DNA of 39,094 nt from a virus. Of this stretch, positions 1 to 39,094 are shown one piece after another. Positions within the stretch are counted from its first letter, which is position 1; each line of letters opens with the position of its first letter. The stretch covers positions 1 through 39,094 of the IMG/VR virus record IMGVR_UViG_3300020463_000048. One strand, 5' to 3'. Position numbers and translations under genes: made by a program. The notes under the pieces were generated by a model that worked only from the letters and a program-made list of their open reading frames with translations, ran no database searches and was not told where the DNA came from.

Positions 1-3
1 AAA

Positions 4-301
4 TGATACAATTATTATAGCATAAGATAATATACCTGTCTATGTAACAAATGATACAGGCACATCATTGAGTAACACTTGATACATGTAACATTAGATA
101 CATTGACATATCTCAAATTATATGCTATACTTAGGAGGGTTGGATTTTTAAAAATTAATTAATAGCAGGGGGAGTTTCGATTATTTTCTTAAGTCCTACC
201 CCAGACTTCTTTGCTTATGACTCTATTATAATCGATCACCAGAGAGATGCAATGTACATATGATACAAGGTATAATATGATACATGGTATAAAATGTACA
301 T
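4..301. repeat. TGATACA motif cluster with tandem 17-bp repeat
   Basis: The heptamer TGATACA occurs exactly at 4-10, 52-58, 80-86, 261-267 and 278-284, with a one-base variant (AGATACA) at 96-102 and an inverted copy at 803-809. Two of the copies sit in a tandem 17-bp repeat, 260-276 and 277-293, identical at 15 of 17 positions. The tandem pair is flanked by the palindrome ATGTACAT at 252-259 and 294-301. This density in under 300 bp is far above chance for one heptamer. The cluster lies just upstream of a small DNA-binding-like gene at 345, so an operator or iteron-like role is a reasonable inference. No CRISPR-like spacing is present. Confidence 0.6.
103..131 (+). promoter_or_regulatory. 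Sigma70-type promoter with extended -10
   Basis: TTGACA at 103-108, a 17-bp spacer and TATACT at 126-131, with TG at 123-124 forming an extended -10. Transcription would begin near 138 and give a leader of about 200 nt before the gene at 345. It resembles host-type early promoters used by T4-like phages and matches two other promoters in this window in spacer length and extended -10. The leader at 138-344 holds a GGAGGG run at 134-139 and an AT-rich stretch but no convincing open frame. Confidence 0.7.
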
Positions 302-344
302 GGATTAGGGGTAGACACCACCTGATAGACATGTTAATATAAGG

Positions 345-701
345 GTGTTCGACAGCAAATCATTTATTATGTTCCATTCAACTCCAACACCTGCTAAAGC
401 ATTCAACATCAACACTAACAGCAGAGACCTTGACTTTCAGGTATCAACGAAAGCAATTTTTCAGATAATCAGAAACAATCCACAGGGAATGACCCTTACA
501 GAAATTGCACATCAGGTAGACCCTAACTGGCAAGACATGAACTGTAAGAGAATGTTCAAGCAAGCAATCGACCCGCTTTGCCTTCGTGACCAAGTTCGTT
601 TCACAGTTAGTCCATCTGGTAGACGTGTCAAGTACTTCCCAACTAAAGTTTCTAAGCGTTGGTTACTCAAAGAACTTTACAACCAAATGATCAACGCCTG
701 A
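345..701 (+). CDS. Small winged-helix-like protein
   Basis: A 118-residue protein from a GTG codon. An ATG eight codons in, at 369, is an equally plausible start because neither codon has a good Shine-Dalgarno sequence. Residues about 35 to 100 look like a winged helix: a helix (AIFQIIRNNPQGMT), a TLTEIAHQV helix-turn, a basic recognition-helix-like segment and a strand pair (VRFTVSPSGRRVKYFP). DNA binding is inferred from this pattern, not from a recognised family. The gene sits downstream of the TGATACA cluster and the promoter at 103-131, so it may be an early regulator that acts on those repeats. Its stop codon is embedded in a perfect 10-bp hairpin. Confidence 0.6.
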   Translation: MFDSKSFIMFHSTPTPAKAFNINTNSRDLDFQVSTKAIFQIIRNNPQGMTLTEIAHQVDPNWQDMNCKRMFKQAIDPLCLRDQVRFTVSPSGRRVKYFPTKVSKRWLLKELYNQMINA

Positions 702-708
702 TCATTTG
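684..708 (+). other. Perfect hairpin over the stop codon of the gene at 345
   Basis: CAAATGATCA at 684-693 and TGATCATTTG at 699-708 form a perfect 10-bp stem with a 5-nt loop. The TGA stop (699-701) lies in the 3' arm. No U-tract follows, so it is not a standard intrinsic terminator. It may be a 3' stabilising stem or a processing signal. Confidence 0.55.
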
Positions 709-823
709 ACTCTGGCATCATAATTAGACTTCGCAAAGGAGTTAGCATTGAGTAAGACCAGAGTCGAACAACAAATTGTCAAGTGACTTCGTTACCTCAC
801 ACTGTATCATTCGTCACTTGACA
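708..823. other. Two further perfect inverted repeats in the intergenic region
   Basis: GACTCTGG at 708-715 pairs with CCAGAGTC at 758-765 (8 bp, 42-nt loop). TGTCAAGTGAC at 777-787 pairs perfectly with GTCACTTGACA at 813-823 (11 bp, 25-nt loop). With the hairpin at 684-708 they make three consecutive stems in 140 nt with no gene on either strand that I can support. They could be a structured 3' UTR, a small RNA or protein-binding palindromes. Confidence 0.45.
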
Positions 824-989
824 CCTTGTCAATACACCTCTTTGGACAGTGTATAATATGTTACCGATTTTTTTTATGATGGGCGGTGGCTAAAAAAGTA
901 CCTTCTTTCTAACCTACAAAAGTATCCAGACGAGCGATATATAATAAAAATCCGAAAAAAAATTTTTCGCCCTTAAAAAAAATCTGTCC
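824..989. other. AT-rich intergenic stretch before the gene at 990
   Basis: No supported gene. It contains TATAAT at 852-857, but the nearest -35-like hexamer (TTGTCA, 826-831) is 20 bp away, so a promoter is only possible. It also has a T8 run near 870 and a short A/T hairpin at 953-969 (CGAAAAA, 3-nt loop, TTTTTCG). No Shine-Dalgarno sequence is visible before 990. Confidence 0.35.
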
Positions 990-1892
990 ATGTTTGTATA
1001 CTGGGGAGCAAATGATTCTGGCAAGGCACATCTAAAGCACTATGCCAAACTGAACAATAAGACAAGTCTACTTTGGATGCCCAATGAAATTCGTAAGATC
1101 AAGACGACAACTCATATCAATGAAATCACTTGGACGGACGAGACCATTCATCGTATCATATATCATGACTTAGACGGTTTTCGTAATTGTGATAAGATTG
1201 AACGTCGAATATGGAAGCACCATGATCATGCTCAACCGAACAGCACAATCAATCCTAAAATCAAAGAAAAAGAAAACGGAATCAAGACAAAGAAAAATAA
1301 GATATACTCAGAGGATCAACTCAAAAAATACACACAGAAAGAATATATCAATACAGAAGTGTACTTTGACATTATTGCAAAGTATAATAAGTTTTGGGGT
1401 GATGATGGTATCTGTAAACCCCTGACCAGTGATACTCTAAAGAATCACTATAATGAGATACTGAATGATGTAGATGTGATTCAATTTATTCTCCCAGACT
1501 GGGCGATAGATGACCTAGAGGACATACTTAGAAAATCTGTCAATATCATACCGTACAAATCAAATCATCTAGATTCAGTGATAAGTAAGTTAGATCACTA
1601 TCGAAACCTCACTGGTGGTGACCTCTTTGAGAAATACAACACTGATAAGAATATTGTTTGGTCTTGGTTGAACGCTTACCTTGCCGAAGTTGATGATATG
1701 AAAGATAAACTCACACAACGTAACATACCTTTTCAGATGTTTGATTTAGATAATGATAGTTATCCCGACACCTTTGGATGGCAAGTTGACATGGATCGTA
1801 AGTTCTCTCACCGTGGTGCATCATGGAATCATGAGAATTATGAACGGGTCAAAAAGATAGCAGAAGAGTATATAACCGTGAAGTCCCTCTAA
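990..1892 (+). CDS. Unrecognised family, copy A (paralog of the gene at 11656)
   Basis: A 300-residue protein that I cannot place in a known family. It is clearly homologous to the protein at 11656-12705. Both start with a tyrosine-tryptophan segment followed by a GK-H-L motif (here YWGANDSGKAHL), and both share NIIPYK, EKYN, a VW-S/A-L segment, a FD/FN-L/M-D-x-D-x-Y-x-x-x-FG motif near residue 250 and an I-A-x-E-Y-[IV]-T-[IV] tail. The N-terminal GANDSGKA resembles a degenerate Walker A loop with Ala in place of Ser/Thr. Nucleotide binding is only a suggestion, because the paralog retains little more than the GK. A highly charged linker lies at about residues 92 to 115. The ATG start is supported by alignment with the paralog, although no ribosome binding site is seen. 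Confidence 0.75.
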   Translation: MFVYWGANDSGKAHLKHYAKLNNKTSLLWMPNEIRKIKTTTHINEITWTDETIHRIIYHDLDGFRNCDKIERRIWKHHDHAQPNSTINPKIKEKENGIKTKKNKIYSEDQLKKYTQKEYINTEVYFDIIAKYNKFWGDDGICKPLTSDTLKNHYNEILNDVDVIQFILPDWAIDDLEDILRKSVNIIPYKSNHLDSVISKLDHYRNLTGGDLFEKYNTDKNIVWSWLNAYLAEVDDMKDKLTQRNIPFQMFDLDNDSYPDTFGWQVDMDRKFSHRGASWNHENYERVKKIAEEYITVKSL

Positions 1893-1897
1893 TAAAA

Positions 1898-2068
1898 TTA
1901 TTTTTGAGGTATTTCGATTTGTTTACATACAAAGTATTCACCAAGTGCTCTACATGAAAACGCTTTGTCTCTCCCATTATATGAAAGCATCCAAAGTATT
2001 GAAGTCAATTGGATAATAATGACAAGAGGAAATCCAACCTTATAGAAGAGTTTGAGTTTAGGATTCAT
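1898..2068 (-). CDS. Small single-pass membrane protein, 56 residues
   Basis: A 56-codon frame on the minus strand that starts at an ATG overlapping the stop of the preceding 31-residue gene in an ATGA junction, the usual sign of translational coupling. Residues 11 to 29 (VGFPLVIIIQLTSILWMLS) form a clear membrane segment after a lysine-rich N-terminus. The C-terminal tail of about 27 residues has two cysteines. It ends 5 bp from the convergent gene at 990-1892. Function is unknown. The coupling, the membrane segment and the near-consensus promoter upstream support it as real; its shortness is the main reason for doubt. Confidence 0.6.
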   Translation of the reverse strand: MNPKLKLFYKVGFPLVIIIQLTSILWMLSYNGRDKAFSCRALGEYFVCKQIEIPQK

Positions 2069-2160
2069 AATGTATTTGGGTCGTCATACTTACGTAATAT
2101 GTATAAAGCGATGGCAGCACCGATACCAGATGCTCCGAGTACAATCAAAAATAAAGGCAT
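2065..2160 (-). CDS. Tiny membrane protein, 31 residues
   Basis: A 31-codon minus-strand frame beginning MPLFLIVLGASGIGAAIALY, a typical single transmembrane helix with small-residue packing motifs (GASGIGAA), followed by a short charged tail (RKYDD). It is coupled by an ATGA overlap to the 56-residue membrane gene downstream. No strong Shine-Dalgarno sequence is visible; the upstream leader ORF at 2145-2210 overlaps its start and might couple translation. Phages often carry such proteins for lysis control, superinfection exclusion or membrane takeover, but nothing here selects one role. Confidence 0.6.
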   Translation of the reverse strand: MPLFLIVLGASGIGAAIALYILRKYDDPNTL

Positions 2161-2210
2161 AACAAAAAAATATAAAAGGAAGACCATCTGCCCGACTCAT
2201 AGAGTTGCAT
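2145..2210 (-). CDS. Possible leader peptide, 21 residues
   Basis: ATG at 2210 opens a 21-codon frame with a hydrophobic C-terminal half (SSFYIFLLCLYF). It ends inside the start of the 31-residue membrane gene in another frame, and lies directly after the candidate structured leader RNA. It may act only to couple translation, or it may be an accident of AT-rich sequence. Confidence 0.25.
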   Translation of the reverse strand: MQLYESGRWSSFYIFLLCLYF

Positions 2211-2218
2211 CTTAGGTC

Positions 2219-2252
2219 AAAAAAGAGGGAGGTTGGATTACTGTATACCAAC
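2219..2252 (-). terminator. Possible intrinsic terminator or attenuator
   Basis: On the minus strand GTTGG (2252-2248) pairs with CCAAC (2236-2232) across an 11-nt loop. It is followed by CTCCCTC and six U residues (2224-2219). The seven bases between stem and U-run make it weaker than a textbook terminator. The CTCCC could alternatively pair with GGGAG near the leader's 5' end (2390-2386), which would allow switching between two folds. Confidence 0.3.
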
Positions 2253-2407
2253 AAAGAACGGGCATTACTACAGAGTAAAAACGTTCTTGCCTGAGACCCG
2301 ATTGGTTGATCGGTTCTTCTCTCGAAGCAGCACCACCTGTGTCTCATCACCTTATCCAGCGTTTGCCAGAAAGATTATTCAGTCACTCCCGACGTAACCG
2401 TCGTTAC
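2219..2407 (-). ncRNA. Candidate structured leader RNA with mini-cloverleaf
   Basis: This begins where transcription from the minus-strand promoter at 2414-2442 should start. Read on the minus strand, 5' to 3', it contains: a hairpin of CGACG, GTTA loop, CGTCG (2403-2390); a closing stem of TGAGAC (2346-2341) with GTCTCA (2297-2292) that encloses three close-packed hairpins, namely CAG/CTG, CTTC-GAGA-GAAG with a GNRA tetraloop, and CCGAT/ATCGG with a 6-nt loop; a long hairpin of AAGAACG/CGTTCTT with an inner TTACT/AGTAA stem (2288-2254); and a GTTGG/CCAAC stem followed by a U6 run (2252-2219). The 55-nt cloverleaf lacks a T-loop and anticodon loop, so it is not a tRNA. It could be a cis-regulatory leader of the two small membrane genes or a free small RNA. 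Folding was done by eye. Confidence 0.4.
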
Positions 2408-2413
2408 ATAGAT

Positions 2414-2442
2414 AGTATAACATCTTGATTATGATTTGTCAA
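2414..2442 (-). promoter_or_regulatory. Sigma70-type promoter with extended -10, minus strand
   Basis: On the minus strand TTGACA (2442-2437), a 17-bp spacer and TATACT (2419-2414), with TG one base upstream of the -10. The hexamers are the same as in the promoter at 103-131. It fires leftward into the candidate leader RNA and the two small membrane genes. Its -35 box lies directly upstream of the divergent SGNH gene at 2445. Confidence 0.7.
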
Positions 2443-2444
2443 CT

Positions 2445-3068
2445 ATGAAAATTTACTTTGATGGGTGCTCTTGGACAAGAGGAGAGGAATTAAATACACC
2501 AGAACATAATAGATTCTCAAGACTGGTATGTAATCAATTAGGAGCAGAGGAAGTCAATCTGTCGATGAAGGGAGGGTCAAATGATCGAATTGTAAGAAAC
2601 CTTTACTGTGATAATACTATCAAGGAGTGTGATTTAGCAGTCATACAAATGACTTTCCCTGCACGTACAGAGTATTTCAAGGGAGGAGAATGGAGAAAGG
2701 TGAATCCAATGCAGAACTACACTAAGTGGTTGCATGGGGAGCATGGAGATATCAAAAGACTTGGTGAGAAATTTGCTGACCACGCTGATTTCTGGAAATA
2801 CTTTTACATGCAGGTAGCAAATCGAGAATACTTTATTACAAAAGAAAGAATACAATTTGAGACGATACGTGATAATCTGAGAAGAAGAGGTATCCCACTG
2901 ATTATAGGTACAATCAATCGTTGGACTCACTTAGATTTTGATATACAGATGAATAATAACAATCGCCACAAGTGCACCTATGGTCATCCAAATGAGGAAG
3001 GTCATCGCCTTCTCGCTGCGAGAATCTTGAAAATTTTGAAGTCGTATCAAGAAACTGGTTTATTATGA
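2445..3068 (+). CDS. SGNH/GDSL-like hydrolase, paralog 1
   Basis: A 207-residue protein of the SGNH hydrolase fold, a family of serine esterases and acyl- or deacetylases acting on sugars, lipids or peptidoglycan. Block I is FDGCSWTRGEE, with Ser9 as the nucleophile in GCS rather than GDS. Block III is GGSND (Asn46). The block V histidine is His181 in HPNEEGH. The Asp three residues before that histidine, usual in the catalytic triad, is absent, as in all five paralogs here. I chose the ATG at 2445 because it gives the same N-terminus as the paralogs (a strand directly before GCS); a TTG at 2436 adds three residues. No signal peptide, so the protein is probably cytoplasmic. It is followed closely by the oxygenase gene at 3100. 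Confidence 0.75.
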   Translation: MKIYFDGCSWTRGEELNTPEHNRFSRLVCNQLGAEEVNLSMKGGSNDRIVRNLYCDNTIKECDLAVIQMTFPARTEYFKGGEWRKVNPMQNYTKWLHGEHGDIKRLGEKFADHADFWKYFYMQVANREYFITKERIQFETIRDNLRRRGIPLIIGTINRWTHLDFDIQMNNNNRHKCTYGHPNEEGHRLLAARILKILKSYQETGLL

Positions 3069-3099
3069 AGTTCTACAGGATCGCTGAAGAGATAATAAA

Positions 3100-3702
3100 A
3101 TGTATATCCATATAGAAAACTGGGTGCATGGTCAAGAAGACTATTTCCTCAATAAGTATAAGGATGACTTCTTCTTTCGTGGTTTATATGATAGTGAAGA
3201 GATCATCAAAGATAATCAGAAAGGTATTACGAAACAAGATATTATCAATGGTATTGAAAAACATAAACAAGTCAAAGATACCATGTACGGGAAACATTGG
3301 ACAAGTTATTATAAGACAGATGAGGGGTCTTATCAAGATACAGAGTTGTTGAAGACATATACTCCAAAGTTGACAGAGATTCTGAAGACGATCAGACTCT
3401 ATGGTACAGGCATATTCAGTTATAGTAGTATCTGGGGTCAGTTAGCAAAAGAAGGTGTACCCTGTTATATCAAGGAGCATAATCATTATAAACATCCAAA
3501 GCAAATGCTTTCATGGGTTCACTTTGTCAAAGTGCCAGAACAGAAGTGTTTTTACTTTTGTAAGAATGGTGGTAAGTCTTACCCAGTGCATCAGAAGTCA
3601 GGAGATCTCATGGTCTTTCCCAGTTATCTGTATCATGGGGTAGATGAACGAAAGAATCTTGAAGAACGATTTGTAGTTGTTGGAAATATTATAATGCTTT
3701 GA
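3100..3702 (+). CDS. Putative 2OG-Fe(II) oxygenase
   Basis: A 200-residue protein resembling the 2OG-Fe(II) oxygenase family common in T4-like cyanophages (PF13759-like), which oxidises a substrate using iron and 2-oxoglutarate. The visible core is HNHYKHP (His127, His129), a WVHFVKVP strand, then GDLMVFPSYLYHGV (distal His179) and an Arg190 suited to binding 2-oxoglutarate. The proximal metal motif is HxH rather than the classical HxD. The N-terminal 100 residues are not recognisable. It lies 31 bp after SGNH paralog 1 and probably shares its transcript. Its 3' end overlaps the convergent aldolase gene by 14 bp. The substrate is unknown. Confidence 0.65.
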   Translation: MYIHIENWVHGQEDYFLNKYKDDFFFRGLYDSEEIIKDNQKGITKQDIINGIEKHKQVKDTMYGKHWTSYYKTDEGSYQDTELLKTYTPKLTEILKTIRLYGTGIFSYSSIWGQLAKEGVPCYIKEHNHYKHPKQMLSWVHFVKVPEQKCFYFCKNGGKSYPVHQKSGDLMVFPSYLYHGVDERKNLEERFVVVGNIIML

Positions 3703-4423
3703 TTGCTGAACTCAGCATGGTCATATCTCCTGACCACGCTATAAACGTATAACCCTCTTCTTTACATTCTTCTAGTTTTTCGACATCTGGTTGTATGATG
3801 TGAATTCCTACAGGAATATTCTTAGAAATACATGATTCTCTCACATGTTTGACTATTTCTTTGAAAGCATAACTATCGAACTGTGCAGTAATATTGAACG
3901 ATGCAGAGAGATCATAAGGACCTATCAAGACGGCATCTGGTTTTGTATCAAGTATCGTTGTAATATTATTCACACCAGATTGAGATTCTATCATTGCTAC
4001 TAGGAAGGGTTTATCTTCGAGATGTCTCTCAAACTCAACACCATAAAGATTGCCTCGACAATAACCGACTCCCCTCTGTCCCTCTGGTGGATAATACATA
4101 ACTCTTTTGATTTCATCAATTTGATGCCATGTATGAATATTTGGTGCTATGATACCTGCTGCTCCCATATCAAGTGCTCGTCGAGCATGAAGAGGATCAG
4201 GACTTTGTACACGTGCGAACGGTAAAGTATTATGAAGTTCCAGAGCACGAAAGAGATTTGGTAAGTCTTCCATCCCTATTGAACCGTGTTCCAAATCGAC
4301 TGTTACCCAGTCGAACTTACCAGATCCTAGAACCTCTGCTACCTCAGGGCAGGGGAACTGCATCCAACTTCCCACTGATGCCTGTTCTTCTGACAGTTTC
4401 TGACGTAACTCTGAAATCTTCAT
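3689..4423 (-). CDS. HpcH/HpaI-family aldolase
   Basis: A 244-residue class II, metal-dependent aldolase of the HpcH/HpaI family (2-keto-3-deoxy acid aldolases that cleave or form C-C bonds with pyruvate). Conserved points seen are VDLEHGS (Asp43, Glu45, His46), Arg71 in FARVQS, metal ligands Glu146 (MIESQSG) and Asp171 (LIGPYDLS), and AAGIIAPNI. The length matches the family, and all the catalytic and metal residues I can check are intact, so it is probably active. Its ATG overlaps the stop of SGNH paralog 2 (ATGA), forming a two-gene operon. Making or breaking a ketodeoxy sugar would fit the glycan theme, but the true substrate is unknown. Confidence 0.85.
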   Translation of the reverse strand: MKISELRQKLSEEQASVGSWMQFPCPEVAEVLGSGKFDWVTVDLEHGSIGMEDLPNLFRALELHNTLPFARVQSPDPLHARRALDMGAAGIIAPNIHTWHQIDEIKRVMYYPPEGQRGVGYCRGNLYGVEFERHLEDKPFLVAMIESQSGVNNITTILDTKPDAVLIGPYDLSASFNITAQFDSYAFKEIVKHVRESCISKNIPVGIHIIQPDVEKLEECKEEGYTFIAWSGDMTMLSSAIKAL

Positions 4424-4989
4424 ACATTTATACTAGCACGTATATGGTCAGAAATCAATTGATGTCCTTTTTCATTTGGATGACCACCACCTTTACGTAA
4501 AGTGTGTTGCCCGACTAATTTACGAATGTTGTATGGATATGATGAACCCCATACGCTACCATATCCTTCTGGTTCCTCATCAATAGTCATCATGTAATAT
4601 CTCAGATTCTTAGACCTCAGATATGTCTCCATCAGAAACTGATTCTTGTAGAAGTTATCTAGTGCGTGATTGCTATTGTATATGTTCTTATAATATTCAC
4701 TCGCTATTTTCTTTCTATGACCTGTTGCATGATCCACTGCTCCTCTGCCTATGAAATTATATGCTGGTGCGTCTGGTTTACGAAACTCAGTTCGTAAGTT
4801 GACAGTCCATTGTATGATAACTGTGTCTATATTATCATTGCTTTCTAGGTGATTTATCGTGGTGCGTAGTATGCCATCATTACTTTTACCACACTCACCA
4901 ATGTTGACACCACCAATGAGATCAGTAAAGCGATATTGAGGGTCTACACCGTCCCCAAATGTCCACGAACAACCATCAAATAAGATCAT
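4420..4989 (-). CDS. SGNH/GDSL-like hydrolase, paralog 2
   Basis: A 189-residue SGNH-like hydrolase. Block I is FDGCSWTFGDG (Ser8), block III is GKSND (Asn37), and the histidine is His170 in HPNEKGH, again without the expected Asp at -3 (GGGH instead). The frame extends upstream to 5142, but I place the start at 4989 because that gives the same N-terminus as the paralogs and avoids overlap with the divergent gene at 5000. First gene of an operon with the HpcH/HpaI aldolase. Only 10 bp separate its start from the divergent neighbour. Confidence 0.72.
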   Translation of the reverse strand: MILFDGCSWTFGDGVDPQYRFTDLIGGVNIGECGKSNDGILRTTINHLESNDNIDTVIIQWTVNLRTEFRKPDAPAYNFIGRGAVDHATGHRKKIASEYYKNIYNSNHALDNFYKNQFLMETYLRSKNLRYYMMTIDEEPEGYGSVWGSSYPYNIRKLVGQHTLRKGGGHPNEKGHQLISDHIRASINV

Positions 4990-4999
4990 ACATATATGT

Positions 5000-5311
5000 A
5001 TGGACAGATATAGTGGGACTTCTAACGAAATACCTAAGGAATCACCAGGTTTAGTTGGTAGAATCATGAAACAAAATGATGGAAAGTGGTGTTGGGCATT
5101 GAATGAGAAGTTTACGTCTGTAGAATTTCGTGCAGATGGCACTCCAGCACTATTTCGAGGTGAATTTAGTGGTGCAATGTTCCTAGCAGCAGGGAAAGAT
5201 TGTGAAACTTATGATATTGCAAGCGAACAGCTCAAAAATGCGATCACAGCAGACAGTTCACCGAAGGTAAAAGCGATAAAAAAGGCAATAAGTGAGATAG
5301 ATTCTCTATGA
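5000..5311 (+). CDS. Hypothetical protein, 103 residues
   Basis: Not recognised. The sequence has a central beta-rich part (GKWCWALNEKFTSVEFRADG) and a helical, lysine-rich C-terminus. An internal ATG at residue 23 (MKQNDGKW) is an alternative start, since there is no clear ribosome binding site before 5000. The stop overlaps the start of the sulfotransferase gene at 5308 in an ATGA junction, so the two are probably coupled. Divergent from SGNH paralog 2. Confidence 0.55.
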   Translation: MDRYSGTSNEIPKESPGLVGRIMKQNDGKWCWALNEKFTSVEFRADGTPALFRGEFSGAMFLAAGKDCETYDIASEQLKNAITADSSPKVKAIKKAISEIDSL

Positions 5312-6183
5312 ATCCCAAATTAGTGTTTGGTTTTGGTGCTTTTAGTGCTTCTACACCTCTTTACAAGACTTTAGTAAAGGTAATTCGCAAACATGTTGCC
5401 AAAGAACCTTGTATTTTACCGTCAATTTACAGTAAAATCTACGATAATTCAATTAAAAACAAATATTTACAAGCAATACGCAAAAAAAGAGAAGGATTAG
5501 ACATATTTGCACCTGGCAATCAGACAATTTCGTATTATATTGACTGGTTGCTAGAAAAAAACTGCGATGTTTGTGATTTTAGCAATCCCCACGCTCAATT
5601 TCACGCAGAAATTATAGAAAAATTTGCAAATCAGTTCAAAAAACACTTTTCAGTCAAAGTTTTGATGATTTGTCGTGATCCTGTGCGACGATTATACTCA
5701 AATTTGAACTTTATACCCAATTCTGGTCACTCATTAGAGAAATATGGGCAAAATGAACGACTTGAGATGGTCATGGACTATATTAGCGAACCACCAGAGG
5801 TCAAATTCCCATGTCAAGACTGGGATCACACAAAAAAACACTACACACCGCTTGTAAATGGTAATTATCAGCAAATATACGATAACTGGTCACAGTTTTT
5901 TGACACTCATGTAATTATCATGGAAGATTTGTGGGCAAATAGAGAAAAAGAACTTGAAAGACTGAATAATTTTCTAGAAACTAATATAACAACACTACAT
6001 AAGAATCTTTACCATCCCTTTCAAGGTCCTGATGCAGAATTTGACAATGGATTGAAGGATCAATGGAGATCAGAGACAGAATGGATCAAAAAAGAAAATT
6101 TATTGAAGGCAAGAGAAAAAATGTCATGGGCGTACATTATTCAAGGGAGAAATCCTTGGAAAATAGATGAGTGGTTGGAATAA
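5308..6183 (+). CDS. Sulfotransferase, subfamily 1, paralog 1
   Basis: A 291-residue PAPS-dependent sulfotransferase-like protein. The N-terminal 5'-phosphosulfate loop is GFGAFSASTPL (residues 8-18). The 3'-phosphate site is CRDPVRRLYS, with Arg123 and Ser131 at the canonical eight-residue spacing. A DFSN motif precedes it and is shared with the paralogs at 8912, 9802 and 10691. Such enzymes move sulfate from PAPS to a hydroxyl or amine of a sugar, lipid or protein. No signal or membrane segment, so it should act in the cytoplasm. Translationally coupled to the gene at 5000. Its last 47 bp overlap the convergent sulfotransferase gene at 6137-7075. Confidence 0.8.
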   Translation: MNPKLVFGFGAFSASTPLYKTLVKVIRKHVAKEPCILPSIYSKIYDNSIKNKYLQAIRKKREGLDIFAPGNQTISYYIDWLLEKNCDVCDFSNPHAQFHAEIIEKFANQFKKHFSVKVLMICRDPVRRLYSNLNFIPNSGHSLEKYGQNERLEMVMDYISEPPEVKFPCQDWDHTKKHYTPLVNGNYQQIYDNWSQFFDTHVIIMEDLWANREKELERLNNFLETNITTLHKNLYHPFQGPDAEFDNGLKDQWRSETEWIKKENLLKAREKMSWAYIIQGRNPWKIDEWLE

Positions 6184-7075
6184 TTCCGTATTTTGCATCT
6201 TTTGTAATTACAAAAGTAAGTGGGTGCAATCTTTGACCTTCTGATATGAATTTTTTGAACTCGAAATCAATATTTTCGTCTTTTTTCAAATATCCTTTTG
6301 CAATACACCTGTAAAGTGCTTCTTCTAACTGTTTTTCAGTAATCTTGATTGGTTCTCGGTCACTTCCCTCGTTGAATCTTGAGGATTGTAGTATATTTGG
6401 TAATTTTGCAGATGATAGGTATGTTGATTTCAATCCAATCAGTGATTGAGTGTCATTTATGTCTATACAACTGATTTTGTCTCTTGACCCAAAGTCAAAG
6501 AGGTGTTTGTACATTAAATTATCAAAAATACTGTTTTTGGCATCTATATTTTTGATAAGTTCCTCATTATCCCATTTTCTTGCCTTATGTTTAATGTGTG
6601 ATAGCAATCTGTCTTTAGGATTACGAATAATACTGAAAACTACTTGATTTTTGTAAATAGAGTCCCATTCTGTGTTGTGAATACAGTAAAATGAACTATG
6701 GGTGTCTTCTATGTCTTTCATTGTAATAACAACATCTTTATTTGCTAATTTACCCGTAATTATTGATTTTTGATCACCACCTTCTTTGATAAGGTGATGT
6801 TTCATGATATCAAGTGGTTGTTCAAATGTTGTGCCCCCACATTTGGCAATATGCACAAAAAGTAGATGAAACGGATCTTTCATTCCCTCAAATGATGGCA
6901 CAAAATCATATTCAGGAATATTCACTTTTTGAAAGTCAATATATTCGTCTTTTGGAAGTTGATAGTGAAATAGAGGACTTTGACCCTGCATGTATAACTT
7001 ATTGTACATTTTTGCGAGTTTATAGTACTCTCTAAAATCTTTTACATTGTCCCAGTGAAACCCTAACCAATTCAT
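6137..7075 (-). CDS. Sulfotransferase, HIPKTGG-type (subfamily 2)
   Basis: A 312-residue protein of a different sulfotransferase branch, like the Sulfotransfer_2 group that acts on carbohydrates. The 5'-phosphosulfate loop is VHIAKCGGTTFE (His75 to Thr83), matching the HIPKTGGTT consensus, and the 3'-phosphate site is SIIRNPKDRLLSH (Arg151, Ser159). About 65 residues precede the core. It is monocistronic on the minus strand and faces the sulfotransferase at 5308, overlapping its 3' end by 47 bp. Start at 7075 is the first ATG of the frame, 27 bp from the divergent SGNH paralog 3. Confidence 0.82.
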   Translation of the reverse strand: MNWLGFHWDNVKDFREYYKLAKMYNKLYMQGQSPLFHYQLPKDEYIDFQKVNIPEYDFVPSFEGMKDPFHLLFVHIAKCGGTTFEQPLDIMKHHLIKEGGDQKSIITGKLANKDVVITMKDIEDTHSSFYCIHNTEWDSIYKNQVVFSIIRNPKDRLLSHIKHKARKWDNEELIKNIDAKNSIFDNLMYKHLFDFGSRDKISCIDINDTQSLIGLKSTYLSSAKLPNILQSSRFNEGSDREPIKITEKQLEEALYRCIAKGYLKKDENIDFEFKKFISEGQRLHPLTFVITKDAKYGIIPTTHLFSKDFSLE

Positions 7076-7102
7076 AATATATACATTACTGACTTAATTA
7101 TA

Positions 7103-7765
7103 ATGCAAGTTGATTTATTTTTCTGTGGCGATAGTAACACGTATGGTGAAGAATTGCAAGGGGAAGAGAATGATCATAAAAAAAGAATACTGAAAAGATA
7201 TTCATCATTAGTATCCGATAAATTAGGTAAAACTCATTGTAATCTTTCTCAAAGTGGTGCCAGTAACGATTGGATCGTGAAAATGACTGTAGATTGGTTT
7301 GAAAAAAATCAATGTCACACCGCCATAATTCAATTCAGTAATTATAGTAGGTGGGGATGGTATGACGAAGATGGCAAATACTGGAATATAGGAAATCAAA
7401 AAGCAGGACCTCGTTGTTTAACTGATAAAATGAAAAATGCTCACTCAAATTATTATGAATCAATTTGGAGTGAACAATTGGCACTTGATAACTATTGGAA
7501 AAATAAATTCTTTCTCAAAAATTATTTGAAGGACAGGTGTAAGAAGGTAATATGGATGACTTTAGGGAGAATACCAAATGGTAACGATCAACTCTACAAA
7601 GCAAATTCTTGGCAAATACATTGTGGGGATATGGAGATAGGAGAACAAAAACGAATAATTATGGGTAATACTTGTGATAAAATAAACAATGATGTTTTTA
7701 CAGGATCTCATCCAAATGAAGAAGGACATCAAAATATTGCGAATTGGATATTGGAGCGTTTATGA
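7103..7765 (+). CDS. SGNH/GDSL-like hydrolase, paralog 3
   Basis: A 220-residue SGNH-like hydrolase and the only one of the five with a classical GDS block (FFCGDSNTYGEE, Ser11). Block III is GASND (Asn55), and His203 lies in HPNEEGH. The position three residues before the histidine is not Asp. It opens a three-gene coupled operon: its TGA overlaps the ATG of the kinase-like gene at 7762, which in turn overlaps SGNH paralog 4 at 8289. Confidence 0.75.
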   Translation: MQVDLFFCGDSNTYGEELQGEENDHKKRILKRYSSLVSDKLGKTHCNLSQSGASNDWIVKMTVDWFEKNQCHTAIIQFSNYSRWGWYDEDGKYWNIGNQKAGPRCLTDKMKNAHSNYYESIWSEQLALDNYWKNKFFLKNYLKDRCKKVIWMTLGRIPNGNDQLYKANSWQIHCGDMEIGEQKRIIMGNTCDKINNDVFTGSHPNEEGHQNIANWILERL

Positions 7766-8292
7766 AAAAATTTGATATAAAACCGATAGACTGGAAAAGG
7801 ACTTACTATCCAAACCCTAGATCTACAGTATCTTTTACAGAGGCATGGGACAGGAATCAAGGTGATGAAGAAGTTTACTCTACTTCTTCAAGTTACTTTC
7901 TAACTAAGACCATATCATATACAAATGAAAAGAGGTATAGAACAGACATTGATAATTTATCTAGACTCAAAGAAGATAAGTTTGATATCGTAAAAATACC
8001 TGATTACACCTTTGAATATTCTGATATGACAATACAATACACTTGTCAGTATCTTAAGGGTTATTATACTAATCAAGAATCAATGTTTAGATTATATAAT
8101 GATCTTGTAATGAGAAAATCAGAATATACCTTTGCTGATTACAATGTCATGAACTTTATAACTGTCAATCACCCACAGATAGATGGTATCTATGCAATTG
8201 ATTTGAATTCTTATCGTAAGTGTTCTAAAGACCTACGTAAATTTTTGTGGGAAAGATATCACTCAATGCCTAAACCAGAGGTGTACTCATGA
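7762..8292 (+). CDS. Kinase-like C-lobe protein (tentative)
   Basis: A 176-residue protein. I start it at 7762 (MKKFDIKP) because GGAG lies 5 bp upstream and the ATGA overlap couples it to the preceding gene; a GTG or similar codon at 7744 would add six residues. The C-terminal half has features of a protein-kinase or phosphotransferase C-lobe: QYLKGYY like a hinge, FADYNVMNFI with Asp126 and Asn131 in the D-x4-N catalytic-loop spacing, and YAIDLNSY (Asp147) where DFG or DFD would stand. The N-lobe with its ATP-binding lysine is very short or missing, so activity is uncertain. It sits between two SGNH genes, consistent with a sugar or lipid phosphotransfer role, but this is inference. Confidence 0.5.
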   Translation: MKKFDIKPIDWKRTYYPNPRSTVSFTEAWDRNQGDEEVYSTSSSYFLTKTISYTNEKRYRTDIDNLSRLKEDKFDIVKIPDYTFEYSDMTIQYTCQYLKGYYTNQESMFRLYNDLVMRKSEYTFADYNVMNFITVNHPQIDGIYAIDLNSYRKCSKDLRKFLWERYHSMPKPEVYS

Positions 8293-8939
8293 TTTTATTT
8301 TCAGGTTGTAGTTTTACATGGGGTGATGAATTACAAGGTTTAGAGAAGAATCATGTAAGACGTATAGAAAAGAGATTCTCATCTTTAGCAACCAATAAAC
8401 AGTCATACAATATATCAGAGTGTGGTATAGCAAATGATGTGATTGTCAGGAAGACAATAGATTTTATTGAGGGAAGATTGCCTGAATTTGTTGTAGTGCA
8501 ATTTACAGTTAGTAACAGATATTCGATTTATTATGATAACAAGTGGATTAATATTAATACTCATTTTACGAAAAAAGCACCAACAAGATGGTGGTTCAAA
8601 GAAATTCATAATGAGGTTTATGCTGCAAACGAATTATGGAGATGTATACACTTGATGGAATTGTACCTAGAGAATAAAAATATACCATACTACTTCATGC
8701 GAATAGGTGGAGGTATTGAAGATCAAATCGAAAAGCAAGATAATACTTACAAGAGAGCGTGTAAAAATAAAAATATAACAAGAATAGATCGTGACCTAAT
8801 AGGATATCATTTGAAAACTACAAAACCACCTAATCCAAACTACTGTTCGTACATAAATCCACGCTTTGGTGGTGGTCATCCTAGCGAAAAGGGGCATCAA
8901 ATCATCGCAGATCACCTCCAAGGCATACTTCCAAAGTGA
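8289..8939 (+). CDS. SGNH/GDSL-like hydrolase, paralog 4
   Basis: A 216-residue SGNH-like hydrolase. Block I is FSGCSFTWGDE (Ser8), followed by the LQGLEKNH segment also seen in paralog 3; block III is GIAND (Asn49), and His197 is in HPSEKGH without Asp at -3 (GGGH). Coupled by ATGA to the kinase-like gene, with a purine-rich AGAGG upstream. Its 3' end overlaps the convergent sulfotransferase gene by 28 bp. Confidence 0.75.
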   Translation: MILFSGCSFTWGDELQGLEKNHVRRIEKRFSSLATNKQSYNISECGIANDVIVRKTIDFIEGRLPEFVVVQFTVSNRYSIYYDNKWININTHFTKKAPTRWWFKEIHNEVYAANELWRCIHLMELYLENKNIPYYFMRIGGGIEDQIEKQDNTYKRACKNKNITRIDRDLIGYHLKTTKPPNPNYCSYINPRFGGGHPSEKGHQIIADHLQGILPK

Positions 8940-9817
8940 TCATACCACTCATTATAGAATTTTTGCATACACTTACGTCCATATACGAGATCACCGTGTG
9001 TAAGATCCTCTAAATCTGATTCATACTGATCGGCAAGATACTCATGACGTGGTGCTTTTGTTCCCATTTCAGGATAATAGCAGTTAGGCCATAGGTTTTT
9101 GATGTCGAACTGTAAAAAATTACTAAGATTTGCTAGACTGTCACTTTTTCCACCCCAAAGTTCCTCAGAAACAATAGTTGTGGTACTAAAAATTGACTTA
9201 TAATACTTTATCCTAGAAATATAATCGCAATTAGGGGTAAAATTATTTTTATTAAGATAACTCCAGAGATACTTCTTGGATGTCGGATACTCTTTTCTCA
9301 GTATAGCACTGTTTTGGTAATTGTGTGATAATTCACTGTACAATCTTCTTATTGGATCTCTAAAAATCATCAGAACTTTGATTTTGAAGTGTTTTCTCAG
9401 TTCTGGTGCTATCTCTTGTAGGAATTTACGAGGCAACCAAGCATTTGTATTTGAGAAATCATGCACATAAGAGTATTCATGTTTTACTCTCTCATAGTGT
9501 CGAGTGTAATACTTGATATAAGTTTCTAAAGTCGGTTTTTCATATAACTCTTTAATCTCTTCGAGATTATTGTGGAAAGCATATTTGTTTTGATACCCAT
9601 AAGGATGTTTCCAAATAGGTGTCATAGAGTCATTAATTAATCTCTCATACCAATACTTCCTGTAGTTCCAAGCATCTTTATTGTATATGTGATACAACAA
9701 CCAGTCTTCTTTGAGTATACCTGCATGAGAGCACTTGTTGGCACATTGAAGTGTCAGGTGCAGAGGACTTGTCGCACACCATCCTGTACCAGCACCGATA
9801 ATTAAAGGAACTCGCAT
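8912..9817 (-). CDS. Sulfotransferase, subfamily 1, paralog 2
   Basis: A 301-residue sulfotransferase with a GAGTGWCATSPL 5'-phosphosulfate loop (residues 8-19), an HDFSN motif and a 3'-phosphate site FRDPIRRLYS (Arg153, Ser161). Close in sequence to the protein at 9802, which it follows in a minus-strand operon with a 16-bp overlap. C-terminal YYPEMGTKAP resembles YYPERGVDAP in that neighbour, so the two probably arose by tandem duplication and then diverged. Cytoplasmic, acceptor unknown. Confidence 0.82.
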   Translation of the reverse strand: MRVPLIIGAGTGWCATSPLHLTLQCANKCSHAGILKEDWLLYHIYNKDAWNYRKYWYERLINDSMTPIWKHPYGYQNKYAFHNNLEEIKELYEKPTLETYIKYYTRHYERVKHEYSYVHDFSNTNAWLPRKFLQEIAPELRKHFKIKVLMIFRDPIRRLYSELSHNYQNSAILRKEYPTSKKYLWSYLNKNNFTPNCDYISRIKYYKSIFSTTTIVSEELWGGKSDSLANLSNFLQFDIKNLWPNCYYPEMGTKAPRHEYLADQYESDLEDLTHGDLVYGRKCMQKFYNEWYDHFGSMPWR

Positions 9818-10581
9818 GCGTAATGTTTCTTTAGTTTCTTTTTGGCATAAAAATACTCATTTTCTAATAACACATCAGTGTCTGACTTTTGACATTGTAG
9901 TCCATCAATCAGAGGAGCATCTACTCCTCTCTCAGGGTAATATGCTGTGGGATACAAGTCAACAGTGAATCCTAAGAAGTTTTCTAAATCCTTTTTTTGA
10001 CCAGAGTATATTTTCTCCATACTTATGGGGTGTATTTTGTAACCAGAGTTCTTCCAATTGTCATAGTAATGCTGATAATTTTCTGAATCTGTGATACTGC
10101 CAGTTTCCAACACAGACATAAAGTATTCTTTTGCACTCTTACAATCTGTCTGCACCCACTTGTTCTCATAGAAGGCACAGCACTCAGAAAATAATCTTCT
10201 AGCTGGATCTCGAAATATCATCAACACTTTCACGTCGAAATGCTCCTCTAAGGTTGGTCTAATCTCTTTTAGGTAGTCTGGTCGTATTTTCTGATTAGCG
10301 TTCGTAAAATCGGTCACACCGTCGTATCCTACTGCATTGTTCTTGTATATCTCTATGAATTTGTCAAGTGTAGGAGTTTCTTCATATCCATATCTTTTGT
10401 TTCTCTCTCTTGTCTCTTTCGACTCTGAATAGAACTTCAAATGCTTTGGATCATTTATTGAAAGTTGATACAAAATATGATCTTCTTTACCTAGTCCATG
10501 ATTGTAATTACGAAGTGAGAACATCAAAGATCTAGTTGCTGACCATCCTACCCCTGCACCAATGATCAATTTGGGTCTCAT
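9802..10581 (-). CDS. Sulfotransferase, subfamily 1, paralog 3
   Basis: A 259-residue sulfotransferase: GAGVGWSATRSL loop (8-19), TDFTN motif, and FRDPARRLFS 3'-phosphate site (Arg124, Ser132). Shorter than its neighbours because of a reduced segment between the two PAPS motifs. First gene of a minus-strand pair with the sulfotransferase at 8912. Its start codon abuts the plus-strand late-promoter-like motif at 10579. Confidence 0.82.
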   Translation of the reverse strand: MRPKLIIGAGVGWSATRSLMFSLRNYNHGLGKEDHILYQLSINDPKHLKFYSESKETRERNKRYGYEETPTLDKFIEIYKNNAVGYDGVTDFTNANQKIRPDYLKEIRPTLEEHFDVKVLMIFRDPARRLFSECCAFYENKWVQTDCKSAKEYFMSVLETGSITDSENYQHYYDNWKNSGYKIHPISMEKIYSGQKKDLENFLGFTVDLYPTAYYPERGVDAPLIDGLQCQKSDTDVLLENEYFYAKKKLKKHYACEFL

Positions 10582-10588
10582 AAATACA
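10579..10588 (+). promoter_or_regulatory. Late-promoter-like ATAAATA motif
   Basis: CATAAATAC lies about 20 bp upstream of the small gene at 10609. It matches the ATAAATA core of T4-like late promoters and sits in the 27-bp gap between divergent genes. If used, the operon from 10609 to 14702 would be expressed late. A seven-base AT motif can arise by chance, so this is moderate evidence. Confidence 0.4.
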
Positions 10589-10608
10589 TCACACTTACCT
10601 TATGTATT

Positions 10609-10698
10609 ATGAAAAAACTATGGGATTGGATAAAGGGCGAGTACAAACTTTGGAAGTTGCGTCGAGAAGATCCATACATTTACGAAGAGGATGACTAA
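10609..10698 (+). CDS. Small basic/acidic protein, 29 residues
   Basis: A 29-codon frame (starting MKKLWDWIKGEYKLWKLRRE) with an aromatic and lysine-rich N-terminal helix and an acidic tail ending EEDD. The stop overlaps the ATG of the sulfotransferase at 10691 by 8 bp, and a late-promoter-like motif lies upstream. Similar tiny Trp/Lys-rich proteins occur in T4-like cyanophages as I recall, but I cannot check this. Function unknown. Confidence 0.5.
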   Translation: MKKLWDWIKGEYKLWKLRREDPYIYEEDD

Positions 10699-11659
10699 AA
10701 TACCGTTTCTGCTTTTTTGCGGATGGGGGCATGCTGCGTCTACGCCTTTCTACTACACTCTTGCAGACAACATGTATTGCCATGGTGGTCACATCAAAGA
10801 ACCGTCATATCTACCAAACCTTGAGCAGTACGAATATTACGACAGACCCATGTGGGAGTATAACTCTGATCCATGGGAGAGATTGTTAGGTCCTGATTCA
10901 CCAAACGTACCTAGTGAGTTGAATCACCACTCACCATATAATAAGTTCTCAGAAAAGTTTATGTGTGACTGGATAGCAGAACCACCTAGCATCCAAAAGT
11001 ACATAGACTATTATCTAATACACTATCAGAATATAAAAGGAAAGTACAAAGCAGTAGCAGATTTCAGTAATTGTAATAATTGGTTGAGAGAACCTTTTCT
11101 TGATAAGTATGTACCAATACTCAAGGAGCACTTTGATATCAAGGTCGTCATGATGGCAAGAGACCCTGTGCGTAGAACTTACTCAGACTTTTACGCAAAG
11201 TTCAATGGTAATTGTAATAGTAGTGAGTGGTATGAGAAGGGAATGTTCTATCCTAATATGCCAATGCAAGAGAAGTATGATAAGATAGAGCAATTATTCA
11301 AGGGTGAGTTATTGACGGTGGAGACATTTTATTATGTCAACTTCTATAGAAAGTTCAAAAAGTATTTCCCTACCCTTCAACTTGTGATGGAAGAGTTTTG
11401 GGAACCACAAATGCTCAAGCAGCAAACTAAGAAATTATCTGAATTCCTTGATTACCCCATTACAAAGATACATGAAAATGTATTTTGGCCACATCAACAC
11501 GCACCTAAGTATGATTATCTAAAAGACCAGTGGGGAGCAGTAGATAAACCCATAAGCAAAGACTTATATGAATATGGTAAGAACGTATTGTTCCCCATAT
11601 ATAAACAGTGGAAAGACGAGTTTGGAGTATTACCTAATACATGGGGTGAGCATATATGA
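10691..11659 (+). CDS. Sulfotransferase, subfamily 1, paralog 4
   Basis: A 322-residue sulfotransferase, the longest of the subfamily. Motifs are CGWGHAASTPFYYTL (residues 10-24), ADFSNCNNWL, and a 3'-phosphate site ARDPVRRTYS (Arg157, Ser165). Extra length lies between the loop and the DFSN motif (aromatic, proline-rich). It is the second gene of the longest accessory operon, followed through an ATGA overlap by family copy B, then the carbamoyltransferase and SGNH paralog 5. Confidence 0.82.
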   Translation: MTKIPFLLFCGWGHAASTPFYYTLADNMYCHGGHIKEPSYLPNLEQYEYYDRPMWEYNSDPWERLLGPDSPNVPSELNHHSPYNKFSEKFMCDWIAEPPSIQKYIDYYLIHYQNIKGKYKAVADFSNCNNWLREPFLDKYVPILKEHFDIKVVMMARDPVRRTYSDFYAKFNGNCNSSEWYEKGMFYPNMPMQEKYDKIEQLFKGELLTVETFYYVNFYRKFKKYFPTLQLVMEEFWEPQMLKQQTKKLSEFLDYPITKIHENVFWPHQHAPKYDYLKDQWGAVDKPISKDLYEYGKNVLFPIYKQWKDEFGVLPNTWGEHI

Positions 11660-12705
11660 TTAATTATTGGGCGATTCCAAATATGGGTAAGATGCACTTG
11701 ATGCAACTTATAGAACTCAATGAAAAGACATATGTAAAAACTGGAGGTAAATATTACTTCTATAAACAGTGGCATGACCCTAATAATTTTGCAAAAAGGA
11801 TCGAAAAATCATATGTTGTCAGAAAAGGGTTTACAGTTGTAGAAACACCAATAAAAACAAAAACAACAGCTGGTCAAAAATCTGACGTATGTTTTAGTGA
11901 AAGGCATGAGTACTTAGATCTTGTAGAAGACTTAACTATTGATAGCACTAAACTACACTCCAACACGAGCGAGGTTGGTGGTGATTTGATGGTAAAATAT
12001 TTTGGAAATGTAAGTGAAAGAAAACCCCCCGATGAATTTATGAAGGGTAAAGATCCTGTTGAGGTATTTTTCACAGACAAGCATTTTGCTGAATTACAAA
12101 AACATTTTCCAGTATCACCATCTGGTAATTATCTTGGAACATTTTTAGAACCATATATTCATAGTAACTCTGAATTTATAATGCCACTTGTAGAAGATTT
12201 GATAAACGTTGACATTATGTTCAATCCATTTTCTCTTTTAGGAAAATATATGTTAGGTTATATCAAAGAAATTCAATTAGAGAGAACTGAACTTGAAAAA
12301 TATGTGCTTAATTTTTACAAATCAAGAAAAAATATAATACCATACAAAGAGAATCTGGTTGATTGTTTTGCAAGTAAACTGAAAAGAATCAAGAAGTATA
12401 ATGTGATAGAGAAGTACAATAGAAATAAAAGGATGGTATGGGCATCTCTCGACGGAGTTGTTAGAAACTTAAGGAGAATTGAAAAGTATTTGCAAGATGC
12501 TGATATAGACGCTGCATACTTCAATATGGATAGAGATGATTATGGAGAGGTATTTGGTTTTGAAAAGAACGAATTACCAAGAGATCATACACATCCTGGC
12601 GACTACCCAGAGCGTGAACAGTATGAGCAAATCGCAAAGGAGTATGTTACAATAAGGGATATGAGAGATATGAGGAGGCGAAACAGATTACGTGATTGGA
12701 TTTAG
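11656..12705 (+). CDS. Unrecognised family, copy B (paralog of the gene at 990)
   Basis: A 349-residue protein homologous to the one at 990-1892 but about 50 residues longer in the N-terminal half. Shared elements are the N-terminal YW...GK-H-L segment, NIIPYK, EKYN, MVWASL and, near residue 285, FNMDRDDYGEVFG followed by DHTHPGDYPER; in copy A the equivalent histidine is in KFSHRGASWNHE. The repeated charged and aromatic C-terminal motif looks like an active or binding site, but I recognise no family. It lies between a sulfotransferase (ATGA overlap) and a carbamoyltransferase (14-bp overlap), which ties it to the glycan-modifying genes. Confidence 0.72.
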   Translation: MINYWAIPNMGKMHLMQLIELNEKTYVKTGGKYYFYKQWHDPNNFAKRIEKSYVVRKGFTVVETPIKTKTTAGQKSDVCFSERHEYLDLVEDLTIDSTKLHSNTSEVGGDLMVKYFGNVSERKPPDEFMKGKDPVEVFFTDKHFAELQKHFPVSPSGNYLGTFLEPYIHSNSEFIMPLVEDLINVDIMFNPFSLLGKYMLGYIKEIQLERTELEKYVLNFYKSRKNIIPYKENLVDCFASKLKRIKKYNVIEKYNRNKRMVWASLDGVVRNLRRIEKYLQDADIDAAYFNMDRDDYGEVFGFEKNELPRDHTHPGDYPEREQYEQIAKEYVTIRDMRDMRRRNRLRDWI

Positions 12706-14068
12706 TGAAGGGTTTCATGACGCTGCAGTCGCTGTAGTAAATGATGGTAGAATTTGTTATGCTACACACTCAGAGAGATACTCAAAGATAAAGCATGATA
12801 AGCACTTAGACATCACTGCTGCGTCCACAGCACAGTTATTATGTCATGATGGTAAGATAGCATTCTATGAGAGACCGTGGTTGAAGAGGACAAGGCAGTT
12901 ATTTGCAGGTCAGAAAGCATGGTATAGACCTAGACACTTGACACTCGAACCAACAGAATATTATAGTCATCATAAATCACACGCTGCAGCAGCGTTTCAA
13001 ACATCATTATTTGAAGAAGCAGCATGTGTAGTTGTAGATAGTATAGGCGAGTGGGACACTACTTCCATATGGACTGCGAAGTACAAAGACGGAAAAGCAA
13101 TATACAAGAAGGTGTGGTCGCAGTGGTATCCGCAATCAATTGGTTTATGGTATTCAGCACTGACTAAATGGGCAGGTCTACGTCCACTAGATGAGGAGTA
13201 TATCTTCATGGGTATGGCAGCATTCGGTGATCCCGTGCACATGAACGTGGTAGAGCGACAACTTCACAAAAACAATCATAAGGGTGCGAGACTAAGTGAT
13301 TATAAAAAGGAGAACATTGCAAAAAGTGCAGAGCGAATACTACAGATGGAACTTAATAACATATTTGCTGAAGCAGCAAAGTATAGTAACAACATTTGCT
13401 ACGGTGGTGGTGTCGCACTCAACTGTGTCGTAAACACTGGATTGAGAGAGATGTACAACATGTGGATTATGCCATGTCCTGGTGACGCAGGTGGTGCATT
13501 AGGTGCAGCATGTCTTGCTTATGGTGGCAAGGTTGCTTTCAGTCCATACTTGGGATATAATATACAAAAGTTCTGTGATCCAAGGAGAGTTGTTGATGCA
13601 CTCCTCGAAAAAAGAGTCGTGGGGGTTGCAAATGGTCGTAGTGAGTTTGGTCCTCGTGCTCTCGGTAATCGAAGTTTATTGGCGGATCCGAGGGAAGCTA
13701 GTACAAAAGACTTAGTGAACGAAATCAAAAAAAGAGATAAGTTCAGACCTTTTGCACCTGCTATACTTGAAGAGCATTGTCAAGATTACTTTGACATGCC
13801 TAAAGAATCAAGGTACATGTCCTATGTTTATAAATGTAAACAATCAAGGGCGATACCTGCCTGTATACACGTTGATAACAGTGCTAGGGTACAAACAGTG
13901 CCAAAGGACTCAGAAAGCATTCTGAGACCCATACTGGAGTGTTGGTACAAACGCACAGGTTGTCCTGTGTTATTAAATACATCTCTGAATATCAAGGGAA
14001 AACCCATGGTAAATACAATCGGAGACGCAAAATTATTTGAGATGAATTATGATGTCACTGTGTTTTAG
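12692..14068 (+). CDS. Carbamoyltransferase, NodU/CmcH/TobZ family
   Basis: A 458-residue O-carbamoyltransferase, which uses carbamoyl phosphate and ATP to carbamoylate a hydroxyl group, classically on sugars or antibiotics. Seen: GFSEGFHDAAVAVV with the metal-binding HD, SERYSKIKHDKH, SHHKSHAAAAF (His93, His94, His97), DSIGEWDTTSIW, a glycine-rich GDAGGALGAA nucleotide segment, and the C-terminal GRSEFGPRALGNRSLLADPR and RPFAPAILEE, ending with LLNTSLNIKGKPMV. It starts with GTG; a GAGGAGG lies 13 bp upstream inside the preceding gene. It is roughly 100 residues shorter than typical members, mainly between the MGMAAFGDP segment and the middle helices. The motifs are intact, so activity is likely. 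It overlaps SGNH paralog 5 by 20 bp. Confidence 0.88.
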   Translation: MIGFSEGFHDAAVAVVNDGRICYATHSERYSKIKHDKHLDITAASTAQLLCHDGKIAFYERPWLKRTRQLFAGQKAWYRPRHLTLEPTEYYSHHKSHAAAAFQTSLFEEAACVVVDSIGEWDTTSIWTAKYKDGKAIYKKVWSQWYPQSIGLWYSALTKWAGLRPLDEEYIFMGMAAFGDPVHMNVVERQLHKNNHKGARLSDYKKENIAKSAERILQMELNNIFAEAAKYSNNICYGGGVALNCVVNTGLREMYNMWIMPCPGDAGGALGAACLAYGGKVAFSPYLGYNIQKFCDPRRVVDALLEKRVVGVANGRSEFGPRALGNRSLLADPREASTKDLVNEIKKRDKFRPFAPAILEEHCQDYFDMPKESRYMSYVYKCKQSRAIPACIHVDNSARVQTVPKDSESILRPILECWYKRTGCPVLLNTSLNIKGKPMVNTIGDAKLFEMNYDVTVF

Positions 14069-14702
14069 TGGTTGCAGCATCACATGGGGTGATGAATTAA
14101 AAAATAGATATCAAGAGAGATATAGTACAATTGTGTCAAAACATTATGATTGTAGGCACTTCAACTTATCTCAATGCGGTATCAGTAATGATTCAATCGT
14201 ACGAACTACGATAAACAATTTAGAAAACTTATCTGCAAAACCAGATGTGGTTGTCATGCAGTTTACCGTGCATCCTAGAATAGAATATTTTACTGACGAT
14301 GATATCATTCAAAATTGGACACCACAGAGTGTCGGTAAGTTTGATAAGTGTAGAAATTATTATGTCTCAATCTATAATGAAATTATAGGTAATGAGAATA
14401 TGTGGAAAAACATATTTTTATTCGATGCATATTGTAAAGCAAATAATCAAAAGTATGTTTCATTCATCGCAGATCATTTTGAGCGTATTGTGGTGAAACC
14501 TGAGAAGTATTACAACAATGGTGAGGGTTACTGGAAAAAGATGTGTGGTGACTATAACCCTAATTTTTTACAATATCATTGGTTAGGAACATCTCAAGAG
14601 TGTCCACAACACTATGCTCTAGGAGAGAAAGGTGGGCATCCAAGTGCAAAAGGACATAAAAAAATGGCAGAAAAAGTTATTGAGTTGATAGACGCTATAT
14701 AA
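14049..14702 (+). CDS. SGNH/GDSL-like hydrolase, paralog 5
   Basis: A 217-residue SGNH-like hydrolase: FSGCSITWGDE (Ser10), GISND (Asn47), and His197 in HPSAKGH with no Asp at -3. Closest in pattern to paralog 4 (GCSxTWGDEL). A second ATG directly follows the first, so the start may be 3 bp later. Last gene of the operon begun at 10609; its end carries the -35 box of the next promoter. Confidence 0.75.
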   Translation: MMSLCFSGCSITWGDELKNRYQERYSTIVSKHYDCRHFNLSQCGISNDSIVRTTINNLENLSAKPDVVVMQFTVHPRIEYFTDDDIIQNWTPQSVGKFDKCRNYYVSIYNEIIGNENMWKNIFLFDAYCKANNQKYVSFIADHFERIVVKPEKYYNNGEGYWKKMCGDYNPNFLQYHWLGTSQECPQHYALGEKGGHPSAKGHKKMAEKVIELIDAI

Positions 14703-14713
14703 AGTGTTATAAT
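14685..14713 (+). promoter_or_regulatory. Sigma70-type promoter with extended -10
   Basis: TTGATA at 14685-14690, a 17-bp spacer and TATAAT at 14708-14713, with TG one base before the -10. It starts inside the 3' end of the SGNH gene and drives the glycosyltransferase at 14735. Same spacer and extended -10 as the promoters at 103 and 2442. Confidence 0.7.
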
Positions 14714-14734
14714 GATTATGACTGAACTCTAATT

Positions 14735-15487
14735 ATGGCTAAAGGATTTAAGGTGGTTTCAAAATCACCAATTGAGAAAAAAGATGACTTTGACTTGGCA
14801 GCAGCAAAAGAACTACTCAAAGGAAAGAGTATTGTTTTCTGTTTACCTGGTAGAGGTGTATCATACATTTTCCTAAAGAATTTCGTATCACTCTGTTTTG
14901 AGTTGGTACAGAACGGAGCAAATATACAGATAGCACAAGACTATAGTTCCATGGTGAACTTTGCAAGATGTAAGTGTCTTGGTGCAAACGTTCTCAGAGG
15001 ACCTGATCAATTACCTTGGGATGGTAAACTTGAGTATGATTACCAACTTTGGATTGACTCTGATATTGTTTTCAATGTAGAAAGTTTCTATCGTGTTCTT
15101 GCAATGCAAAAAGATATTGCAGGTGGATGGTATGCTACAGAGGATGGACAAACCACATCATGTGCACATTGGTTGGAAGAGGATGATTTCAAGGAGAATG
15201 GTGGTGTCATGAATCATGAAATGGTTGATGGTATTGTCAAACGTCGTAAACCTTTCACTGTTGACTATTCTGGATTTGGTTGGTTACTTATTAAGAAAGG
15301 TGTATTTGAACATAAAGAGATGAAGTATCCTTGGTTTGCTCCACAGATGCAAGTATTTGATTCTGGTGAGGTACAAGATATGTGTGGTGAAGACGTATCA
15401 TTCTGTCTCGATGCGATCAAAGCAGGTTTTGAAATATGGATAGATCCACAATGTAGAGTTGGTCACGAGAAAACAAGAATCATATAG
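14735..15487 (+). CDS. Glycosyltransferase, GT-A fold
   Basis: A 250-residue protein with GT-A glycosyltransferase features: a FCLPGRGVSY start of the nucleotide-sugar fold, an FARCKCLGANVLRG helix, the DxD metal motif in LWIDSDIVF (about residues 108-116), an acceptor-side GWYATEDGQTT segment, and a late EDVSFCLDAIKAGFEIWIDP motif with the catalytic-base-like Glu-Asp, followed by a histidine (GHEK). Proteins of this form are frequent in T4-like cyanophages, from memory. It has its own early-type promoter, so it may be expressed apart from the island upstream. Sugar donor and acceptor are unknown; DNA, virion or host glycan are all possible. Confidence 0.75.
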   Translation: MAKGFKVVSKSPIEKKDDFDLAAAKELLKGKSIVFCLPGRGVSYIFLKNFVSLCFELVQNGANIQIAQDYSSMVNFARCKCLGANVLRGPDQLPWDGKLEYDYQLWIDSDIVFNVESFYRVLAMQKDIAGGWYATEDGQTTSCAHWLEEDDFKENGGVMNHEMVDGIVKRRKPFTVDYSGFGWLLIKKGVFEHKEMKYPWFAPQMQVFDSGEVQDMCGEDVSFCLDAIKAGFEIWIDPQCRVGHEKTRII

Positions 15488-15496
15488 ATACTTGCG

Positions 15497-15685
15497 ATGA
15501 TCAATTTGGCAGATATGGAATTGTATGACATATACATCAAGGGTTCGCTAGAGTTCAAATCAATTACAGAGGATGAAATGTTGGAAATTACGCAAGAATT
15601 AGCAGACGATTATTACAAAGAAGGATTCCCTCACCCAGAAGAAATAGAGGTCAGATACCTCGGACATGAAGACGACCCTCAATAG
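15497..15685 (+). CDS. Small acidic hypothetical protein
   Basis: A 62-residue acidic protein; a second ATG six codons in (MELYDIYIKG) is the likelier start by look, but neither has a clear ribosome binding site. It has a beta strand (LYDIYIKGSLEF), a helix with SITEDEMLEITQELADDYY and a HPEEIEVRYL strand. Not recognised. It follows the glycosyltransferase by 9 bp and its TAG stop lies in the loop of the terminator at 15674. Confidence 0.65.
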   Translation: MINLADMELYDIYIKGSLEFKSITEDEMLEITQELADDYYKEGFPHPEEIEVRYLGHEDDPQ

Positions 15686-15698
15686 AGGGTCTTTTTTT
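15674..15698 (+). terminator. Intrinsic terminator ending the accessory island
   Basis: GACCCTC (15674-15680), a 4-nt AATA loop, and GAGGGTC (15685-15691), then seven T residues. A strong textbook Rho-independent terminator. Its 5' arm is the last codons of the preceding gene and its loop holds the stop. It separates the accessory genes from the late structural block. Confidence 0.9.
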
Positions 15699-15702
15699 GT
15701 CT

Positions 15703-15719
15703 CTAAATAATGATAAATA
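15703..15719 (+). promoter_or_regulatory. Late-promoter motifs upstream of gp25
   Basis: CTAAATAA (15703-15710) and ATAAATA (15713-15719) stand just after the terminator and 21-38 bp before the gp25 start. Both match the A/T late-promoter core of T4-like phages. The position at the head of the structural block makes this the most credible late promoter in the window. Confidence 0.65.
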
Positions 15720-15740
15720 TACCCAGACTATAAAGATCTC

Positions 15741-16145
15741 GTGCCAGCACAGACTTTTTCACAAGGATTCAAAGATATCTCACTGTCTTTTAAAAAACAT
15801 CCCGTAACGGATGATATTCTTGTGTTGAAAAATGAAGATGCAATAAAGCGATCTGTGCAAAATTTAGTTCGTATTCAATTAGGTGAAGTATTTTTCAATA
15901 GATTATTAGGCACAAAAATTAGTGGTTCTCTTTTTGAACTTGCAACATCTAGTTATATTGATCCCATAAAGTCTGAGATAGACACAACAATTAAAAATTT
16001 TGAACCAAGAGTTAGATTGACAGATGTCAAAGTAATCTCTACACCAGACGATAACGCAATTGATATTACAATATTTTATGACATCATTGGTTTGTCTGCT
16101 CCATCGCAATCTGTAAACTTTGTTCTCGAACCAACTAGGTTATAA
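15741..16145 (+). CDS. 25: Baseplate wedge subunit gp25
   Basis: A 134-residue gp25/W-like baseplate wedge protein (132 residues in T4), part of the core of the wedge next to the tail tube and sheath in contractile systems. Family signature seen: an N-terminal KKHPVTDDILVLKNEDAI segment, IRLGE-like VRIQLGEVFFNRLLGTKISGSLFE, and a C-terminal beta region (VRLTDVKVISTPDDNAIDITIFYDI). It starts with GTG at 15741. Its stop overlaps the start of gp6 (TAATG). Placement immediately before gp6 matches T4-like phages. Confidence 0.9.
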   Translation: MPAQTFSQGFKDISLSFKKHPVTDDILVLKNEDAIKRSVQNLVRIQLGEVFFNRLLGTKISGSLFELATSSYIDPIKSEIDTTIKNFEPRVRLTDVKVISTPDDNAIDITIFYDIIGLSAPSQSVNFVLEPTRL

Positions 16146-18268
16146 TGGCACTTCAACAATTCACAAACCTTAACTTTGAGGATATCAAATCCTCGATTAA
16201 AGACTATCTAAGAGAAAATTCAAATTTCTCTGATATGGATTTTGAGGGGTCAAACTTATCAGTGATTGTAAATCTTTTAGCATATAATTCATATTCAACC
16301 GCTTACAATACGAATATGGTTGTCAATGAGACCTTCATTGACAGTGCAACACTTAGAGAAAACGTCGTATCTTTAGCAAGAAATATAGGTTATGTTCCAC
16401 GTTCTAGAAGGGCAGCGAAAATGGTTGTGGACTATACTGTCACTGGTATAACCACAAGTGCAACCTCTATTGTATTTCAACCTGGTCTCATTGCAAATGG
16501 TACAGTATCTAATAAAAATTTCCTTTTCTCTATCCCTGAGAAAGTAACTGGGTCTGCAAAAAATGGCACTGCAAGTGGCACGATAGAAATATTTCAAGGT
16601 CAGTATCTTGAAACAAGATTCGTTGTAAATGACTCACTTCCAAATCAAAGATATATTATACCCAATAATGGTGTTGATACATCTACAATAAGAGTTGGTA
16701 TACGAGAAAATAATTCAAGCACCACATCAACAGATTATAAAATCGTTGACAATATCGTGGGTGTGACATCAACATCAAATATTTTTCTCATACAAGAGAC
16801 AACTGATGAAAAATATGAGATTTTGTTTGGTGATGGGATATTTGGATCTAAAGTAGCAAATGGAAGTGTGGTAGATATATCATATATCATGACTGAGGGT
16901 AAAAATGGTAATGGTGTTGCAAGAGTTTCATTTAGTGGCACACTAGAAAATGAGAATGGAGCATCAGAAACTGGCTCTGCAACCCTTAGACCACAGTATG
17001 CATCGGAGCAAGGAGATGATATTGAAGACGTAAGAAGTGTTAGATACTACGCTCCAAGGTTATACTCTTCTCAGCATAGAGCAGTCACTGCAACTGATTA
17101 TGAATCTATTGTACCAGCTGTTTACCCAAATATTGAGTCTGTTAGTGCTTTTGGTGGCGAAGAACTTACACCTCCTAAGTATGGTAGAGTTTATATTGCA
17201 GCTAAACCAAAAAATGGTTCTTTCTTATCAGAATTTACAAAAAGACAGATACTTACATCTCTAAAAAACTATTCTGTTGCAGGTATTGTACCTGAGATAA
17301 TTGATTTGAAGTTTTTGTATGTAGAGATTGATTCTCATGTTTACTTCAACGCCAACTTTATAAGCGAACCCGACAATTTGAAATCAAGTGTAATAAATTC
17401 CATGACTTCTTTTGCAAGTGGAACAGAATTGAACAAATTTGGTGGTAGATTCAAGTACAGTAAAGTGTTGTCTTTGATTGACAGAACAGATGAATCAATA
17501 ACATCAAACATCACCACAATTAGAATTAGACGTAATCTTATCGCTCAATTGTTTGTTTTCAGTCAATATGAAATATGTTTTGACAATACATTCCACAGAA
17601 ACTCCGATAGTTATAATATTAAGTCAACTGGATTTACTGTAAGTGGTGTTTCGGGGACTGTATATTTCTCTGATCAGTACGTATCTGGTGACACAGGCAA
17701 TCTATTCCTATTTCAATTTGACTCTGATACAACAGTTAAGATATTATCTACATCGTTTGGTTCAGTTGATTACGCAAAAGGTGAAGTGATGATTGACACT
17801 GTAAATGTAACATCAACAGTTTTACCTGATAATATTATTGAAATACAAGCGATTCCTCAATCAAATGATGTTTTAGCAAGAAAAGAATTGTATTTGCAAT
17901 TTGATGTAAGTAATAGTAATTTTTATATGAGAGAAGATCCAATATCCTCTGGTGCTAACACATCAGGAACAAGATATAATCCTCAATCAAGTTACAGTAA
18001 TGGTGCAAAAGTTAGAGGAGCAATTATCGCAAGCACCTCATCTACCACAACACTCGTTGGATATGTGAATGGTAGTCCATATTATGGACCGTTCCACACT
18101 ATGCCAAATGGTAATAAAATGACGGGCACTAATCACTCCTCAGGAAGTGTGCTAATAACAAACACTCCGACAAGTGCGATAGATACTTCAACGCCTTCGA
18201 GATCCATGTCCTCGACTACATCAACAACTTATACTTCCTCCCCATCATCTTCAGGTAGCGGATACTAA
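16145..18268 (+). CDS. 6: Baseplate wedge subunit gp6 with C-terminal extension
   Basis: A 707-residue gp6/J-like wedge protein (T4 gp6 is 660). The N-terminus has the family pattern: DMDFEGSNLSVIVNLLAYNSYSTAYNTN and ATLRENVVSLARNIGYVPRSRRAA (about residues 30-90), then a LLFGDG-like EILFGDGIFGSKVANG (about 225-240) and VTATDYESIVPAVYPNIESV (about 315-335). gp6 dimers form the ring that ties baseplate wedges together. The end is unusual: residues about 635-675 contain VNGSPYYGPFHTMPNGNKMTG, a motif seen in cyanophage fibre-like proteins as I recall, followed by a Ser/Thr-rich tail to the C-terminus. Joined to the next gene by TAATG. Confidence 0.88.
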   Translation: MALQQFTNLNFEDIKSSIKDYLRENSNFSDMDFEGSNLSVIVNLLAYNSYSTAYNTNMVVNETFIDSATLRENVVSLARNIGYVPRSRRAAKMVVDYTVTGITTSATSIVFQPGLIANGTVSNKNFLFSIPEKVTGSAKNGTASGTIEIFQGQYLETRFVVNDSLPNQRYIIPNNGVDTSTIRVGIRENNSSTTSTDYKIVDNIVGVTSTSNIFLIQETTDEKYEILFGDGIFGSKVANGSVVDISYIMTEGKNGNGVARVSFSGTLENENGASETGSATLRPQYASEQGDDIEDVRSVRYYAPRLYSSQHRAVTATDYESIVPAVYPNIESVSAFGGEELTPPKYGRVYIAAKPKNGSFLSEFTKRQILTSLKNYSVAGIVPEIIDLKFLYVEIDSHVYFNANFISEPDNLKSSVINSMTSFASGTELNKFGGRFKYSKVLSLIDRTDESITSNITTIRIRRNLIAQLFVFSQYEICFDNTFHRNSDSYNIKSTGFTVSGVSGTVYFSDQYVSGDTGNLFLFQFDSDTTVKILSTSFGSVDYAKGEVMIDTVNVTSTVLPDNIIEIQAIPQSNDVLARKELYLQFDVSNSNFYMREDPISSGANTSGTRYNPQSSYSNGAKVRGAIIASTSSTTTLVGYVNGSPYYGPFHTMPNGNKMTGTNHSSGSVLITNTPTSAIDTSTPSRSMSSTTSTTYTSSPSSSGSGY

Positions 18269-21200
18269 TGATCCAGACTTCAATAACAAAAGTCAAAGTA
18301 AATGAGATAATTCAGAGTCAAATACCTGAGGTAATTGATTCAGATAATCCTCGTTTCGGTGAGTTCTTAAAACAATATTATATTTCACAAGAATTTCAAG
18401 GTGGGACGATTGACATCGCTGATAACCTTGTCGAATACAAAAGTCTTGATTTTCTCAACAATGAGACACTAACAGGATTCACATCTATTTCATCATACGT
18501 TAATAGAAGAGACACAACAATTTTTGTTGACTCTACAAAAGGCTGGCCGAGTCAGTGGGGATTACTGAAAGTAGATGATGAGATAATAACATATACAGGG
18601 ATTGGAAGTACATCCTTTACAGGATGTGTAAGAGGGTTTAGTGGTGTTGAAAATAATAGAAGAACAAACAATCCTGAATATCTTACATTTACACAAACAG
18701 GTATAGGCACTCACGGTGTCGATACAAAAGTTGTAAACCTTAGTAATATATTTCTTCAACAGTTTCTAAAAAAATTAAAAAAACAGATATTACCTGGTTT
18801 TTCAGAAAGAAATTTTTTCAATAAATTAGATCAATCAAATTTCATAAAACAAGCAAAAGATTTCTACAAATCTAAAGGCACCGATGAAGCGTTTAAGATA
18901 CTATTTGGTGCATTGTATGGTGAAAAGGTTGACATGATTCAACCATCAAAATTTATCTTTGCCCCATCAGACGCTCAATACAGAGTCAATGAAGTGCTCA
19001 TATGTGAGTTAATTTCTGGTGACCCTTACAAGATTACTGGTCAAAGTATTGTACAAGAGACCACACCTCTTCAAACAAGTGGGTCGATCACTGGTGTAGA
19101 GAAAGCGTTATTCAACAATGCAACATATTATAAAATTGCTCTATCAAAAGACACAATCATAGGTAAATTCCAACAAATTGGAAAAACTATTATTACTAAG
19201 TCAGCACCATCTGGATCTACAGTCATAGATGTAGACTCTACAATAGGTTTTGGTGCCACTGGTGTATTCTCTTTTGAAGATAGGGAAATAACATATCTTG
19301 GTAAATCACTTACTCAATTTACAGGTATCACAACACTCCCATCACCTTGTGGCATTGGATCAACTGTCAGATCAGGCATTGTTGCCACATCTTATGAGAA
19401 CGGTAACTTAAGATCTCCAGTTACATTTCACGTATTAGGTGTTCTCAAAAATTTTGAGGGGTCTGCAATCAATCAACAAGAAGACTCTGAAATTAATATC
19501 AAACAACTTGGTAAAATAGAAACTGATTTGAGATATAGCACATGGATATACAATACATCTTCAACATATAATATTGATACATTCACACTAAAGAGTATAA
19601 ACAATTATGACTTTAAACTTGCAGCACCAAATTTCTCTCTCTATGTGGGTGATGAAATTGAGGTTATCGATCAAGATGATCAAGATAATAAGTTAGATGG
19701 TACTATAACATTTGTATTTGCTAGAGATCAAAATGAATCTATAACAGTCAGTGTACCCACACTTGATGATACCAAGAAATATAAGATAAGAAGAAAATTA
19801 AAAATACAAGGAACAAGCACAGCCGACGTACAAAATACTTACACTGATGATCGTGCAGTTCATGTTGCTTCTAACAGTTTGCCACACTGGACTATCGATC
19901 CACAAAAAAGAGTTCGTGCCTTTACAAATGTAGGAGTCACCACAACGCAAGTAGAAATAAATGTACCTGATCATGACTTTCATGATGGTGATTTAGTTGC
20001 GTATAGCTCTTCAGGTATCGGAACTTTGACAAATCTCAATGATGGTGAGTCTTACTATGTCAAGAGAGTTGATAATAACACTGTAAAATTAGCTTATACT
20101 GGAGAGAATGTCAGAAGAGGTCAGTTCCTTACAGCGTTTGTTCACGGTGATATTGGAACTGAAACATCTCACTCACTAACACCATCAAATTTATTTGGAA
20201 CTGATTTAGGTGCACAAAAAATTCTAAGGAAGTTTGGTGAGCCTGAATTTAGTGAGATAAAAGATAAAACAGTTCAGGGTGGTGTTGGTTTATTTGCAAA
20301 TGGCGTAGAGGCATACTCTTACAAATCATCTGACATTGTGTACTTTGGACCTTTACAAGGTGTGGAAGTATTGAATACTGGTTCTGGATTTGATATTGTA
20401 AATCCACCTAGATTAACAGTGACACAGGACGGACATGCAGGTGTTGCAGCGTCTGTGTTTGCACAAGTAGAGGGATCGTTAGAAGAAATTTTAGTTGAAA
20501 CAGAGGGTTTTGATTATCAGGAGATCCCTACAGTAAAAGTTATTGGTGGTAATAACACAACAGCAATAGCAAAAGCAAAAATGAAGTTGGATCATCAACT
20601 TGTAGAATTTGATTCAACATCAACTGGTGGAGTAGTCAACACTGACACAGACAGGTTTGTTTTTCCACAACCACACGGATTTGAGCATGGTGAAGAAATA
20701 ATATATCAAACGAACAATACCACTAGCATAGGTATTGGTGTCACACCAGGTGTCTTAGTGGATACAGCACCATATTTTGTGGTCAAACTTGATGATTTTC
20801 AGATACACATATCAGAAACTAGAACTAAGGCACTTGCAGGTATAGGAACTATTGATTTGACCTTAAATGGTGGTGGTTTACAAAGTTTCAAATCGAAAGC
20901 AAGGAGACAAAAGGTTGATAAGATATTAGTAGAAAATGCTGGTCTATTCAAAAATAGAAAAATACAGACAAGCACAGGAATTAATACATTTACGGACACC
21001 ATAGAAATAAACTCTCACGGATTCAATAATTTTGAAACAATAAAATACTCATCTTCACTGTCTGCTATAGGTGGTCTTACAAATAACTCTAGATACTTTG
21101 TAAGTAAAATTGACGATAATAAATTCAAATTATCAAATGATGAAAACTTGAATTCATTTATACGTTTGAATGATAATGGTTTAGGAAATCATATATTTCA

Positions 21201-24200
21201 GGATCCACCAATATCCGTAGATATAAGTGGTAGACAAGGTATTACAACAACTAACTCCACTGCAACGCCTATTATAAGAGGAAAAATAACTGCTGTACAT
21301 GTTTATGAGAAAGGTAGTGATTATGGTTCAACTGTTATCAACGATAATTTCAAAGCGGTAATCGATCCTGTAGTTGGAAAATTTGCTTTCTTACAACCCT
21401 TGATAGTGAATGGTCGAATTGATCAAATTATTATCAAAGATGGTGGTCAAAACTTCTTTAGTGCTGAAATAGTGATTGATGGTGATGGTGTGGGTGCAAA
21501 GGCAAAGGCGATTATATCTGGTGATAAGATAATAAGAATTGATATGATAACAAAGGGGGCTGGATACTCACAAGCTAATACAACTGCTACGGCAAAAACA
21601 CCAGGCCAAGGTGCCATCTTCTCTAGTGAAATCAAAAAGTGGACTATAAACCAAGTAGAAAGATATGCGAAGTTTGGTGACGTAAAGGATGATGATGGAT
21701 TTTTAGAGACCCCAAGAAGTAGTAAATTAGGTAATCCATATGTCAATTATTATGTGCCACGTAATCTTAGAAACTTTTTAGGTGACGTAGGACAGGATCA
21801 CTCACCAATTCTAGGTTGGGCGTATGATGGTAATCCAATATACGGACCTCTTGCTGTGGTTGATGGTAAGAAGAAATATATTGAATCAAGTTATCGTAAG
21901 TTATCAAGTCAAAGAGTGGATGGACCTGATATTACTCTATACCCTGCTGGATTTTTTGTAGAAGACTTTACATACGTTGAAGGGATAGGTGATCTTGATG
22001 AGCATAATGGAAGATTCGCTGCCACCCCTGAGTATCCAAATGGCGTTTATGCTTACTATACAACTGTAGAGGAATTAAAAGTAAACAACCCTCTTAGTCC
22101 GTTCAATGGTGCTAGAACACCACTTTTCCCTTACATCGTAGGTGATACTTACAATTCCAAGTTTCAAAATTTCAATATTTCATACGAGTCTAATCAAGAT
22201 TTAGATCTACCCTCTCTCGGTCTTGTGAGAAACACAGAACCATATAATATTTCAGAATATCAATTCATAGCACAGGCTAATAAAAATACGATTGTTAGTT
22301 CTAAGATATCTAAAACAAGTAATGGTAGTTTAGAAAGAGTCGATATTGTCACTGCTGGAAAAAATTATAGTGTTGGTGACAAACTTGTATTTGATAATAA
22401 ATTTACAAAGGGATTTGGTGCTACAGGTAGAGTCAGCCATGTAGAAGGACCTGGCATCACTTCTATCACATCAGAGATAACAGAAATACAAGATATAACT
22501 CTCGTTACAAGAGGAAATAAAGTTATTGGTATTCACACAGGACCTCTCAATATTTTAGACAACTCATTTGTTGAGATATCAGGCATATCTTCAAATACTT
22601 TCTCTGATCTCGCTATAAGTAATAAAAAGATCCGTGTAAAGAATACACAAACAGGTCTTGGTATGACAATGGGACAAGTCGAAGGATCTAGTTCGACAGG
22701 AATGACCACCAGCATTATTATTACAGATTGGGTGCCAGATGTTATCAAGGGGTATAAGTTCAAAGTCAATGATATAGTAAAAATTAATAATGAGCAATTA
22801 AAGATTATAAATTTTGATGTCACTAACAATAGACTTGAATTAGAAAGAGGACAAAATGGAACGGCAGGTGCTGCACATACATTTGGATCTACTATAACAA
22901 GACTTGAAAATCAATTTGAATATAACTTAGATGATTCTATTAATCTTATAACACCAGAAAATAGAACTTACTATTTCAATGCTGAAAAGGTTGTAGGTAC
23001 AGGAAATACTTTTGGAGTGGGTATTGGAACCACAGTATCAGTAAATGGAAGAGGTGGTCATCAGTTAGTAGAATTTTTCAACAATGAAGTAAAAGACATA
23101 TTCATACCGACTAGATCAATATACATACCAAATCATCCTTTTCAAACAGGAGATAGATTAGCGTATAGTCCTGGTGCTGGAACATCACTCTCATATATTG
23201 ACACTGTAATTGGTGAACAAAGACCTTTACCAGATGAAGTGTTTGCACAGGTTATAGATAAAAATCTTATAGGTATAGTTACCACACAAACAGGTATCAG
23301 TTCCTCTCTTGATAGAGTGATGCTTGTTGGTAATATAGGAATAGGAAATACACACTCTTTTGCAACTAAGAGAAATGTTATTACAGGGACTCTAAGAATT
23401 ATTAACACCACAGCGTATGCTCCTAATCATACTTTTGAGGTGGGTGACAATATAGATTTGACAATTGTTTCATCTGCCACCAGTTCTGTCACAGCAACTT
23501 ACGATTCTGGTTCAAGATATGTAAGTATTGGGTCTTCAGTAAATCCACCAATATCACTCGTCACAGGTGATACACTTGAAATTGATACATCAAATATAAG
23601 TCTCGAAAACACTAAACTTCAATTCTTCCTTGATCAAGATTTTAAAACACCGTTTGTAGGTACAGGTAAATCTGCAATAGAAGTTGTAAACAAAGGTATA
23701 CCTGGCAACACAGGTTCTAAAACATCAATACACTTTACTGATCGTGTTCCAAATATATTGTATTATAAGTTTCTCCCATTACAAAATACAAAAGTTATTG
23801 AAATCAACAATGAGATAAAAAATTTCTCTAAAATATTTGTAAATCCAAGTGTATTTGCAGGCACTCAAAATATTCTAACAAAAGATGCAAACTCATTTAG
23901 TTGGAATTTGTTTACTGTTCCTGAAAGAGTAGGTTATACAAGTGAATCACAAATCTCTTACATAACAAATTCAAGAAATCAAAAAGGTGGTGTGGGAAGA
24001 GTTTTATTGTCAGGTGGTGGTGGAAATTATAAGGATTTACCACAAGTGGCAGTAGCGTCTACCACAGGATCCTCCGCTAACCTCAAAGCTTTTGGTTCAA
24101 GTATTGGTAGATTGGATGATGTAGTATTAGTCGATGCTGGATTCGACTATCCATCAGATCTTACTTTACAACCACAGGCGATAGTTCCTCAAGTATTATT

Positions 24201-26532
24201 CTTGAAAGACAACTTTGCTGTGCAGAGTGTGGCAATCACATCCACTGGAAAAAATTATCTTACCCCACCTGATTTTGTTGTTTACAACAGCAAAACTGAT
24301 ACTATAAATGAGAGTGCAGAGTTTGAAGCTGAAGTTACAGGTGGATCTGTGACGAACGTCAAAGTGATTTTTCCAGGTGGCAATCTCAGCTCAGGTGATG
24401 TTGAATTATATGCTGTCAACAATACGAATGGTGTTGGTATAATAAGTTGCACATACTCAGATCCAAACGTCACACTTAGGTTACAAACACCTACCACTGG
24501 ATTTACCACTGCTGAACCTTTACCATTCAAAGTAGGTGACAAAGTTTTTGTTGAAAATACAGGTGTATCAACAGGTAATGGATTTAATTCTGCAGATCAT
24601 GGATTTGAATCATTTACACTCACAGGTGTTAATACAGCGTTTGGTAATGTCAATGAAGCAACTCTTACATATGCAGTAGATAAAGATCCTGGCGAACACA
24701 ATTTTGAGAAGTATGGTGTCGTTGTGAAGGACAAAGATCTTGCTAAATTTAGAGTAGTTCTTATTGAAAGCACATTCTTAAATGGTGAACCTGTGGTGTC
24801 ATCTACAGGTGAAGAGGCAAAAGTCATAATTGGTAAAGGAAAGACTAGAAATGTTCTTAGAGTAGACTCTCTTGTAGGGTTTAACACAGGTGACGTTGTT
24901 ACTGGTAAGTTCTCAAAAGCAGGTGGAACAATAGATTCATCAAAAGCGTATGAGGGATACTTCTCTCTTGATACAACATATGAGAAGGCATTTGGATGGG
25001 AAAGAGACACGGGTAAACTCAACGAATTTTATCAAAGAATTCAAGACAATGATTACTATCAAAACTTTGCATACTCACTAAAGAGTTCAGTAGGTATCAA
25101 TAGTTGGAGTGAACCAGTTGACTCTCTTGCTCACATAGCTGGATTTAAGAAACACTCAGATTTACTCATAAACTCTGTACCAGCATCATCTTCTGAACCT
25201 GTAGGTATAACTTCAGGTGTTGGAAACGTGGTAGTTATAGATTCTCAAGCGTCTTTATTAGAGAGACATAATTTTGATTTAGTTACTGAGAATACAAACC
25301 TTGATGAAAATATAAGTGACGAGATACGATTCCTTACTGGAAAATTTAGCGATGCTATTATTTGTAAAACAAATAGAGTTCTAGAACTTGATGATATAAG
25401 TCCTCAATTCTACTCAGATCCAAGTCTCATAAGAAAAGTTGAAATTGACACATTTGATATGACTGCAGGCGGACCTGCAGGTGAAGGTATCAACGCAGTC
25501 AAATACTATGCTCAAGTTGTTCTTGATGTATCAGCAGGTATATCCTTCAATGCCACTCAGTATTCAGAGTTTGTTGTTTTTCATGATGGATCAGTTACAT
25601 ATCTCAACACTTACTCAGAATTGTCAGATGATGATGATCTGGGTGAATTTACCACTGAGACAAACGGACCTCTTGCCAGTGTTATGTACGTCCCAACTAA
25701 CTCAGCATTTGAGTATGACATAACATTTCATAAAGAAATTATTAGTAATACAGTAGGAGTGGCATCTACTGCTTTTGGTCTAATGGAGTATAAAGGAGTT
25801 ACTAAATCACTTGCAGTGAGCAACACAGCACAGGATGTGGATGAGATAGATGCAACCATGTATAAATCTGGAACTATACTCGTATCTGCAAGAGGACCTA
25901 ATGGGGAGAAAGAGATTGATGAGTTTTTATGGTTAGTAAGTGGTGCTAATAATGTTCTGTTCACTAATACAGGTAAAATGGATGCTGACACAGATATAGG
26001 TCAATTCTCTCTGAATAATACAAGTAATGTATTGAAGTTACAACATACTCCTCCAGTTGGTATGGCAGTTACAGTGTCGTCGCTTACCAAAGCAGTTGGT
26101 GTGGCACAGACACACGCTGGTTCAAGTATAACTGATTTATATGAAATTGGTGATACATGTCTAGATAGTGGATTTGTACAACTACCTGCCAACGGATCAC
26201 CAGATGAGAGTATCATATCAATAAAAGAGTATGCATCTTACACTACATGTAGATTTCATGTTGAGGTGCATAATACAACTGATGATGAATACTCAGTTTA
26301 CATCGTTGGTTCAAACTCGTTTGGAGGGAATGCAACCTTCAACACTTACAATAATCTATACACTGCTGATAGTGAGAAGAGAAATATGGAAAATACTCGC
26401 ATACATATAACTAGCACACAGACCCAACTTAGATTCTTACCCGTTGCAAATAAAGCGTATACGATAAGAACATATGAACTAAAAATTGATAAACCAGATG
26501 CCTCTGCTAACAATACAATAGTAACGTACTAA
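18268..26532 (+). CDS. Giant virion protein (gp7 position), modular, YHYH domain
   Basis: A 2754-residue structural protein in the place where T4 has gp7 (1032 residues). The first 250 residues look like a baseplate-binding domain: NPRFGEFLKQYYISQEFQGG, then helices with FLKKLKKQILPGF and KDFYKSKGTDEAFKILFGALYGEKV. The rest is beta-rich and modular: an EIITYTGI-type module near residues 85-130, repeats of H-x-F-x-x-G-x-x-[IVL]-x-Y near 566, 798, 915 and 1620, and T/N-x-G-x-x-[YF] modules near 700, 742, 1010, 1054, 1091, 1358, 1951 and 1987. A YHYH-like domain begins GWAYDGNPIYGPL near residue 1182. Role as wedge or peripheral baseplate protein is inferred from position. Joined by TAATG to the following gene. 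Confidence 0.75.
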   Translation: MIQTSITKVKVNEIIQSQIPEVIDSDNPRFGEFLKQYYISQEFQGGTIDIADNLVEYKSLDFLNNETLTGFTSISSYVNRRDTTIFVDSTKGWPSQWGLLKVDDEIITYTGIGSTSFTGCVRGFSGVENNRRTNNPEYLTFTQTGIGTHGVDTKVVNLSNIFLQQFLKKLKKQILPGFSERNFFNKLDQSNFIKQAKDFYKSKGTDEAFKILFGALYGEKVDMIQPSKFIFAPSDAQYRVNEVLICELISGDPYKITGQSIVQETTPLQTSGSITGVEKALFNNATYYKIALSKDTIIGKFQQIGKTIITKSAPSGSTVIDVDSTIGFGATGVFSFEDREITYLGKSLTQFTGITTLPSPCGIGSTVRSGIVATSYENGNLRSPVTFHVLGVLKNFEGSAINQQEDSEINIKQLGKIETDLRYSTWIYNTSSTYNIDTFTLKSINNYDFKLAAPNFSLYVGDEIEVIDQDDQDNKLDGTITFVFARDQNESITVSVPTLDDTKKYKIRRKLKIQGTSTADVQNTYTDDRAVHVASNSLPHWTIDPQKRVRAFTNVGVTTTQVEINVPDHDFHDGDLVAYSSSGIGTLTNLNDGESYYVKRVDNNTVKLAYTGENVRRGQFLTAFVHGDIGTETSHSLTPSNLFGTDLGAQKILRKFGEPEFSEIKDKTVQGGVGLFANGVEAYSYKSSDIVYFGPLQGVEVLNTGSGFDIVNPPRLTVTQDGHAGVAASVFAQVEGSLEEILVETEGFDYQEIPTVKVIGGNNTTAIAKAKMKLDHQLVEFDSTSTGGVVNTDTDRFVFPQPHGFEHGEEIIYQTNNTTSIGIGVTPGVLVDTAPYFVVKLDDFQIHISETRTKALAGIGTIDLTLNGGGLQSFKSKARRQKVDKILVENAGLFKNRKIQTSTGINTFTDTIEINSHGFNNFETIKYSSSLSAIGGLTNNSRYFVSKIDDNKFKLSNDENLNSFIRLNDNGLGNHIFQDPPISVDISGRQGITTTNSTATPIIRGKITAVHVYEKGSDYGSTVINDNFKAVIDPVVGKFAFLQPLIVNGRIDQIIIKDGGQNFFSAEIVIDGDGVGAKAKAIISGDKIIRIDMITKGAGYSQANTTATAKTPGQGAIFSSEIKKWTINQVERYAKFGDVKDDDGFLETPRSSKLGNPYVNYYVPRNLRNFLGDVGQDHSPILGWAYDGNPIYGPLAVVDGKKKYIESSYRKLSSQRVDGPDITLYPAGFFVEDFTYVEGIGDLDEHNGRFAATPEYPNGVYAYYTTVEELKVNNPLSPFNGARTPLFPYIVGDTYNSKFQNFNISYESNQDLDLPSLGLVRNTEPYNISEYQFIAQANKNTIVSSKISKTSNGSLERVDIVTAGKNYSVGDKLVFDNKFTKGFGATGRVSHVEGPGITSITSEITEIQDITLVTRGNKVIGIHTGPLNILDNSFVEISGISSNTFSDLAISNKKIRVKNTQTGLGMTMGQVEGSSSTGMTTSIIITDWVPDVIKGYKFKVNDIVKINNEQLKIINFDVTNNRLELERGQNGTAGAAHTFGSTITRLENQFEYNLDDSINLITPENRTYYFNAEKVVGTGNTFGVGIGTTVSVNGRGGHQLVEFFNNEVKDIFIPTRSIYIPNHPFQTGDRLAYSPGAGTSLSYIDTVIGEQRPLPDEVFAQVIDKNLIGIVTTQTGISSSLDRVMLVGNIGIGNTHSFATKRNVITGTLRIINTTAYAPNHTFEVGDNIDLTIVSSATSSVTATYDSGSRYVSIGSSVNPPISLVTGDTLEIDTSNISLENTKLQFFLDQDFKTPFVGTGKSAIEVVNKGIPGNTGSKTSIHFTDRVPNILYYKFLPLQNTKVIEINNEIKNFSKIFVNPSVFAGTQNILTKDANSFSWNLFTVPERVGYTSESQISYITNSRNQKGGVGRVLLSGGGGNYKDLPQVAVASTTGSSANLKAFGSSIGRLDDVVLVDAGFDYPSDLTLQPQAIVPQVLFLKDNFAVQSVAITSTGKNYLTPPDFVVYNSKTDTINESAEFEAEVTGGSVTNVKVIFPGGNLSSGDVELYAVNNTNGVGIISCTYSDPNVTLRLQTPTTGFTTAEPLPFKVGDKVFVENTGVSTGNGFNSADHGFESFTLTGVNTAFGNVNEATLTYAVDKDPGEHNFEKYGVVVKDKDLAKFRVVLIESTFLNGEPVVSSTGEEAKVIIGKGKTRNVLRVDSLVGFNTGDVVTGKFSKAGGTIDSSKAYEGYFSLDTTYEKAFGWERDTGKLNEFYQRIQDNDYYQNFAYSLKSSVGINSWSEPVDSLAHIAGFKKHSDLLINSVPASSSEPVGITSGVGNVVVIDSQASLLERHNFDLVTENTNLDENISDEIRFLTGKFSDAIICKTNRVLELDDISPQFYSDPSLIRKVEIDTFDMTAGGPAGEGINAVKYYAQVVLDVSAGISFNATQYSEFVVFHDGSVTYLNTYSELSDDDDLGEFTTETNGPLASVMYVPTNSAFEYDITFHKEIISNTVGVASTAFGLMEYKGVTKSLAVSNTAQDVDEIDATMYKSGTILVSARGPNGEKEIDEFLWLVSGANNVLFTNTGKMDADTDIGQFSLNNTSNVLKLQHTPPVGMAVTVSSLTKAVGVAQTHAGSSITDLYEIGDTCLDSGFVQLPANGSPDESIISIKEYASYTTCRFHVEVHNTTDDEYSVYIVGSNSFGGNATFNTYNNLYTADSEKRNMENTRIHITSTQTQLRFLPVANKAYTIRTYELKIDKPDASANNTIVTY

Positions 26533-29500
26533 TGACATTTCAACTAGCGTCAGTCAATAAACAATTCAATACTACGACAGAAAGTTTTAATGTGTCATTT
26601 AGACTTACTCATAAAGGTAGTTTGTTATTTTCACATACAGTTGATAGTGGAAACACTGGTACATTATTGCTCGGTAAAAATATAGTTCGTATACCCAACC
26701 ATTTTTTTGTGACTGGTGAGGAATTGAAATATGATGCATTTGATGGTAGACCTATTGGAATAGACAATACGAGTCCTGGCGTTGGTGCGGCTACGACTCT
26801 ACCGTCATCAGTATTTGTTATAAAGGTAAGTGAAAATGATTTCAAGGTTGCTGCCAGCAAATCACTGGCACTTTCTAATCAACCAATAGGATTGACAACT
26901 GTTGGTGTGGGTACAACACAAAGTTTTTCGACATCAAAACCAGATACTAAATGTATTGTCACAATTGATAATGTGATACAATCACCTCTTCAAATCAACA
27001 CTAATATATCAACACCATTGAAGAGCACGATGTTCAATCGTGAAGCACGATTTACTGATGTAACAAAGTTTAAGAATTACGATCTCATAAAAATGGGTAA
27101 TGAGATTATGCGGATAAATGTCATTGGTTTCGGTACAATGCCAGACAATGTTCTGGTTGATCGTGCATGGATGGGCACACAGGAAGAGGCACACTTAATC
27201 AATGACCCTGTGCAATTGGTGAGAGGTGATTATAACATAAGAGGACATAAAATACACTTTGCCGACACGCCCTTTGGTGGCACTAGACAGAAAGTAGGTA
27301 TTCGATCTGATGATGTCAATTTTGAAGCAAGTAGATTTACAGCATTGACTGAAGTATTCAGCACTGGTACACAAATAAAACTCAGATCAACTGGAGAACC
27401 ACCTGCCCCACTATTACCTAATGAAAATTATTTCATCATAAAAAACGGTACAAATGATTTTTCTTTTGCAGAAACCAAAGATGAAGCATTGACAGGTGTT
27501 GGCATTACACTTACATCTGCTGGTATCGGAACACACAATCTTCTTGTCGCTGACGTTGTGGACGGTAGTGAATTTCAGGGTAGAGCATTCATTAGATCTG
27601 ATTATTCAGGTAATGCAATTCTTGATGATATCTCAGGACAATTTACAGGTATTGGTAAAACATTCACATTAACAAGTGGTGGAACAAATGTAACTGGTAT
27701 CAATACTGATTTTGGTGTTATACTAATCAATAATGTATTCCAAAAACCTGATATCGATTATGAATATAACGAGGTTGGAGGTGCTACTTCAATAACATTC
27801 TCTGGTAATAATATACCAGGCCAAACAGAGGTGTACAGCACATCAGATGTGACCGCTAATAATCTACCTAGAAAAGGTATCATATCTGGTCTTGGTAATA
27901 CACAGGGATTTGGATATCAGCAACTAAAAACTGGATTTGGAACTGCGGTAGTATCAGATACTGGTACAATAGGTGTTGCAATAGGATACACTGGAAGTGG
28001 ATATAGGAATGCTGGAACAGTATTTCAGGTCAGAGTTATAGGTGGTAATCCTACAACCCGTGCTGCAGGTACATTCTCTGTGCAAGATGGTAGAATAAAA
28101 ACAGTCACTATGACTTCTGTAGGATCAGGTTATACATTCACTAATGTGCCATTGGTTGAGTTTGACTCACCATATGGTCATGATGATATAAAATTGATTA
28201 GTAATAGCACTGGTATTGGTGCGTCTGTATCATTCAAAGTAAGTATTGGAGATAGTATATCAGCACCAGTTTTGACCAACACTGGATATGGATATACAGT
28301 TGGCGAGGTTCTTACAATAGCAGGTATACCTACAAATTTCAGTGCTGGAACTAATTTCACCCCTGCATCATTTACTGTTACAGAAACAAGTGATGATAAA
28401 TTCGCAGGTTGGACTTTAGGTAAATTCCAAATACTTGATAATTTCTCCAATGAATTTAACAATAGTAAAACACAATTTACACTACATGAAAATGGACAAC
28501 CTATCAGTATAGAGAAAAAACCAGGTAGTCCCATAAATCTTGATGATATTCTTCTAATCTTTATCAATGATGTCTTACAAAAACCAGGTAAAGCATATAC
28601 ATTTGATGGCGGTACACAAATAAAATTCACAGAACCACCACAAGCTGGGTCATCATTACAAGTTTTATTTTATAGAGGAACTGACGCTGATGTTATTGAA
28701 GTGGACGCAGAAGAAACAATATTAAAAGGTGACATTGTTACAATCAATAGTCCTCGTAATGATAGATCTATCCTTCAACAAGACCCAAGAACTATTAGAG
28801 AAGTAGTTTCAAGAGACACATTACAAACTACAATATACAAAGGTCAAGGTATAACAGCAGCGAAGACACCCATGAGACCTGTGACTTGGAGAAAACAAGA
28901 AGTTGATAAAATTATTGATGGTGTAAAAGTAAGTAAGGCAAGGGGGATATATGCTGGAAGAGTTTTACCTGCAACCAGAATGATATCTGGGATTGGCACG
29001 ACATCAACAGTGGTATATGGTCAATCAGGTGTTATTGGATTTACAAAAACTGAAGAACCAAATGTGAACGAATTCAAGTTGAAGATCATTGATACTGATA
29101 AAGACAATAGTTCATTCGGTAGCACACTATTCTCTTATCCTTACAAATCATTAGAAGAAGTCGAAATGACGGGAGATCAGGGTGTCATTGTTGGTGTTGG
29201 ATCGACTTCCACAGGTCTCTCATTTGAATTTGTAATACCAAGTAACTCAGTGCTGAGAGAAAATGATTTTGGTGGATTCACTGAGACTGGTATTGGAACT
29301 GGTGATTTCTTCATTGTTAGTAGATCAAATGTTGGGTCTGGTGTGACTGCCATGTCATTTACTGGTTTAACAACTGTTGGTATGACTACTATTGGACTTG
29401 ATGGTGTGTTCCAAGTAAGTAACATAGCAAGAGTAGGTGCAGGTCAAACGATAAGGGTATTCACCGAGATTGCATCAGGTCATGGAGTGAACGTAACTGG

Positions 29501-29666
29501 ACTAAGTTCAGGTGCTGGTAATTTCTATGGTGCGTATTCATATGCCAAATTTACAACGGGAGCTGTAGGTATGGCATTTACTGTGAACGCTATGAATGGT
29601 CTAACAGGATTATCAACTGCTCCTCAAATCCAAAGGACAGAGAAATTGTCACTGGATTACACATAA
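26532..29666 (+). CDS. Large virion structural protein, 1044 residues
   Basis: A beta-rich structural protein between the giant protein and gp8. It shares modules with its neighbour: IPNHFFVTGEELKYDAF near residue 53, a related unit near 270-345, and T-x-G-x-[GY]-Y units near 481, 525 and 580 (GYTGSGY, TSVGSGY, TNTGYGY). A DDILLIFINDVLQKPGKAY segment near residue 670 and a similar VILINNVFQKPDIDYEY near 395 repeat a 'displayed NDV-QKP-x-x-Y' motif. The C-terminus has many glycine/threonine strands. Together with the 2754-residue protein it occupies the gp7 region. I see no enzymatic motif. Confidence 0.7.
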   Translation: MTFQLASVNKQFNTTTESFNVSFRLTHKGSLLFSHTVDSGNTGTLLLGKNIVRIPNHFFVTGEELKYDAFDGRPIGIDNTSPGVGAATTLPSSVFVIKVSENDFKVAASKSLALSNQPIGLTTVGVGTTQSFSTSKPDTKCIVTIDNVIQSPLQINTNISTPLKSTMFNREARFTDVTKFKNYDLIKMGNEIMRINVIGFGTMPDNVLVDRAWMGTQEEAHLINDPVQLVRGDYNIRGHKIHFADTPFGGTRQKVGIRSDDVNFEASRFTALTEVFSTGTQIKLRSTGEPPAPLLPNENYFIIKNGTNDFSFAETKDEALTGVGITLTSAGIGTHNLLVADVVDGSEFQGRAFIRSDYSGNAILDDISGQFTGIGKTFTLTSGGTNVTGINTDFGVILINNVFQKPDIDYEYNEVGGATSITFSGNNIPGQTEVYSTSDVTANNLPRKGIISGLGNTQGFGYQQLKTGFGTAVVSDTGTIGVAIGYTGSGYRNAGTVFQVRVIGGNPTTRAAGTFSVQDGRIKTVTMTSVGSGYTFTNVPLVEFDSPYGHDDIKLISNSTGIGASVSFKVSIGDSISAPVLTNTGYGYTVGEVLTIAGIPTNFSAGTNFTPASFTVTETSDDKFAGWTLGKFQILDNFSNEFNNSKTQFTLHENGQPISIEKKPGSPINLDDILLIFINDVLQKPGKAYTFDGGTQIKFTEPPQAGSSLQVLFYRGTDADVIEVDAEETILKGDIVTINSPRNDRSILQQDPRTIREVVSRDTLQTTIYKGQGITAAKTPMRPVTWRKQEVDKIIDGVKVSKARGIYAGRVLPATRMISGIGTTSTVVYGQSGVIGFTKTEEPNVNEFKLKIIDTDKDNSSFGSTLFSYPYKSLEEVEMTGDQGVIVGVGSTSTGLSFEFVIPSNSVLRENDFGGFTETGIGTGDFFIVSRSNVGSGVTAMSFTGLTTVGMTTIGLDGVFQVSNIARVGAGQTIRVFTEIASGHGVNVTGLSSGAGNFYGAYSYAKFTTGAVGMAFTVNAMNGLTGLSTAPQIQRTEKLSLDYT

Positions 29667-29670
29667 ATAA
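29662..29670 (+). promoter_or_regulatory. Late-promoter motif before gp8
   Basis: CATAAATAA overlaps the TAA stop of the preceding gene and lies 31 bp upstream of gp8, in the only intergenic gap of more than a few bases within the block 15741-38435. The ATAAATA core matches the motif before gp25. Confidence 0.55.
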
Positions 29671-29700
29671 CAATTACGAACTAATTTAGTTTCAAAAATA

Positions 29701-31239
29701 ATGCCAGCGATCATCACCGATCAGATAAGAGTTTTGAATGCGACGAATTTCGTTAGTGGAATTTCGACGAGTGACAATAGTTATTATGTCTTTATAGGTC
29801 TACCAAATGCTACCTCTGTAGCATCGGATTGGAACACTGCCACTCCTTCACCTATCGATAATTTTGACGAGCATGATAACATATACGATTCTCTAATTTC
29901 TGCCAAAAAAATAACCTCCTCCGATGTGTTGAGGGTTATCAAAAAAATTTCATGGACAACAGGTACGATATATGAAATGTATCGTCCAGACTATAGTATT
30001 GATAAGTTGACTCCACAGACTAATTCATCTAGTTTATATAAATCAAACTTCTATGTGATGAATTCTGATTTTAGAGTTTATGAGTGTATATACAACGGAG
30101 CAACTCCATCAAATAGTGGTGCTGGTGTTATCTCTCTTGAAGAACCATTGCATACTGATCTACAACCAAGACTAGAGAGTGATGGGTATATTTGGAAATA
30201 TCTTTACACTATAAAACCAAGTGATATTATAAAGTTCGACAGTGCTGAGTTTATACCTGTCCCTGCAGATTGGACTTCAAACTCAGACGTTGCAGATGTT
30301 AGAAATGCTGCTGTTGACGGTAAAATAGAAACAATTGTGATTGAAGATGTTGCAAACGCAACCTATCAATTCAGTGGTACAAAAAATGCTGTGCCTATAA
30401 GGGGAGATGGATCTGATGGTCTGGCATCCGTCACATTCATTGATGGTAAACCATCTGCTGTTCAAGTCACGAATGGTGGTAGTGGATATTCTTTTGGAAC
30501 TCTTGATCTTGATGATGTAGTGACAGGAAGTGGTGCTTCATTCTCTGTAATTGTGCCACCACCAGGTGGACATGGTGCAGACATATACCGAGAATTAGGA
30601 GCAAATAAAGTTCTTGTATATTCACGTATAGAGAACAGTGATATCACCAACCCCGACTTTCCAACAGGTAACCAGTTTGCAAGAATAGGTATCATAGAAA
30701 ACCCACTGCAATTTGGTAGCGAAAATTTATTGACAGCATCATCTGCATCAGGTGTTTATGGTGTTAGATTGACTGGTGCAGCGACAACCAGTATGTCAGT
30801 TGCAGTAGATAGTCAGATCACACAAACAGTAGGTGTTGGTTCCACTGCTGTTGGTCAGATTATAGGATATGATCCAGTCACAAAATCACTACAATATTGG
30901 CAAGACAGATCCCTTGCTACTAATGATTCCTCAGGTAACAAACCTACCTTTGGATACAAACTAAATAGATTCACTGCAAGCCCTGCAAGTGGAGGCAATA
31001 CAAATCTCATTGTAACCACAACGGGAGGAACAGAGACCTTATCAATTGATACAGGTTTTACGGGAGTTTCAACCACGGTAAACTCAAGAACTTATTACTT
31101 TGGACAAACATATAATAATGGATTAGCGAACCCAGAAATTAAGAAATATTCTGGCAACATAATCTACATTGACCAAAGACCTGAAGTAACAAGAGCAACA
31201 AACCAACGTGAAGATATCAAAATCATCTTAGAATTCTAA
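29701..31239 (+). CDS. 8: Baseplate wedge subunit gp8
   Basis: A 512-residue protein of the gp8 type, in T4 a 334-residue dimeric wedge subunit contacting gp7 and gp10. Recognisable features: the N-terminal YYVFIGLPNATSVASDW, VLRVIKKISWTTGTIYEMYRPDYS near residues 75-105, YVMNSDFRVYECIYNGA, and PRLESDGYIWKYLYTIKPSDI near 160-180, a hallmark of the family. The extra length includes a VTNGGSGYSFG module near residue 255 like those in the two upstream giants, and a C-terminal beta region. It ends 2 bp before the next gene. Confidence 0.82.
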   Translation: MPAIITDQIRVLNATNFVSGISTSDNSYYVFIGLPNATSVASDWNTATPSPIDNFDEHDNIYDSLISAKKITSSDVLRVIKKISWTTGTIYEMYRPDYSIDKLTPQTNSSSLYKSNFYVMNSDFRVYECIYNGATPSNSGAGVISLEEPLHTDLQPRLESDGYIWKYLYTIKPSDIIKFDSAEFIPVPADWTSNSDVADVRNAAVDGKIETIVIEDVANATYQFSGTKNAVPIRGDGSDGLASVTFIDGKPSAVQVTNGGSGYSFGTLDLDDVVTGSGASFSVIVPPPGGHGADIYRELGANKVLVYSRIENSDITNPDFPTGNQFARIGIIENPLQFGSENLLTASSASGVYGVRLTGAATTSMSVAVDSQITQTVGVGSTAVGQIIGYDPVTKSLQYWQDRSLATNDSSGNKPTFGYKLNRFTASPASGGNTNLIVTTTGGTETLSIDTGFTGVSTTVNSRTYYFGQTYNNGLANPEIKKYSGNIIYIDQRPEVTRATNQREDIKIILEF

Positions 31240-31241
31240 CG

Positions 31242-34200
31242 ATGCCACAGAACACCAACCTAAACGTCAGTCCATATTTTGACGATTATAATTCGTCTAA
31301 AAACTTTAATAAAGTTTTATTCAAACCTGGCAGTCCAGTACAAGCAAGAGAATTAACCACACTTCAATCTATCTTACAAGGACAGATTGAAAAGTTTGGT
31401 AAACACCTATTCAAAGAGGGGTCAATGGTGATTCCTGGTGTTTTCAAATATGATGGTCAATATACATCTGTCAAGTTAGAATCTACATTTTTTGGTGTTC
31501 CTGTAGAGTTGTACTATGACAAATTAGTTGGACTAAGAATACAAGGTAAAACATCTGGTGTTATTGCTCAAGTTGTAAAAGTTTTATCTTCCGCATCATC
31601 AGAAACAAATCACACCACTCTTTACATCAAGTATGAAAAAAGTTCTGATAATTATCTAGGAGATACTTTTTTAGATGGTGAAACTCTTACAACATTAAAA
31701 GACTTTACATATGGTACAACCACTATTACAAATGGATCTGATTTTGCGATTGCTATAAATTCTAATGCGACAAGCGTAGGATCTGCTTTTGCAATTACAA
31801 GAGGTGTATGGTTTGTTCGTGGTTCTTTTGTGGAGGTAGAACCAGAAACTATAATACTTAATCAGTATAGACCATTTGCTTCATTTAGGGTAGGACTAAA
31901 TGTTAAAGAGGAGATTATTACTGCTGTTGATGATAATAGTTTATACGATAACGCTGCTGGATTCTCTAACTTTACTGCTCCAGGTGCTGATAGGTTCAAG
32001 ATTAGTGTTTCTCTTATTAAGAAAGAACTAATAGATTTCCAAGATGAGAACTTCATAGAATTACAGCGTATTGAGAGAGGTATAGTCAAAAAAATTGTAG
32101 ATCAGACAGTATACAGCGAGATAGCAAAAGAATTAGCAAGAAGAACATTTGATGAAAGTGGTAATTATTATGTTGATAAATTTGATATTGAAGCAAAAGA
32201 GTGTTTGAACGACAGAGTAAACGTATTTGGTACATACTTTCCAGAGCAAATTACAGATGATGGTAACAACCCATCAGAAGATTTATTGAATATCAGAATA
32301 GGACCTGGTAAAGCCTACGTACGAGGATATGAAGTAAAAACCTCAGGGTCAAGACATATTGATGTAGATAAACCAAGAACCACAAGACTCGTTGAATCAA
32401 CTGCTGTGCCATTTGAGGCAGGTAATAAATTAAGACTCAACAATGTTTTGAACGTAGCACAAATCAAGTTGTCTGCTGCAACTTCTGACTACGTGTCATT
32501 ACAAAAAGAGAGACTATCATCAAATAAAACAACTGCAAAAGCAGAGGTAGGTAAAGCGAGAGTTTACGATTACAAATTACAAAACTCAGCATACTCTGGT
32601 GATACGAGTGTGTTTGAAATATTTTTATTTGACATACAAACAGACACACAACTTACAATCAATCAAGCACATACAATATCAGTGCCTGCTGTCATAGAGG
32701 GATCAAATTCTGGTGCTAGAGGATTTCTAAAGAGTGATTTATTAAATGGCAACATAGTTGTGTTGAATCAAGTAGCAGGTAAGTTTCTCAAAGATGAGCA
32801 AATAATAGTCAATGGTGAGAGAAACGGAAGAGTTATTACAGATATAAGTGAGTTTGATCTAAGTGACGTAAAATCACTAAGGTCAACTGCAGCGTCTAGA
32901 ACCTTTGCTGCTGACGTTATATTAGAAACAAAAAAAGATTTTACAGGTAGATCGTTCACTATCGCAGCTGCATCTGGTAGTGCTTCTGTAGTCACCAGTG
33001 GTACACCTGGTTGGGTAAAGAATTTCAAAATAGGTGACGTTGTATCATATAAACGAGCAAGTCAAACAGACGTAACATTTAATACTGTTAGTGCAATTAG
33101 TCCTACAAATAATAATATAACTGTTGTAGCAGCACCTAACACTGTCTCAGGTGTATGTCATAAAGCACTTCCCTCTGCTGCAGTAACTGTAAGTGACCTC
33201 AAGATTATGGCAGGTAAACTAAGAGGATCAAAAAGTGGATTTTTATATGCTGAATTACCAAATAAATCAATCGAATCAATCGATCTTACTGACTCACTTC
33301 TTCAAATAAGAATAGAAGACACAGGACTAAGCACAGATGGAGATGGTATATTGACTATGCCTTCATTGACAGGAACTGACTTGGTGTACGCACCCTTTGA
33401 TGAGGAGAGATATACTGTTATATACAATGATGGATCTATACAAGCACTCACAACAGATCAATTTGTTCTTACAAGTGGTGCTAAAGGTGTTACCATATCA
33501 GGTCTCGACGCAAGTCAAAGTAATAATGTTGTAGTTCATAGCACACAACAAAAATCAAAAGTAAAATCAAAAGTAAAAAATCTCACAAGAAGTGCCAGCC
33601 TGATCGTATCAGGATCGAGTAGAGCAAACTCTGGTGTTAGCACTGCTATCTCTGATGGACTTACATTCAGTCCTGTATTTGGTAAACGTGTTCAGGATAG
33701 AGAGATATCACTTGATGTGCCTGATGTAGTATCAGTTACTGCTGTATTTGAGTCTCAAGGAACTTCAGATCCACAAGTGCCAAATATGACACTTGGATCA
33801 TACAATGGACCTAATGCTAATAATTCAGATCTTATATTGGGCGAAATTGGTATAGGTAAAAGTTCTGGTGCTGCTGCATTGGTTCTTGCAAGAAATACAA
33901 CAACAATTGTTGATGTAATATTTAAGAACAGTAGTTCATTTTTAGAAGGAGAAGAAGTTAATTTCAAAGAAAGTGGGGTACGTGCGATACTATCAACTGT
34001 AACACCTGGCGATCCTAACATAAGAGGTAATTATAAAGTTGACACTGGACAAAGATCAGAATTTTATGACTATGGTAGAATTGTACGTAAACAAGGATTT
34101 CCAGAACCACAGGGTAAACTAAAAATATTCTTTGACCATTATGTAATAAATTCAGAGGACTCTGGTGATGTTCTAACAGCGAGTAGTTATTCTGCAAATG

Positions 34201-37200
34201 AATATAACAATATACCATCTTTTGATGGAATAAGAAACACTGATGTGGTTGATTTTAGACCAAGAGTTGCACCTTTCTCAGGCACATCTCACTCACCATT
34301 TCAATTTGATGCAAGAGATTTCTCAAGTGCAGGTCAATCTGCAAAAGTATTAGTGTCAGATGAAAACCTTACGTTTGATTACAAACATTACCTTGCAAGA
34401 ATAGATAGATTGTATGTTGGAACTAATGGTAAATTTAAGATTAAACAGGGGACACCTGCTGTCAAACCTGTTGAACCAGAGAGTATTCCAAACTCATTTG
34501 AACTCGCAAAAATCGAGTATAAACCATATGTCTATGATGCAAGACGAGATGTAGTTGTAACTTTCCGTGCAAATCAAAGATACACCATGAAAGATATTGG
34601 TTCTCTTGAGACTAGAATAGGAAATTTAGAAGAAACAACTTCACTATCATTACTTGAATCAAAAACTGAAAGTCTCGTAATCACAGACCCTACAACGGGT
34701 ATGGATAGATTCAAAAATGGTTTTGTTGTTGACCCTTTCAACACACTTGATGTAGCGGATAAAACTGTACCATTTCTCAAATACGGAATCGATGAAGGAA
34801 AACTCATATCACTTAAATACTCAGATTCTATTGATCTGCTTCCTGGTTCTAATAGTATTGTGGGCACGAATGGTGCTCCAGATTTTTCTCTTGACCCAAG
34901 GTATGTAACTGATTTTGGTAATCCAAATATAAAAAAAACTGGTGATCTTATCACTCTTAATTATGACCAAGTTGTAGAGAGAATACAACCGTTTGCTACT
35001 AGAGTAGAGAACGTAAACCCATACATGATAAGAAGTTGGTCAGGTAATCTTACACTTAACCCTGACTCTGATGTGTTCATCACAAATTCATCTAATTCAT
35101 TAGGAGAGTTTCTTTCTACATCTGATGGTTTTGGTTCTCTTATATCTGAAACAGATATACCAAACATGAGGGAGCAAAACATTGAGTTTGTTGGCACTCG
35201 TCTAAAACCAGGTACTAATCACTATGCTTCATGGGCAGGTGTGGACATGATAGAAAGTCGTAATAATATAGTACCAAAATTATTAGAAGTTACTCCTGTT
35301 AGTGGTGCATTTCAAATTGGAGAGACTGTCAGTGGACATATTTCAAATAATAATGGAGGAGGAAGTTTTGTTGCATTGAGATTTAGACTCGCATCACCAA
35401 ATCATAAAGACGGTCCTTTTAATAGTCCTACATCAACATTTCCTAATAATCCATATGAAGCTAACGTTGGATTAGCAGCAGCATACTCTGAGACCTCTAC
35501 TGTGTTGAATGTTGATACAAAATCATTGGCACAGATATCTGACTCAAACTTTTTTGGATCTGCCAGCGTAGGCATGAGACTTGTAGGAGAAAGTAGTAAC
35601 GCAGAGGCAACTATAAATCAACTAAGACTTATCACGGATGAATTAGGAGCAGTTATAGGTTGTTATTTTCTTGAGTCAACGCAATTTCAAAACGGTACAA
35701 ACACTGCCTTGCTATCAAGTGTAAGACCAAATGATCCAGTAACACCTGGTATCAATTTTAGTCGTGCTCTTGCAGATCACTTTTCAGAGGGAACACAAGT
35801 AACTGAAACCACCCTCACAAAGATAGAGCCAGAACCAGTAATACCTATTCAAAATTTCATTACAGAAATTACAAATGAAATTACAAACGAAATTACAGAA
35901 GTTACAGAAGTAACCAATGTAACTAATGAGTTTATTACTAACGTTACTGAGGTTACTGAGGTTACTAACGTTACTGAGGTAAATGAATTTATAACAAACG
36001 TAACTGAAGTTACTGAAGTAACTAACGTAAACCAAACTATTATTCAACAGGAAGATGATGATGACCCACTTGCACAGACATTCCAAGTTGACCAGACTGA
36101 TGGTATCTTTATAACATCTGTTGACTTCTTCTTTGCAACAAAATCTGATACTATACCTCTTGAGTTACGTATAGTTGATGTGGTCAATGGTTACCCATCT
36201 AGAAATATTAGAAAACATGGTGTTGTAATTAAGAATCCTGAGGATATTAATATATCTTCAGATGCAAGTGTGCCCACAACATTTACTTTTGAAGCACCAA
36301 TATACCTACCACTTGGTGAATATGCTTTTGTTGTTATTACTGCAACTTCAGATTACAACCAGTGGATATGTCAAATAGGTGAAGCAGATATATCAACAGC
36401 TAATTTATCAGAGTTGGGTAAAGTTATAGTAACAAAACAACCTACTCTTGGATCTCTATTCAAAGGACAGACAGCTGGAACATGGACACCATCTCAATTA
36501 GAGGATATGAAGTATGTCCTAAGAAGAGCAAAGTTTGTCACAGATCCAGGCACAGTTAGATTTTATAATCCAGCACTCAATATACATGATAAGAGAAATA
36601 GATTACCTGAAAATCCCATAGAAACATTTTCTAAAAGAGTTACTGTTGGTCTTACTTCATCTATCGCTACAGGCACAGATATTGGTTCTATAGTAACACA
36701 AACATCCAACTCCACTGCTAGTGGTGTGGTTGCTGAAAAATTAGCACACTTATCACAGGTTGCTACCACATTGACAATCACTAATGCTGGATCAAATTAC
36801 GAAGATGCAACGTATAGTTCAGTAAACTTTGCAACCTTGACAGGAAGTGGATCTGGTGCTGTAGGTGTTGTTACTGTTTCTTCTGGTGCAATCACTGGCG
36901 TAACAGTCAAGGATGACAGCACTGGAAGTGGATATCAGGTGGGAGACACTCTTACAGCTGGTCTTGGTACAAAAGGTTTAGGCACGGATCTTATTATTAC
37001 AGTTGGTGTGACAACAGCAACAAATGCACTTGTATTGACAAATAACACAGGGACATTCGATACCTCAAATACTATCGTAGTTGATGGGACAACTTTACCT
37101 GACATTATACCTGCTACAGTTACCACAAATACAGATCAATTTGATGGTTTACATTTCAAGGTTTCTCATAAAGATCATGGTAACCACGCAGCAAATAACA

Positions 37201-38435
37201 CAGTTACAATCTCCGATATATCAGGTGATTCAATACCAACTAAAACAACTGTGGGATATGGAATAAGTGCAACCAGTGTTGTATCCATAGGAAGCAGTGC
37301 TGGATTCAATTTCTTTGAGGGAGAACAAGTTACAGCAAGTAATCCTGGTTTTGCTTTGGTTGGTAACGAAGTTATACAATACACTACCATTGGAACAAAC
37401 CAACTCAGTGGTATAACTCGTGGTGTAGATGATAGTCTAGCAATGACATATCCTATAGGAACATCTGTTCAAAAATATGAGTTGTCTGGAGTGTCTCTTA
37501 GAAAGATAAACAAACAACACTCACTTGTTAATGTGACATCTAATATTGAAGACAAGGTTACACTCGACTCTTATCATGTCAAGATATCAGGCACTAAGTT
37601 CTTCTCCAAAGATAAGTTTGGTGGTGGTGTAAATGGACGAGCAACAAGTAACATACAATTTGATACTATAACTCCGACAGTTTCACACACTTTACCATTA
37701 GGGACAGAGATCAATGCAAGTATTAGAACAACTACAGCGACCAGTGTTGATGGTGGTGAAACATCATTCCAAGATAAAGGATTTGAAAACATATCAATTG
37801 TCAATGAAACTAAGTTTTCTCATACAAAAATGGTCGCATCATTTGACAATGAGCAAGCACAGTTGTCTGAGTTACCAGGTGGCAAATCATTCACATTGCA
37901 GATTGGAATGAGAACCGAGAATGAAAATTTATCTCCAGTGATCGATGCATTCAAAAGTAGTATTATGACAAGTAGTTCTAGAATTAATTCTCCTATTGAT
38001 AACTATGCTACAAGTAGCAGGGTGAATAAATTAGATGATCCGCATGAAAACCTATATCAAACAAAAGTCATCAAACTTGATACACCTGCAACTTCACTCA
38101 AGGTAATTTTTGCAGCGATGAGACCTGCTACAGCCGACATTAGAGTATTGTACAGATTATTCAGAGCAGATGGAGATGAAATCGATAAGGTGTTTGAATT
38201 GATGCCAGGTTTCGATAATTTAGATGCATCAGGTTTCGTTATAGACGAAAAGAATAATAGTGGTAGACCTGACAGAAACGTTGTTGCAAGTTTAGAGGAT
38301 CAATTCTTAGAGTATGAATATAGTGTGGATGATCTACCATCGTTCACAGGATTCCAAGTCAAGGTTGTTATAGCATCAACTAATCAGGCATCCCCTGTTG
38401 AATTACTTGACTTCCGTGCCATTGCTGTGGCATAA
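31242..38435 (+). CDS. Giant DUF4815-type virion protein with repeat stalk
   Basis: A 2397-residue structural protein. Residues 1 to roughly 600 match the DUF4815-type proteins of cyanophages: VSPYFDDYNSSKNFNKVLFKPG, PVQARELTTLQSILQGQIEKFG and AYVRGYEVKTSGSRHIDV. A stalk of [IV]-T-[EN] tripeptides fills residues about 1540-1600. It is followed by an acidic hinge and DDPLAQTFQVDQTDGIFITS near residue 1607, the start of a module seen in T4-like cyanophage fibre and baseplate proteins. T-x-[AGS]-x-x-Y modules recur near 1845 and 1887 and an EVIQYTTI module near 2040. The layout (virion-binding base, stalk, distal beta domains) suggests a baseplate-attached fibre in the gp9/gp10 region. Length is unusually great for such proteins. 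Confidence 0.75.
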   Translation: MPQNTNLNVSPYFDDYNSSKNFNKVLFKPGSPVQARELTTLQSILQGQIEKFGKHLFKEGSMVIPGVFKYDGQYTSVKLESTFFGVPVELYYDKLVGLRIQGKTSGVIAQVVKVLSSASSETNHTTLYIKYEKSSDNYLGDTFLDGETLTTLKDFTYGTTTITNGSDFAIAINSNATSVGSAFAITRGVWFVRGSFVEVEPETIILNQYRPFASFRVGLNVKEEIITAVDDNSLYDNAAGFSNFTAPGADRFKISVSLIKKELIDFQDENFIELQRIERGIVKKIVDQTVYSEIAKELARRTFDESGNYYVDKFDIEAKECLNDRVNVFGTYFPEQITDDGNNPSEDLLNIRIGPGKAYVRGYEVKTSGSRHIDVDKPRTTRLVESTAVPFEAGNKLRLNNVLNVAQIKLSAATSDYVSLQKERLSSNKTTAKAEVGKARVYDYKLQNSAYSGDTSVFEIFLFDIQTDTQLTINQAHTISVPAVIEGSNSGARGFLKSDLLNGNIVVLNQVAGKFLKDEQIIVNGERNGRVITDISEFDLSDVKSLRSTAASRTFAADVILETKKDFTGRSFTIAAASGSASVVTSGTPGWVKNFKIGDVVSYKRASQTDVTFNTVSAISPTNNNITVVAAPNTVSGVCHKALPSAAVTVSDLKIMAGKLRGSKSGFLYAELPNKSIESIDLTDSLLQIRIEDTGLSTDGDGILTMPSLTGTDLVYAPFDEERYTVIYNDGSIQALTTDQFVLTSGAKGVTISGLDASQSNNVVVHSTQQKSKVKSKVKNLTRSASLIVSGSSRANSGVSTAISDGLTFSPVFGKRVQDREISLDVPDVVSVTAVFESQGTSDPQVPNMTLGSYNGPNANNSDLILGEIGIGKSSGAAALVLARNTTTIVDVIFKNSSSFLEGEEVNFKESGVRAILSTVTPGDPNIRGNYKVDTGQRSEFYDYGRIVRKQGFPEPQGKLKIFFDHYVINSEDSGDVLTASSYSANEYNNIPSFDGIRNTDVVDFRPRVAPFSGTSHSPFQFDARDFSSAGQSAKVLVSDENLTFDYKHYLARIDRLYVGTNGKFKIKQGTPAVKPVEPESIPNSFELAKIEYKPYVYDARRDVVVTFRANQRYTMKDIGSLETRIGNLEETTSLSLLESKTESLVITDPTTGMDRFKNGFVVDPFNTLDVADKTVPFLKYGIDEGKLISLKYSDSIDLLPGSNSIVGTNGAPDFSLDPRYVTDFGNPNIKKTGDLITLNYDQVVERIQPFATRVENVNPYMIRSWSGNLTLNPDSDVFITNSSNSLGEFLSTSDGFGSLISETDIPNMREQNIEFVGTRLKPGTNHYASWAGVDMIESRNNIVPKLLEVTPVSGAFQIGETVSGHISNNNGGGSFVALRFRLASPNHKDGPFNSPTSTFPNNPYEANVGLAAAYSETSTVLNVDTKSLAQISDSNFFGSASVGMRLVGESSNAEATINQLRLITDELGAVIGCYFLESTQFQNGTNTALLSSVRPNDPVTPGINFSRALADHFSEGTQVTETTLTKIEPEPVIPIQNFITEITNEITNEITEVTEVTNVTNEFITNVTEVTEVTNVTEVNEFITNVTEVTEVTNVNQTIIQQEDDDDPLAQTFQVDQTDGIFITSVDFFFATKSDTIPLELRIVDVVNGYPSRNIRKHGVVIKNPEDINISSDASVPTTFTFEAPIYLPLGEYAFVVITATSDYNQWICQIGEADISTANLSELGKVIVTKQPTLGSLFKGQTAGTWTPSQLEDMKYVLRRAKFVTDPGTVRFYNPALNIHDKRNRLPENPIETFSKRVTVGLTSSIATGTDIGSIVTQTSNSTASGVVAEKLAHLSQVATTLTITNAGSNYEDATYSSVNFATLTGSGSGAVGVVTVSSGAITGVTVKDDSTGSGYQVGDTLTAGLGTKGLGTDLIITVGVTTATNALVLTNNTGTFDTSNTIVVDGTTLPDIIPATVTTNTDQFDGLHFKVSHKDHGNHAANNTVTISDISGDSIPTKTTVGYGISATSVVSIGSSAGFNFFEGEQVTASNPGFALVGNEVIQYTTIGTNQLSGITRGVDDSLAMTYPIGTSVQKYELSGVSLRKINKQHSLVNVTSNIEDKVTLDSYHVKISGTKFFSKDKFGGGVNGRATSNIQFDTITPTVSHTLPLGTEINASIRTTTATSVDGGETSFQDKGFENISIVNETKFSHTKMVASFDNEQAQLSELPGGKSFTLQIGMRTENENLSPVIDAFKSSIMTSSSRINSPIDNYATSSRVNKLDDPHENLYQTKVIKLDTPATSLKVIFAAMRPATADIRVLYRLFRADGDEIDKVFELMPGFDNLDASGFVIDEKNNSGRPDRNVVASLEDQFLEYEYSVDDLPSFTGFQVKVVIASTNQASPVELLDFRAIAVA
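35859..36040 (+). repeat. In-frame tripeptide repeat ([IV]-T-[EN])
   Basis: Within the 2397-residue protein, about 60 residues consist almost wholly of tripeptides ITE, ITN, VTE and VTN, broken by occasional NE-F. A longer unit, EFITNVTEVTEVTNV, appears twice. DNA copies alternate gttactgag-like and gtaactgaa-like codons, so the unit has drifted at synonymous sites. The three-residue period points to an elongated beta-type or coiled trimeric stalk. Confidence 0.8.
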
Positions 38436-38442
38436 TTAAAGT

Positions 38443-38631
38443 ATGAAGTTACCCTCTCTTCAATATTTGATAAGAAGATATTTTCGTCTTCCTCGTAAAA
38501 AATTATGGATCGCTGCCTTAAAAATTAATCGTGCTCCAGTTATATGGTGGGATGAAAAGGTGGAAGCAAAACGTAAAGAGAAGGAAATTAGACAAAAAAA
38601 AATTGAATCACTTTATCCTAAGAAAAAATGA
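38443..38631 (+). CDS. Small basic protein, 62 residues
   Basis: A 62-residue, very basic protein (IRRYFRLPRKKLWIA at the N-terminus, then APVIWWDEKVEAKRKEKEIRQKK). The C-terminal half is a charged helix. Unrecognised. It starts 7 bp after the giant gene and overlaps the next frame by ATGA. Confidence 0.6.
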   Translation: MKLPSLQYLIRRYFRLPRKKLWIAALKINRAPVIWWDEKVEAKRKEKEIRQKKIESLYPKKK

Positions 38632-38768
38632 TCAACGCATGGGCACTTGCTTACGAAATATTGGAGGGAACCCTAGATGAGACATACCCCATCATCAAAA
38701 AAAATAAAGGTGGAAAACCATCCAAGTCTTCTAAGGGACACGTCAACGTCAGCGATAGTAAACACTGA
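38628..38768 (+). CDS. Possible 46-residue protein overlapping the next gene
   Basis: ATG at 38628 forms an ATGA junction with the preceding gene and opens a 46-codon frame with an amphipathic N-terminus (MINAWALAYEILEGTLDETY) and a lysine/serine-rich tail. It overlaps the first 92 bp of the gene at 38677 in another frame. The junction and the protein-like start argue for it; the overlap and weak ribosome binding site argue against. Confidence 0.4.
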   Translation: MINAWALAYEILEGTLDETYPIIKKNKGGKPSKSSKGHVNVSDSKH

Positions 38769-38889
38769 CAACAGAGCGTATCAACGATATATGAATGAAA
38801 AAAATGTAAGACTTGTACAAAAGCATGAGATTGATGACCTAAGGCATCAAATAGAGGTATTGAAAGAGTTTATAATAAAAGATAAATAG
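38677..38889 (+). CDS. Small coiled-coil-like protein, 70 residues
   Basis: A 70-residue protein with a good ribosome binding site, GGAGG at 38663-38667, 9 bp before the ATG. The frame is closed by a stop immediately upstream, so the start is fixed. The N-terminus is basic, with LLRDTSTSAIVNTD near residues 18-31; the C-terminal 35 residues form a heptad-like helix (EIDDLRHQIEVLKEFI) suited to a short coiled coil. Small proteins of this pattern are found among structural genes in cyanophages as I recall. Function unknown. Confidence 0.65.
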   Translation: MRHTPSSKKIKVENHPSLLRDTSTSAIVNTDNRAYQRYMNEKNVRLVQKHEIDDLRHQIEVLKEFIIKDK

Positions 38890-38893
38890 ATTT

Positions 38894-39094
38894 ATGGCAG
38901 TTCCATCAGTCAATATACAGATAGAACAGGGAGCAAATTTTTCCTCAACATTTGATGTGAAGAGGGATGACAATCTTCCGTTAGATCTTTCTGGATTTAG
39001 TTTTGTTGCAAAGATGAGGAAGCATGCTGCAGCAGCAGGTTCAATAGGATTTGCTGTTACATATGGTTCTGAACCAACTGCTGGTAAAGTGACT
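38894..39094 (+). CDS. Virion structural protein, 5' part only
   Basis: The frame opens at 38894 (MAVPSVNIQIEQGANFSSTF) and runs 67 codons off the window edge. The start resembles small beta-sandwich tail or fibre proteins of T4-like cyanophages (an N-terminal strand pair, LPLDLSGFSFVAKMRKH). An ATAAATA motif at 38882-38888 lies only 5 bp before the ATG. Role cannot be fixed from the fragment. Confidence 0.6.
   Translation, partial: MAVPSVNIQIEQGANFSSTFDVKRDDNLPLDLSGFSFVAKMRKHAAAAGSIGFAVTYGSEPTAGKVT

Follow-up and report, generated by a model that had tools for sequence, protein, structure and literature searches.

Why should a T4-like marine cyanophage-type virus carry sulfotransferases, SGNH-fold proteins and a carbamoyltransferase side by side, and do these genes work together on a common target? 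The question is raised by an IMG/VR fragment of 39,094 nt, analysed here in its entirety and referred to below as the window. An earlier note on this DNA had delimited an island at positions 2445-14702 and had read it as a system that sulfates, carbamoylates and acylates or deacylates a polymer, perhaps virion glycans or host surface polysaccharide, for receptor masking or defence escape.

Gene content and extent of the island

All the genes named for this island are present as intact open reading frames, and the island itself proves to be larger, extending to orfA and a manA RNA on the left and to the conserved neighbour R on the right. The features are as follows, with + and - denoting strand:

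990..1892, +, orfA, member of an unknown family; 300 aa; BLASTP to orfO 33%, E 5e-14
2222..2408, -, manA RNA (RF01745), candidate cis-regulatory element; full-length match, model positions 1-192
2414..2442, -, sigma-70-type promoter (TTGACA-N17-TATACT, TG present) whose end lies immediately upstream of the manA RNA 5' end
2445..3068, +, orfB, SGNH-fold; sequence comparison
3100..3702, +, orfC, 2OG-Fe(II) oxygenase; PF13759 1.2e-6, phrog_81 4.5e-21
3689..4423, -, orfD, HpcH/HpaI-type aldolase (2-keto-3-deoxy sugar acid aldolase family); PF03328 1.4e-21
4420..4989, -, orfE, SGNH-fold; sequence comparison
5000..5311, +, orfF, unknown, 103 aa; homologs in related islands
5308..6183, +, orfG, main-family sulfotransferase; PF00685 3e-4, family profile
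6137..7075, -, orfH, second-family sulfotransferase (Sulfotransfer_2); PF03567 1.5e-5, exceeding the Pfam cutoff; phrog_3347 2e-6
7103..7765, +, orfI, SGNH-fold; PF00657 0.0016, similarity to the other SGNH copies
7762..8292, +, orfJ, kinase-like (weak); conserved N131 and D147-L148 pattern
8289..8939, +, orfK, SGNH-fold; domain search, similarity to the other SGNH copies
8912..9817, -, orfL, main-family sulfotransferase; family membership, family profile
9802..10581, -, orfM, main-family sulfotransferase; family membership by sequence comparison
10691..11659, +, orfN, main-family sulfotransferase leading the N-O-P-Q run; sequence comparison
11656..12705, +, orfO, unknown family, tentatively P-loop-like in fold; AF2 model, pLDDT 78.6
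12692..14068, +, orfP, O-carbamoyltransferase of NodU/TobZ type (CARB); PF16861 6e-54, PF02543 4e-32, phrog_1601 3e-93
14049..14702, +, orfQ, SGNH-fold; AF2 model, CARB-SGNH-R order
14685..14713, +, sigma-70-type promoter of R, TTGATA-N17-TATAAT with extended -10; motif score
14735..15487, +, orfR, glycosyltransferase-like conserved neighbour; phrog_1574 5e-114
15497..15685, +, orfS, small protein; phrog_3252
15674..15691, +, intrinsic terminator between R/S and gp25; sequence scan
15703..15719, +, late-promoter-like motifs CTAAATA / GATAAATA before gp25; motif scan

The island thus holds five SGNH-fold proteins of one family, four sulfotransferases of a main family and one of a second family, together with a single carbamoyltransferase, an aldolase, an oxygenase, a weakly kinase-like protein and, in orfA and orfO, two members of a family without sequence match. 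Overlapping coordinates (approximately 4 bp each for D/E, J/K and N/O, 14 for O/P and 20 for P/Q) bear out the operon couplings proposed earlier between these families. Note that single island proteins match Pfam weakly, and that the family calls rest mainly on family-level profiles. Anti-phage defence models gave no matches, and no family match among the island genes pointed to base (DNA) modification.

Predicted chemistry of the encoded enzymes

The family profile of G, L, M and N matches solved sulfotransferases (3rnl at 1.3e-7, heparan 3-OST-5 at 2.8e-4), and the motif that binds the 3'-phosphate, RxP...S, is kept throughout the main family (R153 in 56/57, D154 in 53/57, P155 in 56/57 and S161 in 56/57 sequences). 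On these grounds the four are predicted to be PAPS-dependent sulfotransferases. That said, their activity could differ, because the loop that contacts the 5'-phosphosulfate (K/R-x-G-T) is without its usual basic residue in this family, the consensus being GxGWSATTP, and this counts against our preferred explanation; in cyanobacterial sulfotransferase relatives the same P-loop position reads GVGAQKGGTTWL.

A similar caveat applies to the SGNH-fold proteins. The five copies resemble one another (24-39% pairwise identity, BLASTP E down to 1e-26), and the AF2 model of orfQ (pLDDT 95.7) matches GDSL/TesA structures over its full length at Z of about 15, for instance 4rw0 with Z 15.2, 166 aligned residues and an rmsd of 3.0. 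The catalytic Ser of block I (S10, 75/75), the His of block V (H197, 74/75) and the block II Gly (G44, 72/75) are kept in the family. The block III Asn (GxND) is absent, with Q71-x-T73...R77 found instead, as is the Asp of DxxH, where position -3 is non-acidic; for this reason the activity of these proteins could differ as well, which again counts against the explanation that we favour.

As for the carbamoyltransferase, both the Kae1-like N domain (PF02543) and the YrdC-like C domain (PF16861) of orfP are matched, HHxxHA and GGGxAxN motifs are visible in its sequence, and its nearest solved relatives in the PDB are decarbamoylnovobiocin carbamoyltransferase, GdmN and TobZ. It stays below the cutoff of the NodU equivalog (NF041651), with 151.9 bits vs 1000. 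The aldolase orfD scores 77.3 bits against PF03328 vs a cutoff of 25, and falls under the cutoffs of the specific equivalogs TIGR02311 and TIGR03239, which it matches in the 1e-31 range. The kinase-like label previously given to orfJ is weak, the best kinase match being OspG at E 0.096. Finally, the orfO model gave nothing significant in Foldseek and tentative structural matches (VIA; Z 8.7 to the YorR kinase and 7.3 to the Stf0 sulfotransferase). The possibility that orfO and orfA are sulfotransferase relatives was considered, and a profile-vs-profile comparison with the main sulfotransferase family gave no link; orfA has 36 homologs spread over 28 contigs.

Recurrence and turnover in related viruses

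Homologs that scatter independently would, according to the earlier note, have refuted its reading. In fact, the families recur together in approximately 70 other contigs, at a fixed site upstream of R and gp25, and the island is conserved in synteny, 78 contigs having three or more of its genes. In particular, among 23 loci fetched via the conserved gene R alone and reaching at least 5 kb upstream of it, CARB is present in 13, all of which hold two or more of the three families, and the remaining 10 have none of them. Of all R loci extending 8 kb or more upstream, 30 hold both SGNH and sulfotransferase genes, 5 hold neither and 1 is discordant, in a set that is enriched because its loci were fetched with these families. 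The order CARB-SGNH-R is kept in 48 contigs.

Around this core the repertoire turns over. Copy numbers per island range from 0 to 9 for sulfotransferases and from 2 to 7 for SGNH proteins, gene order and orientation are strongly variable, and HNH endonuclease and radical-SAM genes occupy some slots in relatives. The best match lies in another contig for 175/182 sulfotransferases and 168/173 SGNH proteins, paralogs within a contig being about 32-35% identical, and estimable omega values of island genes are mostly 0.03-0.27, with one pair at 0.41, indicative of purifying selection. Such a pattern points to old pools of paralogs, maintained by purifying selection, as the source of the sulfotransferase and SGNH copies.

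Some relatives encode psbA/psbD, and hence the hosts are taken to be cyanobacteria. A profile search of 400 Cyanobiaceae genomes found distant relatives of the sulfotransferases in 23 genomes and of the SGNH proteins in 3; when cell genomes were scanned with an SGNH-family pattern, 62 matches emerged, none of them a relative. Six cyanobacterial sulfotransferase neighbourhoods, judged by their ORF sequences, contained no clear polysaccharide cluster. Since, in addition, these distant relatives have a different P-loop, a direct host origin finds no support.

Promoters, the manA RNA and the gp25 boundary

The manA RNA is a strong match (cmscan, 186.7 bits vs a gathering threshold of 55.2; E 1.1e-50). 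It occurs in 17 island contigs and in no others, in constant orientation with respect to gp25, and a strong sigma-70 promoter precedes it in 17/17. The next gene on its strand is a sulfotransferase or SGNH gene in seven of the contigs (L022, L041, L043, L061, L094, L131 and L157), which ties the island to sugar metabolism. Published manA RNAs precede metabolic genes, those for mannose/fructose among them, in marine and cyanophage sequences (PMC2864571, PMC9964418). In the window, no minus-strand gene lies downstream of the RNA, a point against our preferred explanation.

At the other edge, a sigma-70 promoter with a score of at least 11 precedes R in 105/129 loci (background 0.3%), an intrinsic terminator is found in 69/92 gaps between R and gp25 (background 0.9% per 250 nt), and a late motif lies upstream of gp25 in 118/129 loci (background 2%). 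The manA arm and R have sigma-70 promoters, and R is followed by a terminator and then, ahead of gp25, by a late promoter. This layout speaks against treating the island as a mere portion of the late virion unit, and it weakens the simple late-virion reading suggested by the proximity of gp25. That said, two observations count against the explanation preferred here. Namely, most of the genes for sulfotransferases, SGNH proteins and CARB lack an individual sigma-70 promoter, and a late-type motif, TAAATA, is enriched before lead island genes (22/203 vs 4.9 expected). The late-promoter pattern HATAAATA was not enriched across the window as a whole.

Proposed role and alternatives

Sulfate, carbamoyl and acyl-ester chemistry follows, as a prediction, from the enzyme families, and from the data above we infer the catalytic activity, expression timing, substrate and biological role of the island. 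According to our best explanation, to which we give about even chances, the island is a repertoire that decorates a surface glycan of the host during infection. Namely, a T4-like cyanophage would carry, at a fixed site beside gp25, a modular set of enzymes acting on an existing glycan: sulfotransferases would add sulfate using host PAPS, one NodU/TobZ-type O-carbamoyltransferase would add carbamoyl groups, SGNH proteins would add or remove acyl esters, and the aldolase and 2OG oxygenase, or epimerase or radical-SAM proteins in some relatives, would adjust sugars. The manA-RNA arm, one part of the island, begins at a strong sigma-70 promoter of host type, and the RNA probably gates it; the adjoining R, itself glycosyltransferase-like, likewise has such a promoter. 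The likeliest target would be the LPS or exopolysaccharide of the infected cyanobacterium, whose alteration may change the attachment of competing phages. It has been suggested that LPS genes of cyanophages modify the surface of the host (PMC9602691), and cyanobacteria produce sulfated exopolysaccharide (PMC8205485). What is more, phages would exchange members of the old sulfotransferase and SGNH paralog pools, such that each lineage would make its own decoration pattern. Taken further, this leads to a combinatorial coding of glycans, in which interchangeable sulfotransferases and SGNH proteins around one CARB, partly under manA RNA control, would yield lineage-specific patterns on surface (or virion) glycans, a proposal that we put forward tentatively and regard as rather doubtful.

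The main rival, which we hold to be unlikely and slightly less probable still than that proposal, is that the enzymes modify sugars carried by tail or baseplate proteins of the virion itself, started by R, and in this way mask or tune receptor binding. The fixed position beside gp25 fits this, as do the late-type motif before some lead genes and the extra sulfotransferase and SGNH copies, which in relatives of 192 kb and 122 kb sit amid neck, sheath and tail-fibre-like genes, an arrangement that counts against decoration of the host surface. R, moreover, resembles GT-A enzymes through weak glycosyltransferase PHROG matches (1.4e-4 and 0.0015) and a DxD motif, with no match in Pfam and PDB searches. 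Nevertheless, a sigma-70 promoter precedes R and a terminator separates it from gp25, the manA arm has such a promoter in every case, and R also occurs in cultured cyanophages without the island (P-SSM2 locus). It would be quite improbable, in our view, that the product is instead a soluble sulfated and carbamoylated metabolite of saxitoxin type, with no polymer involved. The nearest solved relatives of orfP are indeed antibiotic carbamoyltransferases, and the saxitoxin pathway likewise pairs a sulfotransferase with a carbamoyltransferase (PMC2684587), but scanning of island proteins revealed no enzyme that would form a scaffold (PKS, NRPS), and the highly variable paralog counts of sulfotransferases and SGNH proteins are more in keeping with diverse patterns on a polymer than with one fixed product. 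Just as little credence is given to a hypervariable insertion site gathering unrelated metabolic genes: the variable order and orientation and the HNH and radical-SAM genes would suit it, while the recurrence of the three families across almost all islands with hardly any discordance, the conserved CARB-SGNH-R order and purifying selection speak against it.

The earlier interpretation is, in summary, partly supported, in that the families co-occur (13 loci with, 10 without) and the chemistry fits. If decoration of the host surface is correct, marine cyanophages own a toolkit that is dedicated to the decoration of sugar polymers and reshuffles quickly, and whose sulfotransferase and SGNH families occur in none of the cultured phage records searched; this bears on phage competition at the surface of the most abundant photosynthetic cells. 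Our literature search found no paper pairing a sulfotransferase with a carbamoyltransferase in phages, and the phage collection searched contains no member of this clade.

Comparison with known systems

The LPS and cell-wall clusters of large T4-like cyanophages (P-SSM2, S-SSM7, S-SCSM1) likewise consist of sugar genes that cyanophages carry and presumably use to change the surface of the host, and a carbamoyltransferase occurs in several of those genomes. However, they carry nucleotide-sugar synthesis and glycosyltransferase genes, lie near hli03/phoH and, judging by the cultured records searched, are without the sulfotransferase and SGNH families of the island, in which decoration enzymes dominate and which lies beside gp25. 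In the rhizobial Nod-factor set, NodU/NolO, NodH and NodL place carbamoyl, sulfate and acetyl groups, respectively, on one glycan. The trio of chemistries is the same, and orfP matches the NodU family at 2.7e-44, yet it remains far below the NodU cutoff and the island is without genes for a lipochitooligosaccharide backbone. The Synechan system of Synechocystis likewise combines a cyanobacterial sulfated polysaccharide with sulfotransferases (PMC8205485); the phage island is without recognised polymerisation or export genes. Another relative is marine virus AG-345-D19, an uncultured single-particle genome in which CARB (65% identity), main-family sulfotransferase and SGNH genes occur together, in unannotated, incomplete contigs with an otherwise different gene complement. 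Finally, the RNA itself agrees with known manA RNAs in its full-length match, its cyanophage context and its possible place in the 5' UTR of metabolic genes. If our reading is true, this putative regulator gains a concrete, testable set of target genes: its reported partners are mannose/fructose, nucleotide, chaperone and photosynthesis genes, whereas in the relatives studied here they are sulfotransferase and SGNH genes.

Results

Relatives were fetched in three ways, namely by alignment of the SGNH hydrolases, by alignment of the sulfotransferases and through the neighbouring glycosyltransferase-like gene orfR (14735-15487), and the 180 distinct contigs that remained after reduction were searched with iterated profiles. 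Contig maps place at least three island genes in 78 of these, the window counted, and in most of the 78 the gene order ends with the carbamoyltransferase, an SGNH gene, orfR, optionally the small gene orfS, and the baseplate genes gp25 and gp6. Among the 23 contigs fetched through orfR only and reaching at least 5 kb upstream, the carbamoyltransferase is present in 13, all of which carry two or more of the three families, and none of the families is present in 10. From these counts, the one-sided Fisher probability for SGNH with carbamoyltransferase is approximately 1e-5, a figure that contig kinship inflates. In the mixed set, which is enriched for association through the way loci were fetched, the association is still strong after orfR is dereplicated at 92% identity (15 with both, 7 without both). 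Consequently, the independent scatter of homologs that, according to the earlier note, would refute a sugar-polymer-decorating island was not observed. A twitch-domain radical SAM protein (NF033640; 4064-5341 in contig L091, and relatives, 14 contigs) adjoins orfR in many relatives, replacing or following the terminal SGNH gene.

All genes previously named between 2445 and 14702 were found as intact ORFs. The five SGNH proteins form a single divergent family (24-39% mutual identity), and the predicted structure of the last, orfQ (pLDDT 95.7), is matched over its full length by GDSL/TesA enzymes at Z of about 15. Four sulfotransferases make up one family, whose profile matches solved sulfotransferases (best 3rnl, 1.3e-7), and the fifth, orfH, is a Sulfotransfer_2 protein apart from it. 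Both expected domains were found in the carbamoyltransferase, and the aldolase and oxygenase assignments stand; the kinase-like label of orfJ is tentative, drawing on a residue pattern and a weak match at E of about 0.1. The island also starts further left than 2445, because orfA (990-1892) is a paralog of orfO, of unknown family. A 439-aa protein of unknown family lies beside sulfotransferase and SGNH genes in L091 (8645-9961) and L006, its sole match being phrog_25854 (unknown function).

The carbamoyltransferase is single-copy in 15 of 15 tallied contigs (maps show several such ORFs in a few contigs outside the 15), and copy numbers there range from 0 to 9 for sulfotransferases and from 2 to 7 for SGNH genes. 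Nearest paralogs within a contig are typically only about 35% (sulfotransferases) and 32% (SGNH) identical, and the best match comes from a different contig in 175 of 182 cases for sulfotransferases and in 168 of 173 for SGNH genes, which argues for the shuffling of old paralog pools rather than fresh duplication. Island genes compared are under purifying selection (omega mostly 0.03-0.27). Searches for the sulfotransferase and SGNH families in 50,697 phage records gave no match, with the sole exception of uncultured Marine virus AG-345-D19, whose plate is described in PMC6122165; orfO has zero matches in the phage records searched. In the 192-kb relative L230 (36000-55000), three extra sulfotransferases and two P-loop proteins (TGPQGSGNHL...) lie between a 1430-aa tail-fibre-like gene and neck genes, and in the 122-kb L234 an SGNH gene lies outside the island, between tail-sheath-stabiliser and terminase genes.

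The sigma-70 promoter of orfR is conserved at 105 of 129 loci (background 0.3%), and a terminator follows orfR in 69 of 92 gaps. Approximately 27 bases upstream of gp25, a late-type TAAATA motif is present at 118 of 129 loci (background 2%); cyanophages use TAAATA as their late promoter. The majority of island genes carry no sigma-70 promoter or TAAATA motif of their own, although lead island genes are preceded by TAAATA more often than expected (22 of 203 versus 4.9 expected). From this motif layout and the motif-poor island genes, the island is predicted not to lie simply within the gp25 late unit. A single late-type motif, CATAAATA, is found at 10579-10586, 105 bases upstream of the run orfN-orfO-orfP-orfQ; in the relatives, most sulfotransferase genes have no such motif nearby.

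An Rfam search of the window returned a sole RNA, a full-length manA RNA (2408-2222, minus strand, E 1.1e-50). Seventeen of the 180 contigs carry it, the window among them, and all of these bear the island; it is antisense to gp25 wherever orientation is known. All 17 copies are preceded by a TTGACA-N17-TATAAT-like promoter, with about 6-15 bases between the end of its -10 box and the start of the match. In the relatives whose sequence continues past the RNA on its downstream side (L022, L041, L043, L061, L094 and L157), minus-strand sulfotransferase or SGNH genes follow. In the window no minus-strand gene lies downstream, though the RNA has its own sigma-70 promoter, and it may therefore be orphaned. 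Five contigs (L004, L019, L072, L093, L110) end at or within the manA RNA, which suggests that assemblies break at this conserved element between variable genes.

The window spans the whole of a 39,094-base IMG/VR virus record. Its right half, with gp25 at 15741, then gp6, gp7 and beyond, is a T4-like marine virus baseplate region. The window encodes two very large structural proteins, gp7 (2754 aa) and another of 2397 aa (18268-26532 and 31242-38435), and no tRNA genes were found in it. Among annotated relatives, Prochlorococcus and Synechococcus myoviruses (Kyanoviridae) are the closest, at about 69-72% DNA identity. Since psbA and psbD are present on long contigs of island-bearing relatives, the group most likely infects cyanobacteria.

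Discussion

The chemistry of these families fits enzymes that add sulfate, carbamoyl and acyl groups to sugars or remove them. That said, the usual basic residue is missing from the PAPS loop of the sulfotransferase family, and the SGNH family retains Ser and His while two canonical active-site residues are missing; for this reason, activity is something we infer. As no genes for sugar-polymer synthesis or export were recognised, the gene content would fit enzymes decorating a pre-existing glycan; a nucleotide-sugar epimerase-like gene is found in three relatives. As to the target, the sigma-70 promoters and terminator make the host surface more likely and speak against decoration of a virion glycan, a reading that nevertheless keeps weight, given that long relatives carry extra copies among neck, sheath and tail-fibre-like genes.

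Surface-glycan genes in phages are already known, cyanophage LPS clusters (PMC3037559, PMC9602691) among them, and manA RNAs of cyanophages are reported to precede mannose, fructose, nucleotide and photosynthesis genes (Weinberg et al., PMC2864571). What is new here is a putative combinatorial decoration repertoire at a fixed site, built of families absent from the cultured phage records searched, with a manA RNA inside it.
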